DNA from: an uncultured Bacteroidota bacterium
GTDB lineage: Bacteria > Bacteroidota > Bacteroidia > Flavobacteriales > Flavobacteriaceae
Length of the DNA stretch: 64,000 bases
Direction of reading: 5' to 3'
NCBI GenBank assembly: GCA_902626585.1
Contig: CACOGA010000001.1
Location: 1 to 64,000 of the forward strand
Under the pieces are notes generated by a model that was given only the letters and a program-made list of their open reading frames with translations, did not search any database and was not told where the DNA came from. A program made the position numbers and the translations under genes. Shown here one piece after another: positions 1 to 64,000 of this stretch; within the stretch, counting starts at the first letter, position 1, and every line of letters starts with the position of its first letter.

Positions 1-2625
1 CACATTAGGATCAGGAATCGTTGCTGTGTATAGATTAATTCTAAACTCTTGACCGGCTGATTGATTAATCACCAATGGTATCACTGCATTTTCCATGGCA
101 TCAAGACCCATAGCATTAATAGCCATTCCATAACCTTCATCATCTTCAATTAATCTTGTCATGATTGAGGCTTCTTGGCTAAAACTAGCTGCATCATAAC
201 CATCATCCAAACCAAGTGAGAGACCTTCTTCAAAGAAAAGCTTTATAGATTCTAATTCATTATCATCATTAAATAATTTAATGACAACTTCAGTATTTTC
301 CATGTTATCAGCTGAATTAAAGTCATCTTCATCAGCATGTGTCTGCATAGCTTTTGTAAATTTTATTGTACCACCTCCTATTTGTGATGCAACAAAAAAT
401 CCTTGACCAGGAGCTATATAAGTTGCTGCACTAGTATTATTATAATAAGAAAATGTTCCATCACCATCATATCCGTAGATATACGCAAATCCAGAAAGAA
501 GATTTCCTGCATTAAGCTCTAAAAAATCAGTTCCACCTGCATTGGAATTTGCTTTTATAAAAGATGGATAAGGATTACCTACTAAATTCCATTTACCGAA
601 ATTTGTATTAGACTGAGTGTTATCAATTGGTATTCCTTCCATGTCTCTGGTTAGCAATGCACCTGTAAAACTAACGGTTGCACCATTAGTAGATGTATCG
701 TCATTATCTGTTGCCATCACATAACCTTTTCCTAATGGTATGGTTGTTCCTGAATTTCCAGTGGTATTGTAATTTGTATACATAGCAACAGCGGTATCTG
801 CACCAGCATCATTGCTAAATACACCAATTCCAACCTGTGTATTTCCAGCTCCTCCAGTGGCTAGGCTTGAATTGTCATCTATTAAAGCTTGAAGATCTTG
901 TCCGTGTACAGGTGAGGATATATAATCCCACTCGTCATCACCAACATCAGCCACAAATCTTTGGTAAGTTATATTATCAGATGCTGGTGTTAAGATTTGA
1001 GAGCCACCAAGCATATTGTTATCAGAATCATCATAAATATCCTTTCCGTATAATTGTTCCCCAACTATTAATGAAGCAAACTCATTTTTGTCTGATTGTA
1101 GGGTTAGTGTTCCATCATTGATTAATTTTCCTGTTATTTTTAAAGACCCTTCTTTAGAAATGGTCAGTGATCCACTTCTAATCCACAAATGATCTATTTC
1201 TACATCGGTAGAAATAATCGGAGCAGTACCAGCACTAGTAATGACAGGAGCGTTATTGTCTGCATCATTTACATCAGGTACAATATTAAAAGACCAATTA
1301 CTTGAGTCGGCCCATAGACCATTTCCTGCTGACCCATCCCATGTATTTCTATACTCATATGCTCCAACATCAACAGCACTACCTTGTGGCCTATCAACTC
1401 CGTTAACGTCTTTAGAAGTAGTATTGCTACCGCTATTGCCGATACCACTATCGTTTGAAGCATCATAATATAATGTTTTATTAGAGCCTGAAATCCCTGG
1501 GTGATTTGCATATCCTAAATGAACATCTTTTGATGAATCAAAAGATCCTGATGTCATAGTTGTATATGAACCATTATTGTTTGAATCCTCTAAACCATTT
1601 GTCAATGATGCGTAAGCTCTAATATGAATATCCTGAACATCATAAAAAGTATAAGATCCTGAGTCATATGCATTTAAATCCATTAATGCTCCATCTGTAA
1701 AATTAAAGTTATCCCAATCAACAGCTGAACCATAGACATTATAAAATAAAATAGAATTAAATATATCTACTCTCAGATAGTCATCTCCGCCAGTATAAGT
1801 TCGAATTCCACCACTATTTGATGAAGCTGTATTTTTAGCCCAATTTCTGTAAAAAGTAGAATTTTTAACCTTTAACAAAGGCTGAAGATCAGATGCCTCA
1901 TTACCATCTCCAAAATATATTGCACCTCCCAAGGATCCTGCAATATTATCTGCAAATACTGAATTATTAATATACAATAATGCATGCTCAAATGAATAAA
2001 TAGCTCCACCGTGAGCTGCAGTTTCATTGTCATAAAATAAGCACTCATCTACGTTTACTCTAAGGTAATTTGTGGTATTTTGCGGTGCAGCAATACAAAT
2101 TGCACCACCTCTATATGCTGTATAATTATTTACAAATAGAATATTTTCTAAATTTACAGTATAATAAGTTGTGCCTCCAACATAACCCCAGTCATTTCCG
2201 ATATGCAATGCCCCTCCTCCGTTATTGGCACTATAATCCCTGATAGTCATATCTTTTAATGTTACGTCTCCTTTTATTGCCATAAAGCCTACTGTTCCAC
2301 TAGCTCTTTTGAATACAGTTAGTTCACGACCAGCCCCTTGTATCGTAAGATTTTCAGAGACAGTTAAATCTGAATCGGTAAATTCCCCTGGACCAACAAT
2401 AATTGTATCTCCACTCTGACCGTTTGCTGCTGCTGCTGTTATCGCTCCAGACAATGTTTCTTTCGGGGTAAGAATTGAAGTACCATTATTTGAATCACTT
2501 GGTGAAATAGCAGATGATTGAGCGGCGATTGGATCTGTTGACTTCATCACATAATATGTTGTTTGAGAAAAGGAAAATGAAAGTGAAAGAGAAAATAATA
2601 ATGAAAAGAGGTAATGTTTTTTCAT
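1..2625 (-). CDS. Large secreted beta-helix / T9SS-type surface protein, C-terminus beyond the left edge
   Basis: An uninterrupted reading frame of 875 codons starts at ATG 2625 and is still open at base 1. Residues 1-20 are a signal peptide (MKKHYLFSLLFSLSLSFSFS) followed by QTTYY. About residues 60-400 look like a right-handed parallel beta-helix: repeated Asn- and Gly-rich strands with GGGALHIG, RGGAICIA, AHGGAIYSF and LGGAIYFG turns. This part ends in a choice-of-anchor Q-like block, VNGVDRPQGSAVDVGAYEY, at about 405-425. A second module (TWDGSAGNGLWADSSNW, then WNLVGNPYPS and YIAPGQGFFVASQ) is the kind found just before type IX secretion sorting domains in Bacteroidota. I infer export and cell-surface display or release by T9SS; the sorting domain itself would lie outside the window. 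No catalytic motif was recognised, so adhesin and polysaccharide-binding roles are equally possible. Confidence 0.85.
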   Translation of the reverse strand, partial: MKKHYLFSLLFSLSLSFSFSQTTYYVMKSTDPIAAQSSAISPSDSNNGTSILTPKETLSGAITAAAANGQSGDTIIVGPGEFTDSDLTVSENLTIQGAGRELTVFKRASGTVGFMAIKGDVTLKDMTIRDYSANNGGGALHIGNDWGYVGGTTYYTVNLENILFVNNYTAYRGGAICIAAPQNTTNYLRVNVDECLFYDNETAAHGGAIYSFEHALLYINNSVFADNIAGSLGGAIYFGDGNEASDLQPLLKVKNSTFYRNWAKNTASSNSGGIRTYTGGDDYLRVDIFNSILFYNVYGSAVDWDNFNFTDGALMDLNAYDSGSYTFYDVQDIHIRAYASLTNGLEDSNNNGSYTTMTSGSFDSSKDVHLGYANHPGISGSNKTLYYDASNDSGIGNSGSNTTSKDVNGVDRPQGSAVDVGAYEYRNTWDGSAGNGLWADSSNWSFNIVPDVNDADNNAPVITSAGTAPIISTDVEIDHLWIRSGSLTISKEGSLKITGKLINDGTLTLQSDKNEFASLIVGEQLYGKDIYDDSDNNMLGGSQILTPASDNITYQRFVADVGDDEWDYISSPVHGQDLQALIDDNSSLATGGAGNTQVGIGVFSNDAGADTAVAMYTNYNTTGNSGTTIPLGKGYVMATDNDDTSTNGATVSFTGALLTRDMEGIPIDNTQSNTNFGKWNLVGNPYPSFIKANSNAGGTDFLELNAGNLLSGFAYIYGYDGDGTFSYYNNTSAATYIAPGQGFFVASQIGGGTIKFTKAMQTHADEDDFNSADNMENTEVVIKLFNDDNELESIKLFFEEGLSLGLDDGYDAASFSQEASIMTRLIEDDEGYGMAINAMGLDAMENAVIPLVINQSAGQEFRINLYTATIPDPNV

Positions 2626-2641
2626 GAGGTTAGAGTGTTTA

Positions 2642-2649
2642 CAAATTTA
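2642..2649 (-). promoter_or_regulatory. Putative -7 box for the secreted beta-helix gene
   Basis: The minus strand reads TAAATTTG, a full match to the Bacteroidota -7 consensus TAnnTTTG, 16 nt before the ATG at 2625. No clear TTTG -33 element is present at the usual 19-20 nt distance, so this rests on the -7 box and its position in the 63-nt gap after folD. Confidence 0.4.
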
Positions 2650-2688
2650 GACAATCATTAAATTAGAGAAAAAAACGGAGAAAAACAA

Positions 2689-3555
2689 CTACCTTTTATA
2701 AGCTAACAAAGTGTTTTTTAGTAACATAGCTATTGTCATGGGACCAACACCACCCGGTACTGGCGTTATAAAACTAGATTTTTTTGATACGTTTTCATAG
2801 TCAACATCCCCAACAATTTTATAGCCTTTTGCAGAATTATCAGCTACCCTAGTTATACCTACATCAACAATCACAGCGCCATCTTTAACCATATCTGCCT
2901 TTACAAAATTTGGCACACCGAGTGCGGAAATTATAATATCAGCCTGTTTAGTTAACTCTTCAATATTTTTTGTTCTACTATGAGCGAGGGTCACTGTTGA
3001 ATTCCCAGGATTTGATTTTTGACTCATCAAAATACTTATGGGTCTACCAACAATATCTGAGCGACCTATAACAACTGTGTGCTTTCCAGAGGTTTCAACA
3101 TTGTATCTTTTTAATAATTCCATAATTCCAAAAGGAGTAGCTGAAATAAATGTAGGTAAACTAAGAGCCATTTTTCCAAAATTAGTTGGGTGAAAACCAT
3201 CAACATCTTTGTCAGCATCAACAGCCATTAATATTTTTTGTGAGTCTATATGTTTAGGTAGAGGAAGCTGAACAATATAGCCGTCAATATTCTCGTCGTT
3301 ATTCAACTCATTAACTTTTTCAAGAAGTTCGTTTTCAGAGATTGTTTCAGGAAGTTTTATTAGTGTAGATTCAAATCCAACTCTTTTACAAGCACGAACT
3401 TTACTGCCAACATAGGTCAAACTTGCTCCATCATCTCCAACAATGACTGCAGCTAAATGCGGTGGTCTTGAGCCGTTTGCAACAATCTCTTTTACAGATT
3501 CTGCAATTTCAGCTTTGATATCGTTACTTGTTTTTTTCCCGTCTAAAATGATCAT
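2689..3555 (-). CDS. folD: Bifunctional methylenetetrahydrofolate dehydrogenase / methenyl-THF cyclohydrolase FolD
   Basis: FolD interconverts 5,10-methylene-THF and 10-formyl-THF using NADP(+), supplying one-carbon units for purines and formyl-Met. The protein is 288 residues, normal for the family. Visible signatures are the active-site region YVGSKVRAC (48-56, with the catalytic Lys of the SK pair), VQLPLP (95-100), the dinucleotide-binding GRSDIVGRP (164-172) and the C-terminal [15 protein letters not shown] (265-279). Its ATG overlaps the ffh stop codon by 4 nt (ATGA), so it is translationally coupled to ffh. gcvP, also in this window, feeds the same folate pool. Confidence 0.97.
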
Positions 3556-4892
3556 CTGCCCTTCATATTTTGCATCATCTGCATCATTTTACCCTGTCCC
3601 ATTCCTTGCATCATCTTCATCATTTTACTCATTTGATTGAACTGCTTGAGTAGTTGATTTATTTCTTCAACGGACCTTCCAGATCCTTTACTAATCCGTT
3701 TTTTTCTAGACTGATCTAGAATTGATGGAAGTGCTCTTTCTTTTGGGGTCATTGAATTAATAATTGCCTCTATTGGTTTAAACGATTCATTGTCAACCTG
3801 TTCACCTGATTCTTTCATCATTTTACTGGCACCGGGTATCATACCAACTAAATCTTTCATGTCTCCCATTTTTTTAATCTGCTGAATCTGCTTCATAAAA
3901 TCATCGAGACCAAATTTATTTTTAGCAATTTTCTTTTGAATCTTTCTTGCTTCCTCTTGGTCAAATTGCTGCTGTGCTCTTTCAACAAGCGAAACAACAT
4001 CTCCCATTCCAAGAATTCTATCGGCCATTCTACTTGGGTGAAAAATATCCAAAGCGTCCATTTTTTCACCTGTTCCGATAAACTTGATTGGTTTGTCAAC
4101 TACACTTTTGATGGACAAGGCAGCACCACCTCTAGCATCACCATCTAATTTAGTAAGAACAACTCCATCAAAATCCAAAACATCATTAAATGCTTTGGCG
4201 CTATTTACAGCATCTTGACCTGTCATAGAATCAACAACAAATAAAATTTCACTTGGCTTAATAGCCTTTTTAATATTTGAGATTTCATTCATCATTTCTT
4301 CATCAATTGCCAATCTACCTGCTGTATCAATAATGATAAGATTATGACCTTTGGATTTTCCATACTTAACTCCAGCTTTAGCAATTGCTACAGGATCTTT
4401 ATTATCTTCTTCAGAGTATACATCAATGTCTAAATCTTTTCCAAGTACATGTAGCTGTTCAATAGCTGCAGGTCTGTAAACATCACAGGCTACCATTAAC
4501 GGTTTTAAAGATTTTTTCTTTCTGATGTCATTAGCCAGCTTTGCGGTAAAAGTAGTTTTACCAGATCCTTGTAATCCAGACATTAAAACTATCGCTGGTT
4601 TATCTTTTAAATTTATTTCAGATGTCTCACCACCCATCAACTCAGCCAATTCATCTTTTACAATTTTGACCATTAATTGACCGGGCTTAAGGTTTGTTAA
4701 AACATCTTGACCAATAGCTTTTTCCTTAACTCTTTGGGTAAAATCTCTAGCTGTTTTAAAGTTTACGTCTGCATCAAGAAGTGCACGTCTAACTTCTTTT
4801 AATGTCTCTGCAACATTAATTTCAGTTATACTTCCATGACCCTTTAATACCTGTAGGGCTTTGTCTAATTTTTCACTTAGATTACTAAACAT
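3552..4892 (-). CDS. ffh: Signal recognition particle protein Ffh
   Basis: Ffh is the SRP54 GTPase that binds signal sequences and 4.5S RNA and hands ribosomes to FtsY and SecYEG. The 446-residue protein has the N domain (1-100), a G domain with GLQGSGKTT (106-114), DTAGR (189-193) and [10 protein letters not shown] (247-256), and a C-terminal M domain from about residue 300. The M domain is very Met-rich at the end ([20 protein letters not shown]), as expected for the signal-peptide groove. [12 protein letters not shown] (residues 402-413) is the RNA-binding signature. No SRP RNA gene was seen nearby. Confidence 0.97.
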
Positions 4893-4927
4893 ACTGTAAA
4901 ATAAAAAATTTAAAACTCATATTAAAA

Positions 4928-6700
4928 TTACATTCTATCAACCACTCCAATACCCAAAAGTGATAGAGCATTTTTTATTGTTATTCCAACTAATTTTGAA
5001 AGCTCAACTCTAAATGTTTTCTTGTCCTCAAAGGCAGATTTTAAAATCGGTAAAGACTGATAAAATGAATTGAATGACTTTACCAAATCGTAAACATAAT
5101 TTGCGACTAGTGCTGGATTATGTGAGGTAGCGGCAGCACTAATAACCGATGGAAATAAATCAATTTGTTTGATTAGCTCTTTTTCCCTGTCTTCTAATTT
5201 TCTATCATACTTGTCTTTTGATAACTCAAAATTAATACCGTTAAGAATCGATTGAATTCTTGCATAAGAGTATTGAATAAAGGATGCAGTATTACCTTGA
5301 AAATCCACTGATTCTTTAGGATCAAAAAGAATTCTTTTTTTAGGATCAACCTTTAGGATATAATACTTTAGTGCACCTAGACCAACTGTCTTATATACAT
5401 TATTTTTTTCATCCTCAGAAAGACCATCTAGCTTTCCTAAATTTTTAGAAATCTCTTTTGCTGTACTGACCATCTCTTGCATCAAATCATCAGCATCAAC
5501 AACAGTTCCTTCTCTACTTTTCATTTTACCACTTGGTAAATCTACCATTCCATAGCTTAAATGAAATAAATTTTCAGACCAAGAAAAACCTAACTTTTTA
5601 AGTATTAAAAAAAGAACTTTAAAGTGATAGTCCTGCTCATTACCCACAGTGTAAACCATTGAGTTAATATCAGGACGATCTTGTACTCTCTGCACGGCGG
5701 TACCAATATCTTGAGTCATATAAACAGCAGTTCCGTCTGCACGAAGGACTATCTTTTCATCCAGTCCATCTTCGGTTAGATCACACCAAACTGAGCCATC
5801 ATCTTTTTTGTAAAAAACTCCTGATTTTAGTCCGCTTGAAATAAATTCTTTACCTAACAAGTAGGTATCACTTTCATAATAATAACTATCAAAGTCAACC
5901 CCTAAATTTTTGTAGGTTTCTTCAAAACCTTCATACACCCAGCCATTCATTTTTTTCCAAAGCCCTACCACTTCATTATCACCAGACTCCCATTTAATCA
6001 GCATTTCTTTTGCTCTTCGTAAAATGGGGGCATTTTGCTTTGCCTCCTCATCCGAATTTCCGCTTTTTACAAGCTCTTCAACTTCTTTTTTATAAACCTC
6101 GTCAAACTTGATGTAATAATCACCAACAAACTTATCTCCTTTTGTGTTGGTACTTAACGGAGTCTCGCCATTACCAAAATCCAACCACGCAATCATACTC
6201 TTACAAATATGAATACCCCTATCATTTATTATTTGGGTTTTATATACCTTTTTTCCTGAAGCTTTATAAATTTGAGATATGCTATATCCTAAAAGATTAT
6301 TTCTAATATGACCTAGATGTAATGGCTTATTTGTATTTGGGGATGAATATTCAACCATAATGGCTTCATCGGAAATAGTATCAGAAAACCCGTATTTTGA
6401 ATTATCTTTTATAGCATTAAAAAAACTTAAATAATGTTCATCAGCAATAGAAAGGTTTAAGAATCCAGAAACTACATTATAAGAAACAACGGAACTATTT
6501 TCAACCAAATAATCACCGATCTTTTCAGCAATTTCTTTGGGATTCATTTTTAATTCTTTTACAAGTGGGAAGACCACAAGAGTAACATCCCCCTCAAATT
6601 CTTTTTTGGTTTGCTGAAGCTCGACATTATTACTCTCAAACTGAAATGTCTCTTTCATAGCAGTTTGAATATTGTCTCTTATAAATTTTTGAATGTACAT
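4928..6700 (-). CDS. argS: Arginyl-tRNA synthetase
   Basis: This is a class I aminoacyl-tRNA synthetase charging tRNA-Arg, and 590 residues is usual for ArgRS. The N-terminal Add-1 domain (about 1-100) precedes the HIGH-type motif HLGH at 128-131, within SSPNTNKPLHLGHIRNN. The KMSK-equivalent loop is KMKSREGT at 392-399. The C-terminal anticodon-binding (DALR) domain covers about 470-590. ctlX lies 37 nt upstream and ffh 35 nt downstream, all on the minus strand. The proximity to two arginine/citrulline-type hydrolases may be functional or simply inherited order. Confidence 0.97.
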   Translation of the reverse strand: MYIQKFIRDNIQTAMKETFQFESNNVELQQTKKEFEGDVTLVVFPLVKELKMNPKEIAEKIGDYLVENSSVVSYNVVSGFLNLSIADEHYLSFFNAIKDNSKYGFSDTISDEAIMVEYSSPNTNKPLHLGHIRNNLLGYSISQIYKASGKKVYKTQIINDRGIHICKSMIAWLDFGNGETPLSTNTKGDKFVGDYYIKFDEVYKKEVEELVKSGNSDEEAKQNAPILRRAKEMLIKWESGDNEVVGLWKKMNGWVYEGFEETYKNLGVDFDSYYYESDTYLLGKEFISSGLKSGVFYKKDDGSVWCDLTEDGLDEKIVLRADGTAVYMTQDIGTAVQRVQDRPDINSMVYTVGNEQDYHFKVLFLILKKLGFSWSENLFHLSYGMVDLPSGKMKSREGTVVDADDLMQEMVSTAKEISKNLGKLDGLSEDEKNNVYKTVGLGALKYYILKVDPKKRILFDPKESVDFQGNTASFIQYSYARIQSILNGINFELSKDKYDRKLEDREKELIKQIDLFPSVISAAATSHNPALVANYVYDLVKSFNSFYQSLPILKSAFEDKKTFRVELSKLVGITIKNALSLLGIGVVDRM

Positions 6701-6737
6701 TATTAATTATCTGATGTAAATATACAGTTTAATAATC

Positions 6738-7667
6738 TTATTTTTTTGGTAAAAATATTTCTGCCATCATACATCTTGTACTACCTCCACCACAAGTTTC
6801 TATTGTATTAATATCAGATGATATAATCCTTGAATACTTTGTAATTATATTTTTCTGATTTTCATTCAATGAATCTTCAGCCGACTTACTCATCACCAGA
6901 ACACTCTCACCTTTATCATTTACAAGCTCCAGCATATTTCCAGCAAAGCTTTCTACCTGATTTTCTGAAATTTCGATTAGCTTTTTACCTGAATCTTTTA
7001 TAAAACTAGATACATTTTTTCTCTGCTTTTTATCGTCGATTGAATCTAAACAAACTATGACATAGTCAGTAGTAACACACATCATTACATTGGTATGATA
7101 TATTGGCAGCCTCTTATTACCCACAGTCTGAAATGAATTAAAAACAATTGGGGTGAATTCAAAGTCTTCACAAAACTCGATAAATAAATCTTCATTTGAC
7201 CTATTTGAAATAGAGCAATAAGCTAGTCTATTTTCACGGTCTAATATCATACTTCCTGTACCCTCTAAAAATTTATTTTCAGATTCTGCACTTGAATAAT
7301 CAACGATATTGGAAATAGTAAAACCTTCATTTTCTAAAAAATCCAATACTTCAGGTCTTCTCTCCATTCTCCTATTTTCAGCACACATTGGATACAAACC
7401 AACATCTCCATTTTCATGAAAAGAAACCCAGTTATTTGGAAAAATGGAGTCAGGTGTATATTCATTTTCATCGTCTTGAAAAACATGAACTGAAACACCG
7501 TTTTGCCTTAAGTTCTTAACCATATTGTCAAACTCCTTTTGAGCTCTTTCATTCACATTTTTATGGGGTAATTCTTTGATTTGATAATGATTATCTTGTG
7601 CAGTCTCTTCATTATATCCAAAATTAATTGGCCTTATCATTAATATTGAATTTGTAGCTTGACTCAT
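6738..7667 (-). CDS. ctlX: Citrulline/arginine hydrolase of the CtlX (pentein) family
   Basis: The 309-residue protein belongs to the pentein superfamily of guanidino- and ureido-group hydrolases; the closest named family I recognise is CtlX, the citrulline utilization hydrolase. Visible active-site elements are FPNNW (76-80), LEGTGSM (134-140), YHTNVMM with catalytic His191, and GGGSTRCMMAE with nucleophile Cys299. The likely reaction is hydrolysis of citrulline or a related compound to ornithine, CO2 and ammonia. It starts 3 nt after the stop of a second, more divergent pentein gene. Substrate choice cannot be read from the sequence; arginine and methylarginines remain possible. Confidence 0.82.
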   Translation of the reverse strand: MSQATNSILMIRPINFGYNEETAQDNHYQIKELPHKNVNERAQKEFDNMVKNLRQNGVSVHVFQDDENEYTPDSIFPNNWVSFHENGDVGLYPMCAENRRMERRPEVLDFLENEGFTISNIVDYSSAESENKFLEGTGSMILDRENRLAYCSISNRSNEDLFIEFCEDFEFTPIVFNSFQTVGNKRLPIYHTNVMMCVTTDYVIVCLDSIDDKKQRKNVSSFIKDSGKKLIEISENQVESFAGNMLELVNDKGESVLVMSKSAEDSLNENQKNIITKYSRIISSDINTIETCGGGSTRCMMAEIFLPKK

Positions 7668-7670
7668 AAG

Positions 7671-8585
7671 TTATTCTCTAATTAAAGGTAAGGTTGAACA
7701 TCTTAAAAGACCCCCTTGCTTTGAGATTTCTTTGTAATTTATCTCTTCGACTATAATATCAAAACTTCTTAACCAGTTATTTAATTTAATAAATGACTTT
7801 TCACTTACTACGATATTAGTGTCTATGGAAAAGAAATTACAATGCATTTCACTCATCTCATTTAACGAAATTTCTAAAATATTTTCCTTTCCAAAATAGG
7901 TGATTAACCATTCATACTGATCTCTTTTGAAAAAGGCCTCAGGGCAAGCCACCAATTTATTATTACCAACAGGCTGTAGGCAACAATCTAGATGCAATGC
8001 ATTTTTTGTGGGATCGATGTCTGATTTTATTAAATCAAATGAAATGATTTTTTTTTCTGGAAATCTTTCTTTTAAAAAATTGATAGCTTCATAATTAGTT
8101 CTTGCTGTCTTGAAACTAGTGTAATCATCCCCACTATAAGTTCCGATAAAGACATAATCATTGTGAAGAATAACATCACCTCCTTCAATGTGGCAATCTT
8201 CAGGTAATTCAATTTTTTTATTTTTTGGGATCAGATCAATTACTTTATCAATTGCCGATATTTCCTTTGACCTTTCGGGTAAGATATTTGAAACAATAAA
8301 AAAATCATCAATTACAAAGCCGATATCCCTAGAAAAAATTTGGTTGTAGTCGTTTATTACTTCAGGCCTATATACCTTAACATTATGTTTAACCAAAACA
8401 TCTTCTAATTCACTTAACTCTCTAACCATATCAATTTCAATTGGATATGTATTGGCTAAAATATTTTCTCTGCTTTTTGGATCGTAGCACTCTTCCAATT
8501 TGGGCGCACTACCATTGCTTTTTGCTGTACCTAAAACTACTACCAAAAGCTTTGATGTTTCATTATTTACATTAAGCTTTAGCAT
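7671..8585 (-). CDS. Pentein-fold guanidino hydrolase, DDAH / arginine deiminase-like
   Basis: This 304-residue protein has the sequence features of dimethylarginine dimethylaminohydrolase and arginine deiminase relatives: FSRDIGFVID (84-93, substrate-carboxylate region), HIEGGDV (132-138), ALHLDCCLQPV with catalytic His198, and a terminal GGLLRCSTLP with Cys296 as nucleophile. It is clearly homologous in fold to the CtlX-like neighbour but different in sequence, so the pair may act in series (arginine or methylarginine to citrulline, then citrulline to ornithine). That is inference. It sits 19 nt downstream of gltA and 3 nt upstream of ctlX, indicating co-transcription. It lacks a signal peptide, so it is cytoplasmic. 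Confidence 0.8.
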   Translation of the reverse strand: MLKLNVNNETSKLLVVVLGTAKSNGSAPKLEECYDPKSRENILANTYPIEIDMVRELSELEDVLVKHNVKVYRPEVINDYNQIFSRDIGFVIDDFFIVSNILPERSKEISAIDKVIDLIPKNKKIELPEDCHIEGGDVILHNDYVFIGTYSGDDYTSFKTARTNYEAINFLKERFPEKKIISFDLIKSDIDPTKNALHLDCCLQPVGNNKLVACPEAFFKRDQYEWLITYFGKENILEISLNEMSEMHCNFFSIDTNIVVSEKSFIKLNNWLRSFDIIVEEINYKEISKQGGLLRCSTLPLIRE

Positions 8586-8604
8586 TTAAAATATGACTAT
8601 ATAA

Positions 8605-9900
8605 TTACTTTTTGGATTTAAACTTTCTTGGGGCTGGACCTGTATAAAGTTGTCTTGGTCTACCGATTGGCTCGTTCATTAATCGCATTTCTCTCCATTG
8701 TGCAATCCATCCAGGTAACCTCCCGATAACAAACATTACCGTATACATATTTGATGGAATTCCCATTGCACGATATATAACTCCTGAGTAGAAATCTACA
8801 TTTGGAAATAATTTTCTGTCGATAAAATATTTATCCTTTAGAGCATTCTCTTCTAATTCTCCTGCAATTTTTAATAACGGATCGTCGTCCATTCCAAGTG
8901 ACTTTAAATATTTATGAGCAGCATCCTTTATGATTCTAGCTCTTGGATCATAATTCTTATATACTCTATGTCCAAATCCCATCAGACGGAATGGATCACT
9001 TTTATCCTTAGCTTTTCTTATGTATTTTTTTGTGTTTCCCCCATCATTCTGGATTGACTTTAGCATTTCTAATACAGCCTGGTTAGCACCTCCATGTAAT
9101 GGACCCCATAGTGCAGAAATACCTGCCGAGATAGAAGGGAATAAACCTGCATGAGATGAACCGACTATTCTGACAGTTGATGTTGAGCAATTTTGCTCAT
9201 GATCGGCATGCAATATTAATAGTTTATTAAATACATTAATAAGGTTTTTATTTGGCTTATAATCATCATTAGGCTTTTTGAATAATAAATGTAAAATCAT
9301 ATGAGTATACTCCATGTTTCTAATCTTCATGGAATAATCAAGAGGAAAACCTTTTTGTTTTCTGAAAGCCCATCCAACAAGAATAGGAACTTTCCCCAAA
9401 ACCTTAACAATAGTGTTATACATACCCTCTCTACTTCTATCGTAGTCCAAAGAAACATCATCAGGGTTAAACGCTGTTAATGCACTAGTTAAACTTGATA
9501 AGACACCCATCGGGTGAGCAGTACTTGGGAAAGCATCGATAATTTTCTTAACATCATCATTTACGATACTGTTGTCAACGATATCGTCATGGAATTTATC
9601 TAGTTCCTTGGTTGTTGGAAGCTCACCAAAAATAAGAAGATAAGCAACCTCTAAAAACGAAGCTTTATTTGCCAACTCGTCCAAATCATAACCTCTATAT
9701 CTAAGTATACCTTTCTCACCATCTAAGTAGGTGATTTTACTCTCACAAGATGCAGTATTTTTAAAACCACGATCAATTGTTGTAGCTCCAGATGCACCCC
9801 TTAGAGTTTTAATATCAATACACACATCATCTTCAACTCCCCTGTAAACAGGAAAATCGTAGTTTTCACCATCAATACTTATTGTAGCTTTCTCAGACAC
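8605..9900 (-). CDS. gltA: Citrate synthase
   Basis: GltA condenses oxaloacetate and acetyl-CoA at TCA-cycle entry. Signatures include LDGEKGILRYRGYDLDELA near the N-terminus, WGPLHGGANQAVLEML (substrate His), GFGHRVYKNYDPRA (catalytic His) and DFYSGVIYRAMGIP (catalytic Asp). A longer frame could start at TTG 9936, but that codon lies inside a TAATTTTG promoter box. GTG at 9900 gives MSEKATISIDG, the usual flavobacterial N-terminus, and a 431-residue protein of type II length. It heads the cluster gltA-pentein-ctlX-argS-ffh-folD. Confidence 0.95.
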   Translation of the reverse strand: MSEKATISIDGENYDFPVYRGVEDDVCIDIKTLRGASGATTIDRGFKNTASCESKITYLDGEKGILRYRGYDLDELANKASFLEVAYLLIFGELPTTKELDKFHDDIVDNSIVNDDVKKIIDAFPSTAHPMGVLSSLTSALTAFNPDDVSLDYDRSREGMYNTIVKVLGKVPILVGWAFRKQKGFPLDYSMKIRNMEYTHMILHLLFKKPNDDYKPNKNLINVFNKLLILHADHEQNCSTSTVRIVGSSHAGLFPSISAGISALWGPLHGGANQAVLEMLKSIQNDGGNTKKYIRKAKDKSDPFRLMGFGHRVYKNYDPRARIIKDAAHKYLKSLGMDDDPLLKIAGELEENALKDKYFIDRKLFPNVDFYSGVIYRAMGIPSNMYTVMFVIGRLPGWIAQWREMRLMNEPIGRPRQLYTGPAPRKFKSKK

Positions 9901-9933
9901 GATTAAATTGTTTGAAATTGTTTTTGACTTTTG

Positions 9934-9941
9934 CAAAATTA
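9934..9941 (-). promoter_or_regulatory. Putative -7 box for gltA
   Basis: The minus strand reads TAATTTTG, matching TAnnTTTG, 33 nt upstream of the GTG start at 9900 in the 52-nt gap after eno plus the leader. A T-rich stretch lies upstream, but no clean TTTG is present at 19-20 nt. It overlaps the alternative TTG start at 9936, which argues against that start. Confidence 0.5.
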
Positions 9942-9988
9942 CAAAATATCTTGCAAAAATTAAAGATATGTATAAAGAGATTTAGTAA

Positions 9989-11281
9989 TTAAGTAAGCTT
10001 AATTTTAAATGCTTTAGTTTTAGGAAATAATGCTTCCTCAGATAGCTCTTCTTCTATCCTTAACAATTGGTTGTATTTTGCTATTCTATCTGATCTTGAA
10101 ATTGATCCTGTTTTTATTTGGCCGCAGTTGAGAGCAACCGACAAATCCGCAATTGTATTATCTTCGGTTTCCCCTGACCTGTGAGACATTACTGTCGTAT
10201 ATCCAGCATCATGAGCCATATTTACAGCGCTTATAGTCTCGGTTAAAGAACCTATTTGATTAACCTTAATCAAAATTGAATTAGCTATATTTTCTTCAAT
10301 GCCTTTTTTTAACCTTACCGTATTAGTAACGAATAAATCATCACCAACAAGCTGAACCTTATCACCAATCAGATCGGTTAAATATTTCCAACCATCCCAA
10401 TCATTTTCATCCATCCCATCTTCAATTGAAACTATAGGATATTTTTTTACTAGACCGGCTAAATACTCTGCCTGTTGTTTACTGTCTCTTAATTCACCTT
10501 TAGCTCCTTCAAAAATCGTATAATCATACTTGCCGTCTTTGTAAAACTCAGCTGAAGCACAGTCCAAAGCAATCAAAATATCCTCACCAAATTTATAACC
10601 AGAATTTTTCACAGCAGTGTGAATTGTTTCAATAGCATCCTCAGTTCCATTCAATTTTGGAGCAAATCCACCTTCATCACCAACACTTGTACTCAATCCT
10701 CTTGACTTCAATACTTTTTTAAGAGAATGAAAAATCTCACTACCCATTTTCATTGCGTGTGAAAAACTATCAGCCGATACAGGCATTATCATAAATTCCT
10801 GAAATGCAATTGGAGCGTCACTGTGAGAGCCACCATTGATTATATTCATCATCGGAACAGGAAGCATATTTGAATCAGGATTTAAATATCTGAAAAACGA
10901 CATGTTTTTTTCTTTTGCAGCAGCTTTTGCCATTGCCAGGGAGACACCCAAAATCGCATTTGCCCCTAACTTTGACTTGTTTTCAGTTCCATCCATAGAG
11001 ATCATCATTTGATCATTTGATTGTTGATCATATACTGATTTGCCAATTAATTCCACTGAGATTATATCATTAATATTTGAGACAGCCTTTAAAACTCCTT
11101 TTCCATGATAATCTTCTCCTCCGTCTCTTAATTCAACTGCTTCATGCTCCCCAGTTGATGCTCCCGAAGGAACAGCTGCCCTTCCTAAAATTAAATTTTC
11201 TGTAACTACATCTACCTCGACCGTTGGATTACCTCTGGAATCATAAATTTGTCTTGCTACAACACTTTTAATTTTGGCCAT
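9989..11281 (-). CDS. eno: Enolase (2-phosphoglycerate dehydratase)
   Basis: Enolase catalyses 2-phosphoglycerate to phosphoenolpyruvate in glycolysis and gluconeogenesis. At 430 residues it is full length. The loop [11 protein letters not shown] (38-48), GDEGGFAPK (201-209, catalytic Glu203), Mg ligands Asp240, Glu287 (SIEDG) and Asp314 (VGDD), the base Lys339 ([10 protein letters not shown]) and SHRSG (366-370) are all intact. The ATG follows the carA stop codon with no intervening base, so the two are co-transcribed and probably coupled. Eno and gltA are 52 nt or more apart and seem to have separate promoters. Confidence 0.98.
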
Positions 11282-12388
11282 CTATTTTCCTTTGGAGATG
11301 TTTTCAATGAATTGATCAAATAAATAAGAGGCGTCGTGAGGTCCTGGGCTGGCCTCAGGATGGTATTGAACGGAAAAACAATTTTTATTTTTCATTTCAA
11401 TACCGGCTACAGTATCATCATTCAGGTGAATATGAGTGATTTTTATGTCATTATTTGCCTCCGTTTCTTCGCGATTAATTGCAAAACCATGATTTTGAGA
11501 TGTAATTTCACCTTTCCCAGAAATCAAGTTTTTAACAGGGTGATTAATCCCACGATGTCCATTGTGCATTTTATATGTTGAAATACCATTAGCTAGCGCT
11601 ATAATCTGATGACCCAAGCAAATACCAAACAATGGAAAATCATTTTTAATAACCTCCCTAGCTACATTTTGGGCATCTTTTAGAGGCTCTGGATCTCCGG
11701 GTCCATTTGAAATAAAGTAAGCGTCAGGATTCCAGGAATTCATTTCATCAAAAGAAGTATTGTATGGGAAAACTTTAATGTAACAATCTCTTTTAGAAAG
11801 GTTTCTTAGAATATTTTTCTTTATTCCAAGATCAAGTGCGGCTATTTTGTATTTAGCAGATTCTTCACCATAAAAATATGGTTCTTTTGTTGAAACTTTT
11901 GAAGCCAACTCTAAACCATCCATACTGGGTGTTTTTGATAGCTCTTTTTTTAGTTTATCGATATTTTCAACGTCAGTAGATATTACTGCATTCATTGCCC
12001 CATTATCCCTAATATAAGAAACCAATGCTCTGGTATCTACATCAGAAATTGCAAGCAAGTTGTTTTTCTCAAAGAAATTATATAGAGAATCAACGTCTCC
12101 GTATCTTGAATAGTTATAGGTAAAGTTTCTACATATAAGGCCAGCTATTTTTACAGAATCTGATTCAACCTCATCCTCCTTAACTCCATAGTTTCCGATA
12201 TAGGCATTTGTAGTAACCATTAACTGTCCAAAGTATGAGGGATCTGTGAAAATTTCTTGATAACCAGTCATCCCAGTATTAAAGCATACTTCACCAAATG
12301 CAGAACCTTCTTTACCAATTGATTTACCATGGAAAATCGTACCATCCTCTAATAAAATAATTGCTTTTTTTCTCTGGTTATATTGCAT
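11282..12388 (-). CDS. carA: Carbamoyl-phosphate synthase small (glutaminase) subunit
   Basis: CarA hydrolyses glutamine and channels ammonia to CarB for carbamoyl phosphate, used in pyrimidine and arginine synthesis. The N-terminal CPSase small domain (RKKAIILLEDGTIFHGKSIG) is followed by a class I glutamine amidotransferase domain with LFGICLGHQ (nucleophile Cys257) and YHPEASPGPHD (His343, Glu345). The frame extends to a TTG at 12397, but the ATG at 12388 gives MQYNQRKKAIILL, the normal N-terminus, and I chose it (368 residues). carB is not in the window. A -7 box lies at 12406-12413. Confidence 0.96.
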   Translation of the reverse strand: MQYNQRKKAIILLEDGTIFHGKSIGKEGSAFGEVCFNTGMTGYQEIFTDPSYFGQLMVTTNAYIGNYGVKEDEVESDSVKIAGLICRNFTYNYSRYGDVDSLYNFFEKNNLLAISDVDTRALVSYIRDNGAMNAVISTDVENIDKLKKELSKTPSMDGLELASKVSTKEPYFYGEESAKYKIAALDLGIKKNILRNLSKRDCYIKVFPYNTSFDEMNSWNPDAYFISNGPGDPEPLKDAQNVAREVIKNDFPLFGICLGHQIIALANGISTYKMHNGHRGINHPVKNLISGKGEITSQNHGFAINREETEANNDIKITHIHLNDDTVAGIEMKNKNCFSVQYHPEASPGPHDASYLFDQFIENISKGK

Positions 12389-12405
12389 TTGAAACAAAGG
12401 TTAAA

Positions 12406-12413
12406 CAAAAATA
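12406..12413 (-). promoter_or_regulatory. Putative -7 box for carA-eno
   Basis: The minus strand reads TATTTTTG, a match to TAnnTTTG, 17 nt before the carA ATG at 12388 and just downstream of the terminator at 12445-12474. No good TTTG -33 element is visible, so support is positional. Confidence 0.4.
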
Positions 12414-12444
12414 ATTTATAAAAATTAAAAACATAATTTTTTCC

Positions 12445-12474
12445 AAAAAAAAAGGAGCAAAACTCCTTTTTTTT
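12445..12474 (-). terminator. Rho-independent terminator at the end of the ribosomal superoperon
   Basis: A hairpin of GGAG/CTCC flanked by nine A and eight T residues, with a 5-nt loop, lies 9 nt after the stop of the secreted-protein gene at 12483. On the minus strand it ends in a T run, so it would stop transcription coming from rplQ before carA. The A/T arms make it potentially bidirectional. Confidence 0.8.
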
Positions 12475-12482
12475 AATTTTTA

Positions 12483-13169
12483 TTAATCGAATGCAAATTC
12501 TAGCATCCTGATTACGTCTTTTTCATCTTTGTATGAAAGATTTCCTGAGTCAATAAAACCAAGTATACGATTCAAACCCACAGCACTTTTTTCGAAAAGT
12601 CTATTTAGAGAACGTTTATTCATTTTAAAATTTTCAATGGTTTTTTCGCTATTCGACCGTATAAAATATGATTCTTTTTTTACATATTTATCATTCGACC
12701 TATTAACCATTGGATTTCCTGAACCTGTTACAAGCTTTACATTAAACCCTTTTAGTAAGGTAAAATTATTTCCAGAATATACTAATTCATAAACCCTATT
12801 ATCCTCATTGTAATAATAATTCTTATAGGATTTACCATTAATAATAATTTGTTTTATGTTATTGAAAGTAAACGAGAATATAGAATCATTATCGTTTATC
12901 TTAGCCTCAAATGCATTTCTACTAATATTTAGGTTAATATTTCTGACCAAAAACCTTTCTCCAGTCAATGTTTGGATCTCACCGTCGTTGTTCCACTCGT
13001 CAAATAAATAGGCAGAACCAATGATAAATTTATTTGGTTGATTGTAAAAAAATGAAGTTCCAAAATCAGATGATGCGTTACTTCCGAGCGCATTAAAATC
13101 AGTACCAAGATTCGTTTGTGCAATTATTATATTAGAAGCTAATACCAGTAGTGTAAAAATTATTCTCAT
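12483..13169 (-). CDS. Secreted protein of unknown function, co-transcribed with rplQ
   Basis: I do not recognise this 228-residue protein. Residues 1-17 form a signal peptide (MRIIFTLLVLASNIIIA, then QTN), so it should be periplasmic or surface exposed. The middle is rich in Asn, Tyr, Phe and Ser with beta-strand-like alternation (FIIGSAYLFDEWNNDGEIQ, FLVRNINLNISRNAFEAKI). The C-terminal 60 residues are more basic and helix-like (FKMNKRSLNRLFEKSAVGLN). It begins only 18 nt after the rplQ stop with no terminator between, and the hairpin at 12445-12474 follows it, so it appears to be the last gene of the ribosomal superoperon. Confidence 0.75.
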   Translation of the reverse strand: MRIIFTLLVLASNIIIAQTNLGTDFNALGSNASSDFGTSFFYNQPNKFIIGSAYLFDEWNNDGEIQTLTGERFLVRNINLNISRNAFEAKINDNDSIFSFTFNNIKQIIINGKSYKNYYYNEDNRVYELVYSGNNFTLLKGFNVKLVTGSGNPMVNRSNDKYVKKESYFIRSNSEKTIENFKMNKRSLNRLFEKSAVGLNRILGFIDSGNLSYKDEKDVIRMLEFAFD

Positions 13170-13187
13170 ACCTAAATTTAAAATTAA

Positions 13188-13838
13188 TTAGTCCTCTTTT
13201 TTGTCTTTAGAATCTTCCTCAGCAGGAGCTTCCTCAGCAGGAGCTTCCTCAGCAGGAGCCTCTTCAGCAGGAGCCTCTTCAGCAGGAGCTTCCTCAGCAG
13301 GAGCCTCTTCAGCAGGAGCTTCGTCAGCAGGAGCCTCTTCAGCAGGAGCCTCTTCAACAGCAGACTTTCCTTCTAATTCTTCAAGATTTTCATTTGCAGA
13401 CTCGGTTGAAACTTGATCAGACTTTTTACCTCCTCTTCTGCTTCTTCTTGTTGTCTTCTTCTTCTTATTAACATAAGTATCATTATAATCAACAAGTTCA
13501 ATCATAGCCATTTCAGCATTGTCACCAAGCCTATTGCCAAGTCTGATTATTCTGGTATATCCTCCAGGTCTATCTGCAACTTTAACAGCAACATCTCTGA
13601 ATAATTCAGCAACAGCGTTTTTCTGCTTCATTCTTGAAAAAACAATTCTTCTGTTGTGAGTTGTATCAGATTTAGATTTTGTGATTAAGGGCTCAACAAA
13701 TTTCTTAAGTGCCTTTGCCTTAGCTAATGTTGTATTAATTCTCTTGTGCTCAATTAGAGAACACGCCATATTAGCTAGCATAGAACTTCTGTGTCCTTTT
13801 TTTCTTCCTAAGTGATTAAACTTTTTTCGATGCCTCAT
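13188..13838 (-). CDS. rplQ: 50S ribosomal protein L17 with a long acidic repeat tail
   Basis: The first 118 residues are a standard L17 ([20 protein letters not shown] to [10 protein letters not shown]), which lines the 50S exit region. A very basic linker (122-139, [16 protein letters not shown]) follows, then an acidic segment. Residues 162-206 are nine consecutive [10 protein letters not shown] pentapeptides, and the end is [10 protein letters not shown]. Bacterial L17 is usually about 120-170 residues, so the tail is a large extension. It is the last ribosomal gene of the alpha operon, 22 nt after rpoA. Confidence 0.97.
13221..13355 (-). repeat. 15-nt tandem repeat encoding EEAPA in rplQ
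   Basis: Nine units of 15 nt, nearly identical (sense GAAGAGGCTCCTGCT-type), encode the EEAPA pentapeptides of L17; one unit reads GACGAA for DEAPA. The unit length is a multiple of three, so copy-number change would keep the frame. Synonymous differences are few, suggesting recent expansion or homogenisation. Confidence 0.95.
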
Positions 13839-13860
13839 TTTCTTGCTTTACTTTTACTTT

Positions 13861-14853
13861 TTACTCTTTTTCAAGTTTATATTTTGATAAATCCATTCCA
13901 AAACTAAGTCCTTTCAACATTACCAATTCTTCTAATTCGGTTAGAGATTTTTTACCAAAATTTCTAAACTTCATCAAATCATTTTTATTAAATGATACTA
14001 GATCGCCAAGAGTGTCAACTTCAGCTGCTTTTAGGCAATTAAGTGCTCTTACCGATAAATCCATATCAATTAATTTTGTTTTTAATAGTTGTCTCATGTG
14101 GAGAGATTCCTCATCATATGTTTCAGTTTTTGCGATTTCATCTGCCTCAAGTGTGATTCTCTCATCTGAAAATAGCATAAAGTGATGAATTAAAATTCTT
14201 GCTGCATCAGTTAATGCGTCTTGAGGTGTTATTGAACCATCAGTAACTATATCAAAAACAAGTTTTTCATAGTCAGTCTTTTGCTCAACCCTAAAATCCT
14301 CAACATGATACTTGACGTTTTTGATAGGAGTGAAAATTGAATCAACAAAAATAGTTCCTAATTGTGCAGACTGATTCTTGTTCTCTTCAGAAGTAACATA
14401 TCCTCTTCCTTTATCAATTGTGATTTCCATCTGAATTTGAACTTTTGAGTCAAGATTACAAATAACTTGGTCAGAATTTAGAATTTGAAATCCTGAAATG
14501 AATTTTTGAAAATCACCTGCAGTAATTTTATCTTGACCTGAGATGGATATTGAAACAAGCTCATTGTCAACATCTTCGATCTGTCTCTTAAATCTTATTT
14601 GTTTTAAATTTAGTACAATTTCGGTCACATCTTCTACAATACCAGGAATGGTAGAAAATTCATGATCAACACCTTCTATTTTTACAGATGTAATTGCAAA
14701 ACCTTCTAGCGAGGATAAAAGAACTCTTCTTAATGCATTACCAACAGTTAGTCCGTATCCTGGCTCAAGTGGTCTAAACTCAAATCTCCCTTCGTGATCA
14801 GAAGATTCAATCATAATTACTTTATCTGGTTTTTGAAAATTTAATATTGCCAT
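13861..14853 (-). CDS. rpoA: RNA polymerase alpha subunit
   Basis: RpoA (330 residues) nucleates RNA polymerase assembly. The N-terminal dimerisation domain shows [31 protein letters not shown] (here broken into [15 protein letters not shown] and VLLSSLEG, about residues 27-52). The C-terminal domain (about 250-325) contains the helix-hairpin-helix stretch [16 protein letters not shown] and [13 protein letters not shown]. Both domains look complete. It lies between rpsD and rplQ in the alpha operon, 18-22 nt from each. Confidence 0.98.
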
Positions 14854-14871
14854 AATCTTATTTATAATTTT

Positions 14872-15477
14872 TTATTTAGAATATAATTCTACTATATATT
14901 GTTCGTTAATATTTTCAGGTATTTGGATTCTTTCTGGAACTGATACATATGTTCCCTGCATAGTTTCATCATTCCACGTAATCCATTCGTAAACTGATGA
15001 TGAGTTTTTCAAACAGTTTTCTATCGATTCGATAGATTTTGATTTTTCTCTTACCGCGATTACATCACCAGCTTTCAAGCTGTAAGATGGTATATTTACA
15101 ATTTCTCCATTCACTGTAATATGTCTGTGTGATACAAGCTGTCTAGCACCTCTTCTTGAATTAGAAAGCCCCATTCTAAAAACTACATTATCCAATCTAG
15201 ACTCACATAACTGTAGTAATACTTCACCAGTAATACCCTTTGATGCAGTGGCCTTTTTAAATAAGTTTCTAAATTGTCTTTCTAAAATACCATAAGTGTA
15301 TTTTGCTTTCTGTTTTTCCATTAATTGAACAGCATATTCAGATTTCTTAGATCTTCTTTTATTGTTTCCGTGCTGTCCAGGAGGATAATTTCTTTTTTCA
15401 AAAGACTTATCATCACCGAAAATTGGTTCACCAAATTTCCTAGCGATTTTAGTTTTTGGACCAGTATATCTTGCCAT
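14872..15477 (-). CDS. rpsD: 30S ribosomal protein S4
   Basis: S4 (201 residues) is a primary 16S rRNA-binding protein. It has the N-terminal [18 protein letters not shown] segment, PPGQHG, and the S4 RNA-binding domain with [24 protein letters not shown] (from about residue 90) and [17 protein letters not shown]. The N-terminal zinc-binding cysteines of some S4 proteins are absent, so it is the C-minus type. A 77-nt gap separates it from rpsK, the second-largest gap in the superoperon. Confidence 0.98.
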
Positions 15478-15554
15478 TTTTTAAAATTTTTAAGAGTGAT
15501 TATGAATTAAGGTCAATCCTTCGATAATCAATACCTCTTTGGTTATACTTATAA
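15478..15554 (-). other. 77-nt intergenic gap between rpsK and rpsD
   Basis: Most junctions in this operon are 2-30 nt, so this gap stands out. On the transcript it contains a purine-rich core (CAAAGAGGTATTGATTATCG, then AAGGATTGACC) and no ATG. It could hold an S4 autoregulatory site or a processing signal; I see no strong hairpin and cannot decide. Confidence 0.3.
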
Positions 15555-15938
15555 TTAAACTCTTCTTCTTTTAGGTGGTCTACATCCATTGTGAGGAGTT
15601 GGAGTAACATCAACAATTTCAGTTACTTCGATACCACCATTATGTATTGATCTTATCGCGGATTCTCTTCCGTTTCCAGGACCTTTAACATATACTTTAA
15701 CTTTTCTTAAACCCGCATCTTTAGCAACGGAAACAGCATCTTCAGCTGCCATTTGTGCCGCGTAAGGGGTATTCTTTTTAGTTCCTCTAAATCCCATTTT
15801 ACCGGCAGATGACCATGAAATGACATCACCGTTTTTGTTAGTTAGGGAAATAATAATATTGTTAAATGATGCAACTATGTGAGCTTCACCATTTGACTCA
15901 ACAACAACTTTTCTTTTTTTAGTACTAGATTTTGCCAT
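15555..15938 (-). CDS. rpsK: 30S ribosomal protein S11
   Basis: S11 (127 residues) lines the 30S platform near the mRNA exit and the Shine-Dalgarno cleft. The family pattern is complete: [59 protein letters not shown] and the C-terminal [17 protein letters not shown]. It is 8 nt downstream of rpsM. Confidence 0.98.
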
Positions 15939-15946
15939 ATACTATT

Positions 15947-16321
15947 TTATTTAGTTACTTTTTTCTTGTTAGCAACAGTTTTTCTTTTTCCTTTTCTGGT
16001 TCTAGAATTATTCTTTGTTCTTTGTCCCCTCAGAGGTAATCCTGTTCTGTGTCTAATACCTCTGTAACTACCAATATCCATTAATCTTTTGATATTTAAC
16101 TGAGTTTCAGAACGTAATTCACCTTCGATTGTAAAAGCACCTACAGCTTCCCTTATTTTGCTTATTTCTGCATCAGACCAATCAGATACTTTTTTACTAT
16201 GATCTACACCTGCAGAATCTAATATTTTTGATGCTCTGCTATTTCCGATTCCGAAAATATAAGTCAAAGAGATAACACCTCTTTTATTCTTTGGTATGTC
16301 TATTCCTGCTATTCTTGCCAT
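15947..16321 (-). CDS. rpsM: 30S ribosomal protein S13
   Basis: S13 (124 residues) is a 30S head protein contacting the 50S (bridge B1) and P-site tRNA. It begins [20 protein letters not shown], has the helix-hairpin-helix [13 protein letters not shown], and ends in a basic tail with [20 protein letters not shown]. It is 4 nt downstream of rpmJ and 8 nt upstream of rpsK. Confidence 0.98.
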
Positions 16322-16325
16322 AATA

Positions 16326-16442
16326 CTAACCTTGTCTTTGTTTAAATCTAGGATTCTTTTTGTTTATCACGTAAAGTCTCCCCTTTCTTCGTACAATTTT
16401 ACAATCTGCACTTCTCTTTTTTACTGATGCTCTAACTTTCAT
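16326..16442 (-). CDS. rpmJ: 50S ribosomal protein L36 (zinc-free type)
   Basis: A 38-codon gene starts at ATG 16442: [20 protein letters not shown], then [18 protein letters not shown]. This is the compact L36 of Bacteroidota. Only one cysteine remains, so the zinc ribbon of C-plus L36 is absent. It is 2 nt from infA and 4 nt from rpsM, within the normal spc-alpha junction. Confidence 0.96.
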
Positions 16443-16444
16443 TT

Positions 16445-16660
16445 TTAAAATCTATAAGTTATTCTTGCCTTAGTTAAATCATAAGGACTCATTTCTAATT
16501 TTACTTTATCACCAGGCAACAATTTGATATAATGCAAACGCATTTTACCAGAAATGTGAGCTGTGACAACATGACCATTTTCTAACTCAACCCTAAACAT
16601 TGCATTAGATAATGATTCGATTATTGTTCCTTCTTGTTCTATTGGTGCCTGTTTTGCCAT
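16445..16660 (-). CDS. infA: Translation initiation factor IF-1
   Basis: IF-1 (71 residues) is a single OB-fold protein that binds the 30S A site with IF-2 and IF-3. The sequence is typical: [38 protein letters not shown] and the C-terminal [11 protein letters not shown]. Its place between secY and rpmJ is the usual arrangement in this phylum. Confidence 0.98.
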
Positions 16661-16670
16661 AATTAATATT

Positions 16671-18035
16671 TTATATTGCTGGTTTTCTGTCTCTACCAGC
16701 CTTCATTAACCCATCATAATGCTTATTTAATAAATAAGAATTAACCTGCTGCATTGTATCAATAGCTACACCAACCATAATCAGTAGAGATGTTCCACCG
16801 AAAAATAATGCCCAACCAGCTTGAACATCCATAAACTTAACTACCACCGCTGGGAAAACAGCAACAAGTGCTAAGAATATAGAGCCAGGAAGAGTTATGT
16901 GTGACATGATCGTGTCAAGAAGATTTGAGGTGTCAGTCCCGGGTCTAATACCAGGAATAAAGCCTCCACTTCTCTTTAGATCGTCAGCAATCTTATTTGT
17001 GGGGACAGTAATTGCAGTATAGAAATATGTGAATACTATAATTAAAAGTCCAAATAACACATTATACCATAATCCAAAAATATCTGCAAATTCAATTTCC
17101 ATCCAACTTCCGAGGTTAGACATAAATTGTAAGTCAACGTTCTTTAATGAACCACCAAGAAAAGATGGGACAAACATTATTGCCTGTGCAAAAATTATTG
17201 GCATAACACCTGAAGCATTTAATCTAAGTGGTATATACTGTCTAGTACCAGCAACATTTCTGTCAAATCCGCCAGAGGCAGTACGCCTAGCATATTGAAC
17301 AGCAATTTTTCTAACAGCCATTACTAACATTACCGATGCCAATATAATAGCAACCCATATCACAAGTTCAATTGAAATCATAATTAAACCACCGTTAGAT
17401 TCTGTTACTCTAGAAACCCACTCCTGTACGAATGACTGGGGCATTGTTGCAATAATACCTACCATAATTAGAAGTGAGATACCATTTCCAATCCCTTTAT
17501 CAGTAATCTTTTCTCCAAGCCACATTGCAAAAATACAGCCAGTTACTAATATAATTATGGAGGAAAAATAGAACATTCCACCTTGACCAAGTAAAAATGC
17601 TTCTGGGGGAATACCTAGTGCTGGTAAAGCCGTTAAATATGCAGGTGATTGAACCAAACATATTGCTATTGTTAACCATCTAGTTATCTGAGTGATTTTT
17701 TTCTGACCACTGGCGCCTTCTTTTTGTAATTTTTGCAAATAAGGAATTGCAATACCCATCAACTGAACAACAATCGAGGCAGAGATATATGGCATAATTC
17801 CAAGTGCAAACACAGAAGCATTAGCAAATGCGCCACCGGTAAAAGCATTTAATAAACCTAAAATACCCTGCTCAGTATTTTCAGCAATTTGCCCTAATTT
17901 CGTAGCATCAATTCCTGGAAGGACAACCTGAGCGCCAAATCTGTAAACTAATAACATAGTAAGTGTTAAAAGAATTCTATCTTTTAGCTCTGTTATTTTC
18001 CAGATATTTTTTAATACTTCGATTACCTTGTTCAT
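16671..18035 (-). CDS. secY: Protein translocase subunit SecY
   Basis: SecY (454 residues) is the channel subunit of the inner-membrane Sec translocon. About ten hydrophobic segments are visible. Signatures include [20 protein letters not shown] (periplasmic side of TM1), [27 protein letters not shown] (plug and TM2, broken here as [13 protein letters not shown] and [10 protein letters not shown]), the cytoplasmic loop [10 protein letters not shown], and [10 protein letters not shown]. It closes the spc operon (8 nt after rplO) and works with the SRP protein encoded at 3552-4892. Confidence 0.98.
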
Positions 18036-18043
18036 AATTTAAT

Positions 18044-18496
18044 TTATATGTTTATCGCTTCCCCTCCAGCAGCTTCTATTGCTGATTTCGCAGATGCTGT
18101 AAACTTATGAGCTGAAACTTTAACTTTGGCTTTTAATTCACCTCTACCTAAAATTTTTACTAGCTCATTTTTTCTAACTAATCTCAATTTGATCATAGAA
18201 TCAAAATCAAGCTTAGTTTTAATTTTTTTATTGTCAATCAATGACTGAATTGTATCAAGATTAACACCTTGATATTCAACTCTATTAATATTTTTAAAAC
18301 CAAATTTTGGTATTCTCCTTTGTAATGGCATTTGACCTCCCTCAAAACCTAACTTTTTGGAATATCCGGATCTGGACTTGGCACCCTTATGACCTCTGGT
18401 AGAAGTACCTCCTTTTCCAGAGCCTTGTCCTCTACCAACCCTCTTACTATTTTTATTAATTGAACCTTTCGCAGGCTTTAAATTACTTAAATCCAT
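18044..18496 (-). CDS. rplO: 50S ribosomal protein L15
   Basis: L15 (150 residues) is a late-assembly 50S core protein. The Gly- and Arg-rich N-terminal extension (LKPAKGSINKNSKRVGRGQG, SGKGGTSTRGHKGAKSRSGY) precedes the globular domain with GGQMPLQRRIPKFGF and the C-terminal VSAHKFTASAKSAIEAAGGE. It is 4 nt after rpmD. Confidence 0.98.
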   Translation of the reverse strand: MDLSNLKPAKGSINKNSKRVGRGQGSGKGGTSTRGHKGAKSRSGYSKKLGFEGGQMPLQRRIPKFGFKNINRVEYQGVNLDTIQSLIDNKKIKTKLDFDSMIKLRLVRKNELVKILGRGELKAKVKVSAHKFTASAKSAIEAAGGEAINI

Positions 18497-18500
18497 TTTA

Positions 18501-18677
18501 TTATTTTTCTACAGTTACTAAGTGACTTACTTTGCTTATCATACCTAGAATATTTGGTGTATCATCGTGTTCAACAGTCATACCCAACTTTCTTAGTCCA
18601 AGGGCAGCTAATGTTAATTTCTGCTTTTTAGTTCTATTAATAGAACTTCTTACCTGTGTAACCTTAATTTTTGCCAT
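18501..18677 (-). CDS. rpmD: 50S ribosomal protein L30
   Basis: A 58-codon gene starting at ATG 18677: [40 protein letters not shown] and [18 protein letters not shown]. The L30 pattern (QVRSSI, LGLRKLG, PNILGMI.KV.HLV) is clear. It fits between rpsE (1 nt) and rplO (4 nt). Confidence 0.97.
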
Positions 18678-18678
18678 C

Positions 18679-19203
18679 TTATCCCTTATATAATTTTTCT
18701 AATGTAATTCCTCTATTTTTAGCAATAGTATGAGCATTCTTTAATCTTAGTAGGGCATCAAATGTAGCCTTCACAACATTATGAGGATTTGACGAACCTT
18801 GTGATTTTGACAATACATCGCCAACGCCGACAGCTTCAAGAACAGTTCTTACAGCTCCTCCAGCTATCACCCCAGTACCTGGTGCAGCTGGAATAATATT
18901 AATACGTGCTCCTCCATATTTTCCTTTTTGCTCGTGCGGTAAAGTACCTTTAACAATAGGAATTCTTACCAGATTCTTTTTTGCATCTTCAACAGCTTTT
19001 GCAATCGCACTAGAGACATCCTTAGATTTACCCAAACCATGGCCTACTACACCATTTTCGTCTCCTACTACAACAATTGCAGAGAATCCAAATGTTCTAC
19101 CACCTTTCGTGACCTTGGTTACCCTTTGAACTCCAACTAAACTATCTTTTAGCTCTAGCCCGCCTGGTTTTACTCTTTCTACGCTTTTATAGTTATGATA
19201 CAT
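18679..19203 (-). CDS. rpsE: 30S ribosomal protein S5
   Basis: S5 (174 residues) helps maintain decoding accuracy and mRNA helicase activity on the 30S. The N-terminal double-stranded RNA-binding domain ([20 protein letters not shown], then [17 protein letters not shown]) and the C-terminal domain ([40 protein letters not shown]) are complete. It is 3 nt after rplR. Confidence 0.98.
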
Positions 19204-19206
19204 AAA

Positions 19207-19563
19207 TTAAAATTTTAGTCCACCTTCTCTTGCACCGTCAGCTAAAGATTTTACTCTTCCGTGATATAAATATCCTGAACGGTCAAAAGAAACTTGTTTA
19301 ATACCTTTTGAAGCAGCTTTTTCAGCAAGTTTTTTACCGACGAGTGAAGCTGTTTCAGTTTTGTTTCCTTTTGTCTTTGAAATTTCTTTTTCAGTCGATG
19401 ATGATGAAACGATAGTACTACCGTTTACATCATTTACTAACTGAGCATATATTTCTTTATTACTTCTAAAAACAGACAATCTAGGTTGAGCTTCAGTACC
19501 TGAAACAATTTTCCTTATTCTGTTTTTTATTCTAGTCCTTCTTTGATTCTTAGTTAACTTCAT
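19207..19563 (-). CDS. rplR: 50S ribosomal protein L18
   Basis: L18 (118 residues) binds 5S rRNA with L5 and L25. Visible features are the basic N-terminal region ([19 protein letters not shown]), [19 protein letters not shown] and the C-terminal [20 protein letters not shown]. It lies in standard spc order, 10 nt after rplF. Confidence 0.98.
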
Positions 19564-19573
19564 ATTATAAATG

Positions 19574-20116
19574 TTAAGCCTGTTTACCTGCTTTTCTTCT
19601 TATTTGCTCACCAACAAATCTGATACCTTTACCTTTGTAAGGTTCAGGCTTTCTAAAAGATCTTATTTTAGCTGCTACCTGTCCAACTAATTGCTTGTCA
19701 TAAGAAGTTAGCTTAATGATTGGATTGGCACCTTTTTCAGAGACTGTTTCGACTTTAACCTCTTGAGCTAAACTCATAACTACACTATGTGAAAAACCAA
19801 GTGCGAGTTCTAGTTTCTGACCCTGAGCAGTTGCTCTATATCCAACACCCACTAATTCTAATTCTTTCGTCCAACCTTCAGAAACCCCAATAACCATATT
19901 ATTTATTAGTGCTCTGTAAAGACCATGCTTTGCCTTGTGTTCTTTAGCCTCAGAGGCTCTTTCAACATTAAGAACACCATCATTCATTTTAACCAATACA
20001 TCCGAAAACTCTTGCTCGATTTCTCCTAGCCTTCCTTTAACAACTATTTTATTGTCAGAAATTTCAACTGAAACTCCTTCAGGTATTGTAATTGGATTAT
20101 TTCCTACTCTAGACAT
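19574..20116 (-). CDS. rplF: 50S ribosomal protein L6
   Basis: L6 (180 residues) sits near the sarcin-ricin loop and the factor-binding site. It has the two tandem L6 domains and the signature [20 protein letters not shown] near the C-terminus, plus [18 protein letters not shown] at the start. It is 14 nt after rpsH. Confidence 0.98.
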
Positions 20117-20130
20117 TTTTTTTATTTTTT

Positions 20131-20529
20131 CTAATTAACGTAACAAATTACCTCTCCTCCAACATTTTCATTTCTAGCTTGTTTTGCCGTCATAACACCT
20201 TTTGATGTAGAGACAATGGCAATTCCAAGGCCATTTAAAACCCTTGGCAAATCAGCTGAACCAGTATATTTTCTCAAACCAGGCTTACTGATTCTTGAAA
20301 TGTTAGTAATCACCGACTCATTATTTTCTTTAGTATACTTTAGGGCTATTTTTATGCTTCCCTGAACAGTATCATCTTCAAATTTGTAACTCAAAATATA
20401 TCCTTGATCAAATAATATTTTGGTAATTTCCTTCTTAAGGTTAGAGGCAGGAATTGAGACAACTTTATGATTCGCTCTAATTGCGTTTCTAACTCTTGTT
20501 AAATAATCAGCTATAGGATCTGTATTCAT
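20131..20529 (-). CDS. rpsH: 30S ribosomal protein S8
   Basis: S8 (132 residues) is a primary 16S rRNA binder and, in E. coli, the translational repressor of the spc operon. It starts [20 protein letters not shown] and ends with [31 protein letters not shown], the conserved RNA-binding end. It is 15 nt after rpsN. Confidence 0.98.
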
Positions 20530-20544
20530 ATTCTTAATTTTATT

Positions 20545-20814
20545 TTACCAACTAGCTTTTTTTACTCCGGGAATTAAACCCTTATTTGCCATTTCTCTGA
20601 AAAGAACCCTAGAAATACCAAAATTTCTCATGTAGCCTTTTGGTCTACCAGTAAGCTTACATCTGTTATGCATTCTTATAGGGGATGCATTTTTTGGAAG
20701 TTTTTGTAACCCTTCATAGTCACCAGCCTCCTTTAATGATTTTCTCTTTTCAGCATATTTAGCTACAATTTTTGCTCTTTTTACTTCACGAGCTTTCATT
20801 GATTCTTTAGCCAT
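20545..20814 (-). CDS. rpsN: 30S ribosomal protein S14 (zinc-free type)
   Basis: S14 (89 residues) is a 30S head protein. The length and the motif [41 protein letters not shown] identify the long, C-minus class that lacks the zinc-binding cysteine quartet. It is 24 nt downstream of rplE. Confidence 0.98.
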
Positions 20815-20838
20815 AGTTTTTATTAATTTGTTTTAATT

Positions 20839-21666
20839 TTAATTTTCTTTATTATTTTTTTCACCTTCATCTGTTTCAGGAGTTTCCTCTACATCAGCTT
20901 TAGCCTCAGGTGTTTCTTCTGCAACAGCCTCAGGAGTTTCATCTACATCAGCTTCAGCTTCAGGAGTTTCCTCTGCAACGGCCTCAGCCTCAGGAGTTTC
21001 TTCTGCAACAGCCTCAGGAGTTTCTTCTGCAACGGCCTCAGCCTCAGGAGTTTCCTCTGCAACAGTTTCGTTAACTGGGGGTTTATTCTCTGCTTTTGGT
21101 CTCTCATTAGCTTCGCTTTTTTTCATGAAGGGTAAACCTAATTCACTTAATAGCTGCATAGCTTCAGTATCAGTATTTGCACTTGTCACAAAAGTTATGT
21201 CCATTCCTGAAATCTTATTGATCTTATCAATATTAATTTCAGGAAAAATAATTTGCTCAGTAACACCTAAGTTGTAGTTACCTCTTCCATCAAATCCAGT
21301 ACTTTTAACTCCGTTAAAATCTCTAACTCTGGGAAGAGCAGTTGTTACAAATCTGTCAAGAAACTCATACATTCTTTCACCTCTTAAAGTTACCTTCACT
21401 CCAACTGGCATTCCTTTTCTAAGCTTAAACGACGCAACGTCTTTTTTTGACATCGTTGCAATAGCTTTTTGACCTGAAATATCAGTAACTTCATTCAAAG
21501 CGTGATCGATAAGCTTTTTGTCATTAACAGCAGCACCAACTCCTTTCGATATAACAATCTTCTGAAGCTTTGGCACCTGCATAACATTGTCATAACTAAA
21601 TTCTTTTAACAACCTAGAGACAATATTACTCTTATATTCCTTTTTTAACCTTGGTATATAACTCAT
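20839..21666 (-). CDS. rplE: 50S ribosomal protein L5 with a 95-residue acidic tail
   Basis: Residues 1-180 are a normal L5 (5S rRNA and P-tRNA contact): [56 protein letters not shown]. The family usually stops near residue 180-185. Here residues 181-275 form an extension of Glu, Thr, Pro and Ala, with repeats of [10 protein letters not shown] and EETPEAVA (202-265) and a charged end, GEKNNKEN. The tail probably protrudes from the 50S central protuberance; its role is unknown. Frame and stop are intact and rpsN follows in order. Confidence 0.96.
20872..21063 (-). repeat. Imperfect tandem repeat encoding EETPEA units in rplE
   Basis: The DNA for L5 residues 202-265 is built of 24-30-nt units encoding [18 protein letters not shown] and relatives ([14 protein letters not shown]). 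All unit lengths are multiples of three. The repeats are less uniform than those in rplQ but have a similar acidic Pro/Ala composition. Confidence 0.9.
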
Positions 21667-21668
21667 AA

Positions 21669-21983
21669 CTATAATACTTCGTCAGATTTTTTTGAATATC
21701 TGACTTTTTTATCTTTTTCAATTTTAAAACCAACTCTGGTTGGCTGACCATCAGAGGTAATTAGGGATATATTAGATATATCAATGGATAACTCCATTTC
21801 GGTAATACCCCCCTTTGGATTATTTGCATTTGGTTTATTATGTTTTTTAACTAAATTAACCCCTTCAACGATTGCTCTATTTTTATCAGCAAATATCCGT
21901 AGGACTTTTCCTTGGATTCCTTTTTGATTTCCAGCAATTACTTTAACTATATCCCCTGTTTTAATTTTTAATTTCCTTCTCAT
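21669..21983 (-). CDS. rplX: 50S ribosomal protein L24
   Basis: L24 (104 residues) initiates 50S assembly near the exit tunnel. The KOW motif [20 protein letters not shown] is at 8-27, followed by [16 protein letters not shown] and [18 protein letters not shown]. It is 2 nt upstream of rplE. Confidence 0.98.
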
Positions 21984-21992
21984 ATAATATTT

Positions 21993-22361
21993 TTAAAGCA
22001 CTTCAGGAGCTAGTGATACAATTTTCATAAACTTCTTATCTCTAAGTTCTCTTGCTACAGGACCAAAAACTCTGGTACCTTTCATTTCACCCGAGGCATC
22101 CAATAATACACATGCGTTGTCATCAAATCTTATGTATGAACCGTCTTTTCTTCTTACCTCTTTCGTTGTTCTAACTACTACGGCAGGAGAAACGGCACCT
22201 TTTTTTACCATTCCGTTAGGCGTGGCTGATTTAACAGAAACAACTATTTTGTCTCCGATAGAAGCATATCTCCTCTTTGTACCTCCAAGGACTCTAATGG
22301 TTAGAACTTCCTTGGCACCAGTATTATCAGCAACTTTTAATCTTGATTCTTGTTGTAACAT
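21993..22361 (-). CDS. rplN: 50S ribosomal protein L14
   Basis: L14 (122 residues) forms intersubunit bridges with 16S rRNA and is the docking site of the RsfS silencing factor. It begins [20 protein letters not shown] and contains the signature [15 protein letters not shown] and [20 protein letters not shown]. It is 2 nt after rpsQ. Confidence 0.98.
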
Positions 22362-22363
22362 AA

Positions 22364-22621
22364 TTATTTAGCTCTTTCAATTATTTCTACTAATCTCCAA
22401 CATTTAGACCTACTTAGTGGTCTTGTCTCCATGATCTTAACTCTGTCTCCGATATTGCAATCATTTTTTTCATCATGAGCAACATATTTTTTGGTTTTCA
22501 ATACGAATTTTCCGTACATCGGGTGCTTCACCTTTTTAACCTCAGAAACCACAATAGACTTCTGCATTTTGTTACTTGTTACAACCCCAATTCTTTCTTT
22601 TCTTAAATTTCTTTTTTCCAT
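22364..22621 (-). CDS. rpsQ: 30S ribosomal protein S17
   Basis: S17 is an OB-fold 16S rRNA binder; here 85 residues, [20 protein letters not shown], then [20 protein letters not shown] and [20 protein letters not shown]. The frame extends two codons to a TTG at 22627, but the ATG at 22621 gives the family N-terminus and is preferred. It is 16 nt after rpmC. Confidence 0.97.
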
Positions 22622-22637
22622 ATTCAAATAGAATAAA

Positions 22638-22829
22638 TTATTTATTGTCTCTTTTGTTTAATTCAGTCATTATTCTGGCTATAGATTTTCTTACAGTTTT
22701 GATCTGAATTGGATTTTCCAATGGAGACACTGCATGAGCCATCTTAAGCTCACTGTACTTTTTCTTATTTTCAACGAGCTGTTCATTAAGCTCTTCATTT
22801 GATAATTTTATTACTTCTTGTTGCTTCAT
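22638..22829 (-). CDS. rpmC: 50S ribosomal protein L29
   Basis: L29 sits at the exit tunnel next to L23 and contacts SRP and trigger factor. The longest frame starts inside rplP (22862), but ATG 22829 gives [20 protein letters not shown], the normal start, 10 nt after the rplP stop, and a protein of 63 residues. The sequence [33 protein letters not shown] is the family core. Confidence 0.96.
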
Positions 22830-22839
22830 ATAACAATTT

Positions 22840-23259
22840 TTACGCTTCGTAATCCCTGGCAATTATAAATTTTGTTTTTACAGGCAGCTTTTGTGCAGCA
22901 AGCCTTAGTGCCTCTTTAGCTATATCAAGTGGGACACCACCGACTTCAAATAAAATTCTACCCGGTTTTACAACAGCAGCCCAATATTCAACAGCACCTT
23001 TTCCTTTACCCATACGAACCTCTAATGGCTTCTTTGTTATCGGCTTATCTGGAAAAATTTTAATCCAAAGTTGACCTTCCCTTTTCATATATCTTGTTGC
23101 TGCAATCCTGGCAGCTTCAATCTGTCTTGAAGTTAAAAAATTAGAATCAAGGGATTTTATACCAAACATTCCGTTAGAAAGCCTGTGACCTCTTCCAGAA
23201 TTACCCTTCATTCTTCCTTTTTGAACCTTACGATATTTTGTTTTTTTCGGTTGTAACAT
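22840..23259 (-). CDS. rplP: 50S ribosomal protein L16
   Basis: L16 (139 residues) organises the A-site side of the peptidyl-transferase region. It begins [20 protein letters not shown] and contains [20 protein letters not shown] and [20 protein letters not shown], the segment carrying the Arg81-type residue that is hydroxylated in some bacteria. It is 6 nt after rpsC. Confidence 0.98.
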
Positions 23260-23265
23260 CTTTGA

Positions 23266-23961
23266 TTAATTTCTTTTTCTTCTGTTATTTTTACCTTGTT
23301 TTTTTGAAAGACCTACAAGTGGATTTAAATCTCTTTTACCATAAACTTCTCCCTTCATAATCCAGACTTTAACACCAATTCTTCCATAAGTAGTATGTGC
23401 TTCAACCATAGCATAATCAATATCTGCCCTAAAAGTGGATAAAGGAATTCTCCCTTCTTTGTAATGTTCACTTCTAGCCATTTCCGCACCATTTAGTCTA
23501 CCGCTTATTTGAATCTTAATGCCTTCTGCATTCATCCTAATAGAGGCAGCGATAGCCATCTTAATTGCTCTTTTATAAGAAATCCTGTTTTCAATTTGTC
23601 TTGCTACGCTTGATGCAACAAGGAATGCGTCCAACTCTGGTCTTTTTATTTCATAAATATTCAACTGAATATCCTTGGATGTGATCTTTTTTAGTTCTTC
23701 TTTTAATTTATCAACTTCTTGACCTCCTTTTCCGATAATAATTCCAGGTCTGGCAGTTGTAATAGTGACAGTAACAATCTTTAAAGTTCTTTCAATAATT
23801 ACTCTTGAAATACTTGCTTTGGCTAGTCGAGCATGAACATACTTTCTAATTTTCTGATCTTCAGCTAATTTATCTCCATAATCATTGCCACCATACCAAT
23901 TAGATTCCCATCCTCTAATGATACCAATTCTATTCCCTATTGGATTTGTTTTTTGTCCCAT
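23266..23961 (-). CDS. rpsC: 30S ribosomal protein S3
   Basis: S3 (231 residues) lines the mRNA entry channel. It shows the N-terminal [19 protein letters not shown], a KH type-2 domain with [19 protein letters not shown] (about residues 77-95) and the C-terminal [20 protein letters not shown]. The basic C-terminal end ([12 protein letters not shown]) is typical. It is 4 nt after rplV. Confidence 0.98.
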
Positions 23962-23965
23962 TTAA

Positions 23966-24352
23966 TTACTTATTATCTTTTGTATTCAACACAATAGTCA
24001 CATGATTAGACCTTTTCCTAATTCTGTGTGCCCTTCCTTGTGGAGCTGTTCTAATTCTTTTTAACATTGTAGCACTATCAACTTTAATCTCATGGATATA
24101 TAGGTTAGCGTCTTCTATGTTAGCATCTTTATTTTTTGCTTGCCAGTTTGAAATTGCAGACATTAATAACTTTTCAAGTTTTCTTGATGCCTCTTTTTGG
24201 CTAAACCTGAAAATATCTAATGCCTGTTCAACATCTTTACCTCTTACCAAATCAGCAACAATCCTCATTTTTCTAGGGGAAGTAGGGCAGTTGTTAAGCT
24301 TTGCAATCGCCAAATTATTATTGTCTTTAATATTTTCTTTAGTAACAGCCAT
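23966..24352 (-). CDS. rplV: 50S ribosomal protein L22
   Basis: L22 (128 residues) lines the nascent-peptide tunnel. The core NCPTSPRKMRIVADLVRGKD and the tunnel hairpin region KRIRTAPQGRAHRIRKRSNH are present; the latter is where macrolide-resistance changes map in other bacteria, and it looks unaltered. It is 6 nt after rpsS. Confidence 0.98.
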   Translation of the reverse strand: MAVTKENIKDNNNLAIAKLNNCPTSPRKMRIVADLVRGKDVEQALDIFRFSQKEASRKLEKLLMSAISNWQAKNKDANIEDANLYIHEIKVDSATMLKRIRTAPQGRAHRIRKRSNHVTIVLNTKDNK

Positions 24353-24358
24353 AGTTTT

Positions 24359-24637
24359 CTATTTTTTTCCCTTGTTTTTAGCTCCTGCGTGACCTCTAAA
24401 AGATCTGGTAGGAGAGAATTCACCTAATTTATGTCCAACCATATTTTCTGTTATGTAAACCGGTATAAATTGCCTTCCATTATGAACGGCAATAGTTTGA
24501 CCTACAAAATCTGGTGTAATCATACTTGCTCTTGACCAAGTTTTTATAACAGTCTTTTTATTGTCCTGAATATTTTTTTCCACCTTACGGTTTAATTTAT
24601 AATGGACGTAAGGTCCTTTTTTTAATGATCTAGACAT
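24359..24637 (-). CDS. rpsS: 30S ribosomal protein S19
   Basis: S19 (92 residues) is a 30S head protein forming bridges to the 50S with S13. It begins [19 protein letters not shown] and has the signature [32 protein letters not shown]. It is 2 nt after rplB. Confidence 0.98.
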
Positions 24638-24639
24638 AA

Positions 24640-25464
24640 TTATTTATTTCTTCGTTCGATAATATATTTATTACTTTCTTTTGTTTTAGATCTAGTCCTA
24701 AATCCTTTGGCAGGGATACCTTTTCTTGATCTTGGGTGTCCTCCAGATGCTCTTCCTTCACCACCTCCCATTGGATGATCAACAGGGTTCATCGCAACCG
24801 GTCTTGTTCTTGGTCTTCTGCCTAACCATCTTGTTCTTCCGGCTTTTCCAGAAACCGTCAATTGATGGTCAGAATTGGAGACCACACCAATCGTTGCAAA
24901 ACAATTACTTAAAACTAATCTGGTTTCTCCAGACGGCAATTTGATAGTGGTAAACTTACCTTCTCTTGCCATTAATTGTGCATATGATCCAGCACTTCTA
25001 GCTAAAGTTGCACCTTTTCCAGGTCTCATTTCAATACATGAAATAACAGTACCTAGTGGTATACTTGAAAGTGGCATGGCATTACCAGTATCAGGTGATA
25101 CAGACTGACCCGAAACAATTTTCTGACCAACTTTCATACCCTTTTGAGCAATAATGTATCGCTTTTCTTTGTCGGTGTATGTGACTAGTGCTATGAACGC
25201 AGATCTATTCGGATCATATTCGATAGAAGTTACTTCACCAACTACATCAAACTTATCTCTTTTAAAATCAATAACTCTGTATCTTCTTTTATGGCCTCCA
25301 CCTTTGTACCTCATGGTCATTCTTCCCTGATTATTTCTTCCACCACTTTTTTTCATTGGCTTCAGTAGGGACTTTTCAGGTTTAGACGTGGTAACCTCAG
25401 AATATTCATTAACTATTCTAAATCTTTGCCCTGGGGTTATTGGTTTTAATTTTCTTACTGACAT
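24640..25464 (-). CDS. rplB: 50S ribosomal protein L2
   Basis: L2 (274 residues) is needed for subunit association and peptidyl transfer. The N-terminal [40 protein letters not shown] and the C-terminal [20 protein letters not shown] (containing the conserved His) followed by [15 protein letters not shown] are intact. It is 11 nt after rplW. Confidence 0.98.
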
Positions 25465-25475
25465 TATCTTAAATT

Positions 25476-25766
25476 TTAAGCGTTTGCGTATAAATCAATT
25501 GATTCTCCATCGGCTAACTGCACAATTGCTTTTTTAATAGCGTTTGTCTTTCCATACTGAATTCCAGCTTTTGTGTATCTGATTCTTCTGTCGGATCTAA
25601 CATTTATAGTTCTAACCTTTTCAACCTTCACTCCATAAGAGGATTCAATAGCTTTTTTAATTTCAACTTTATTAGCTGAATTAGCAACCTGAAAAGTGTA
25701 ACAGTTATTTAATTCGCTATCATTAGTAGCTTTTTCAGTAATAATTGGTTTAATCAAAAGACTCAT
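25476..25766 (-). CDS. rplW: 50S ribosomal protein L23
   Basis: L23 (96 residues) at the tunnel exit docks trigger factor and [23 protein letters not shown], the helix [20 protein letters not shown] and [20 protein letters not shown] identify it. It is 2 nt after rplD. Confidence 0.97.
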
Positions 25767-25768
25767 AA

Positions 25769-26398
25769 TTATTTACTTAAATTTTCATTTATACTTAATA
25801 AAGAGCTCTCTGAGATAATAAGTTCTTTAGCATTTAATATTTTATAAGTGCTTATTTCTGAACTAGTTACAACCTCAGAACCCTTAAAATTTCGCGATGA
25901 CAAATATACATTATTATTTGGTGCACCAAATACAATAAGGGATTTTTTGTCTTCGACATTTAAGGCCTTTAAAACATCAATAAACATCTTTGTTTTTGGA
26001 GCTTTAAAGTCAAAATCTTCAATAACTTTGATAGCCTTATCCTTAGCTTTTAATGTTAGTGCAGATTTTCTTGCTAATTTTTTTAGTTTTTTATTGAGTT
26101 TAACCTCATAATCTCTTGGTCTCGGACCAAATATTCTTCCTCCACCTCTGAATATACCAGATTTTATACTACCAGCACGGGCTGTTCCTGTACCTTTCTG
26201 TCTTTTAATCTTTCTTGTACTTCCTTTAATATCTGCTCTTTCTTTTGCCTTGTGAGTACCTTGCCTTTGGTTAGCCAGATATTGTTTTACATCTAGATAT
26301 AATGCATGCTCATTAGGCTCAACAGAAAAAATTTCCTTAGGAAGAGTTACTTCTCTACCAGTTTCTTTACCTTTTGAATTTAATACCGCTAATTTCAT
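25769..26398 (-). CDS. rplD: 50S ribosomal protein L4
   Basis: L4 (209 residues) reaches into the exit tunnel and, in E. coli, autoregulates the S10 operon. The tunnel loop GSTRKIKRQKGTGTARAGSI, then RGGGRIFGPRPRDYEVKLNK, is present, and the N-terminal VKQYLANQRQGTHKAKERAD is typical. Its ATG overlaps the rplC stop by one base (TAATG). Whether it regulates its own operon here is unknown. Confidence 0.98.
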   Translation of the reverse strand: MKLAVLNSKGKETGREVTLPKEIFSVEPNEHALYLDVKQYLANQRQGTHKAKERADIKGSTRKIKRQKGTGTARAGSIKSGIFRGGGRIFGPRPRDYEVKLNKKLKKLARKSALTLKAKDKAIKVIEDFDFKAPKTKMFIDVLKALNVEDKKSLIVFGAPNNNVYLSSRNFKGSEVVTSSEISTYKILNAKELIISESSLLSINENLSK

Positions 26399-27015
26399 TA
26401 CTTCTGTATTATTACATAAGAGTTTTTATGACCTGGAACACATCCTTTAACAAGTAAAAGATTTTTCTCAGGCATAACCTTTAAAACTCTTAAATTCATA
26501 ACTTTAACTTTCTCTCCGCCCATTCTACCTGCCATTTTCATTCCTTTGAAAACCCGTGCAGGATATGATGCTGCACCGATAGAACCTGGGGCTCTTAATC
26601 GGTTGTGTTGCCCGTGTGTTGCTTGACCGACTCCAGCAAAGCCATGTCTTTTCACAACACCCTGAAATCCTTTTCCTTTTGAAATCCCTGAAACATCAAC
26701 AAATTCTCCCTCCTCAAAATGATCTACACCTACAGTGTCTCCCAAGTTCAGATCCTGATCAAAACCTTGAAATTCTACCACTTTTATTTTTGCAACTGTC
26801 CCAGCTTTTTTAGCATGACCTTTAGCTGCTTTGGTAGTACTTTTCTCTGTCTTGTCATCGAAACCTAATTGAACAGCTTTGTAGCCATCAACTTCTTCAG
26901 TTCTGACTTGGGTAACAATACAAGGACCGGCTTCAATGACAGTACACGGAACATTTTTTCCGTTTTCATCGAAAATACTGGTCATTCCTACTTTTTTTCC
27001 TATTAACCCAGACAT
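26398..27015 (-). CDS. rplC: 50S ribosomal protein L3
   Basis: L3 (205 residues) reaches close to the peptidyl-transferase centre. Signatures are [19 protein letters not shown] and [31 protein letters not shown], including the Gln that is methylated by PrmB in other bacteria. Upstream is the unusually long 129-nt gap to rpsJ with a possible small ORF. Confidence 0.98.
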
Positions 27016-27034
27016 AATTTTTATTTTTTCTTTT

Positions 27035-27115
27035 TTACTCTAAAAAATTAGGGTCAAAATAATTTAACCCTAAATTATTTTTCTCCATTTTTCCTTCGCG
27101 AAACGCTCCGGACAT
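27035..27115 (-). CDS. Possible 26-codon ORF between rpsJ and rplC
   Basis: The minus strand reads ATG at 27115 through TAA at 27035: [20 protein letters not shown], then DPNFLE. The start lies 29 nt after the rpsJ stop and the stop 19 nt before the rplC ATG, fitting the tight spacing of the operon. The first eight codons are GC-richer than surrounding spacer DNA (TCC GGA GCG TTT CGC GAA GGA), unlike the A/T-rich gaps elsewhere. I know no named family for it. It could be a real small protein, a leader peptide controlling L3-L4-L23 expression, or a chance ORF over an RNA structure. Confidence 0.4.
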
Positions 27116-27144
27116 GTTAAACCAGAATTAACTGGCAGGTAATA

Positions 27145-27450
27145 TTATACCTTAATTTCTACTTCAACTCCACTCGGCAACTCTAACTTCATTAATGCAT
27201 CAATTGTTTTCGAAGAGGTACTGTAAATATCCAATAATCTCTTGTAAGAACTCAACTGAAATTGCTCTCTTGACTTCTTATTCACATGAGGTGATCTCAA
27301 AACAGTAAAAAGTTTTTTATGAGTTGGTAATGGAATTGGTCCAGTTACCACAGCACCTGTACTTTTAACTGTTTTTACAATCTTTTCAGCGGAATTATCC
27401 ACTAAACTATGATCATAAGATTTTAATTTTATTCTAATTTTTTGACTCAT
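27145..27450 (-). CDS. rpsJ: 30S ribosomal protein S10
   Basis: S10 (101 residues) is a 30S head protein that also binds NusB in antitermination. [40 protein letters not shown] and [20 protein letters not shown] identify it. It follows fusA by 10 nt; tuf, which sits here in many Proteobacteria, is absent, as is usual in Bacteroidota. Confidence 0.98.
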
Positions 27451-27460
27451 CTTTTTCTAA

Positions 27461-29590
27461 TTAAGAATCAATAGATCCATTTGCTTTTTTGATAACCTCC
27501 TCTGAAACATTAGATGGCGTAGCAGCATAGTGAGAAAACTCCATTGTTGAAGTTGCTCTACCTGATGATAGTGTTCTCAATGATGTAACATAGCCAAACA
27601 TTTCAGAAAGCGGCACATCAGCTTTAACAACTTTTGAACCAGCACGATCTCCCATATCGTTAACCTGACCCCTTCTTCTGTTTAAGTCTCCAACTATATC
27701 ACCCATATTTTCTTCAGGGGTTAATACCTCAAGCTTCATAATAGGCTCCATAATAACAAACTTGGCTAACCTGGCAGCATTTTTAAAACCAATCTTAGCA
27801 GCAAGCTCAAACGATAATTGATCTGAATCAACATCATGATAAGAGCCATCGTTAAGTGTAACTTTCATTGAATCTACTTCGTATCCAGCTAATGGTCCAT
27901 TCTGCATAGCCATTTTAAATCCTTTTTCAACAGATGGGATAAATTCTTTAGGTACATTTCCACCTTTTATATTGGAAACAAACTCTAAACCTTGCTTACC
28001 TTCATCAGCAGGTTCAACAGTGAAAGCTATATCTGCAAATTTACCTCTACCACCAGATTGTTTTTTATATACTTCTCGGTGGTCTGCTTTTAGAGTGATT
28101 GCTTCTTTATACTCAACCATTGGTTCACCTTCATTAACCTCCACCTTAAATTCTCTTTTTAATCTATCAACGATGATATCTAAGTGAAGCTCACCCATAC
28201 CTGAAATAATAGTCTGTCCAGAGGCTTCATCAGTTCTTACAGTGAATGTAGGATCTTCCTCAGAGAGCTTAGCTAAGGCCATTCCTAATTTATCAACATC
28301 AGCTTTAGTCTTAGCCTCTACAGCTATACCAATAACTGGATCTGGAAAATCCATGCTCTCCAGTACAATTGGTGCTTTTTCTGAGGTTAAACTGTCACCT
28401 GTTTTAATGTCTTTGAATCCCACCGCAGCTCCGATATCTCCAGCCTCGATTAAATCAATAGCATTTTGTTTATTAGAATGCATTTGATAGATTCTAGAAA
28501 TTCTTTCTTTTTTACCTGATCTGTTATTTAATACATATGAACCAGCAGGAAGTTTACCAGAGTATACTCTAAAAAATGCAAGCCTACCAACAAATGGGTC
28601 AGTTGCAATTTTGAATGCTAATGCTGCAAATGGTTCTTCCACAGATGGCTTTCTGGAAATTTCTTCTTGATTATCAGGGTTTGTTCCGATAATCGCATCT
28701 TTATCTATAGGGGAAGGTAAATATCTGCATACCGCATCTAACAGAAATTGAACACCTTTGTTTTTGAACGCTGAACCACATATCATTGGTATAATTGCCA
28801 TGTCCATTACGGCAGCACGCAGAGCGTTGTGAATTTCTTCTTCTGTTATTGAATCCTCATCTTCCATATACTTTTCAAGGAGATCATCATCATATGACGC
28901 AACTTCTTCGATGAGTAAGCCTCTGTATTTTTTTGCCTCTTCTTTAAGATTATCTGGGATCTCTACGACATCAAAAGTTGAGCCCATTGATTCTTCATGC
29001 CAAATAATTGCTCTATTTTTTATTAAATCAACAATTCCCTTGAAATCAGCTTCCTCACCGATCGGTAAAACAATTTGAACTGCATTTGAACCTAACATTT
29101 CTTTTACCTGTTTACAAACCATAGAGAAATTAGAACCTTGCCTGTCCATTTTATTTACAAATCCGATTCTGGGAACTTTGTAATTATCAGCAAGTCTCCA
29201 ATTCGTTTCTGACTGTGGCTCTACACCATCGACAGCACTAAATAGAAACACGAGACCATCTAATACACGAAGAGATCTGTTTACCTCAACGGTGAAATCC
29301 ACGTGACCTGGTGTGTCAATTATATTAAAGTGATAGCCCTTAGAATCGTCATTCTTTTTTCCATTGTCAGTTGGAAAATCCCAAGTACAAGTAGTAGCAG
29401 CAGATGTGATTGTAATACCCCTTTCCTGTTCTTGTTCCATCCAATCCATTGTGGCAGCACCATCATGAACTTCACCAATTTTATGAGATACACCAGTATA
29501 ATAAAGTATTCTTTCAGTAGTTGTAGTTTTTCCTGCATCAATGTGAGCAGCAATACCAATATTACGAGTATATTTTAAATCTCTTGCCAT
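27461..29590 (-). CDS. fusA: Elongation factor G
   Basis: EF-G (709 residues) drives translocation and, with RRF, ribosome recycling. The G domain has AHIDAGKT (15-22), the switch region [23 protein letters not shown] and VNKMDRQG. Domains II-V follow, ending with [20 protein letters not shown] and SHYA. It is 5 nt after rpsG. The four-gene rpsL-rpsG-fusA-rpsJ order joins str to S10 without a break. Confidence 0.98.
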
Positions 29591-29595
29591 TTGAA

Positions 29596-30072
29596 TTAGA
29601 ATCTAAAGTGTGAAAATGCTTTGTTTGCTTCTGCCATTTTGTGAGTATCAACTTTTTTCTTGACAGCGGCTCCTTCTTCTTTAGCGGCAGCTAGAACCTC
29701 AGCTGCAAGCTTTTGAGCCATTGATTTTTCATTTCTTTTTCTTGAGTAATTAATCAACCACTTCATTGCGATCGAAATTTTTCTGTCAGACCTTATTGGG
29801 CTTGGTATTTGAAAAGTAGCCCCACCAACCCTTCTACTTCTTACCTCAACATGAGGCATTACATTTGATAATGCATCTTTCCAAACATCAAGGGCAGATT
29901 TTTCATCATCAGTTTTTTTAGATTCTACAACATCAATCGCGTCATAAAATATCCTAAAAGCTGTAGACTTTTTACCACTCCACATCATCATGTTTACAAA
30001 TCTAGTAACGAGTTTATCGTTAAACTTTGGATCTGGAAGTAATGGACGCTTTTTAGCCTGCTTTTTTCTCAT
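29596..30072 (-). CDS. rpsG: 30S ribosomal protein S7
   Basis: S7 (158 residues) nucleates assembly of the 30S head. It begins [20 protein letters not shown] and contains [20 protein letters not shown] and the C-terminal [15 protein letters not shown]. It lies 23 nt after rpsL. Confidence 0.98.
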
Positions 30073-30095
30073 TTTTTATCTTTATAATTATGCAA

Positions 30096-30470
30096 CTATT
30101 TTTTAGGTTTTTTTGCTCCATACTTGGATCTTCTCTGAGCCCTTCCCTCAACACCTGCAGTATCAAGAGCACCTCGAATTATGTGATATCTTACACCAGG
30201 GAGGTCCTTTACTCTACCACCTCTGACAAGAACTATTGAATGTTCCTGAAGGTTGTGGCCTTCTCCAGGGATATAAGCATTAACTTCATTTCCATTGGTT
30301 AATCTGACCCTCGCAACTTTTCTCATGGCCGAATTTGGCTTTTTTGGTGTAGTTGTATATACACGGGTGCAAACACCTCTTCTTTGAGGACAAGAACTAA
30401 GAGCCGCAGATTTACTTTTCTTTGTAATTTTGGCTCTTCCTTTTCTTACTAATTGCGATATAGTTGGCAT
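30096..30470 (-). CDS. rpsL: 30S ribosomal protein S12
   Basis: S12 (124 residues) monitors codon-anticodon pairing. [19 protein letters not shown] holds the two lysines where streptomycin-resistance changes arise, and both are wild type. [20 protein letters not shown], which contains the Asp modified by RimO in some bacteria, is also intact. It is the first gene of the superoperon, with a 44-nt stretch to a strong promoter box. Confidence 0.98.
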
Positions 30471-30493
30471 ATTGTAAAATATATTTTTTTTTA

Positions 30494-30510
30494 CCTCTCA
30501 TTTTAAGAGG
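30494..30510 (-). other. Short hairpin in the rpsL leader
   Basis: CCTCT and AGAGG arms with a 7-nt A/T loop form a 5-bp stem just downstream of the rpsL promoter, followed on the transcript by a long A run and the rpsL ATG. It may protect the 5' end of the mRNA or have a regulatory role; it lacks the T tract of a terminator. Confidence 0.4.
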
Positions 30511-30514
30511 CGCG

Positions 30515-30545
30515 CAAAGTTAGAAATTTAAATCAATTATTCAAA
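30515..30545 (-). promoter_or_regulatory. Promoter of the str-S10-spc-alpha superoperon
   Basis: On the minus strand TTTG (30545-30542), a 19-nt spacer and TAACTTTG (30522-30515) match the Bacteroidota sigma-ABfr consensus TTTG-N19-TAnnTTTG at every fixed position. It is the best promoter in the window and is placed as expected 44 nt before the rpsL ATG. Confidence 0.85.
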
Positions 30546-30628
30546 TGTTACATCTTAAATTTTCTAACTTTTTAAAAAAAAAATCATTAATTATATTAAA
30601 ATCAATTAATTAACGTTCATTTTATCAG

Positions 30629-32296
30629 ATGAATTTTATTAGAATTTACATAAAATCAGCTCTTTTTTTAATTCAAATACTTCTATCTGTCAATTTGCTT
30701 TATTCTCAAGAATATGTCTTAGAATTTACAAGCAACGAAGAAGTTTCGAAAAAAGTTAAAAAGTTTAATAATTACAGTGAGCTGATTTTATCGATTGACG
30801 ACTCATTATCCTCCATCAAAAAACAGGGATATTTTGGTGCAAAAGTTGATTCGTTTCTAAAACTAGATTCATTAAATTATCAGGTAATTATAAGTAAAAA
30901 CCAAAAGGTAAAATATGTTGATATTTTAAATAAAGATGAATTCGATGAAAACATTCTAAAAATATTAAACAACTATAGTCTGGAAAATGGGTTAGTCAAA
31001 TTTGAAAAAATTGATTCTGTTGCAAAAGAAATATCTGAAATTCTGTCTGAATTAGGATTTCCTTTTTCTGAAATTAGTTTTAAAAATTTGGAATCAATAA
31101 ACCCATTGGTTGTAAGCTTAGAAATTGATATTAATTATGGCACCAAAAGAAATATCGATAAGGTCGTAGTTCAAGGATATGAAAATTTTCCTAAAAATTT
31201 TATAAATAATATATTTAAACCAGGGAAAAATAAGTCGTTAGATGTAGATAAAGCTTTAGCTCAATCGAACATAATCGATAAAAGCAGATTCGCACGAAAT
31301 AAAAGGAATCCAGAAATTCTTTTTACTAAAGACTCTACCGCTTTGTATCTGTACATAGAAAAAATAAGAAGAAATTCATTTGACGGGTTTATTTCCTTTA
31401 ATTCAGATGAAAATTCAGGTAAAATAAATGTTGAGGGATACGCTAAAATAAGTCTTAATAATACATTTAACCTGGGGGAAAATATAAATTTTGATTTCAA
31501 ATCTCAGAAAAATCGTGACAGAGCATTAAATTCTAATATTTACCTTCCATACATTTTAGGTTCTGCACTAAATCTAAACTATGGCTTGAATTTAACCCAG
31601 AGAGATTCTACATTCACCTCTAATGAAAATATAATTGATGTCGACATGAATTTTAGAAATTTGAGAGCAGGATTAGGTTTTCAGATCAATAATTCAACTG
31701 TAGATACAGAAGCTCAGAATGTTGAAGACTTTAAAAGTAGGTCAATCAATATTTTTTCTGATTACACATTAGTTGATGATGAAGATCTACTTATTCCAGA
31801 CCTATTTAAGATTTCTTTTAGATTTGGAACAGGCCTAAAAGAACAATCTTTAGAGAAAACTAACTTTAACAAATTCTCAATTGAATTATACAAGAAATTT
31901 AATTTTTCATCAAAATTAAATTTTCAGGCAAAAATTTTCAGGGAAGAAATTAATTCAAAAAATTTGGTTAACAACGAATTGTTAAGATTCGGAGGAAGTA
32001 ATTCTATCAGAGGATTTGATGATAACAGTATTTTTACCGATGGCTACACTTTATTAAATTCAAGCCTAAATTTTTACATAAATGACACCTTATATATATA
32101 TACAATATTTGATGTGGCAAATTATAGCAATGATATATTGAATATTGAACAGGATATTTACTCTGGTGGATTCGGTTTTTCATCAGTAACCCAAAATGGA
32201 ATAGTTTCTATAAGCTATTCAAAGGGAAATAACTGGGGAAATAGATTCAACCTTAAAAATGCTAAAATTAATGTAATTTTTGCTGCTTTTTTCTGA
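30629..32296 (+). CDS. Omp85-family outer membrane protein (POTRA plus beta-barrel)
   Basis: The 555-residue protein has a signal peptide (about 1-26, ending NLLYSQ), a periplasmic region with POTRA-like strands up to about residue 240 (GTKRNIDKVVVQGYENFPKN), and a C-terminal barrel ending in Phe (INVIFAAFF). The barrel holds LRFGGSNSIRGFDDNSIFTD near residues 450-470, the loop-6 motif of Omp85/BamA/TamA/FhaC proteins. It is shorter than BamA, so it is more likely a TamA- or TpsB-like paralog that inserts or exports a surface protein. It is transcribed away from the ribosomal operon and has no obvious partner gene. Confidence 0.8.
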   Translation: MNFIRIYIKSALFLIQILLSVNLLYSQEYVLEFTSNEEVSKKVKKFNNYSELILSIDDSLSSIKKQGYFGAKVDSFLKLDSLNYQVIISKNQKVKYVDILNKDEFDENILKILNNYSLENGLVKFEKIDSVAKEISEILSELGFPFSEISFKNLESINPLVVSLEIDINYGTKRNIDKVVVQGYENFPKNFINNIFKPGKNKSLDVDKALAQSNIIDKSRFARNKRNPEILFTKDSTALYLYIEKIRRNSFDGFISFNSDENSGKINVEGYAKISLNNTFNLGENINFDFKSQKNRDRALNSNIYLPYILGSALNLNYGLNLTQRDSTFTSNENIIDVDMNFRNLRAGLGFQINNSTVDTEAQNVEDFKSRSINIFSDYTLVDDEDLLIPDLFKISFRFGTGLKEQSLEKTNFNKFSIELYKKFNFSSKLNFQAKIFREEINSKNLVNNELLRFGGSNSIRGFDDNSIFTDGYTLLNSSLNFYINDTLYIYTIFDVANYSNDILNIEQDIYSGGFGFSSVTQNGIVSISYSKGNNWGNRFNLKNAKINVIFAAFF

Positions 32297-32345
32297 TTAC
32301 CAACAGATAAAATCTTAAAAAAACCTTAAAATTTTACAATTTAAT

Positions 32346-32377
32346 TTTGTTTTATTAACATTAATTTATGATTTTTG
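32346..32377 (+). promoter_or_regulatory. Putative promoter of the SusC/SusD operon
   Basis: TTTG (32346-32349), a 20-nt spacer and GATTTTTG (32370-32377) match TTTG-N20-TAnnTTTG except for one base of the -7 box. The ATG of the SusC gene is 28 nt downstream. It lies in the 109-nt gap after the Omp85 gene. Confidence 0.45.
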
Positions 32378-32405
32378 TCTTTGGACTAATTCAAATATAA
32401 TTAAA

Positions 32406-35400
32406 ATGAAAACAAAGTTTAGTGGAATTTTGACGCTATTATTGGCGTTTGTTGTGCAGCTAACGTTTGCACAAGACAAAGCGGTTTCAGGAACAGTTTC
32501 TGACGAGTCAGGAATGCCTGTTGCCGGAGTAAACATTATTGTGCAAGGCACATCTTCTGGAACTCAGTCTGACTTTGATGGTAACTATAGCATCATGGTT
32601 GACGAGGGAGCAGTATTGACATTTAGTTATGTTGGATATACAACTGAATCAAGAACAGTTGGATCCTCCGACACAATTAATGTTACTATGAGCGAAGACG
32701 TAGCACAATTAGAAGAAGTAGTAGTAACTGCACAAGGTATTACGAGAGAAAGAAAAGCTCTTGGTTATGCTGTAAGTGAGGTTGCTGGTGAAGAAATGGA
32801 ACAAAGAACTGAAGGTGATGTTGCCAGAGTACTTTCTGGAAAAGCATCAGGTGTTAACATTACTAGTCAGTCTGGTACTTCAGGTTCTGCAACAAATGTC
32901 GTAATTAGAGGTTACACTTCTATTAATGGTAGTAACCAGGCACTTTTTGTTGTTGATGGTGTTCCTTATAGTACAGAAACCAATTCTCAAGGAAGTTTCC
33001 TTGGTGGTAACCTTGGTTCAAGTAGATTTTTAGATCTTGACCCAAACAATATTGAGAGTGTTAACGTACTTAAAGGTCTAGCTGCAGCTACATTATATGG
33101 TAGTCAAGGTAAGAACGGTGTTATTGTAATCACAACTAAAACCGGATCTCTTCAAGCTAAAGGACCTAAGAAAACTGAAATTAATGTAACTCAATCATAT
33201 TTTGTTAACGAAATGGCTTCTATGCCAGATTACCAAGACAAGTATGGAGGTGGATTTGACCAATCTTTTGGATGGTTCTTCAGTAACTGGGGACCTGCAT
33301 TCGCAAGAGATGGAGTTGATGGATGGGCTAACGATCCTGCAGGTATCATTGTAGATACTGACGGAGTAGGAACTGTTGAGCATCCATACGGATCATCCTC
33401 ATTCCTTAACGCATTCTTAGGTGGTAATAACGTATTAAATCAGCAATATACTGGTGAAAGATACGAGTGGAAACCTTATAAAAGTGTTGAGAACTTCTTT
33501 AGATCAGGTAGTGTTTCTAACACTTCTATTAACATAAGAGGTGCATCTGATGATGGAAACCTTTCATATACTGTTAACTATGGTAACCTCGATGAAGAAG
33601 GATTTACACCTGGTAATGGGTTAAGAAGAAACAATTTATCTGTTGGTGGACGTGCTGTTCTATCCAACAAGTTTACTGTTCAAGGTTCTATGAACTACAG
33701 TAATACATCATTTGTTTCTCCCCCTGTTGCGGCATCTAGAGGTAACGGTACATTAGGATGGTCAACATTCGGAAATGTATTCTTTACACCAAGAAACGTT
33801 GACTTAATGGGATTACCTTTTACTATTCCAGAAAACGGTGGTAGTATCTATTATAGAAATGGTAATGACATTATCAACCCTAATTGGTCTGTAGCTAATG
33901 CCCAGGGTGGTCAAACAGTTAACAGAGTTAACGCTACAACTAGTCTTACTTATGACTTTAACGACAATATATCTTTAACGTATCGTTATGGTCTTGACTG
34001 GTATAATGAAAGAAATAAAGATTATTCAAACAAAAACGGTGTAAACTTTAACGACGCTATTTTCGGGTACTTACGTACTTGGGATAACAACGTTAACATA
34101 CACAATCACTATGTAAGTTTAAACGGTAGTTATGATTTATCTGATGATGTTGGATTAGCTTTCAACGTTGGTGCTACTTCAAACAGAAGAACATATGAGC
34201 GTTCTGGTGTTTCAAGTACAGGTCAGATCGTATATGGTGTTATTCAACACTTCAACTACGAGAATCAGACCCCTTTAGCTTTTGAAAGTGCACAAAACAC
34301 ATTAGGTGTATTTGGTAGTGCTGATATTGATTACAAAGATTACTTATTTGTAACATTACAAGCAAGAAACGACTGGGTTTCTAACCTACCGTCTGAGAAC
34401 AACAGTATGTTCTACCCAAGTGCGAGTGTATCTTTCTTACCTACATCTATGGATGAGAACTTTAAGTCTGAAAACTTATCGTACTTAAAAGTAAGAGCTG
34501 GTTACGGTACTTCTGCTAGTTTCCCTGGTGGATACCCAACTGTTAATACTGTAGGTCAAAGCACAAACGTAAATGGTGGTCTTAATGGTGGTATAATTAC
34601 AAACTCTGTTAGTAATTTCCAAGCAAACCCAGATCTTAAGCCTGAGCTATTAGGTGAATTAGAATTCGGTGTTGATGCTAGAGTATGGAAAAACAGAATT
34701 GGTATTAATGCATCTTATTATGAGAGAAACACTAAAGACTTAATCGTATTTAAACCACTTCCTACATCATCTGGTTATACTTCAACTCAAGATAATATCG
34801 GTAAGATTGAAGGTAATGGTGTGGAAGTTGATGTTGATTTAGAAATGTTTGAGATTCTTCCTGTAAATGTTGATGGACTTAGCTGGAATGCTAGAGTTAA
34901 TTTCACAAAGAGTGAAAACATCGTAACAGAGCAGGCTGATGATCAAATCGTGTTTGCTGGTTCTACAGCTACATGGCTTGGAGGTAACGCTGCAATTGAA
35001 GGCGAGCCTTTAGGAGTTATTGTAGGTACAAGAATCGAAAGAGACGATAACGGTAATTTTGTGGTTAATGCATCTGGTAACTATGGTGTTGAAAACGTCA
35101 TGGCTATTGATGCTAACGGTAACGAAGTTGAATTAGGTACTGAAGGTTCAAGAACAATTACTCCTATAATTGGTAATCCTGAGCCTGATTACGTAATGAA
35201 CTTTATTAACACCTTACAGTATAAAAACTTTACTTTAGGATGGCAATTAAGCCATACTGCAGGTGGTGATATTGTTGCTAAAACAGTTGCTACATTACTT
35301 GGTCGTGGTGGTATCGTTGAAGACAGAAAGAATACTTTTATTCTTCCTGGTGTAAAAATTGATGGTACTCCAAACAACTTACAGATCAATAACTCTACTT

Positions 35401-35705
35401 ACTACTTTAGTAACGTATTATTTGGTCCACTAGAATTATCTGTATATGATGGTTCAGTTGTTAGATTACAAGAATTATCCTTGTCATATGCATTCCCACA
35501 GAAGTTCTTAGATAAAACACCATTCGGTGCATTATCTTTAACTGCAACAGGATTCAACTTATGGTATGATGCCTATAATGTTCCTGATGCGACTAACTTC
35601 GATCCAAACGTTGCCGGTGTTGGTGTTGGTAACGGTAGAGGATGGGATTTCCTTAATGGACCTAGTTCAAAAAGGTATGGTATTAGTATTAAAGCATCAT
35701 TTTAA
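32406..35705 (+). CDS. SusC/RagA-family TonB-dependent outer membrane transporter
   Basis: The 1099-residue protein has a signal peptide (1-22, ending VQLTFA), an N-terminal carboxypeptidase-regulatory-like domain (VSGTVSDESGMPVAGVNIIV, about 26-110), the TonB-box/plug region (LEEVVVTAQGITRERKALGY, then NVVIRGYTSINGSNQALFVV and DGVPY) and a beta-barrel ending GISIKASF. SusC proteins form the channel under a SusD lid and import oligomers using TonB energy. SusD follows 21 nt later. No glycoside hydrolase, polysaccharide lyase, sulfatase or peptidase flanks the pair, so the substrate cannot be guessed. Codon choice (many GGT, AAC, CTT-type codons) looks like that of a highly expressed gene. Confidence 0.95.
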   Translation: MKTKFSGILTLLLAFVVQLTFAQDKAVSGTVSDESGMPVAGVNIIVQGTSSGTQSDFDGNYSIMVDEGAVLTFSYVGYTTESRTVGSSDTINVTMSEDVAQLEEVVVTAQGITRERKALGYAVSEVAGEEMEQRTEGDVARVLSGKASGVNITSQSGTSGSATNVVIRGYTSINGSNQALFVVDGVPYSTETNSQGSFLGGNLGSSRFLDLDPNNIESVNVLKGLAAATLYGSQGKNGVIVITTKTGSLQAKGPKKTEINVTQSYFVNEMASMPDYQDKYGGGFDQSFGWFFSNWGPAFARDGVDGWANDPAGIIVDTDGVGTVEHPYGSSSFLNAFLGGNNVLNQQYTGERYEWKPYKSVENFFRSGSVSNTSINIRGASDDGNLSYTVNYGNLDEEGFTPGNGLRRNNLSVGGRAVLSNKFTVQGSMNYSNTSFVSPPVAASRGNGTLGWSTFGNVFFTPRNVDLMGLPFTIPENGGSIYYRNGNDIINPNWSVANAQGGQTVNRVNATTSLTYDFNDNISLTYRYGLDWYNERNKDYSNKNGVNFNDAIFGYLRTWDNNVNIHNHYVSLNGSYDLSDDVGLAFNVGATSNRRTYERSGVSSTGQIVYGVIQHFNYENQTPLAFESAQNTLGVFGSADIDYKDYLFVTLQARNDWVSNLPSENNSMFYPSASVSFLPTSMDENFKSENLSYLKVRAGYGTSASFPGGYPTVNTVGQSTNVNGGLNGGIITNSVSNFQANPDLKPELLGELEFGVDARVWKNRIGINASYYERNTKDLIVFKPLPTSSGYTSTQDNIGKIEGNGVEVDVDLEMFEILPVNVDGLSWNARVNFTKSENIVTEQADDQIVFAGSTATWLGGNAAIEGEPLGVIVGTRIERDDNGNFVVNASGNYGVENVMAIDANGNEVELGTEGSRTITPIIGNPEPDYVMNFINTLQYKNFTLGWQLSHTAGGDIVAKTVATLLGRGGIVEDRKNTFILPGVKIDGTPNNLQINNSTYYFSNVLFGPLELSVYDGSVVRLQELSLSYAFPQKFLDKTPFGALSLTATGFNLWYDAYNVPDATNFDPNVAGVGVGNGRGWDFLNGPSSKRYGISIKASF

Positions 35706-35726
35706 TAACGTTTAAATCAATTAATT

Positions 35727-37610
35727 ATGAAAAGAATATTTAAATATTTAATGATGACGGTCATCGCAGCTGGTACGATGTTCTACTCGTGTGAAACAAC
35801 CGAGCTAGAAGATCTGGTTAGCCCAAATGCACTGTCTCCAGATCTAGCTGATGCTGATCTGTTATTAAACTCAATCCAGGTTAACTACCTCGGAGCAATG
35901 CAAGACATGCAATATAATGGTGCTGCATTAGGAAGAATTAGTTATATGGGAGGAAGAGTTTATTATAATAACTTCAGTAGTGGTACTGTAAGTGGAGCTT
36001 GGGGTAGCTTATACTCTGGAATGCTTCCTGATATCGCTGCAATTGAAGCCCAGAATGGTGAAGATAATTTATTAGCTTTCCATTTAGGTATTTCTAAAGC
36101 TATGGCAGCTCACGTAATGATGGGCCTAGTTGACTCTGTAGGTGATATTCCTTGGAGCCAAGCTAATAACCCAGCTGAATATCCATCTCCATCTGTTGAT
36201 GATGATGCTGATGTTTATGCTGCTGCTGTTGCAATGTTAGACGAAGCTGAGTCTTATTTGAATGCCGCAGGTGGTGGTGACGACTTATTCTACGGAGGTG
36301 ATTCATCGAAGTGGATGAAGTTTGTTAACACACTAAGAATGCGTGCAATGTTAACAACTGGTGATTATGCTGGAGCTCTTGCTCAAGGTGGTGTAATCGA
36401 CACTGCAGATGCTGACATGCAATTCAATTATGGAACTCAAGAATTACAACCAGACACACGTCACCCATGGTACCAGTCAGATTATACAACTTCTGGTGCT
36501 AACATCTATCAATCTTCTTGGTTAATGGATGTAATGGTTGGTGATATCAACGAGTGGTACACTGCTCCTGTAGGATATCCTGGAATTGGAAACGAAGAAG
36601 ACGGAGCTGTTCAAAGAGCGGTTCAGTCAGATGATCCAAGAAGAAGATATTACTTCTACAGACAGGGTTGGATTACTCCTGGTCAAGCTGGTATGTTATA
36701 TGCATTTGATGCAGGTCCTTATGTATGGCCTCTTTCTTGGGGTGGTAACTTTGAGGATACTGCTAATGGTGAAACATTACAGTGTTCATTACAACTTCAA
36801 CCTTTCCATTTAGACTTCACTGAAGATGGAGGTGATGGTACAATGGTTGGAAGATGGTGTGCTGGTAAATTAGGTTACTGGGGAAGACATCATGGTAATG
36901 ACGAGGGTACTCCTCCAGATAACTTCACCAGAACAGCTGTAGGTGTTTACCCAGCTGGTGGTAGTTTCGATAACCAACCTGATGTTCCAAACTATGACAA
37001 CTATGGTTCTTTAAGTGGTACTAACGCTGGAATCAAAGGTGCTGTTTGGCAAGGTAATGGTGGTGGTGGACAAGGTATTTGGCCAATCTACCTATCATCA
37101 TACTCACACTTCATGAAAGCTGAAGCTGCAATGTGGTTGGGTGATGTTGCTACTGCAAGAGCAATGATGGAAATCGGAATGCAACATTCATTTAATAAAG
37201 TATTGTCAATGGGTTCTGTTGACCCGGACGCTGATTCTAACTACTTTGCTACTGCAACAGAAGTTAGTGACTTTATTGCAATGAAGTTAGCTGAATTTGA
37301 TGCTGCTCCTGTATCGAACACATCAGATCCACTTGCTCCTTCAACTACAAAGGATAAGTTAGACGTACTTGGTGAGCAATATTTTGTTGCTATGTATGGT
37401 GGTGCAAACGATGCTTGGAACTTCATAAGAAGAACAGGTCATCCAAGACACCTATCAAGAGGTCTTATGGATAATAATGAATCAGGATTATTCCCTAGAA
37501 CAGGTACATACCCTTCAGGAGAAATAAGTGCTAATCCAAACATCTTACAAAGACAAGATAATGCAACTCAAGTCTTCTGGGATAATGGAGTAACGAATCC
37601 TGCTAACTAA
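35727..37610 (+). CDS. SusD/RagB-family substrate-binding surface lipoprotein
   Basis: The 627-residue lipoprotein carries a lipobox with Cys22 (MKRIFKYLMMTVIAAGTMFY, then SC). It has helix-rich TPR-like regions typical of SusD (LGISKAMAAHVMMGLVDSVG, DIPWSQ; KFVNTLRMRAMLTTGDYAG) and the C-terminal GGANDAWNFIRRTGHPRHLS. It forms the hinged lid over the preceding SusC. Its size is above the usual 450-580 residues, with Gly/Asp-rich insertions around residues 365-470. It lies 21 nt after SusC and 14 nt before a third lipoprotein gene. Confidence 0.93.
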   Translation: MKRIFKYLMMTVIAAGTMFYSCETTELEDLVSPNALSPDLADADLLLNSIQVNYLGAMQDMQYNGAALGRISYMGGRVYYNNFSSGTVSGAWGSLYSGMLPDIAAIEAQNGEDNLLAFHLGISKAMAAHVMMGLVDSVGDIPWSQANNPAEYPSPSVDDDADVYAAAVAMLDEAESYLNAAGGGDDLFYGGDSSKWMKFVNTLRMRAMLTTGDYAGALAQGGVIDTADADMQFNYGTQELQPDTRHPWYQSDYTTSGANIYQSSWLMDVMVGDINEWYTAPVGYPGIGNEEDGAVQRAVQSDDPRRRYYFYRQGWITPGQAGMLYAFDAGPYVWPLSWGGNFEDTANGETLQCSLQLQPFHLDFTEDGGDGTMVGRWCAGKLGYWGRHHGNDEGTPPDNFTRTAVGVYPAGGSFDNQPDVPNYDNYGSLSGTNAGIKGAVWQGNGGGGQGIWPIYLSSYSHFMKAEAAMWLGDVATARAMMEIGMQHSFNKVLSMGSVDPDADSNYFATATEVSDFIAMKLAEFDAAPVSNTSDPLAPSTTKDKLDVLGEQYFVAMYGGANDAWNFIRRTGHPRHLSRGLMDNNESGLFPRTGTYPSGEISANPNILQRQDNATQVFWDNGVTNPAN

Positions 37611-37624
37611 TAAAAATAGAAACT

Positions 37625-38527
37625 ATGAAAAATATATTTAAATTATTATTTGCTTCTCTGTTTGTAGTTAACTTCTCATGTCATGATAGTGAAAACGTTA
37701 TTGACGGAGTGTTAGATTATGAAACTGGAGCGATATTAAGAACAATTTCTATAGATAATTCAGTTCTAAACTCATCTGAGCCTGACAGTGCATTTTTAGC
37801 AACTGTTGAAGAGCAGGATGAAGCTGACGGAGCTTTATTATCTGAGATTAGAGTAAATGCCTCTTTTAGAGACTTTTCACCTGAGAATGGAACTACAGAA
37901 GCTGAGGCTTTTGTTTATTCTATTCCTGCAAGTGAAACTACAGTAGGACCTGTAGGACTTCCTAGAGCAGACATAGCAATGACATTTGGTGCTGCTGTTA
38001 GTGCCATGGGATTAACATCAGCTGATTACAGTCCAGGTGACGTTATTGTTGTTAAGCTAGAAGTAGTTCTAACTGATGGTAGAGTATATGGACCTGATTC
38101 TGCTGCTGGTATTATTACCGGTGGATTCTTCTCATCTCCATTCCAATACAATGCATTATTAACATGTTCTCCAGCTCCTGGTGATTATGTTGTAGAAATG
38201 CAAGATAGTTATGGTGATGGATGGCAAAGTCCAGGTGGAATTGAAGTAAATATTGACGGAACTATTGTAAATGCTACATTATGTAATGCATGGGGAGACC
38301 TAGTAGATGGTTGTGTTAATGACTCAGGTAACCTAACTGATAATTATGGTGGTACTACTACTATTACTATTCCTGCGGGAACTGCATCAGCTACGTGGAC
38401 ATACACTGGAGATTCATATCCAGGAGAGGTAACTTTCCAGGTATATGGACCTGATGGAAGTATGGTTTACGATTCTGGATCAGATCCAGGACCGGGATTA
38501 CTTCCGATTGCGGTTTGTGCTGGATAG
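37625..38527 (+). CDS. Surface lipoprotein associated with the SusCD pair
   Basis: This is a 300-residue lipoprotein (lipobox Cys19, LFVVNFSCHD). The N-terminal part (about 25-185) looks like beta-sandwich repeats (LSEIRVNASFRDFSPENG). The C-terminal part (about 185-300) contains DYVVEMQDSYGDGWQSPGGI, the DSYGDGW pattern seen in many secreted adhesion-type modules, with four cysteines nearby (CSPAPG, LCNAWG, GCVNDS, and the last residues VCAG) that could form disulfides. It is in the SusC-SusD operon, filling the position SusE-type accessory binders take. I do not know its ligand. A terminator follows. Confidence 0.75.
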   Translation: MKNIFKLLFASLFVVNFSCHDSENVIDGVLDYETGAILRTISIDNSVLNSSEPDSAFLATVEEQDEADGALLSEIRVNASFRDFSPENGTTEAEAFVYSIPASETTVGPVGLPRADIAMTFGAAVSAMGLTSADYSPGDVIVVKLEVVLTDGRVYGPDSAAGIITGGFFSSPFQYNALLTCSPAPGDYVVEMQDSYGDGWQSPGGIEVNIDGTIVNATLCNAWGDLVDGCVNDSGNLTDNYGGTTTITIPAGTASATWTYTGDSYPGEVTFQVYGPDGSMVYDSGSDPGPGLLPIAVCAG

Positions 38528-38542
38528 TTTTAGTACACTCAC

Positions 38543-38584
38543 AAAAAAAAAGAGCTTTGCTATTTAGCAAGGCTCTTTTTTTTT
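38543..38584 (+). terminator. Rho-independent terminator after the SusCD operon
   Basis: GAGCTTTGCTA and TAGCAAGGCTC pair (one G-T pair) around a TT-type loop, with nine A before and nine or more T after. It lies 15 nt after the stop at 38527 and should end SusCD transcripts. Confidence 0.9.
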
Positions 38585-38594
38585 ATCAATTGAT

Positions 38595-38602
38595 TACATT
38601 TG
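38595..38602 (+). promoter_or_regulatory. Putative -7 box 4 nt before the FG-GAP/ASPIC start codon
   Basis: TACATTTG matches TAnnTTTG. Only TAAT separates it from ATG 38607, so the transcript would begin at or within 3 nt of the start codon. The expected -33 region overlaps the T tract of the terminator and has no TTTG. Confidence 0.45.
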
Positions 38603-38606
38603 TAAT

Positions 38607-41600
38607 ATGGAATACAGGGTAGTAATATTCATAATGTCATTAACTTTAATATTTGGTTGTAATGATGGCAATGTAGAAAAAGAAGTTCCGTTTGAAAAAC
38701 TTTCTTCTGAGGTGACTGGAATAAATTTTGCTAATTCCATTACCCCAAATATTGAAACTCTAGAAAACTTATTTGATTACGATTATTTTTACAATGGATC
38801 AGGCGTTGGCATTGCAGATATCAATAATGATGGTCTAAAAGATATATTATTTACAGCTAATCAGCAAGATAATAGACTATTCTTAAATAAGGGCAACCTC
38901 AAATTTGAGGACATAACTAAGTCAAGTAATATTAATAGTAAAAATAAAAAGTGGTCAAGTGGTGTCACTTTTGCAGACCTGAATAATGATGGATGGCTAG
39001 ATGTCTATATATCTCAGGGTGGTCCAAATTCTCCAAAAAGCAGAAAGAATTTATTGTTAATCAACAACCAAGATTTAACCTTTACTGAAAAAGCTGAAGA
39101 ATATGGACTTGACGACTCCGGAATTAGTACTCAATCTGCTTTTTTTGATTTTGATAAAGATGGGGATTTAGATTGTGTGGTAATGAATGAAAATGAATTT
39201 TACGGATATGACCCTATCTCATTCTTCAAAAAATATGAAGATAAATCAGTTTTAATGAAAAACTCATCACATTTATATGAGCAAATTGACGGAAAATTTA
39301 TAAATATTACCCAAAAGGCTGGTTTATTGAGTCCGACCTTTGGACTGGGATTATGTATAAGTGATATAAATAATGATAATTGGCCAGATATCTACATAGC
39401 TAATGATTATTATGTAAAAGACGCGATGTATATCAACAATAAAGATGGAACATTTACCAATAGGATTAAAGAATCTACAAAGCAAATATCATTTTATGGA
39501 ATGGGTGTTGACATAGAGGACATAAACAATGATAATTTGGCTGATATTTTTGTTTTAGATATGGCTTCAAGTGATCATGTAAGATCAAAAACATTGATGG
39601 CTTCAATGAACACTTCAAATTTTGATCTGATAACAAATAAACTGGATCAGCATTATCAATATATGTTTAACTCTTTACAGCTTAATCTTGGAAATAATAA
39701 ATACCATAATATATCACACCAACTTAATCTTGCTAAAACCGATTGGAGTTGGGCCGGATTAATATTTGACTATAATTTAGACGGAAATGAAGATATTTTT
39801 GTAACAAATGGTTACAGAAAGTATGGGTCTGACAACGATTCACGAATAAAGATTAATAATACTAAAAAAGAGTATAACAATCGGGTTCCATTAGAAATGA
39901 AAAAAAGACTGTATGATGAGTTGCCATCAGAAAAATTACCAAATTTACTATATAAAAACGAAGGTAATTTAAGCTTTAAGGAGGTTGGTAATAAATCAGA
40001 CCTAAATGAACCTAGCTTCTCAAATGGTGCGGCATATGCTGATTTAGATAATGACGGAGACCTAGAAATAATAGTCAATAACATTGACGAGGATGCATTT
40101 ATATATAAAAATTTATCAGTCGAAAATAAACTTGGAAATTATCTAAAAGTAAGAGCCATTGGTAATTTGTCAGAAAGTTTTGCAAAAGGAAGTATTTATT
40201 TTGAAAATATCTCAAAAATTAAGGAATCTAAGCGTGTTAGAGGGTATTTATCGTCTGTTTCTAATGAATTACACTTTGGACTAGGAAAAGTTTCTAAAAT
40301 CGACTCAATGGTAGTTGAATGGGATTCTGGAAAGAAAGAAGTTTTTTACAATCTGGATGCTAATCAAACTATATCGGTTTATGAAAAAGATTCTAAATAT
40401 GTTGTTGCTAAAGAAGAGGAGTATCAACCTATATTTAGTAAAATAAATGATTTCATAAAATATAATCATGAAGAAAATGAGTTCGATGATTTCAATAATG
40501 AAATATTACTACCCTTCAAGCAATCAACTCTTGGCCCCTTTATTTCAACAGGAGATGTAAATAACGATGGTAAGAAAGACATATTTATTGGAGGAGCACA
40601 CAAACAAGATTCAAAAATATATGTTTCTAATGAAAACGGATTCATTGAAAAAAATATTGAATCATTTCAAAATGACTCAGAAAATGAAGATATGGAGTCT
40701 GTTTTTATAGATATTGACAATGACAATGATTTGGATTTGTACGTTGTTAGCGGTGGAAATGAATTTGTCAATAGATCATATGAATTAAGCGACAGAATTT
40801 ATTTAAATGACGGCAAAGGAAATTTTTTGAGAGATCCTCAAGAGGATTTAAAGAACTACACCATAAGTGGCAAAACAGTGGTTGCTATTGATTATGATAA
40901 TGACGGAGATGAAGATATTATTGTTGGAAATAGAATTCAAACAAAAAAATATCCGATTCATGAACCCTCGATCATTTATGAAAATATTTCAGGTAAATTT
41001 TATAATAACACCTATAACATTGCTCCAGATTTTGAAAATTTTGGTATTGTAAATAAGATTATTTCAACAGATTTTAACAATGATGGCTGGGATGATTTTA
41101 TTGCCGTAGGAGAATGGACTAATATCGGTTTATTTTTAAATGAGGAAGGTACATTTAGAAATATAAATAAAGAAAATAATTTAGACAACCTATTTGGATT
41201 ATGGTTTAATGTTTTAGAAACTGATATTAATAATGATGGTTTAAAAGATTATTTAATCGGAAATATAGGACAGAACTCAAAGTACAAAACCAGTATTGAA
41301 AAACCTTTAAAAATATTTGGAAACGATTTTGACGGAAACGGTACTCATGATTTAGTGCTGAGCTATAAATACGAAGGAAACTATGTACCGCTAAGAGGAA
41401 AGGAGTGCTCTACTCAGCAAATGCCTTTTATTTCTGAAAAAATTCCAACATTTGAAGAATTTGCAAATGCATCTATTGAGGAAATATATGGGGAAGAAAT
41501 AGTTGACGCCTATGAACGAAAAGTTACAAGCTTTGAATCAATTATTTTGATTAATAAAGGAGAAAATAAATTTGAAATTGAAAAACTCCCTCCACTCGCA

Positions 41601-41897
41601 CAGTCTATACCAATATTAACGAGCGACACATATGACTTTAATGATGATGGATATGATGATGTGATTATTGCTGGAAATATTTATAATACTGAGGTGGAAA
41701 CACCCAGATTAGACAATCAATTTGCTCTGATTTTAATTTCAGATAAAAAAAGTAATTATGGTATTGTAGCCCCAGAAAAAAGCGGATTGTATCTTTCTGG
41801 TAATACCAAGTCACTAAAGATTATAAAAGATGAAAATCCTAAGCTATTGGTTGCTAATAATAATTCAAATTTAGAGGTATTCGAATTAAATAATTAA
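38607..41897 (+). CDS. FG-GAP/VCBS repeat and ASPIC/UnbV-domain surface lipoprotein
   Basis: The 1096-residue protein has a lipobox (IFGC, Cys18) and about fourteen FG-GAP-type blade motifs with Ca-binding DxNxDG loops (DINNDGLKD, DLNNDGWLD, DFDKDGDLD, DYDNDGDED and others). An ASPIC/UnbV domain (about 510-600: NYLKVRAIGNLSESFAKGSI, HFGLGKVSKIDSMVVEWDSG) separates seven N-terminal from about seven C-terminal repeats. The C-terminal VPLRGKECSTQQMPF is typical of a Bacteroidota family often next to SusC/D genes. It is probably a beta-propeller surface protein for binding glycan or protein. Its stop overlaps the next gene by one base. Confidence 0.88.
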   Translation: MEYRVVIFIMSLTLIFGCNDGNVEKEVPFEKLSSEVTGINFANSITPNIETLENLFDYDYFYNGSGVGIADINNDGLKDILFTANQQDNRLFLNKGNLKFEDITKSSNINSKNKKWSSGVTFADLNNDGWLDVYISQGGPNSPKSRKNLLLINNQDLTFTEKAEEYGLDDSGISTQSAFFDFDKDGDLDCVVMNENEFYGYDPISFFKKYEDKSVLMKNSSHLYEQIDGKFINITQKAGLLSPTFGLGLCISDINNDNWPDIYIANDYYVKDAMYINNKDGTFTNRIKESTKQISFYGMGVDIEDINNDNLADIFVLDMASSDHVRSKTLMASMNTSNFDLITNKLDQHYQYMFNSLQLNLGNNKYHNISHQLNLAKTDWSWAGLIFDYNLDGNEDIFVTNGYRKYGSDNDSRIKINNTKKEYNNRVPLEMKKRLYDELPSEKLPNLLYKNEGNLSFKEVGNKSDLNEPSFSNGAAYADLDNDGDLEIIVNNIDEDAFIYKNLSVENKLGNYLKVRAIGNLSESFAKGSIYFENISKIKESKRVRGYLSSVSNELHFGLGKVSKIDSMVVEWDSGKKEVFYNLDANQTISVYEKDSKYVVAKEEEYQPIFSKINDFIKYNHEENEFDDFNNEILLPFKQSTLGPFISTGDVNNDGKKDIFIGGAHKQDSKIYVSNENGFIEKNIESFQNDSENEDMESVFIDIDNDNDLDLYVVSGGNEFVNRSYELSDRIYLNDGKGNFLRDPQEDLKNYTISGKTVVAIDYDNDGDEDIIVGNRIQTKKYPIHEPSIIYENISGKFYNNTYNIAPDFENFGIVNKIISTDFNNDGWDDFIAVGEWTNIGLFLNEEGTFRNINKENNLDNLFGLWFNVLETDINNDGLKDYLIGNIGQNSKYKTSIEKPLKIFGNDFDGNGTHDLVLSYKYEGNYVPLRGKECSTQQMPFISEKIPTFEEFANASIEEIYGEEIVDAYERKVTSFESIILINKGENKFEIEKLPPLAQSIPILTSDTYDFNDDGYDDVIIAGNIYNTEVETPRLDNQFALILISDKKSNYGIVAPEKSGLYLSGNTKSLKIIKDENPKLLVANNNSNLEVFELNN

Positions 41898-42628
41898 TGG
41901 AAAAAAGTACTGAAATTTACGGAATTAGAGCTGTAATTGAAGCCATCAATTCTTCAAAAGATATTGATAAAGTTTTTATTCAGACAGGGCTTAAAGGGAA
42001 ATTAATCGGGCAACTGGAATCTCTAATACGTAAAAACAAAATAAATTTTTCATATGTTCCAAATCAAAAGCTAGATAGACTTTCAAAAAAAAATCATCAG
42101 GGTGTAATTGCAAGAATCTCCCCCATTAAATTTTATGATATTAATAAATTCAGTGAAATAATAGAACAATCAAAAAATCCTTTTATCTTAATTCTTGACC
42201 AGATAAATGATGTTAGAAATTTTGGTGCTATAATTAGGACAGCTGAAATTAGTGGCGTTGATGGCATCATAATTCAAAATAGCTCATCAGCACCAATAAA
42301 CTCAGACACCGTAAAGACTAGTGCTGGAGCTATTTTTAATATTCCAATTTGTAAAGTAAGTCATATAAAAGACGCGATTTATCATTTGAAATCAATAGAT
42401 ATATCTATCATTTCAGCTTCTGAAAAATCAAAAAAAAACATTTATGATGTCGATTTTAGGAGACCTTTAGCCATAATAATGGGGTCCGAACAAAGAGGAA
42501 TCAATAAATCTATTTTAAATATGTCTGATGAAATGGTAAAACTTCCAATGTATGGGAAAATTGAATCACTAAATGTTTCGGTTGCCTGCGGTATTTTTCT
42601 TTATGAAGTAGTAAGACAAAGAATTTAA
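41897..42628 (+). CDS. rlmB: SPOUT 2'-O-methyltransferase, RlmB (23S rRNA Gm2251)-like
   Basis: The 243-residue protein has an N-terminal substrate-binding domain (EIYGIRAVIEAINSSKDIDK) and a SpoU/TrmH domain with ILDQINDVRNFGAIIRTAEI, IMGSEQRGI and ESLNVSVACGIFLYEV, the trefoil-knot SAM site. The layout matches RlmB, which methylates the 23S P-loop; other TrmH-family rRNA targets are possible. The start is TAATG-coupled to the ASPIC lipoprotein, and the last 4 nt overlap the convergent HAD gene. Confidence 0.88.
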   Translation: MEKSTEIYGIRAVIEAINSSKDIDKVFIQTGLKGKLIGQLESLIRKNKINFSYVPNQKLDRLSKKNHQGVIARISPIKFYDINKFSEIIEQSKNPFILILDQINDVRNFGAIIRTAEISGVDGIIIQNSSSAPINSDTVKTSAGAIFNIPICKVSHIKDAIYHLKSIDISIISASEKSKKNIYDVDFRRPLAIIMGSEQRGINKSILNMSDEMVKLPMYGKIESLNVSVACGIFLYEVVRQRI

Positions 42629-43314
42629 AGAATCTGTAGAATTTCTTTTAAATTTTCAATGACTATCACATTTTCTCTTCTTTGCTCATCAGTTTTATGA
42701 AAATTAAAATAAATTGCCCTCATCCCTAGAGCCGATGCACCTAATATATCCGCATGGTAATTATCTCCAATCATAATTGAATTTTCAATTTTAGCTTTTG
42801 CTGAAAAAATAGCGTGCTCAAAAATTAATTTATCAGGCTTTTTCACCCCAACATCTTCTGAAATTGTAACAGTTTTGAAGTAATGAATTAATTTTGATTT
42901 TTCGAGCTTTCTCCTTTGCACCTCTTTAAAACCATTTGTTATTATATGCATGTTATATTTTAATTTTAATTCCTCTAAAACCAAGAAAGTGTCAGGTATT
43001 AAATTATTGAAATCGGAAAGGTGCTCAATGTAGTCAATTGCCAGCTTATTTATTATATCATCGTCAACTTTATAATTGAGTTTATTAAATGTATCTGATA
43101 GTCTAAAAAATCTTAAATCCGATTTACTTACCCTATTTTCTCGGTACATATCCCAATATTTCCTATTTATTGGATGATATTCAAAAAGAAATTTATTTAC
43201 ATCGATTTTAATATTATTCTTTTGTAGAATTTTAAAAAAAGTTAAATCTGAATTTTTATCAAAATCCCATAGTGTATGATCTAAATCAAAAAAGATATTT
43301 TTAATTTTTTGCAT
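42625..43314 (-). CDS. yjjG: HAD-superfamily pyrimidine nucleotidase, YjjG-like
   Basis: The 229-residue protein has HAD motifs FFDLDHTLWD (Asp10 nucleophile and Asp12), IITNGF, the conserved Lys in GVKKPDKLIF, and MIGDNYHADILGA. FDLDHTLWDFDKNS is characteristic of the YjjG family, which removes phosphate from non-canonical pyrimidine nucleotides (house-cleaning). It is the last gene of the adk-obgE-TPR-mpl-yjjG operon, 1 nt after mpl. Its stop overlaps rlmB on the other strand. Confidence 0.85.
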   Translation of the reverse strand: MQKIKNIFFDLDHTLWDFDKNSDLTFFKILQKNNIKIDVNKFLFEYHPINRKYWDMYRENRVSKSDLRFFRLSDTFNKLNYKVDDDIINKLAIDYIEHLSDFNNLIPDTFLVLEELKLKYNMHIITNGFKEVQRRKLEKSKLIHYFKTVTISEDVGVKKPDKLIFEHAIFSAKAKIENSIMIGDNYHADILGASALGMRAIYFNFHKTDEQRRENVIVIENLKEILQIL

Positions 43315-43315
43315 T

Positions 43316-44659
43316 TTATTTAAGCTTCATTAAGTCTAAGCCACCAAATTTACCAGAACTCATCATAACCAAGACAGAGTTAGCCAAATCAAGACTATAC
43401 ATAATTTCCTTTAGTTTTTTATAATTGTCAATGACAGATAAATTGACATGATTAAATGACTTGATAATAAGATTAGAGTCAATAGGTTCAAGTCTCTTAA
43501 TTTTCATATTTTTTTCAGAATAATAAACATAACATTCATCTGCATTTTTTAAAGTGTCCTTGTATTTACTTAAAAATATCGGATTTAAACTACTGTATGT
43601 ATGAAGTTCAAAACAGGCTATAAACCTTTTTTCGGGAAATTGTTTTCTAATTGCTTGAGCAGTTGCTTTAACTTTACTTGGGGAGTGAGCAAAGTCTTTG
43701 AAAATTATCGAATCTGGGGATTTATGAATTAATTCAAGTCTGTTACTTGCCCCCTTAAATGAGGTTATTGACCTACAGAAGTCACTGGTATTAATTCCTA
43801 GGGAATTACAAACATACATTGCACCAGCAATATTTTGGAGGTTATGATCTCCAAAAATTTTAAGCTTATAAGATTCATTGTTATAGTCAAGATAGGTCGT
43901 ACCAGCCTTGATTTTATAAACTGGAGTAGAATATGGAATAAGCTTTATATTTTTTGTAATTGATTTAACAAGCTTAGTGATTTCATTATCAGATTTATTG
44001 TAAATCAGTACCCCATTATCCAGAACAGAATTAATGAAAATCTCAAACTGTTTTACATAATTTTCAAATGTCTTAAACACATTTATATGATCCCAAGCAA
44101 TTCCACTTAAAAGTGCAATATGAGGTTTATATAAATGAAATTTTGGCCTTTTATCTAATGCAGATGAAAGGTATTCGTCACCCTCCAAAATAATGAATTT
44201 ACTAGAGTCTGAAAGCTTGACCATTACCTCAAAACCTTCAAGTTGAGCTCCAACCATATAGTCAGAACTTATATCTTGTTCTTTTAAAACATGTAATATT
44301 AACGATGTAATAGATGTTTTTCCATGACTGCCTCCAATTACTACTCTTATTTTATCTTTAGACTGGTTGTAAATAAATTCAGGATATGAATAAATTTTCA
44401 ACCCCAATTCTTTAGCTTTTATTAGCTCTGGATTGTCCTCTTTTGCATGCATTCCTAGAACTATTGCATCAATTTTAATTGATATTTTATTGGGGTACCA
44501 TCCCTCTTTTTTTGGCAGTAAATTATATTTTTTTAATCTTGACTTTGAAGGATCATTAATTAAATCATCACTACCAGAGATATTATATCCTTTTAATTTA
44601 AGTGCAATTGCAAGATTATGCATTGCTGAGCCGCCTATCGCAATAAAATGGATTCTCAT
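43316..44659 (-). CDS. mpl: UDP-N-acetylmuramate:L-alanyl-gamma-D-glutamyl-meso-diaminopimelate ligase (Mpl)
   Basis: Mpl is a Mur ligase that recycles the cell-wall tripeptide onto UDP-MurNAc. The 447-residue protein starts MRIHFIAIGGSAMHNLAIAL, has the ATP loop GGSHGKTS (109-116), the glutamate/His region LEGDEYLSSA and SGIAWDHINVF, and the C-terminal-domain motif GASNRLE. The AMHNLA N-terminus separates Mpl from MurC. Its ATG overlaps the stop of the TPR gene by 4 nt (ATGA). Confidence 0.92.
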   Translation of the reverse strand: MRIHFIAIGGSAMHNLAIALKLKGYNISGSDDLINDPSKSRLKKYNLLPKKEGWYPNKISIKIDAIVLGMHAKEDNPELIKAKELGLKIYSYPEFIYNQSKDKIRVVIGGSHGKTSITSLILHVLKEQDISSDYMVGAQLEGFEVMVKLSDSSKFIILEGDEYLSSALDKRPKFHLYKPHIALLSGIAWDHINVFKTFENYVKQFEIFINSVLDNGVLIYNKSDNEITKLVKSITKNIKLIPYSTPVYKIKAGTTYLDYNNESYKLKIFGDHNLQNIAGAMYVCNSLGINTSDFCRSITSFKGASNRLELIHKSPDSIIFKDFAHSPSKVKATAQAIRKQFPEKRFIACFELHTYSSLNPIFLSKYKDTLKNADECYVYYSEKNMKIKRLEPIDSNLIIKSFNHVNLSVIDNYKKLKEIMYSLDLANSVLVMMSSGKFGGLDLMKLK

Positions 44660-45534
44660 TTAATAATTAATTTTTCTAATTCATTAATCTTTTCAACCAA
44701 TTTATGATTTTTACTATTTGATTTTGATAAAATTTCTTTTGATACTTTAATGAAATATTTTGAATTATTATCATTTAATTTATAGCTTGAATATGCAAGA
44801 AGATAGTATACTTCGTCTAGTGAGAATCGGTCTGCAGAAGAGTAGTCAGTAATATATTTCTGCAGGTATCTTGGTGATAATCTATTGTATATTTTATCAT
44901 TTTGATTCGCAAGAATCTTCCCAATAATAAAATTAAAATAATTAAAATCAAAAAGAGCAGGGTCAGATTTAATTAATTCAATTATTCTTTTCTCATATTC
45001 GGTTATTTTCTTTTCATCTAGTAAAAAACTATGAAAATAGTAGTAAGATATCAAACCATGAATTTTGGAAATATTTAATATTTCCTCACAATATTTTAAA
45101 GCATCATCTTTATTTCCACCTAAAAGCTTAGGAAGTTCTGTCAAAATTTGTACCAACGCCCATCTACTAAAAATGTGCTGATTATCAAGTGATGCTGATT
45201 TTATTAAATTCCTCTTTGCATTGTTAATTAACGGCAAAACCTTAAACTTACTCACAACCTCAGAGTAAGCAGCCTGTGTTCCTCCAAGTCTATATAAATA
45301 ATCTGCATTCTCAGGATCTAAGGCAACAAGTTTTTCATAAAAATCTATAGCCAAGTCCCATTTCTTTTCAGATGCATATAACTCACCGATATTTATAATA
45401 TTTTCGGGGTTTTTATTATCATTTTTATAAATACTGATTAACGTATCAATTGAATTTTTCTGAGAAAATTGAAATTGTGTAAGGCCAAAAAATATAATCA
45501 ATAGATTATAAAATATTTGTTTACTGATAGGCAT
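44656..45534 (-). CDS. TPR-repeat protein with N-terminal signal/anchor
   Basis: The 292-residue protein (from ATG 45534, MPISKQIFYNLLIIFFGLTQ; the longer frame to 45558 runs into obgE) has a hydrophobic N-terminus that looks like a signal peptide ending FQFSQ, then TPR-like helices (ENIINIGELYASEKKWDLAI, YEKLVALDPENADYLYRLGG) and a long Tyr/Lys-rich helical C-terminus. TPR proteins act as scaffolds, so it may organise an envelope complex. The four-gene coupling with mpl suggests a cell-wall link, but that is only context. Confidence 0.75.
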   Translation of the reverse strand: MPISKQIFYNLLIIFFGLTQFQFSQKNSIDTLISIYKNDNKNPENIINIGELYASEKKWDLAIDFYEKLVALDPENADYLYRLGGTQAAYSEVVSKFKVLPLINNAKRNLIKSASLDNQHIFSRWALVQILTELPKLLGGNKDDALKYCEEILNISKIHGLISYYYFHSFLLDEKKITEYEKRIIELIKSDPALFDFNYFNFIIGKILANQNDKIYNRLSPRYLQKYITDYSSADRFSLDEVYYLLAYSSYKLNDNNSKYFIKVSKEILSKSNSKNHKLVEKINELEKLIIK

Positions 45535-45539
45535 ATTTT

Positions 45540-46535
45540 TTAATTTAGCATTTTCCAAATTTTATCTTTTAGATCAGCTAATCCAAGTCTTGAAATTGAG
45601 GAAATAAAAATAAAATCTTCCTCAATTTTATCTCTGATTTCAGAGGTAATTTCTTTAATTAATTCATCATCAAGTAAATCAGATTTTGTGATTGCTATTA
45701 GTCTAGTTTTATCAAGCATCTCAGGATTGTATTTCTTAAGTTCATTTAATAAAATATCATAACTTTTAACAATGTCATCAGAATCCGAAGGAATCATGAA
45801 CAAAAGGGTTGAGTTTCTTTCAATATGTCTCAAAAAATAGTGTCCTAAGCCCCTGCCATCTGAAGCCCCTTCAATTATTCCAGGGATATCAGCCATTATA
45901 AAAGTTTTAAAATCTCGATACTTGACTATTCCTAAATTTGGCTTTAGTGTTGTGAATTCATAGTCAGCAATTTTAGGCTTTGCATCGGTGATTACAGAAA
46001 GTAAAGTTGACTTGCCAGCATTAGGAAACCCGACTAGTCCAACATCAGCTAAAACTTTTAATTCTAGGGTTATTTGTATTTCCTCGTTCGGCAGTCCAGG
46101 TTGGGCATATCTTGGAGTTTGATTTGTTGAGGATTTGAAATGCCAATTTCCTCTTCCACCTTTACCACCACGGCATATTATTTTTTCTTCTCCGTCATCT
46201 GTAATTTCAAAAATTATCTTTTCATCTAATGAGCTCTTAACCACAGTGCCCAGGGGAACATCTATAAAAATATCCTTACCATCAGATCCTGTAATTCTAT
46301 TTTTACCTCCATCATTTCCTTTCTCAGCCTTGAAATGCCTTTTAAACTTTAAATGATAAAGGGTCCAGTGCTGTGAATTACCTCTTATTATTATGTGACC
46401 TCCTCTACCGCCATCTCCCCCGTCAGGCCCTCCTTTTGCAACATATTTCTCTCTTCTCAAGTGTGTTGATCCCTTACCTCCTTTTCCAGAAGCAACATTG
46501 ATTTTTACATAATCTACAAAGTTACCTTCAGTCAT
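45540..46535 (-). CDS. obgE: Obg/CgtA ribosome-associated GTPase
   Basis: ObgE (331 residues) is a GTPase acting in 50S maturation and (p)ppGpp sensing. The Gly-rich Obg domain (1-158, [19 protein letters not shown]) is followed by the G domain with GFPNAGKS (169-176), [16 protein letters not shown] and ITKSDLL. It has no C-terminal OCT domain, as is common in Bacteroidota. It lies 7 nt after adk. Confidence 0.97.
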
Positions 46536-46542
46536 AAAAAAG

Positions 46543-47115
46543 CTATAATTTATTAATTACATCTATTATTCTGAAGGTAATATCTTCAATAGCTCCAATA
46601 CCATCTACCCCATAGTAACAATTTTTTCTTTGATAAAATGTTTTTAGAATAGCTGTTTTTGCATAATACTCTTTAATTCTATTCTCAATAATTTCTCTGT
46701 TTGAATCGTCAGCTCTTCCACTTCCCTTACCCCTTTCTAACAATCTATTTATAAGTATTTCATCATCAACCTCAAGCGCTATCATTGCCGAGATTGAAGT
46801 ATTAAACTTGAGTAACAATTGTTCTAGGGCAATTGCTTGGCTTTCTGTTCTTGGAAAACCATCAAAGATAAAACCATTTACATGTTTATTTTTTTCAACT
46901 ACTTCACTAAGCATTTTTATGGTTATCTCATCAGGTACTAACTCTCCTTTATTCATAAAACCTTTTGCTAACAACCCTAATTCTGTATTATTTTTTATAT
47001 TATTTCTAAAAACATCGCCTGTTGAAATGTGAAATAAATCATATTTCAGCTTAATTATTTCAGCTTGAGTTCCTTTTCCGGCTCCGGGCGGGCCAAATAA
47101 CACGATATTTTTCAT
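46543..47115 (-). CDS. adk: Adenylate kinase
   Basis: Adk (190 residues) converts ATP plus AMP to 2 ADP. The P-loop is [10 protein letters not shown] (8-17); [11 protein letters not shown] and the short [14 protein letters not shown] are present. The short-LID form lacks zinc ligands. A TATATTTG box lies 16 nt before the ATG, and obgE follows in the same direction. Confidence 0.97.
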
Positions 47116-47131
47116 AGTGTAAATTTATACA

Positions 47132-47139
47132 CAAATATA
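47132..47139 (-). promoter_or_regulatory. Putative -7 box for adk-obgE operon
   Basis: The minus strand reads TATATTTG (match to TAnnTTTG), 16 nt from the adk ATG. A -33 TTTG is not evident. It lies in the 102-nt gap shared with the divergent purK. Confidence 0.45.
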
Positions 47140-47182
47140 ATCTTTGACCAGTTTAATTTCTAATCGATTAAATATTAAAATG

Positions 47183-47190
47183 TATTTTTG
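47183..47190 (+). promoter_or_regulatory. Putative -7 box for purK-purE
   Basis: TATTTTTG (match to TAnnTTTG) lies 27 nt before ATG 47218. The -33 side is weak. I looked for a PurR-type or purine-riboswitch feature in this 102-nt gap and saw none. Confidence 0.4.
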
Positions 47191-47217
47191 CTTGAAGATT
47201 GAGAAATTGAATGATTA

Positions 47218-48369
47218 ATGCAACTTTTTAGTTCAAAATTTAAGTTAGGTATTCTGGGAGGAGGTCAACTCGGAAAAATGTTATTGTATGACGCAAAAAG
47301 ATATGATTTACATACTAAAGTTATGGATTCCAATTTTGAAGTACCCTGCGCGAGACTAGCGGATGAATTTATTCTTGGAGATATCACTAATTATGATGAT
47401 GTGATAAATTTTGGAAATAAAGTTGATATCATCACTGTTGAAATAGAAAAAATAAATACTGATGCACTATTATTTCTTGAAAAAAAAGGCAAGAAAATCT
47501 TTCCTTCTGCCGTTACATTGAAAATAATTCAAAACAAAACCCAACAGAAGGAGTTTTATCAAAAAAATAATTTACCTACTTCTAGATTCAAAAACTATTC
47601 GAACATAGATGAGCTTAAAAGTAATTTTGAAAAAGATAATTTTAAATTTCCATTTGTTTGGAAAAGCTCAAGATTTGGATATGACGGAAAAGGAGTAAAA
47701 ATCATTAAAAAATTTGATGATCTTAACTTTTCTTATGATGATGAATGTTTGATTGAAGAAAAAATATCGATTAAAAAAGAATTATCCGTAATTGTTGCAA
47801 GAAATATTGATGGTGAAATGAAATGTTTCCCTGTAGTGGAGATGGAGTTTAACGATAAGTCGAATCTGGTTGAATATGTTATGTGTCCCGCAAATATTAG
47901 TAGTGATATCGAGTCCAGGGCTATTGAAATTGCAATGAAAGCCACCGAAAAATTTAATATGGTAGGATTACTTGCCGTTGAATTATTTCTAGACGTAAAT
48001 GACAAGATTATTATTAATGAGGTGGCACCCAGACCGCATAATTCTGGTCATCATACAATTGAATGCTGTATGACATCACAATTTGATCAGCATATAAGAA
48101 GCATACTAAATTTACCTCTTGGTGAAACGCAGGTATTAATTCCTGGAATAATGGTGAACCTTGTTGGGGAAAATAAGGTTGAGGGAAATGTAGTTTATCA
48201 AAATATAAATGATATTTTTGAGATCCCAGGTGTATTTATTCACATCTACGGAAAGAAAAAATCAAGACTTGACAGAAAAATGGGTCATATTACAATTGTT
48301 AATAAAGATATTTCAAAAGCAATTGAAATAGGAAAGAAAATCAAGAAAAAAATAAAAGTTATATCATGA
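47218..48369 (+). CDS. purK: N5-carboxyaminoimidazole ribonucleotide synthase
   Basis: PurK (383 residues) uses ATP and bicarbonate to carboxylate AIR in de novo purine synthesis. The N-terminal GILGGGQLGKMLLYDAKRYD, the ATP-grasp region KSSRFGYDGKGVKIIKKF and the C-terminal INEVAPRPHNSGHHTIECCM, TSQFDQHIR, are diagnostic. Its last bases overlap the purE start (ATGA), so the pair is coupled. Confidence 0.97.
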   Translation: MQLFSSKFKLGILGGGQLGKMLLYDAKRYDLHTKVMDSNFEVPCARLADEFILGDITNYDDVINFGNKVDIITVEIEKINTDALLFLEKKGKKIFPSAVTLKIIQNKTQQKEFYQKNNLPTSRFKNYSNIDELKSNFEKDNFKFPFVWKSSRFGYDGKGVKIIKKFDDLNFSYDDECLIEEKISIKKELSVIVARNIDGEMKCFPVVEMEFNDKSNLVEYVMCPANISSDIESRAIEIAMKATEKFNMVGLLAVELFLDVNDKIIINEVAPRPHNSGHHTIECCMTSQFDQHIRSILNLPLGETQVLIPGIMVNLVGENKVEGNVVYQNINDIFEIPGVFIHIYGKKKSRLDRKMGHITIVNKDISKAIEIGKKIKKKIKVIS

Positions 48370-48845
48370 AAAAAGTAGGAATTATTATGGGTAGTAAAAG
48401 TGATCTTCCGGTAATGAAAGATGCTATTGATATTCTTAATGAATTTGGAATTGAGTCAGAGGTAAATATTGTTTCAGCTCACCGAACACCAGAAAGAATG
48501 TTTAAGTATGCTGCAGATGCAAGGGATAATGGAGTGCAAGTTATTATAGCAGGTGCTGGTGGTGCTGCTCATTTACCAGGAATGGTAGCTTCAATTACCA
48601 CACTCCCCGTTATTGGTGTTCCGGTAAAATCCAGAAACTCGATAGATGGATGGGACTCTGTACTATCAATTTTACAAATGCCTAATGGAGTTCCTGTAGC
48701 TACTGTTGCTCTAAATGGAGCAAAAAATGCTGGAATTCTTGCTGCTCAAATTATAGGCATTTCTAGCGAAGTCGTCTCACAAAAACTAATAACATACAAA
48801 AAACAGCTTGAAAAAAAGGTTATTGATTCAGACAATAAACTGTAA
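48366..48845 (+). CDS. purE: N5-carboxyaminoimidazole ribonucleotide mutase
   Basis: PurE (159 residues) moves the carboxylate from N5-CAIR to give CAIR. GIIMGSKSDLPVMKDAIDIL, VSAHRTPERMFKYA and GAGGAAHLPGMVASITTLPV, IGVPV define the class I mutase. The last 18 nt overlap the 3' end of the convergent membrane-protein gene. Confidence 0.97.
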   Translation: MKKVGIIMGSKSDLPVMKDAIDILNEFGIESEVNIVSAHRTPERMFKYAADARDNGVQVIIAGAGGAAHLPGMVASITTLPVIGVPVKSRNSIDGWDSVLSILQMPNGVPVATVALNGAKNAGILAAQIIGISSEVVSQKLITYKKQLEKKVIDSDNKL

Positions 48846-49661
48846 ACCTAATTCGATTAATAACCAATACATTGGAACAGATTCAACCACGAATGAACTG
48901 TAATACTTCCCCTGTTTTTTACTTGCAAAATTAAGCAGAACAGTAACAATCAAAATTGTTAGTAGGATTGGATACTTTAAAGAATATCTTGAGAATAAAA
49001 AGTATAAAGTTATAGTGGTTATAAAAATAAATATAAGCACAAAGTATCCTATAGCTTTAGAGTTTTTTATTCCGTATTCATGTACAATTGTTTTAACATA
49101 ATTCTTGTCCTTATTTACGTCTCTGATTTCAAATGGAATTATTTGAGCGATTACTAAGCAAAAGATAAGAAGTGAATAGTATATTAAATCAATCAATTCC
49201 AAAATTTCAACAAATGGGAAAATAACCGTTAGCATAGTCCAGCAAAAAGCAACTGTTATGATTTTTAAAATTGGATTATTTCTTAGGGTTAAGTTCTGGA
49301 TAATTGGGATTGTATATAAAACTGTTACAAAGGCGGTTATTATAACAACAATTTGTTTTGAAATTGACAAATTAAAAAATAAATAGAGTGCAATGATTAG
49401 TGCAAACAAGGCTTTCAAAAAAAATATTTTTAACAAAAAGGGTATTGGCTTGTTTTTTGATACTAGGAACTCATAAAATTTAATGAAATTATAAGTAAAA
49501 AAAGTTGTAAAAAGAACAAATGTAAGATCCTCCCAAATCGGATGGATTTGATTACTTAAATTAATTGAAACAATATAAAAAATTATACACAATGATACAT
49601 GCAAGCTTGAGTCAATATAATAATCAAAAAAAGACTTGATTTTGTTTGTTAATAAACCCAT
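48828..49661 (-). CDS. UbiA-superfamily-like membrane protein with one degenerate motif
   Basis: The 277-residue protein has seven to nine hydrophobic segments. EIRDVNKDKNYVKTIVHEYG, in the second half, resembles the second Asp-rich motif (DxxxD) of UbiA prenyltransferases, while the place of the first motif (FTYNFIKFYEFL, about residues 60-71) lacks the aspartates. It could be a prenyltransferase with altered metal binding or a membrane protein descended from one. Flavobacteria carry homologs of this length that are usually left unnamed. It converges on purE and diverges from gcvP. Confidence 0.65.
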   Translation of the reverse strand: MGLLTNKIKSFFDYYIDSSLHVSLCIIFYIVSINLSNQIHPIWEDLTFVLFTTFFTYNFIKFYEFLVSKNKPIPFLLKIFFLKALFALIIALYLFFNLSISKQIVVIITAFVTVLYTIPIIQNLTLRNNPILKIITVAFCWTMLTVIFPFVEILELIDLIYYSLLIFCLVIAQIIPFEIRDVNKDKNYVKTIVHEYGIKNSKAIGYFVLIFIFITTITLYFLFSRYSLKYPILLTILIVTVLLNFASKKQGKYYSSFVVESVPMYWLLIELGLQFIV

Positions 49662-49740
49662 TAATCTTGTTCATTATTTGTACTTTAATATATAATAAAT
49701 GGACGTTATATTATTTAATTTTAATTGATATTTTTTAAAA

Positions 49741-52587
49741 ATGAATACAGAAGCTTTTGAAAGAAGACATATAGGCCCCTCAGATGAGGAAGTTAAAGAA
49801 ATGCTAAGTTTAATTAAGGCTAATTCAATTGAAGAATTAATTAATCAAACTATTCCTGAAAGTATCAGAAATAAAGAACAGATGAAGCTAGATCCGCCTA
49901 TGTCTGAGTCTGACTATTTAGCGCACTTAAAAAAAATATCTTCACTAAATAAAGTATATAAGACCTATATTGGATTGGGTTATAATAGATCTTACTTGCC
50001 AGCTGTTATCCAAAGAAACATTTTAGAAAATCCTGGATGGTATACTGCTTACACACCTTATCAAGCAGAAATAGCACAAGGAAGACTTGAGGCGCTACTT
50101 AATTTTCAAACAATGGTTACAGACCTTACCGGAATGGAAATTTCAAATGCTTCACTACTTGATGAAAGTACTGCTGCCGCTGAGGCAATGACTCTTCTTT
50201 TCTCGACAAGAACGAGACAGCAAAAAAAAGAAAATATTAATTCTTTTTTTGTATCAATTGATACATTTCCACAAACACTTGCTTTGTTAGAAACAAGAGC
50301 TGAACCACTTGGAATAAAGCTTGTGATTGCAGATTTAAGTGAGTTTAATCATGAAGAAAATTATTTTGGAGCATTTTTTCAATATCCTGGTCTTTCGGGG
50401 AATATTACTGATATTGAACCCATAATAAAAGATTGCAAAGAAAAAGAGATTAAAGTTGCTGTTGCAGCTGATATTTTATCACTGGCCTTATTAAAATCAC
50501 CTGGTGAAATGGGGGCAGATGTTGTTGTTGGAAGTACACAAAGATTTGGAATACCTCTTGGGTACGGGGGTCCACATGCAGCTTATTTTGCAACTAAAGA
50601 AGAATTCAAAAGAAATCTACCAGGAAGAATAATCGGAGTAAGCATTGATCAAAATGGTAATAGAGCACTTAGAATGGCTCTTCAAACAAGGGAACAGCAT
50701 ATAAAAAGAGATAGAGCTACCTCGAATATTTGTACAGCACAGGTTTTACTTGCTGTAATGGCAGGAATGTATGCAGTTTATCACGGGCCTGACGGATTAA
50801 GGGAAATTGCAAATAAAATTCATTCTAATGCATGTATTTTAGAAGAAAATCTAAATCTTCTGGGATTTAAAACAACCAATAAGTCTTTTTTTGATACTGT
50901 ATTAGTAGAATGTGATTCTAAACTCATTAAAGGGAAAGCATTAGAAAATGAAATAAACTTTCATTACCCATCTGATAATAAGGTTTCAATATCGATAAAT
51001 GAAACTACATCAATTAATGATATTTATGACATTGTTTCAATTTTCGCTAAATCGAAAAATATTAAACTAGAGAATTTTTCAAATTTTGAAAGTTTAAATA
51101 GAATACCCAAAAAGTATAGAAGAGAATCTGATTTCATGGCTGATGAGGTATTCTCAAAATATAAATCTGAAACTTCTCTAATGAGGTATATTAAATCATT
51201 GGAAAAAAAGGATCTTGCATTGAATACCTCAATGATATCTCTTGGGTCATGTACAATGAAATTAAATGCCGCTGCAGAGATGTTACCTCTAAGCTGGAAT
51301 AGGTGGTTAAATATTCATCCATTCGCACCAAAAAACCAAGCTATAGGATATGAAAAAGTACTAAAAAAATTAGAAAGTCAGCTCAAGGAAATCACAGGTT
51401 TTGATGCTGTCTCATTACAGCCCAACTCTGGAGCTCAAGGAGAATATGCAGGACTCATGGTAATAAAATCTTACCATGAAAATAATGGTGATTTCGACAG
51501 AAAAATATGTCTAATCCCTTCATCAGCACATGGCACAAATCCCGCTAGCGCAGTGATGGCAGGAATGGAAGTAGTTGTGGTTAACTCATCTGAAAATGGG
51601 AATATTGATATTAGTGATTTAGAGCAAAAGGCAATTGAGCACAAAAGCAGACTAGGTGCACTCATGATTACTTATCCCTCAACGCATGGAGTTTTCGAAT
51701 CGGATATTTTAAGAATCACTGAGATTATTCACTCTAACGGGGGTCAAGTGTATATGGATGGAGCGAATATGAATGCTCAGGTTGGTCTAACGAACCCAAA
51801 AATTATTGGTGCAGATGTTTGCCACCTGAACCTGCACAAAACCTTTGCTATTCCACATGGTGGAGGTGGTCCAGGAGTTGGACCAATTTGTGTCGCAAAA
51901 CACTTAAGTCCTTTCCTACCCTCAAACCCTTTAATAAAAACCGGTGGTGAAAAAGCGATTCCTGCAATTTCTGGTGCTCCCTTTGGATCAGCTTTAGCAT
52001 GCTTGATTTCGTACGGATATATATCGATGTTAGGTGCTTCTGGTCTTACTAAAGCAACCGAAATAGCGATTTTAAATGCAAATTATATTAAAGAAAGGTT
52101 AAACGGTCACTATGAAATTCTTTACACAGGAGAACTTGGAAGATCTGCACATGAAATGATTATTGATTGTAGACCTTTCAAAGAATATGGTATCGAAGTA
52201 GTTGATATAGCTAAAAGGCTGATGGACTATGGATTTCATGCTCCTACTGTTTCTTTCCCAGTAGCAGGCACAATGATGATTGAGCCAACAGAAAGCGAAA
52301 ACAAGGAGGAAATTGATAGGTTTTGTGATGCAATGATTTCAATTAAGGGTGAAATAGTTTTATGTAAAGCTGATGATGAAAGTAATTTATTAAAGAATTC
52401 TCCTCATACTCTTGAAATGGTTACATCAAATGATTGGAACTATAAATATTCAAGGGAAAAAGCCGCTTTTGCATTAACATACATCAAAGAAAATAAATTT
52501 TGGCCTCCGGTCAGACGAGTAAATGACGCTTATGGCGATCGTAATTTAATTTGCAGCTGTACTCCAATTGAATTATATGCGGATTAA
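49741..52587 (+). CDS. gcvP: Glycine dehydrogenase (decarboxylating), P protein of the glycine cleavage system
   Basis: GcvP (948 residues) is a single-chain, PLP-dependent decarboxylase that passes the aminomethyl group to the lipoyl H protein. It begins FERRHIGPSDEEVKEMLSLI and has NASLLDESTAAAEAM and VCHLNLHKTFAIPHGGGGPG with the PLP lysine at residue 700. GcvH and GcvT are not in the window. The methylene-THF made downstream is used by FolD. It is monocistronic here, 79 nt from the divergent UbiA-like gene. Confidence 0.97.
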   Translation: MNTEAFERRHIGPSDEEVKEMLSLIKANSIEELINQTIPESIRNKEQMKLDPPMSESDYLAHLKKISSLNKVYKTYIGLGYNRSYLPAVIQRNILENPGWYTAYTPYQAEIAQGRLEALLNFQTMVTDLTGMEISNASLLDESTAAAEAMTLLFSTRTRQQKKENINSFFVSIDTFPQTLALLETRAEPLGIKLVIADLSEFNHEENYFGAFFQYPGLSGNITDIEPIIKDCKEKEIKVAVAADILSLALLKSPGEMGADVVVGSTQRFGIPLGYGGPHAAYFATKEEFKRNLPGRIIGVSIDQNGNRALRMALQTREQHIKRDRATSNICTAQVLLAVMAGMYAVYHGPDGLREIANKIHSNACILEENLNLLGFKTTNKSFFDTVLVECDSKLIKGKALENEINFHYPSDNKVSISINETTSINDIYDIVSIFAKSKNIKLENFSNFESLNRIPKKYRRESDFMADEVFSKYKSETSLMRYIKSLEKKDLALNTSMISLGSCTMKLNAAAEMLPLSWNRWLNIHPFAPKNQAIGYEKVLKKLESQLKEITGFDAVSLQPNSGAQGEYAGLMVIKSYHENNGDFDRKICLIPSSAHGTNPASAVMAGMEVVVVNSSENGNIDISDLEQKAIEHKSRLGALMITYPSTHGVFESDILRITEIIHSNGGQVYMDGANMNAQVGLTNPKIIGADVCHLNLHKTFAIPHGGGGPGVGPICVAKHLSPFLPSNPLIKTGGEKAIPAISGAPFGSALACLISYGYISMLGASGLTKATEIAILNANYIKERLNGHYEILYTGELGRSAHEMIIDCRPFKEYGIEVVDIAKRLMDYGFHAPTVSFPVAGTMMIEPTESENKEEIDRFCDAMISIKGEIVLCKADDESNLLKNSPHTLEMVTSNDWNYKYSREKAAFALTYIKENKFWPPVRRVNDAYGDRNLICSCTPIELYAD

Positions 52588-52640
52588 TTTTCCTAAAATC
52601 GCTATTATTTAATAAGTTTACCTACTAAATTCATTCATAA

Positions 52641-53699
52641 ATGAACATTAAAATAACTGGAAGCGGTTCCTATATCCCAAAATTAGTTCAGGATAATAGC
52701 AATTTTTTAGATAGAAAATTCTTTGATAATGAAGGAAATAAAATTGAGACAAAAAATGATGAAATAATTGAAAAGTTTCAAAAAATTACTGGTATCAAAG
52801 AAAGAAGATATGCAAAAGATGAACTCAATACATCAGACATCGCATATTTAGCTGCAAAAAATGCTATTGAAAATGCAAAAATTGATCCTGAGACAATAGA
52901 TTATATAATACTGGGGCACAATTTTGGAAATGCAAGTAATCATACAACTCAAATAGATATTTTTCCCAGTTTATCAGTAAGGGTAAAAAACCTGTTAAAA
53001 ATCAAAAATCCAAAGTGTGTCGCTTATGATATTTTATTTGGTTGCCCTGGATGGCTTGAAGGAATGATTCAAGGTTATGGATTCATAAAAGCCGGTATGG
53101 CAAAAAGATGTTTAGTTATTGGAGCTGAAACCTTATCAAGAGTTGTTGACATACATGATAGAGATTCAATGATCTTCGCTGATGGTGCAGGTGCAACAAT
53201 TATTGAAAAGTCTGATGATGGAGGTGGAATTCTATCACATAATACTGCTTCATATACAGATGATGAAGTGTTCTATCTCTACTATGGAAAATCTTTTAAT
53301 CCACAAGCAAATCAGACAACTAAGTATATTAAAATGAAGGGGCGTAAAGTTTATGAGTTTGCATTAACAAATGTACCCGCTGCTATGAAAGAATGTTTAG
53401 AAATGTCTAATACAGATATTTCAGAAATTAAAAAAATATTAATTCATCAAGCTAATGCCAAGATGGATGTTGCGATAGTTAGAAGATTATACAAGCTTTA
53501 CGGAATAGATTCCCCTGAAAAAATCATGCCCCTCACAGTTGATAGGTTTGGTAATAGCTCTGTTGCGACTGTACCAACTATGTATGATTTATTAGTCAGA
53601 GACAAACTTGGAGAACATAAAATTAAAAAAGGTGACAAAATTATCTTTGCCAGCGTGGGAGCAGGAATGCATATTAATGCAATGGTCTATCAATATTAA
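52641..53699 (+). CDS. FabH-like beta-ketoacyl-ACP synthase III family enzyme
   Basis: This 352-residue thiolase-fold protein has the complete KAS III triad: Cys135 in LFGCPGW, His269 in IHQANAKM and Asn305 in RFGNSSVAT. Compared with housekeeping FabH it has an extended N-terminal segment (NFLDRKFFDNEGNKIETKND). It condenses an acyl-CoA or acyl-ACP with a malonyl-type unit; the product is not evident. A methyltransferase starts 3 nt later and a GT2 follows, suggesting a specialised lipid or secondary-metabolite step. Confidence 0.85.
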   Translation: MNIKITGSGSYIPKLVQDNSNFLDRKFFDNEGNKIETKNDEIIEKFQKITGIKERRYAKDELNTSDIAYLAAKNAIENAKIDPETIDYIILGHNFGNASNHTTQIDIFPSLSVRVKNLLKIKNPKCVAYDILFGCPGWLEGMIQGYGFIKAGMAKRCLVIGAETLSRVVDIHDRDSMIFADGAGATIIEKSDDGGGILSHNTASYTDDEVFYLYYGKSFNPQANQTTKYIKMKGRKVYEFALTNVPAAMKECLEMSNTDISEIKKILIHQANAKMDVAIVRRLYKLYGIDSPEKIMPLTVDRFGNSSVATVPTMYDLLVRDKLGEHKIKKGDKIIFASVGAGMHINAMVYQY

Positions 53700-53702
53700 T
53701 AA

Positions 53703-54221
53703 ATGTATTCCGAACTACCCTATAAAAGATATCAAATTACCACTGATTTTTTAAAAAAGCACGTCAATAAAAACGAAATAATATTAGATTTAGGTATTGA
53801 TAACCCATTATCAAAAATTTTAAGGGAAAACGGATATAATGTTAGCAATACGGGTGGAGAAGATCTTGACTTTGATCAGTCCTCAATAATAGATACAGAT
53901 GCAACTGTAATTACTGCATTTCAAATATTTGAACATTTATTAAACCCTTTTCAACTGCTTAAAAGTATTAAGGCCAATAAGCTAGTCTGCAGTGTTCCAC
54001 TTAATCTTTGGTTTGCAAATGCCTATAGAAATAAGAATGATAAAAGGGATAACCACTTTCATGAGTTTGAGGATTGGCAATTTAGATTATTACTAGAAAA
54101 AACGGGCTGGAAAATTATTGAAGAAAAAAAATTTACAAACCCTGTGAAAAAAATTGGATTTCGACCGCTGCTAAGATTATTTACTAACAGATACTTAATT
54201 GTTTACGCTGAAAAATTATAA
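53703..54221 (+). CDS. Class I SAM-dependent methyltransferase-like protein (short)
   Basis: The 172-residue protein has a Rossmann-type SAM-binding start (NEIILDLGIDNPLSKILREN), an acidic post-motif GEDLDFD, and ATVITAFQIFEHLLNPFQLL, the EHL motif of methyltransferases of the Methyltransf_11/23 type. The glycine-rich loop is degenerate (DLGIDNPL rather than GxGxG), so activity is uncertain. It lies between FabH-like and GT2 genes with 2-3-nt spacing. Confidence 0.7.
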   Translation: MYSELPYKRYQITTDFLKKHVNKNEIILDLGIDNPLSKILRENGYNVSNTGGEDLDFDQSSIIDTDATVITAFQIFEHLLNPFQLLKSIKANKLVCSVPLNLWFANAYRNKNDKRDNHFHEFEDWQFRLLLEKTGWKIIEEKKFTNPVKKIGFRPLLRLFTNRYLIVYAEKL

Positions 54222-54223
54222 TA

Positions 54224-55078
54224 ATGAACGTGTGTGTAATTATTCCTGTTTATAACGAGCAAGATTTTATTAAAAAATCAATTGAGTCAATAGTAAGTCA
54301 AACAACTAAACCTCAAAAAGTAATCTATGTTAATGATGGTTCAACAGATGAAACAAAAAATATTATCAGAAAATTTTCAGAACAATATGATTGGATTAAT
54401 CTTATCGATCATAAAGTAAAAAAAGAACATGAACCAGGTAAAAAAGTGGTAGAGGCATTCAATTTCGGGCTTAGAAATCTAGATATAGACTGTGATATAT
54501 TATGCAAGTTTGATGGTGATATTATAATCCCCAATGATTACATAGAAAGAATTATAAACATCTTTTCCGAAAAAAATAATGTTGGTGTCGCTGGTGGTAA
54601 TCTGTATATACGTAAAGGGGATAAATGGATATATGAAAATATCGCAGCTAAATCACATGTTAGGGGTCCAATAAAAGCATATAGATATTCATGTTTTAAG
54701 GATATCAAAGGTTTGAAATCGTCGATTGGATGGGATACTGTAGATGTATTATTGGCGCAAAAAAAAGGCTGGGAAATTTATACAGATAAGAGTCTTATAG
54801 TTAAACATTTAAAAGCTACTGGAAAAAAATATTCGTACAAATCCAAAATGTTACAAGGTCAATCCCTGTATGTGATGAGGTTCGGAATTGTGCTAAGTTT
54901 ATTATCAATGTTAAAATCATCAATTAATAATTTTGAAATATCAAAATTATTTTTTGGTTCCCTTGGCTTCATATCTGCATTTGTTAGGCAAGAATCATTT
55001 ATTGTTACAAAAGAAGAGGGACTTTTTATAAGAAAATTTAGATGGAATATTATCCGTGAAAAGTATTTAAAATTTTAG
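54224..55078 (+). CDS. Glycosyltransferase family 2 protein
   Basis: The 284-residue enzyme has the GT-A fold: CVIIPVYNEQDFIKKSIESI, YVNDGSTDETKNI and the DxD-type CKFDGDIIIPNDYIE for metal and nucleotide-sugar binding. WDTVDVLLAQKKGWEIY in the second half is the acceptor/base region. Only one weak hydrophobic segment is present, so it is peripheral rather than an integral processive enzyme. It ends in a 12-nt overlap with the convergent PLP enzyme. Sugar and acceptor are unknown. Confidence 0.85.
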   Translation: MNVCVIIPVYNEQDFIKKSIESIVSQTTKPQKVIYVNDGSTDETKNIIRKFSEQYDWINLIDHKVKKEHEPGKKVVEAFNFGLRNLDIDCDILCKFDGDIIIPNDYIERIINIFSEKNNVGVAGGNLYIRKGDKWIYENIAAKSHVRGPIKAYRYSCFKDIKGLKSSIGWDTVDVLLAQKKGWEIYTDKSLIVKHLKATGKKYSYKSKMLQGQSLYVMRFGIVLSLLSMLKSSINNFEISKLFFGSLGFISAFVRQESFIVTKEEGLFIRKFRWNIIREKYLKF

Positions 55079-56026
55079 ACTATTAAAATCTATATTCCCT
55101 CCACACATTATCAAGCCAATCTTTTTATTTTTAAAATTATCTCTGTTTTTTATTAATGCTGCTAAAACAACTGCACTTGACGGCTCAACAACTAACTTGA
55201 GTTGATTTAGTATTATATTTAGTGAATTCATTATTTCCTCTTCTGAGACCAAAAGAATTTCTTTAACGTGTTTTTGAATTATGGGAAAATTTATTGATCC
55301 CAAATTAGTTCTAAGTCCATCAGCAATTGTATTTGTAGATTTATTAGTCTCAATCTTCCCAGAAATTAATGACCTATACGCATCATCAACATTAGACGGT
55401 TCAGCTCCAATCACCCGGAAGTTCTTTGAAAAATGATTCATTGCTATACATGTCCCTGCTATTAGACCTCCACCACCAACTGGAGAAAAAATATAGTCTA
55501 AATTTTGGTTTTCCTCGAAAAACTCAAAGGCACATGTAGAGTTCCCTAGGATAACATCCATATTGTTTGATGGGTGTAAAAAAAATAAGTTATTCTCTCT
55601 CATTACTTTTTTTGTCATATGTTCTCTGGCTTCTAGTGTTGGCTTACACTCAATAATATTTTCAGTATACTTAAGCACAGACATCTTTTTGAAATCTGGT
55701 GTATTTGATGGCATAACAATATAACAGCTAATATTTAACTCACTTGCAGCTCTACTTAATGCATGAGCAAAATTTCCCGATGAATGTGTTATAACTCCTC
55801 TCTTTTTATAACTATCAGGTATACTTTTTATGGCATTTAAGGCAGCCCTATATTTGAATGAACCTGTATGCTGAAAGTTTTCACATTTAAAAAAAACTTC
55901 ACAATTACACAATGAGTCTACAAAATCAAATCTAAGAACAGGGGTGTTGATTAAATACCTATCTATCTTATTTTTAACACTGATAATATCAAGTCTGTCG
56001 TAGGACATACTATTTTTGAAATTCAT
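55067..56026 (-). CDS. PLP-dependent threonine/serine dehydratase-like enzyme
   Basis: The 319-residue fold-type II PLP protein has TGSFKYRAALNAIKSI with the PLP-binding Lys, the phosphate-binding glycine loop VGGGGLIAG and SSAVVLAALI near the end. This is the catabolic threonine deaminase / serine racemase group without a regulatory domain. The frame begins at ATG 56026 inside alaS; ATG 56008, which follows the alaS stop by 1 nt (TAG T ATG), is an equally good start giving 313 residues. Both genes are clearly coupled. Substrate may be L-threonine, L-serine or a related hydroxyamino acid. Confidence 0.85.
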   Translation of the reverse strand: MNFKNSMSYDRLDIISVKNKIDRYLINTPVLRFDFVDSLCNCEVFFKCENFQHTGSFKYRAALNAIKSIPDSYKKRGVITHSSGNFAHALSRAASELNISCYIVMPSNTPDFKKMSVLKYTENIIECKPTLEAREHMTKKVMRENNLFFLHPSNNMDVILGNSTCAFEFFEENQNLDYIFSPVGGGGLIAGTCIAMNHFSKNFRVIGAEPSNVDDAYRSLISGKIETNKSTNTIADGLRTNLGSINFPIIQKHVKEILLVSEEEIMNSLNIILNQLKLVVEPSSAVVLAALIKNRDNFKNKKIGLIMCGGNIDFNSLKF

Positions 56027-58634
56027 TTTGAATTTTTTTTGCCTCTGACATTAATTTATCTATGCCACCCAGGTTATCTCCAGCACATGTCGCATAGAAA
56101 GGTTGACCACCCCCTTTTCCGTTAATAAAACCACTAAGTTTGGAAATAATATTAGAGGCATTTAAAATTTTATCAGAAACAATTTCTTTTGAAATGTAGC
56201 ATGAACAATAAGCTTTGTTATTATCAATGGAAATGAATATTAAAAAAACATTATTTATTTGAGATCCAATTGAAAAGCATAAGTCTTTAATTCTAGAAGT
56301 ACTTAAGTCTACAATTGATGCGTAAGTATTTATACCGGAATTATTTGTTAACTCCTTAATAATATCATTTTTGATAAATTTTATTTTTTGACTATTTAAA
56401 TCGTCTATCTCTTTTCTTAACTTAGAGTTTTCAGCTGATAAAGAGTTCACCGATTCAAACAAATTCTTTGGATTTTTTAGCAAACTCTTAATCTTAAAAT
56501 ATTCATCAATTTTTGAAGTGTAGAAATTTTTAACTGCATCAAATGTAATAGCCTCTACTCGTCTAATCCCAGATGCAATGGCACTTTCGCCAATAATTTT
56601 GAACTGCCATAGCTCGGATGTATTTTTTACATGTGTACCTCCGCACAATTCATATGAATTACCAAATTTTATTGTTCGTACAACATCTCCATACTTTTCT
56701 CCAAACAGTCCAACGGCTCCACTATCCAACGCCTTTTTTAAAGGAACATTTCTGTTTTCTTCTAAATCAATAGCATTCTCTATTCTTGAATTGACAAAAT
56801 TCTCAACTGCAACTAAATCTTTCTCATGAAGTTTTGAAAAATGAGAAAAATCAAATCTAAAATTTTCAGAACTTACTCTACTTCCCTTTTGCTCTACATG
56901 TTCACCTAAAACATTTTTAAGTGCTTGATGTAATAAATGAGTCGCTGTGTGATTACATTGAATTCTGTATCTGTAATTTTTTTCGACAACTGCTTTAAAA
57001 ATATGATCTAACTTCTTAGGGAGATTTTTACATAAATGAACTGTCAAATTACCTTCTTTGATAGTATTATAAATGTGAACTACATCACCGTCATTAGATT
57101 CGATATGACCAACATCACCAACTTGTCCACCAGATTCAGCATAAAAGGGGGTTAAATTAAAAACGAGCTGATAAATAATACCATCTTTTTTTGAATTTAT
57201 CTTCCTGTATTTAACAATTTTTACATTTGATTCCAATGAATCATAGCCTATGAATTCTTGAACAGGATCATTCAATAATACGATCCAATCATCGAAAGAA
57301 ATTTCGCCTGCCTTTCTGGATCTTTGTTTTTGTTTGTCAAGTTCTTGATTAAATGAGTCATAATCCAGTTTAAAACCTCTCTCTTGTAGAATTAATCCTG
57401 TCAAATCTACCGGAAAACCATAAGTGTCATAAAGTTCAAAAGCCTTTTTACCAGAAATTATCTTTTTATTAGATGAGGCTATTATTTCATCTAAGAGCAC
57501 TAGTCCTTGATCTAGGGTTCTTAAAAAGGATTTTTCTTCTTCTCTGATTACATTTTCAATTAATTTTTTTTGATTATTTAGTTCAGGATAAAAATCACCC
57601 ATTTGCGATACTAAAGAACCAAATAATTTGTAAAGGATTGGTTCCTTATAATTTAAAAATGTAAAACTATATCTCACCGCCCTTCTCAATATCCTTCTTA
57701 TCACATAACCTGCTCCATTATTGCTGGGTAGTTGACCATCGGAAATAGAGAATGATACAGCCCTTATATGATCTGAGATAACCCTCATTGCTATATCAGA
57801 GTCTTCATTATCACCATAAGAAATCTGTGTAATTTGTTGAACCTCATCAATAATGGTTTTAAATATATCTGTATCATAATTTGACTTTACATTTTGCAAA
57901 ACCATACATAGCCTTTCAAGACCCATTCCAGTGTCTATATGTTTTTTTGGCAGGTCCTCTAACGTACCGTTGGCTTTTCTGTTGTATTGTATAAAAACAA
58001 GGTTCCAAAGTTCAATTACCAAAGGGTGATCCTTATTTATTAAAGCTTGAGCAGGGACTTTCTTTTTTTCAGAATCATCTCTTAAATCAATATGAATTTC
58101 ACTACAGGGTCCACAGGGACCTTGCTCACCCATCTCCCAAAAATTATCCTCTTTACCACAAAACAATATCCTATCCTTTTCAATGATTCTGCTCCATAAA
58201 CTAAATGCCTCTGAGTCTTCGGAAACACCGTCATCCTTTGAGCCCTCAAAAATTGTAACATATAGATCATCAGGATTAATACGATACTCTTTTGTCAAAA
58301 GTTCCCATGCCCAGTTTATTGCTTCCTCTTTAAAATAGTCACCAAAGCTCCAGTTTCCTAACATTTCAAAAAAAGTATGATGATAAGTGTCATGACCAAC
58401 TTCAGATAAATCATTATGCTTTCCTGAAACACGAAGACATTTTTGTGAATTTGAAATCCTTTTACTCTGGGGATTTTGCTGATCTAAAAAATAATCCTTA
58501 AAAGGTGCCATTCCAGAGTTTACAAACATTAATGAAGGATCATTTTTAGAAACAATTGGAGAGGATTTACCAATTTTATGATTTTTTTTCTCAAAAAAAT
58601 TCAAAAATTTATTTCTTACTTCGTTTGTATTCAT
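56010..58634 (-). CDS. alaS: Alanyl-tRNA synthetase
   Basis: AlaRS (874 residues) has class II motif regions MFVNSGMAPFKDYFLD, HHTFFEMLGNWSFGDYFKEE and EQGPCGPCSEIHIDL at the N-terminus, the editing-domain HTATHLLHQALKNVLGEHVE (HxxxH metal site) with CGGTHV, and a C-Ala-like DHHA1 end (FINGKGGGQPFYATCAGDN). It forms an operon with the PLP dehydratase, whose start overlaps its stop. It is divergent from the M23 peptidase gene. Confidence 0.97.
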   Translation of the reverse strand: MNTNEVRNKFLNFFEKKNHKIGKSSPIVSKNDPSLMFVNSGMAPFKDYFLDQQNPQSKRISNSQKCLRVSGKHNDLSEVGHDTYHHTFFEMLGNWSFGDYFKEEAINWAWELLTKEYRINPDDLYVTIFEGSKDDGVSEDSEAFSLWSRIIEKDRILFCGKEDNFWEMGEQGPCGPCSEIHIDLRDDSEKKKVPAQALINKDHPLVIELWNLVFIQYNRKANGTLEDLPKKHIDTGMGLERLCMVLQNVKSNYDTDIFKTIIDEVQQITQISYGDNEDSDIAMRVISDHIRAVSFSISDGQLPSNNGAGYVIRRILRRAVRYSFTFLNYKEPILYKLFGSLVSQMGDFYPELNNQKKLIENVIREEEKSFLRTLDQGLVLLDEIIASSNKKIISGKKAFELYDTYGFPVDLTGLILQERGFKLDYDSFNQELDKQKQRSRKAGEISFDDWIVLLNDPVQEFIGYDSLESNVKIVKYRKINSKKDGIIYQLVFNLTPFYAESGGQVGDVGHIESNDGDVVHIYNTIKEGNLTVHLCKNLPKKLDHIFKAVVEKNYRYRIQCNHTATHLLHQALKNVLGEHVEQKGSRVSSENFRFDFSHFSKLHEKDLVAVENFVNSRIENAIDLEENRNVPLKKALDSGAVGLFGEKYGDVVRTIKFGNSYELCGGTHVKNTSELWQFKIIGESAIASGIRRVEAITFDAVKNFYTSKIDEYFKIKSLLKNPKNLFESVNSLSAENSKLRKEIDDLNSQKIKFIKNDIIKELTNNSGINTYASIVDLSTSRIKDLCFSIGSQINNVFLIFISIDNNKAYCSCYISKEIVSDKILNASNIISKLSGFINGKGGGQPFYATCAGDNLGGIDKLMSEAKKIQNEFQK

Positions 58635-58678
58635 TTATAAGGTTATTATCAGTTTTTACCGAACAAAAAAAGTATTGT

Positions 58679-58686
58679 TATATTTG
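58679..58686 (+). promoter_or_regulatory. Putative -7 box for the M23 peptidase gene
   Basis: TATATTTG (match to TAnnTTTG) lies 49 nt before ATG 58736. The upstream TTTTT at about -33 is a weak match. Support is positional, in the 101-nt gap to alaS. Confidence 0.4.
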
Positions 58687-58716
58687 CATTTATGTTTATC
58701 TGATAAACATCATATA

Positions 58717-58724
58717 CAAAGATA
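58717..58724 (-). promoter_or_regulatory. Putative -7 box for alaS
   Basis: The minus strand reads TATCTTTG (match to TAnnTTTG), about 82 nt upstream of the alaS ATG at 58634. It lies downstream of the M23 -7 box, so the two divergent transcripts would overlap. No clear -33 TTTG. Confidence 0.3.
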
Positions 58725-58735
58725 TAATTTTAATT

Positions 58736-59707
58736 ATGCCTAAAGTTAAATATTATTACGATTCTGAATCTCTTTCGTTTAAAAAAATTAAAACGAGTAA
58801 AAGAGATATATTTAAAAATGCACTATTGTTTCTGACCGGTTCCGCATTTTTTGGATTTTTGTTCATATTTATTGGCAGTCAATATTTTCAATCTCCTCAG
58901 GAAAGAACTTTAAATAGAGAATTAGAAAATATGAAATTTCAATATTCTCAATTGGATAAAAAAATGGAAAATATTGAAAGTGTACTTGAAAATATTGAGG
59001 AAAGAGATAATTCTATTTACAGAATTTACTTTGAGGCATCTCCGATTAGTGAGGATAAAAGAAAAGCAGGCTTTGGAGGTGTAAACAGATATAAAAAATT
59101 CGATGGATTTGAGTATTCAGACATCATTAAGGAAAGTAATAGAAAAGTTGATGTAATTCAAAAAAGATTGACAATACAATCAAAATCTTTAGACGAAATT
59201 GCGAAGCTAGCGATGGATAAAGAAAAATTTTTAAAATCAATTCCAGCAATCCAACCTGTAAATAATGATGATTTAACCAGAATTGCCTCAGGTTTTGGAT
59301 ATAGAATTGACCCTTTTACAAAAGCTAAAAAATATCATTATGGGATTGATTTTACTGCTCCTCAAGGAACCCCTGTATATGCAACTGGTGATGGAACGGT
59401 AACACGTGCTGACAACAGATCCTCTGGTTATGGTAATCATATTAGGATTAATCATGGATTTGGATATACAAGCTTGTATGCACATCTATACAAATTCAAT
59501 GTTAAAAGGTATCAAAAAGTAAAAAGAGGAGATTTAATAGGTTATGTTGGAAATACAGGCAGGTCTAATGCTCCTCACTTACACTATGAAATTTTTAAAG
59601 ATAAGGTGAAGATAAACCCAATTAATTTCTACTACGGAAACTTAACTGCAAAAGAATATGATGAATTATTGAAACAAGCTTCTGTGGTTAATCAATCCTT
59701 AGATTAA
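58736..59707 (+). CDS. Membrane-anchored LytM/M23-family peptidoglycan endopeptidase
   Basis: From ATG 58736 (MPKVKYYYDSESLSFKKIKT, the common flavobacterial N-terminus) the protein is 323 residues; the longer frame to 58556 would run through alaS and is rejected. It has a cytoplasmic stub, one transmembrane helix (ALLFLTGSAFFGFLFIFIGS, about 29-48), a coiled-coil stretch (RELENMKFQYSQLDKKMENI) and a C-terminal M23 domain with GFGYRIDPFTKAKKYHYGID (His and Asp zinc ligands) and NAPHLHYEIF (zinc-binding HxH). It should cleave or activate cleavage of periplasmic peptidoglycan. Confidence 0.9.
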   Translation: MPKVKYYYDSESLSFKKIKTSKRDIFKNALLFLTGSAFFGFLFIFIGSQYFQSPQERTLNRELENMKFQYSQLDKKMENIESVLENIEERDNSIYRIYFEASPISEDKRKAGFGGVNRYKKFDGFEYSDIIKESNRKVDVIQKRLTIQSKSLDEIAKLAMDKEKFLKSIPAIQPVNNDDLTRIASGFGYRIDPFTKAKKYHYGIDFTAPQGTPVYATGDGTVTRADNRSSGYGNHIRINHGFGYTSLYAHLYKFNVKRYQKVKRGDLIGYVGNTGRSNAPHLHYEIFKDKVKINPINFYYGNLTAKEYDELLKQASVVNQSLD

Positions 59708-60030
59708 TGAAAATCAATCTCCAAGAAAAAAGATATTTCTCGATTGGTGAAGTTGCATCTAAATTTAATGTAAATCCTTCCTTAATTAGATTTTGGGAAA
59801 AAGAGTTTAAAATATTAAACCCAAAAAAAAATTCAAGAGGAAATAGAAAGTTTACCAAAAAAGATATAGAAAGTTTAAATAAAATTTACTTTTTATTAAA
59901 AGAAAAGGGCTATACAATTCAGGGGGCTAAGGATTACATTAGTAATGAAAAATCATCTGATCAACTAAATATAATTAACAAGCTCAAACAGATAAAGAAT
60001 AAGTTGATTGAGATAAGGGAACAGCTCTAA
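59707..60030 (+). CDS. MerR-family transcriptional regulator
   Basis: The 107-residue protein has a MerR winged helix: KRYFSIGEVASKFNVNPSLI, RFWEKEFKILNPKKNSRGNR and FTKKDIESLNKIYFLLKEKG (helix-turn-helix and wing), then a short coiled-coil dimerisation helix. It has no cysteine sensor or C-terminal effector domain, so it responds, if at all, to a partner or to none. Its ATG overlaps the M23 stop by 1 nt, and its stop abuts the 3' end of der on the opposite strand. Confidence 0.88.
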   Translation: MKINLQEKRYFSIGEVASKFNVNPSLIRFWEKEFKILNPKKNSRGNRKFTKKDIESLNKIYFLLKEKGYTIQGAKDYISNEKSSDQLNIINKLKQIKNKLIEIREQL

Positions 60031-61332
60031 CTATTTCTTTCTCAAAAAAATTGATATTGGAACACCTGTAAAATCAAAATTTTCCCTGATCTTATTTTCT
60101 AAAAACCTTTTGTAAGGCTCCTTTACATACTGTGGTAGGTTACAAAAAAAGGCAAATTGAGGATAAGCGGTTGGCAGCTGTGTTATGTATTTTATTTTGA
60201 CATACTTACCCTTTGTAGCAGGCGGTGGATAAGAATCAATAACAGGTAATAATATGTCATTTAATTTCCTTGTTTTTATCTTTTCTTTTCTTCCTTTAAA
60301 TACCTTGACAGCAGTTTCTATTGCCTTATGAATTCTTTGTTTATTTAAAGTTGAAACAAAAATTATATTAACATTAGTGAATGGCTCTATTTCTTTTCTG
60401 ATTATTTTTTCATAATCTTTTGTTGTATTTGTATTTTTTTCAATCAAATCCCACTTGTTAGCAATCAAAACTATACCCTTTTTATTTCTTTCACATAACC
60501 AAAAAATATTTTTCACTTGGGTATCAAAACCTCTTGAAACATCAAATAATAAAATACAAACATCAGCGTTTTCAATCGCTCTTACGCTTCGCATAACAGA
60601 ATAAAACTCAAGATTTTCTTTAACCTTAGATTTTTTTCTGATTCCTGCAGTATCTATTAAATCAAATTCAAAACCAAATCTATTATATCTAGTATTAATC
60701 GAATCTCTTGTCGTTCCTGGAATTTCGGTTACGATATTTCTGTTTTCTCCGATTAGTGCATTTATAAAAGAGGATTTTCCAGCGTTTGGTCTTCCAACTA
60801 CGGCAAATCTTGGAACCTCATCAAATGACTCGTTATTATCTTTAAATAATTTAACAACATCGTCTAATAACTCTCCTGTTCCAAAACCATTTGAACTAGC
60901 AATAGGATATAGTTTTTTTATTCCTAATGAATAAAATTCGTTAACATCGTTTATCCTTAAAGAACTATCAACTTTATTAACAACTAAAAAAACAGATTTA
61001 TCTATTTTTCTTAAAAGTTCAGAGATTTCCGAGTCCATAGAAGTTACCCCGCTATCTACATCTACCATAAATAAAATTACATCTGCTTCATCAATTGCCA
61101 ATTCAACCTGATTATCTATTTCAGATTCAAAAACATCATCACTGCCAACGACGTATCCACCAGTATCAATTACAGAAAACTCTTTACCATTCCAATCTCC
61201 TTTTCCATAGTGCCTATCTCTTGTAACTCCACTGATAGAATCAACAATAGCCTCTCTTCTTTGAATGAGTCTGTTAAATAATGTTGATTTTCCAACATTT
61301 GGTCTTCCTACTATTGCAATAATATTACTCAT
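60031..61332 (-). CDS. der: GTPase Der (EngA)
   Basis: Der (433 residues) is the double-G-domain GTPase of 50S assembly. G1 motifs GRPNVGKSTLFN (8-19) and GRPNAGKSSFINALIG (from about 180), DTGGY and DTAGIRKKSK, NKVD and NKWD are visible, and the C-terminal KH-like domain ends YVKEPYKRFLENKIRENFDF, TGVPI. A TACATTTG box lies 13 nt before its ATG. Confidence 0.97.
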   Translation of the reverse strand: MSNIIAIVGRPNVGKSTLFNRLIQRREAIVDSISGVTRDRHYGKGDWNGKEFSVIDTGGYVVGSDDVFESEIDNQVELAIDEADVILFMVDVDSGVTSMDSEISELLRKIDKSVFLVVNKVDSSLRINDVNEFYSLGIKKLYPIASSNGFGTGELLDDVVKLFKDNNESFDEVPRFAVVGRPNAGKSSFINALIGENRNIVTEIPGTTRDSINTRYNRFGFEFDLIDTAGIRKKSKVKENLEFYSVMRSVRAIENADVCILLFDVSRGFDTQVKNIFWLCERNKKGIVLIANKWDLIEKNTNTTKDYEKIIRKEIEPFTNVNIIFVSTLNKQRIHKAIETAVKVFKGRKEKIKTRKLNDILLPVIDSYPPPATKGKYVKIKYITQLPTAYPQFAFFCNLPQYVKEPYKRFLENKIRENFDFTGVPISIFLRKK

Positions 61333-61345
61333 AATTAAGGAAGAG

Positions 61346-61353
61346 CAAATGTA
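61346..61353 (-). promoter_or_regulatory. Putative -7 box for der
   Basis: The minus strand reads TACATTTG (match to TAnnTTTG), 13 nt before the der ATG at 61332. The -33 side runs into the terminator of the upstream gene and lacks TTTG. Confidence 0.45.
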
Positions 61354-61373
61354 ATACTAAATTAATTGTAAAA

Positions 61374-61403
61374 AAAAAGAGCAGTATTTCTACTGCTCTT
61401 TTT
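61374..61403 (-). terminator. Rho-independent terminator after the tandem secreted-protein genes
   Basis: AGAGCAGTA and TACTGCTCT form a 9-bp stem with a TTTC loop, flanked by A and T runs, 25 nt after the stop of the gene at 61429. It separates that operon from der. Confidence 0.88.
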
Positions 61404-61428
61404 AAAAAATTGAACGGTTAATTTCAAT

Positions 61429-62190
61429 CTATTCAATAGAAGTTGACATTTCAGGGATAAATTCTAGTGTTTCGGTAATTTCTCCCGCATAATCTCTAAC
61501 GGCCATATCAGCTTTCATAGAGTCCCATGGAAGAGATCTCCATCCAAACATATCATTGTAATGATCCATATAATCAAAATTTTCATCACTGTAGGTTCCC
61601 ATACTTACCCCGTGTGAATCGTATGGCTCAACTACATGCATTTCTGATTGACCACCAGAAACAAGCCAAAAAACACCTCTTACACCTGTATATCCTTTAG
61701 CAAGTTTTAACTTAGCATCATTACGCATTCTGTTAAGCCAATCCTTTTCTTCTCCAGATTTCAATCTCACTGTAGTAAATTTAACGTACTTTTTAGGCGC
61801 TTCAGAATTATCCCAGTTATACGACAATGGACCTATTCGGGCTGTTCTCTTATTTCCAGATTGATCTTTCACATAAGGCATAACATTTTTAACCCAGTAC
61901 GCATACTCATCTGAATCCGATACAGTTTCGTTAAAAAATTCACCACTTTTTGGGCCCACAACACGCATATATTTTCCTGTATCAGGACCAGTCACAATAC
62001 GGAAAGTCAAAATTGCAGTTTCCTGAGAATTATTGTATTTCTTAGTTTTTTTTGCAACAGCAGATTCAAATTCCTTTGCCATTCCGTCTTTAGCCTCCCA
62101 CCTGTTTATTTGCCAGTACTCACCATTCGGATTATTCTGTGCAAAAATAAAAAGAGGAGATATTAATAATAGTAAAATTATTTTTCTCAT
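61429..62190 (-). CDS. Secreted protein of unknown function, paralog 1
   Basis: The 253-residue protein has a signal peptide (1-17, FIFAQNN). The rest has two similar alpha/beta halves: QINRWEAKDGMAKEFESAVA, KKTKKYN, and KFTTVRLKSGEEKDWLNRMR. It pairs with the next gene upstream: shared landmarks include K-KT-KYN, a YW-NV-P stretch (YWVKNVMPYV / YWMENVAPLM) and a closing FIPEMSTS / WLPELSS. The pattern of strand-helix repeats suggests a dimeric alpha-beta barrel such as NIPSNAP or ABM proteins; I cannot confirm that. No catalytic motif was seen. Confidence 0.75.
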   Translation of the reverse strand: MRKIILLLLISPLFIFAQNNPNGEYWQINRWEAKDGMAKEFESAVAKKTKKYNNSQETAILTFRIVTGPDTGKYMRVVGPKSGEFFNETVSDSDEYAYWVKNVMPYVKDQSGNKRTARIGPLSYNWDNSEAPKKYVKFTTVRLKSGEEKDWLNRMRNDAKLKLAKGYTGVRGVFWLVSGGQSEMHVVEPYDSHGVSMGTYSDENFDYMDHYNDMFGWRSLPWDSMKADMAVRDYAGEITETLEFIPEMSTSIE

Positions 62191-62216
62191 TTTATTAGTT
62201 TTAGTTGTTTATAAAT

Positions 62217-62960
62217 TTAGTTTAATGAAACTGGTGGTGAACTTAACTCAGGCAACCATCTCCAAACCTCAGAAAAATTACCCCACATTTCAAGGCTATT
62301 ATTAAAGGCCTCTTGATCAGCATCGAAAGAATCTTCAAAAAGCTCATTGTAAGCCTCTATAACTTTAGGCCATGTTTCACTTTCATTATCAATTCCAGAC
62401 ATATCTGGATTTCCATATCCTACCATTACGTGCCCACTTGGTCCACCAAGGGAACCAGCCCAAACATGTAGGCTTAGATTTCCTACTTTTTCAGCTGCTT
62501 TTGCAACTCTGTTTCTGTATTTCCAAAAGTCAGGCCCACCATTTCTCTTAACATTGTAATGTAGGACTTTCCATATTCTATTTACTCCAACTTCTGCATC
62601 ATCAAAACTCGCATTAGCAGCATGTGAAAAATATTCAGTACCCCCTACATTATTCATTAGTGGAGCTACATTTTCCATCCAATAGTCAAGACCTTGACTA
62701 CCATATGAATCAAATTCAGCCATTGATTGAGCAAAACCGGATCTTACCAAATAATTAGCTCTATCTCCCGCCACTATTTCATAAGTATAAATTAACTCGC
62801 CGTCAGCTTTTGAGTTATATTTTTGTGTTTTTTCTCCAATAGCCGATTTGGCATCTTTCATTTTTACCGGATCGACTTTATATGCAGTCATCCAGGTCAT
62901 TTGAGCCACTGCATTACTAAAAGTAAATACAAAGGCTAATAATAAAATTAGTTTTTTCAT
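62217..62960 (-). CDS. Secreted protein of unknown function, paralog 2
   Basis: The 247-residue protein has a signal peptide (1-19, FTFSNAVAQ). It is a clear paralog of the next gene: MKDAKSAIGEKTQKYNSKAD and YEIVAGDRANYLVRSG correspond to the same places in the neighbour, and the second half (VLHYNVKRNGGPDFWKYRNR, HVWAGSLGGPSGHVMVGYGN) follows suit. The two genes are 26 nt apart and end at one terminator, so they form a two-gene operon. The strong sequence divergence implies an old duplication. No function is assigned. Confidence 0.75.
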   Translation of the reverse strand: MKKLILLLAFVFTFSNAVAQMTWMTAYKVDPVKMKDAKSAIGEKTQKYNSKADGELIYTYEIVAGDRANYLVRSGFAQSMAEFDSYGSQGLDYWMENVAPLMNNVGGTEYFSHAANASFDDAEVGVNRIWKVLHYNVKRNGGPDFWKYRNRVAKAAEKVGNLSLHVWAGSLGGPSGHVMVGYGNPDMSGIDNESETWPKVIEAYNELFEDSFDADQEAFNNSLEMWGNFSEVWRWLPELSSPPVSLN

Positions 62961-62983
62961 TGTTTATTTTTTTGGTTAGTCTA

Positions 62984-63014
62984 TCAATATAGTTATTATT
63001 TAGACCCGTTCAAA
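62984..63014 (-). promoter_or_regulatory. Putative promoter of the tandem secreted-protein operon
   Basis: On the minus strand TTTG (63014-63011), a 19-nt spacer and TATATTGA (62991-62984) fit the Bacteroidota layout; the -7 box differs from TAnnTTTG at its last two bases. The ATG is 23 nt downstream. Confidence 0.45.
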
Positions 63015-63054
63015 ATAAGAATATTGATTATAGTGTTATTTTTTTGTTAAAGAT

Positions 63055-63933
63055 TTAACCCCGGTACCCAAATTTCTTTAACTGAGTATCATTTGACCTC
63101 CAATTTTTATTCACTTTTACATTTAGTTCGATATAAATTTTTTTATTAAAAAATTTCTCTAGGTCTAATCGTGCCTTGGTACCTATCTTTTTAAGAGCAA
63201 CTCCTTTATGCCCTATTATTATACCTTTTTGTGATTCCCTTTCTACTAAAATCTGAGATCTGATCTTGATTAATGAGTCTTCTTCTTTAAATTCCTCTGT
63301 GACAACCTCAACAGCATATGGAATTTCCTTGTCGTAATACAAAAGAATTTTTTCTCTTAACTTCTCATTTACAAAAAACCTTTCGGGCTTATCAGTAAGC
63401 TGATCTTTAGGAAAGTATGCAGGAGATTCAGGGATTAATTCAATTATTCTGTTAATAATCTTTTCAGTATTAAAATTATTTAAAGCTGATATAGGATAAA
63501 CTTCAGATTTTGGGTAATTTTCTGACCAAATATTAATCTCTTTTGTAATTTCATCTTGAGATGATAAATCTATTTTGTTCAAAAGAATCATTGTGGGGAT
63601 TTTAGATGCTTGAATCCTTTTATGCGCATCACTATCTTTAATTGATTTCTCACCAATTTCAACCATATACAACAGAACATCAGCATCATCTAAAGCAGAT
63701 TTAACAAAATCCATCATTGAGCTTTGAAGTTCATAAGAAGGTTTTATTATTCCTGGCGTATCAGAAAAAATTAATTGAAAGTCATCCCCGTTTACTATTC
63801 CAAGAATTCGATGTCTAGTTGTTTGAGCTTTTGATGTAATGATAGATAGTTTTTCACCAACTAAACAATTCATCAAAGTTGACTTTCCAACATTTGGACT
63901 ACCTATAATATTTATAAATCCAGCTTTATGCAC
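63055..63933 (-). CDS. era: GTPase Era
   Basis: Era (292 residues) helps 16S 3'-end maturation and 30S assembly. It has GSPNVGKSTLMN (11-22), the DTPG switch, LLNKIDLS and a C-terminal KH domain (GIIIGHKGVALKKIGTKARL). The start is GTG 63933 (MHKAGFINII, the family N-terminus); an in-frame TGA two codons upstream rules out a longer form. A TAACTTTG box is only 4 nt before that start codon. Confidence 0.96.
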   Translation of the reverse strand: MHKAGFINIIGSPNVGKSTLMNCLVGEKLSIITSKAQTTRHRILGIVNGDDFQLIFSDTPGIIKPSYELQSSMMDFVKSALDDADVLLYMVEIGEKSIKDSDAHKRIQASKIPTMILLNKIDLSSQDEITKEINIWSENYPKSEVYPISALNNFNTEKIINRIIELIPESPAYFPKDQLTDKPERFFVNEKLREKILLYYDKEIPYAVEVVTEEFKEEDSLIKIRSQILVERESQKGIIIGHKGVALKKIGTKARLDLEKFFNKKIYIELNVKVNKNWRSNDTQLKKFGYRG

Positions 63934-63937
63934 GAAT

Positions 63938-63945
63938 CAAAGTTA
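63938..63945 (-). promoter_or_regulatory. Putative -7 box 4 nt before the era start codon
   Basis: The minus strand reads TAACTTTG (match to TAnnTTTG); only ATTC separates it from GTG 63933. The usual TSS offset would put the mRNA 5' end at or next to the start codon. No TTTG at -33 was found. Confidence 0.45.
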
Positions 63946-63965
63946 ACGTATTAAAATATAAATAA

Positions 63966-64000
63966 TTAGACTGCACGAACACCTTTTGCATTTAAAGGAG
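63966..64000 (-). CDS. Possible C-terminal end of a gene entering from the right edge
   Basis: In one minus-strand frame the last bases read P-L-N-A-K-G-V-R-A-V and then TAA at 63966-63968, 32 nt before the era start. Codon use looks coding-like, but only ten codons are visible and no family can be named. It may equally be intergenic. Confidence 0.25.
   Translation of the reverse strand, partial: PLNAKGVRAV

Follow-up and report, generated by a model that had tools for sequence, protein, structure and literature searches.

The rpsJ-rplC junction of a ribosomal protein operon in an uncultured member of the Flavobacteriaceae raises the question of what is encoded in an intergenic gap far longer than its neighbours. 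The window, i.e. the whole 64,000-nt stretch of DNA that was analysed, carries on its minus strand the gene order rpsL-rpsG-fusA-rpsJ-rplC-rplD-rplW-rplB and onward. The rpsJ-rplC gap measures 129 nt (27016-27144, minus strand), whereas other junctions of the operon in the ORF table are 23 nt for rpsL-rpsG, 5 nt for rpsG-fusA, 10 nt for fusA-rpsJ and -1 to 11 nt from rplC to rplP. The first-pass annotation had correctly set this gap against most operon junctions of less than 30 nt. It had also placed in the gap an ATG-to-TAA frame of 26 codons, which is confirmed at 27115-27035, starting 29 nt beyond the end of rpsJ and ending 19 nt short of rplC. Two kinds of object were proposed there: a small protein or leader peptide, or an RNA element controlling L3-L4-L23 output, possibly the local counterpart of the E. 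coli S10 leader. On the same strand, rplE (uL5, 20839-21666) was observed to encode a protein of 275 aa with an acidic repeat tail, much longer than the 180 or so residues usual for uL5.

The fold of the gap is stronger evidence than the presence of the ORF. Its free energy is -28.1 kcal/mol against a mean of -18.9 for shuffled sequences (z = -3.2), and none of the 200 shuffles equalled it. When the gap was shuffled 5000 times with its dinucleotides preserved, on the other hand, a frame of at least 26 codons still appeared in 121 cases, so that the ORF alone is weak evidence. Other features reported with the frame could be assigned to RNA structure. Its 'GC-richer first codons' are the P1 hairpin described below. 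The inverted repeat TTAGGGT/ACCCTAA is indeed found at 27048-27073, and it extends beyond what had been noted, forming a hairpin of some 10-11 bp with UUUUUU directly after it. No TAnnTTTG promoter-like site was detected between rpsJ and these structures in the window, where the element would therefore act inside a continuous transcript. The coordinates of the features are collected in Table 1.

Table 1. Features of the rpsJ-rplC region on the minus strand of the window, in the order of transcription
Feature	Coordinates	Strand	Basis or remark
rpsJ (uS10)	27145..27450	-	ORF and sequence; gene upstream of the element
Hairpin P0 (GCCAG UUAAUU CUGGU)	27121..27136	-	Sequence-variable, just upstream of the conserved AUG
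Whole conserved RNA element (P1 and antiterminator/terminator)	27042..27119	-	Match of covariance model R1
P1 module: AUGUC - hairpin - GAAAAAUGG; putative binding site	27085..27115	-	Invariant columns, covariation
26-codon frame of the first-pass annotation	27035..27115	-	Judged not a gene; 2-49 codons in relatives
P1 hairpin: UCC/GGA stem, internal loop GGA/GAA, GCG/CGC stem	27092..27112	-	Fold
Antiterminator hairpin AAAAUAAUUUA-GGGU-UAAAUUAUUUU, 11 bp, -4.6 kcal/mol	27056..27081	-	Fold and strand matching
Terminator-like hairpin UUAGGGUUAAA-UUAU-UUUGACCCUAA, -12.4 kcal/mol	27048..27073	-	Fold; overlaps the antiterminator
U-run UUUUUU after the terminator hairpin	27042..27047	-	Sequence
rplC (uL3)	26398..27015	-	ORF and sequence; first gene downstream of the element

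The element is compact (about 78 nt). A covariance model, R1, was built from an alignment of 60 sequences (A1); in the window it scored 81.9 bits (E 1.1e-17) with a next best match of 18 bits, the window sequence being itself included in the model. Invariant A1 columns flank the P1 hairpin on both sides (AUGUC and GAAA.A.G) and this flank motif has a single match within the window. The pattern used for collection fixed AUGU[CT] and the A-rich flank, so the degree of motif invariance is overstated; the covariation in P1 and in the downstream hairpin is unaffected by it. Upstream of the conserved AUG, usually by 2-7 nt, a hairpin in the position of P0 was found in 83 of the 98 gaps that could accommodate one, compared with 12 of 40 shuffles. 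Downstream, the A-rich strand that follows P1 pairs with a U-rich strand located in the loop and upper 3' side of the terminator-like hairpin, an arrangement which gives in the window an antiterminator made of A-U pairs. Because the terminator hairpin overlaps this antiterminator, the two are mutually exclusive. The 3' end is U-rich in most relatives and some have a weak U-run (UUUU then AAU), in which the hairpin may be an inefficient terminator. The distance from the terminator to rplC varies from 18 to 132 nt across relatives, and transcription control thus fits better than masking of the start site.

The first-pass annotation had named covariation as a means to check the gap, and a covarying structure was found. 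In A1, 97.9% of the cells of P1 and the terminator are paired and two-sided changes occur in 11 of the 14 pairs. The number of cells with such double changes is 68 compared with 12.4 in shuffles (0/500 as high) and falls to 8-19 when the partners are slid by one column. The covarying column pairs of P1 are 8-30, 9-29, 10-28, 15-24 and 16-23; for the terminator hairpin, two-sided changes were seen in 8 of the 9 pairs counted. The two basal pairs of P1 (U-A and C-G) are constant although the pair above them varies, suggesting that recognition of the P1 base and its flanks depends on sequence. As to the antiterminator, its two strands match better within the same genome (15.1) than in shuffles between genomes (12.8 +/- 0.38; 0/1000 as high). 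These shuffle tests are inflated by shared ancestry, which the controls only partly remove. A safer argument is provided by the many separate types of antiterminator pairs, i.e. AAAAUAC/GUAUUUU, AAAACAAA/UUUGUUUU, CAAAAUAA/UUAUUUUG, AGAAAAG/UUUUUCU and AAACAU/AUGUUU.

The distribution of the element was established on gaps drawn from 80 named loci, 30 loci of a one-per-genus family sample, congeners and 60 further stretches. The succession AUGUC-(10-18 nt)-GGAAAAAYGG and then a terminator-like hairpin was found in 127 rpsJ-rplC gaps of Flavobacteriaceae, 117 of them distinct. It is present in all genomes of the window's genus with a readable gap and, with one genome per genus, in 72 of the 87 readable gaps of the family. 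Its absence from the 15 others, including Flavobacterium, indicates that it is dispensable in some lineages. Searches with R1 gave one copy per matching family genome, in 24 sampled genomes for the order and 13 for the phylum. The genome-wide matches adjoin rplC wherever coordinates were compared, the collected elements all come from rpsJ-rplC gaps, and all solid matches lie within the window's family. Three matches outside the family (32-40 bits) were rejected as weak and as none precedes rplC: the clearest falls inside nusG, another is a short distance downstream of an ORF that has no relation to rplC, and the third is in a stretch without rplC, that genome's rplC being on another contig. 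The element is lacking in the rpsJ-rplC gaps of other families in the order; unrelated hairpins occur in some of these gaps. Diverged copies were sought by covariance-model search in 51 element-negative loci and none was found (best E 0.05); one locus filed as element-negative, L058, does have the element in its gap. Separately, one low-completeness genome (G112) has two rplC matches (C156 and C118) with 81% and 43% identity to the window uL3, probably through contamination.

Gaps that lack the element often contain a different, unrelated hairpin (L027, L039, L151, L164, L175, L208, L212, L214), possibly a replacement attenuator or a processing hairpin. Flavobacterium species often have a TAnnTTTG promoter-like site in the gap (14 of 45 element-negative gaps), and 'PrplC' of F. 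hibernum has served as a functional promoter (PMC6847099). In four element-bearing gaps (L005, L028, L030, L162), a terminator-like hairpin follows rpsJ and is succeeded by a TAnnTTTG promoter-like site and then by the element. The element thus stays with rplC, downstream of the promoter-like site, as a leader of rplC and not as a tail of rpsJ.

The gap probably encodes a cis-acting RNA, namely a transcription attenuator resembling a ribosomal protein leader (r-leader) and feedback-controlled by a ribosomal protein (r-protein) encoded downstream. Features of r-leaders are found: a position upstream of r-protein genes, a conserved and covarying structure and, as judged by sequence, an expression platform, given that a terminator hairpin and U-run are combined with an exclusive antiterminator. 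Actual termination, the direction of control and the ligand are inferred. P1 and its flanks (AUGUC ... GAAAAAYGG) would form a sequence-specific binding module. In the ON state, the A-rich strand would pair with the U-rich strand, so that the antiterminator forms first and transcription continues. In the OFF state, the A-rich strand would be left free, the terminator would form and RNA polymerase would stop before rplC. A surplus of the downstream-encoded r-protein would bind P1 and its 3' A-rich flank, block the antiterminator and favour termination; once this protein is taken up by rRNA, the antiterminator would form and allow read-through into rplC. Such an attenuator would divide the operon into a str-rpsJ part and a part from rplC onward. 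The best guess for the controlling ligand is uL4, an analogy drawn purely from the E. coli S10 operon, which this protein controls.

A terminator-like hairpin with a U-run could also act constitutively, as a partial terminator that only keeps transcription of the rplC part below that of the str-rpsJ part; P1 would then have a structural or processing role and no ligand. The Flavobacteriales without P1 that often hold an unrelated hairpin in the gap (L212, L214, L208; L164, L175) would fit such an arrangement. It leaves unexplained, however, the near-invariant AUGUC/GAAAxAYG flanks and the conserved covarying antiterminator, and gives no account of why the element follows rplC when a promoter separates it from rpsJ. 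A constitutive terminator is for these reasons unlikely.

The same RNA might instead be governed by something other than a downstream r-protein: a small molecule, another translation factor or ribosomes initiating at the conserved AUG could serve as the sensor. Several observations are compatible with this: conservation extends from the flanks to the AUG and an A at -3, and a simple weighted scan of the P1 flanks against 16S and 23S loci returned no rRNA look-alike, the best matches being within the range of shuffled sequences. Furthermore, no residue of uL3, uL4 or uL23 segregates with the element beyond clade effects. All 74 element-bearing sequences have R88 and K135 in uL4, and column 88 (in the conserved GGGRxFGP loop) is T in most sequences of the Flavobacterium clade (15/29 element-negative) against R in 74/74 element-bearing ones. 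Both residues are changed mainly in that clade and kept in most other element-negative lineages; as a clue to the ligand they were consequently rejected as probably a clade signal. Against another sensor, the element is placed strictly ahead of an r-protein operon, which usually signals feedback by an r-protein (PMC7247131), and an AUG located between two hairpins is a poor start site. Such a sensor appears rather improbable. It is very doubtful that sensing is done by the conserved AUG itself, which has an A at -3 and a hairpin on each side. The AUG would then be a decoy start site, mostly lacking a useful reading frame, and its occupancy by 30S subunits or by ribosomes in initiation would set the choice between antiterminator and terminator. 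Were it nevertheless to function so, the large-subunit operon would read the free ribosome supply and not a single r-protein.

That the 26 codons are translated into a small protein or leader peptide, as suggested by the first-pass annotation, can be practically dismissed. The AUG is conserved and has an A at -3, which in Flavobacterium makes a favourable context for initiation (PMC6847099); the window and most close congeners keep the frame open. Yet start, frame and stop are not preserved together as a coding unit, and this holds within the genus too. From the shared AUG, the frame runs for 2 to 49 codons among the 117 distinct relatives and stops after two codons (AUG-UCx-stop) in 35 of them, including two genomes of the window's genus, since the 5' strand of P1 often reads UCC-UGA or UCC-UAA. 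The congeners L118 and L120 read MS and then a stop; other congeners keep the frame with different ends. P1 modules of 29, 30 and 31 nt put the downstream part in three frames, and the AUG sits in the narrow space that separates hairpins P0 and P1. Close congeners (L112, L113, L114, L117) show 0-1 change in the first 25 codons, third positions included, while the third positions of rplC diverge by 21-33% in the same genomes. It is therefore the nucleotides that are conserved and not the peptide, as expected for an RNA. Of the earlier interpretation, the peptide branch falls with these frame lengths and truncated congeners; the branch that proposed an RNA element controlling L3-L4-L23 output is well supported by covariation, the antiterminator/terminator pair of exclusive helices and the placement before rplC.

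The same evidence lends good support to the proposal that the attenuator-like RNA corresponds in function to the S10 leader of E. coli, in which attenuation is controlled by uL4 with NusA (PMC10931766). Both precede the uL3-uL4-uL23-uL2... genes, and the element, like the E. coli leader, seems to work through an attenuator hairpin with a U-run, located in the window at 27042-27073. Compared by description, they differ in that the E. coli leader lies before rpsJ, at the 5' end of the operon, whereas the element lies after rpsJ, is compact and has an explicit antiterminator. The S10 r-leader of Firmicutes/Clostridia (PMC7247131) serves the same gene group in another phylum; it is named for rpsJ and presumably located before it, and cmscan gave no similarity, provided that this family is in Rfam. 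In the 2020 r-leader survey (Eckert and Weinberg; PMC7247131), S4, S15 and S16 leaders are reported in Flavobacteria, L13 and S4 leaders in Bacteroidia, and an rplC-rplD leader in Archaeoglobi only; the element is not among the ribosomal leaders of that survey. Like the S4-Flavobacteria (RF03141), S15 and S16 leaders, it is a short structured RNA ahead of r-protein genes in the same bacterial group, but the genes differ and it has no cmscan match to Rfam models. The window itself contains an S4-Flavobacteria r-leader at 15498-15529 (minus strand, 49.5 bits), directly before rpsD (14872-15477).

A known Rfam family was rejected at both thresholds used: Rfam 15 at gathering score gave no match in the window gap or in 14 relatives, and nothing relevant at a relaxed E-value. 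An r-leader for the rplC-rplD-rplW-rplB block in Bacteroidota was found neither in Rfam nor in the open-licence literature. The GUCCY-hairpin (Weinberg 2010) occurs in Bacteroidetes and Proteobacteria and is outside Rfam according to the table of that study (PMC2864571). Its name suggests a GUCCY hairpin and the P1 base of the rplC element carries AUGUC[C/U], a likeness judged by name only. The best reading is that the element is an apparently new r-protein leader.

The small-ORF-like motif in the gap, being RNA, bears on the annotation of small proteins. Should the ligand be uL4, the element would represent another RNA shape recognised by the same protein. The genes rplC-rplD-rplW-rplB-... 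form the largest r-protein block of the cell, for which the element would be a small switch, and it spans a large and ecologically important family. With a leader placed after rpsJ, a fused str-S10 operon could be split into separately controlled halves.

Follow-up and report, generated by a model that had tools for sequence, protein, structure and literature searches.

The window, a stretch of 64,000 nucleotides, belongs to a 1.5-Mb genome that is 86.6% complete. It contains a SusC-SusD-lipoprotein trio, whose features and surroundings are collected in Table 1. The three open reading frames are co-directional and separated by only 21 bp (SusC-SusD) and 14 bp (SusD-lipoprotein), which confirmed the operon of SusC, a 627-aa SusD and a lipoprotein described in an earlier note. 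SusC passed TIGR04056 (E 9.9e-157, 524 bits versus a cut-off of 368.25) and contains CarboxypepD-like, plug and barrel domains, as a SusCD/RagAB-type transporter does. SusD passed PF12771 with an E-value of 1.6e-30. The downstream terminator that had been proposed was real: its hairpin reached -23.4 kcal/mol (z -6.73), and none of 200 shuffles was equally stable.

Table 1. Features of the trio locus and its surroundings in the window
Feature	Position	Strand	Basis
Omp85/ShlB-type barrel protein, 555 aa, outside the trio	30629..32296	+	PF03865, E 2.3e-06
Conserved upstream element TTG-N3-TATTAAC-N6-TTATGATTTTTG	32347..32377	+	occurrence in relatives
Conserved leader CTAATTCAAAT ahead of the SusC start codon	32386..32396	+	occurrence in relatives
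SusC-type TonB-dependent transporter, 1099 aa	32406..35705	+	TIGR04056
SusD-like lid lipoprotein (SusD-like_2), 627 aa	35727..37610	+	PF12771
Third-component lipoprotein, 300 aa, two-domain beta-sandwich (Ig/FN3-like)	37625..38527	+	predicted model; without Pfam or NCBIfam match
Intrinsic terminator, 3' end of the trio	38543..38584	+	hairpin with T run
FG-GAP/UnbV_ASPIC lipoprotein, 1096 aa, behind the terminator	38607..41897	+	PF13517, E 2.3e-65; PF07593, E 3.7e-15
rlmB, bounding the conserved slot on the right	41897..42628	+	TIGR00186 above cut-off; synteny

The earlier note had also claimed that no degradative enzyme or regulator lies in the window. The window has 60 ORFs of at least 100 aa, and the Pfam scan covered 35, among them the six at and next to the trio and, to its right, every ORF except one; 23 of the other 25 sit in 13861-30470, which was taken for a ribosomal-protein block from its position, the S4 leader, L17 and the sequences. 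No degradative CAZyme, sulfatase, HTCS, anti-sigma or ECF gene was detected by Pfam among the 35 ORFs, and the claim held for these classes. It did not hold for peptidases, for an M23 peptidase was found at 58556-59707, which was judged too distant from the trio to count. CAZymes adjoining susCD, the hallmark of a polysaccharide utilisation locus (PUL), were found neither in these window ORFs nor among the scanned neighbours of the relatives' trios. The one peptidase among those neighbours was an M1 peptidase located 71 bp 3' of the trio at a single locus.

The trio is conserved in gene order. Of 124 testable loci, 122 had SusC directly 5' of SusD, and the third lipoprotein came directly 3' of SusD in 120 of 125, with median gene gaps of 13-25 bp across loci; at least four genomes were counted twice in these numbers. 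Trios of Flavobacteriaceae were mostly located in the rpsL-rlmB interval and those of other Bacteroidota elsewhere, with unrelated surroundings in other families. This recurrence at the same chromosomal spot in many relatives suggests that the trio may be a housekeeping uptake system. It is not universal, since a trio-type SusD at E <= 1e-60 was present in 30 of 392 sampled genomes of the phylum, the own genome included. The slot before rlmB was occupied by more distant SusCDs in five Flavobacterium-like genomes. At L182, a Flavobacterium-like slot with SusC, SusD and a 253-aa protein, the latter was not matched by the third-lipoprotein profile. Titles and abstract beginnings in the open-licence literature gave nothing on this slot or on the trio as such, nor did that literature yield anything joining ASPIC, UnbV and SusD; the available parts of PMC9122927, PMC8319329, PMC6298971 and PMC2668756 do not treat the trio locus. 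The trio may correspond to the SusCD complex C of Muricauda Bin2 (accessible text of PMC7029141), since the record of locus L133 names Allomuricauda sp. isolate Bin2. THC0290_2100/2101 of F. psychrophilum (PMC9723704) would be another candidate counterpart.

The upstream element matches TTG-N17-23-[T/G]AnnTTTG, with G in place of T at the first -7 position. We take the TTG at -33 and the TTG spacing to be part of the flavobacterial sigma-A promoter. TAnnTTTG is given as the sigma-A -7 consensus in the available part of PMC9723704, and the element fits a promoter-like sequence of the flavobacterial sigma-A type. As control, we used pieces from 185-300 bp 5' of these rpsL/rlmB loci (n=79). The relaxed element was found in 74 of 79 copies at the rpsL/rlmB locus and 6 of 32 at other loci (control, 0/79), and the strict promoter form in 46/79, 7/32 and 1/79, respectively. 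The leader was detected in 75 of the 79 rpsL/rlmB-locus copies, 4 of the 32 others and none of the 79 control pieces. Within the own genome, the upstream element gave one exact match, at the trio, and one match with three mismatches, and the control gave one match.

About half of the surveyed susC/D loci are without a known CAZyme according to the accessible text of PMC6499787. CAZyme-free loci are thus common, and the trio could be the remnant of a polysaccharide locus after enzyme loss. Against this, its genes are intact, tightly spaced and kept in many genera, and the trio is retained in a genome of only 1.5 Mb. This explanation was rejected as highly improbable on the grounds that the genes are intact and that they have been conserved, in most cases together with the upstream element.

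The own genome has six further SusC loci, all with adjoining enzymes (GH13/SusE, GH3, sulfatase, GH59-like and GH5 loci). They share the SusC-SusD pair with the trio, whose SusC is the only enzyme-orphan SusC of the genome. With the SusC clade profile, BT_2264 was the top match (571.6 bits) and the next chain (311.9 bits) was about 260 bits lower. BT2264 and all of the 56 trio SusCs taken into the trees (out of 118) formed one clade with a support of 0.992-0.999, and the six enzyme-locus SusCs fell outside it. The plug loop of the trio SusC has 30 residues in the alignment, compared with 31 in BT2264 and 14 in 8aa4, and reached at least 28 residues in 117 of the 118 trio SusCs. Our results favoured the uptake of a ready-made oligomer over a PUL, as had been proposed: the trio occurs in many genomic contexts, where the scanned neighbours included a single peptidase but not a CAZyme, the other SusC loci of the genome bear enzymes, and the trio SusC groups with BT2264 rather than with those six. 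The trio is likely an importer of such an oligomer.

The phylogeny also tested the oligomer reading against clustering with a polysaccharide-specific SusC clade, and its outcome was divided. The own enzyme-locus SusCs stayed outside, but SusCs of chitin loci, included as control, were placed inside the BT2264 clade with equally long plug loops. Membership of this clade therefore leaves the cargo unsettled. Peptide specificity from the clade or the plug loop alone was rejected on the same control; besides, two enzyme-locus SusCs of the own genome have loops of 29 and 33 residues. SusCs of Flavobacterium-like GH18 loci belong to the same broad clade and are long-looped, in a different subclade from the trio SusCs. 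In the F. johnsoniae chitin utilization locus (CusC/CusD, accessible part of PMC5127042), chitinase genes adjoin the transporter genes, unlike in the trio.

SusD had been called oversized, and it is: full-length SusDs of the same genus have 627-648 aa, compared with mostly 540-625 aa in other genera. The extra length is mostly in segments that are gapped in most of 29 divergent relatives. Cys22 was invariant in 56 of 56 aligned SusDs. The predicted model (pLDDT 81.6, pTM 0.88) was compared with solved proteins, and the nearest characterised SusD, taken as a pointer to the cargo, differed by method. VIA-align gave tied Z values for BT2259 (30.2), BT2033 (29.7) and BT2263 (28.9), with Fjoh_4561 (27.9) within 1 of BT2263, compared with 18.4 for SusD and 18.2 for RagB. 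Foldseek E-values placed BT2259 first, then mixed-linkage-glucan protein(s), with BT2263 at rank 11. The sequence profile was nearest to the chitin-binding Fjoh_4561 (6.7e-28; BT2263, 1.1e-16).

These matches bear on the idea that the trio imports glycans, namely chito- or other oligosaccharides released by enzymes of other loci or organisms. The profile match to Fjoh_4561, the glycan-binding proteins among the best SusD fold matches and the chitin-locus SusCs in the BT2264 clade are consistent with it. However, no CAZyme was found in the relatives' scanned neighbours or the 35 scanned window ORFs, and the other SusCs of the genome keep adjoining enzymes and sit outside the clade. We consider a glycan cargo of this kind rather unlikely.

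The SusD signature DPRxRYYFYRQ ... GYWGRxHGxxxGxPPD ... GVYPAGGxFD is largely kept in 29 SusDs with identities of 27-40%, which represent several families and a further class; this conservation hints at one specific ligand and argues for it over mixed peptides. Its segment GYWGRxHG...PAGG was unaligned in the four solved SusDs compared, BT2263 not being among these. Such a ligand might be a small molecule other than bulk food (a chelated metal, a cofactor, a sulfated phenolic or similar), taken up with the help of the UnbV propeller and arylsulfotransferase (ASST)-like proteins. UnbV or ASST-like genes also occur near trios away from rpsL (L114, L123, L125, L157 and L167). On the other hand, no ASST match was obtained in the own genome, at 86.6% completeness, the helper genes differ by locus, and no cofactor or metal gene was seen adjoining the trio. 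UnbV is missing between the lipoprotein and rlmB in three of nine same-genus loci showing both (L043, L044 and L048). This small-ligand explanation appears quite improbable. A further reading takes the trio as a Bacteroidota housekeeping system for one specific ligand (signature DPRxRYYFYRQ ... GYWGRDHG...GIPPD...GVYPAGGxFD), which Flavobacteriaceae would retain next to translation genes and express from a promoter conserved within the family, with the UnbV propeller and ASST-like proteins as surface helpers; this is also unlikely in our view.

UnbV, a frequent neighbour that the earlier note had left out, was rejected as an obligatory operon member. Counting only loci with enough flank, the UnbV gene followed the trio in a same-strand run in 46/69 named, 7/11 relative and 2/30 phylum-sample loci. 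It lay on the opposite strand farther downstream in ten loci (L058, L059, L060, L062, L066, L092, L099, L113, L131 and L049), of which L049 and L059 are one genome and L099 is without an rlmB label. The UnbV/ASST-like neighbours at L114, L123 and L125 are partly on the other strand. On the other side of the trio, the Omp85/ShlB-type barrel between rpsL and SusC, also left out of the earlier note, is fast-evolving (27-71% identity in relatives), and no member of its cluster lies between rpsL and SusC in Maribacter/Muricauda-type loci. A further neighbour, c8 (about 250 aa), was present in 62 copies in 46 loci; the one member scanned had no Pfam match, and profile comparison did not link c8 to the DUF6503 group.

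The third lipoprotein matched neither Pfam nor NCBIfam. Its predicted model (pLDDT 85.0, pTM 0.72) resembled common beta-sandwich arrangements only, with Z values up to 9.4 and mostly over residues 31-182. No convincing sequence-profile match was obtained among PDB chains, where BT2261/BT2262-type partners were sought.

Among the closest known systems is Bt2261-64 of Bacteroides thetaiotaomicron (5fq6), which shares with the trio the SusC clade, the long plug loop, a SusD of similar fold and extra lipoprotein(s) adjoining SusCD. It differs in that no sequence relationship could be detected between the third lipoprotein of the trio and solved chains. The accessible text of PMC7782687 describes oligopeptide ligands in Bt2261-64 and a long plug loop of Bt2264 able to contact the ligand. 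The RagAB oligopeptide importer is of the same pedal-bin SusCD type, but RagA scored only 241.6 bits with the SusC clade profile and has no long plug loop, and the fold match to RagB reached Z 18.2 only. F. johnsoniae has a three-part SusCDE of unknown function (Fjoh_0403-0405), which the available part of PMC12611786 reports as one of the two outer-membrane components of highest abundance. Compared by description, not by sequence, it has the same SusC-SusD-third lipoprotein set and is possibly equivalent to the trio.

Taken as a whole, the reading of the trio as a dedicated, long-conserved outer-membrane oligomer importer of the pedal-bin type with oligopeptides as its most likely cargo stands, in our estimate, at an even balance. 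As to the cargo by itself, oligopeptides are a tentative best guess, somewhat short of even; the next guess is a specific amide- or amino-sugar-containing oligomer. The conserved gene order, the unrelated surroundings in other families, the upstream element, the BT_2264 profile match, the clade, the plug loop, the VIA Z values and the one M1 peptidase speak for the reading as a whole. The chitin-locus SusCs in the clade, the long loops of two own enzyme-locus SusCs, the Fjoh_4561 profile match, the Foldseek order, the tied VIA values, the SusD signature, the limited spread of the trio-type SusD and the restriction of the M1 peptidase to a single locus speak against it. We infer that the TonB-driven SusC barrel, the SusD lid and the third surface lipoprotein, whose genes have a conserved promoter-like element of their own, form a three-part transport complex with a high basal expression. 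Its uptake may be constitutive, as the earlier note had proposed. A small oligomer from sea water, or freed by enzymes made elsewhere, would be brought into the periplasm in a pedal-bin manner: the lid opens, the ligand binds and the lid would close, after which the bound ligand may contact the long plug loop and TonB may pull the plug.

The trio is not an oddity, but a conserved SusC-SusD-lipoprotein set across Bacteroidota. It offers a tractable case for CAZyme-free susC/D loci, whose cargo is open (available part of PMC6499787). The SusD signature, the fixed slot and the upstream element make it recognisable in genomes, metatranscriptomes and metaproteomes. If the housekeeping reading with one specific ligand were true, the trio would represent a functional class of SusCD apart from glycan and mixed-peptide importers. 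And if a SusCDE of this type ranks in the top two outer-membrane components of flavobacteria by abundance, as the accessible text of PMC12611786 reports for F. johnsoniae, its cargo would explain what much of the uptake capacity of these cells serves.

The SusC, SusD and lipoprotein genes (the trio) are consecutive ORFs on the plus strand, as the earlier note had placed them, with intergenic gaps of 21 bp (SusC-SusD) and 14 bp (SusD-lipoprotein). SusC and SusD passed the curated family cut-offs, and the lipoprotein matched no Pfam or NCBIfam family. The downstream terminator was borne out by a hairpin of 42 bases that carries a T run. The gene inventory of the earlier note was right for the trio and left the FG-GAP/UnbV_ASPIC neighbour (UnbV) unmentioned. 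The barrel gene 5' of SusC has diverged much more rapidly (27-71% identity) than the genes flanking it, and in Maribacter/Muricauda-type loci no gene of its cluster stands between rpsL and SusC.

Features of the window, in and around the trio
Feature	Position	Strand	Remark
Two DDAH/arginine deiminase-type genes	6738-8585	-	side by side
S4-Flavobacteria ribosomal protein leader, RF03141	15498-15529	-	only Rfam match at gathering threshold in the window
Divergent operon starting rpsL, rpsG, fusA			upstream side of trio; genes presumed from reading their sequences
Omp85/ShlB-type barrel protein	30629-32296		5' of SusC
SusC	32406-35705	+	
SusD	35727-37610	+	627 aa
Lipoprotein	37625-38527	+	
Terminator hairpin	38543-38584		z -6.73
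FG-GAP/UnbV_ASPIC protein			1096 aa; behind terminator, directly 3' of trio
rlmB			right after FG-GAP/UnbV_ASPIC gene

It had also been claimed that no degradative enzyme or regulator accompanies the operon. A Pfam scan covering 35 of the 60 window ORFs of at least 100 aa found no degradative CAZyme, sulfatase or PUL-type regulator among them; for peptidases the claim was inexact, as one M23 peptidase is encoded 20 kb from the trio, a distance too great to matter. The ten neighbours scanned from a phylum-wide genome sample included an M1 peptidase, in L139; the others were a sulfotransferase and an arylsulfotransferase-like gene (L167), a chromate transporter, 2-oxoglutarate dehydrogenase genes, an OmpA/PD40 protein and three proteins without a family. 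Within this coverage the SusCD-lipoprotein operon is real, conserved and free of enzymes, and does not constitute a PUL.

Patterns from a SusD alignment retrieved 537 relatives from a species-genome collection, and the best 80 were used as named loci. Genes were clustered over these 80 and 16 loci from relatives, and later over 33 phylum-sample regions (34 of 36 match places, leaving out the window's own and G290). SusC lay immediately 5' of SusD in 75/75 named (best 80 of 537), 16/16 relatives' and 31/33 phylum-sample testable loci, and the lipoprotein immediately 3' in 78/79, 13/13 and 29/33; these counts keep duplicates from the same genomes (L049/L059, L050/L057, L096/L171, L102/L170) and two loci of a single genome (e.g. 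L075/L086, L077/L107). The trio stands between rpsL and rlmB in most sufficiently long Flavobacteriaceae loci among the best 80 and the relatives, whereas in the remaining families sampled across the phylum it is surrounded by unrelated genes. Chance does not account for the rpsL-rlmB position, which is a conserved slot. A trio-type SusD (E <= 1e-60) occurred in 30 of 392 phylum-sample genomes, own genome counted, and is therefore widespread, far from universal.

Three Saprospiraceae MAGs (L114, L123, L125) carry trio-type SusDs 49-51% identical to the query, as close as many flavobacterial ones, with a pdxJ-cluster and an integrase-cluster gene near each trio. The L114 SusC nests among flavobacterial SusCs in a tree without L123 and L125. 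Sequence comparison here suggests lateral transfer or misbinning.

Among the best 80 of 537, loci with enough flank carried UnbV in 46/69, c8 (proteins of ~250 aa) in 45/69, an arylsulfotransferase-like protein (ASST) in 26/69 and DUF6503 in 6/69. These partners were rare in the phylum sample (UnbV 2/30, ASST 3/30, c8 4/30), and in the window's genus UnbV is absent from 3 of 9 loci showing both lipoprotein and rlmB. UnbV or ASST genes also lie near trios far from rpsL (L114, L123, L125 (partly opposite strand), L157, L167), which hints at a loose functional tie to the trio. The c8 family has 62 copies in 46 loci (e.g. L069:16123-16878; also L071), often in tandem, with four copies upstream on the opposite strand in L101; the one member scanned had no Pfam match. 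The ASST cluster comprises L057:12892-14535 and 30 further members, and two of three scanned bear a type IX secretion tail.

The window's own genome (1.49 Mb, 86.6% complete) encodes seven SusCs above cut-off. Five of the other six adjoin GH13/SusE, sulfatase, GH3, GH59-like and GH5/CBM6 genes, and the sixth adjoins a protein assigned to the GH3 one by clustering rather than by its own scan. The window SusC is the sole orphan and scored lowest against the model (523 bits versus 705-946). A profile of 38 trio SusCs gave 571.6 bits for BT_2264, the SusC of the Bt2261-64 importer, 311.9 for the next solved chain and 241.6 for RagA. Trees of 78, 83 and 89 sequences included 56 of the 118 trio SusCs; these grouped with BT2264 in one clade (support 0.992-0.999), and the six enzyme-locus SusCs lay outside it. 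A plug loop of at least 28 residues was present in 117/118 trio SusCs (31 in BT2264, 14 in 8aa4) and missing from RagA and the 5t3r SusC in alignments. According to PMC7782687, this long loop of Bt2264 can touch the ligand, and Bt2261-64 held oligopeptides. The phylogeny with characterised substrates proposed in the earlier note gave a mixed answer; a peptide cargo read simply from clade or loop was rejected. Five chitin-locus SusCs (loops of 35-36 residues) lie in the same clade, and loops of 29 and 33 residues occur in two enzyme-locus SusCs of the window's genome; the clade therefore identifies the type of importer and does not specify a peptide.

The SusD model (pLDDT 81.6, pTM 0.88) aligned by VIA-align best with BT2259 (Z 30.2), BT2033 (29.7), BT2263, the lid of the peptide importer (28.9), and Fjoh_4561 (27.9); others were slightly lower, and RagB and archetypal SusD stood apart at about 18. 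Foldseek ranked BT2259 first, mixed-linkage-glucan binders next and BT2263 eleventh, and the sequence profile placed chitin-binding Fjoh_4561 first. Across 29 divergent trio-type SusDs (27-40% identity), DPRxRYYFYRQ and GYWGRxHG...G(I/T)PPD...GVYPAGGxFD were mostly retained, with few deviants (e.g. L168, the second copy in L159). In the alignments to four solved SusDs, the GYWGR...PAGG segment was unaligned in all four and the DPR part partly aligned in three. This signature gives the strongest hint that the ligand is a specific, conserved one, and the GYWGR...PAGG segment may line the pocket.

Upstream of SusC, a relaxed version of the element TTG-N3-TATTAAC-N6-TTATGATTTTTG was found in 74/79 slot copies and the leader CTAATTCAAAT in 75/79, versus 0/79 each in a control (a 115-base piece farther upstream in the same loci); these counts overstate independent evidence because many of the genomes are close relatives. 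The strict promoter form TTG-N17-23-[T/G]AnnTTTG matched only 46/79. In the window's genome the element had one exact match, next to a single near match; the control gave one hit. A conserved promoter-like element and no local regulator among the scanned ORFs would be compatible with constitutive expression; the conserved spacer could be a regulator site.

In five genomes (L180-L184), taken for Flavobacterium because of their GH18 chitin locus, the interval from the barrel gene to rlmB is occupied by one or two SusCD-type pairs, with no further large gene; one partner in L183 (526 aa) is without label. In the tree, the large clade that contains the window SusC also took in 5/6 of these SusCs, but most of the pairs stand farther from the trio and have no lipoprotein. 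All five genomes carry SusCD genes in the slot, from subclades that differ, as if exchanged in place. In the slot, L182 encodes SusC, SusD and a 253-aa protein, which the lipoprotein profile of the trio did not match. A 2025 report (PMC12611786) describes the SusCDE complex Fjoh_0403-0405 as one of the two most abundant F. johnsoniae outer-membrane components. Its set-up matches that of the trio. That Fjoh_0403-0405 may lie in this slot as the counterpart of the trio is a lead only, the 253-aa protein of L182 being unmatched.

Peptides are the tentatively favoured cargo, ahead of amino-sugar oligomers and of a single specific ligand. Uptake of a ready-made oligomer, as first proposed, stays the best reading of the trio.
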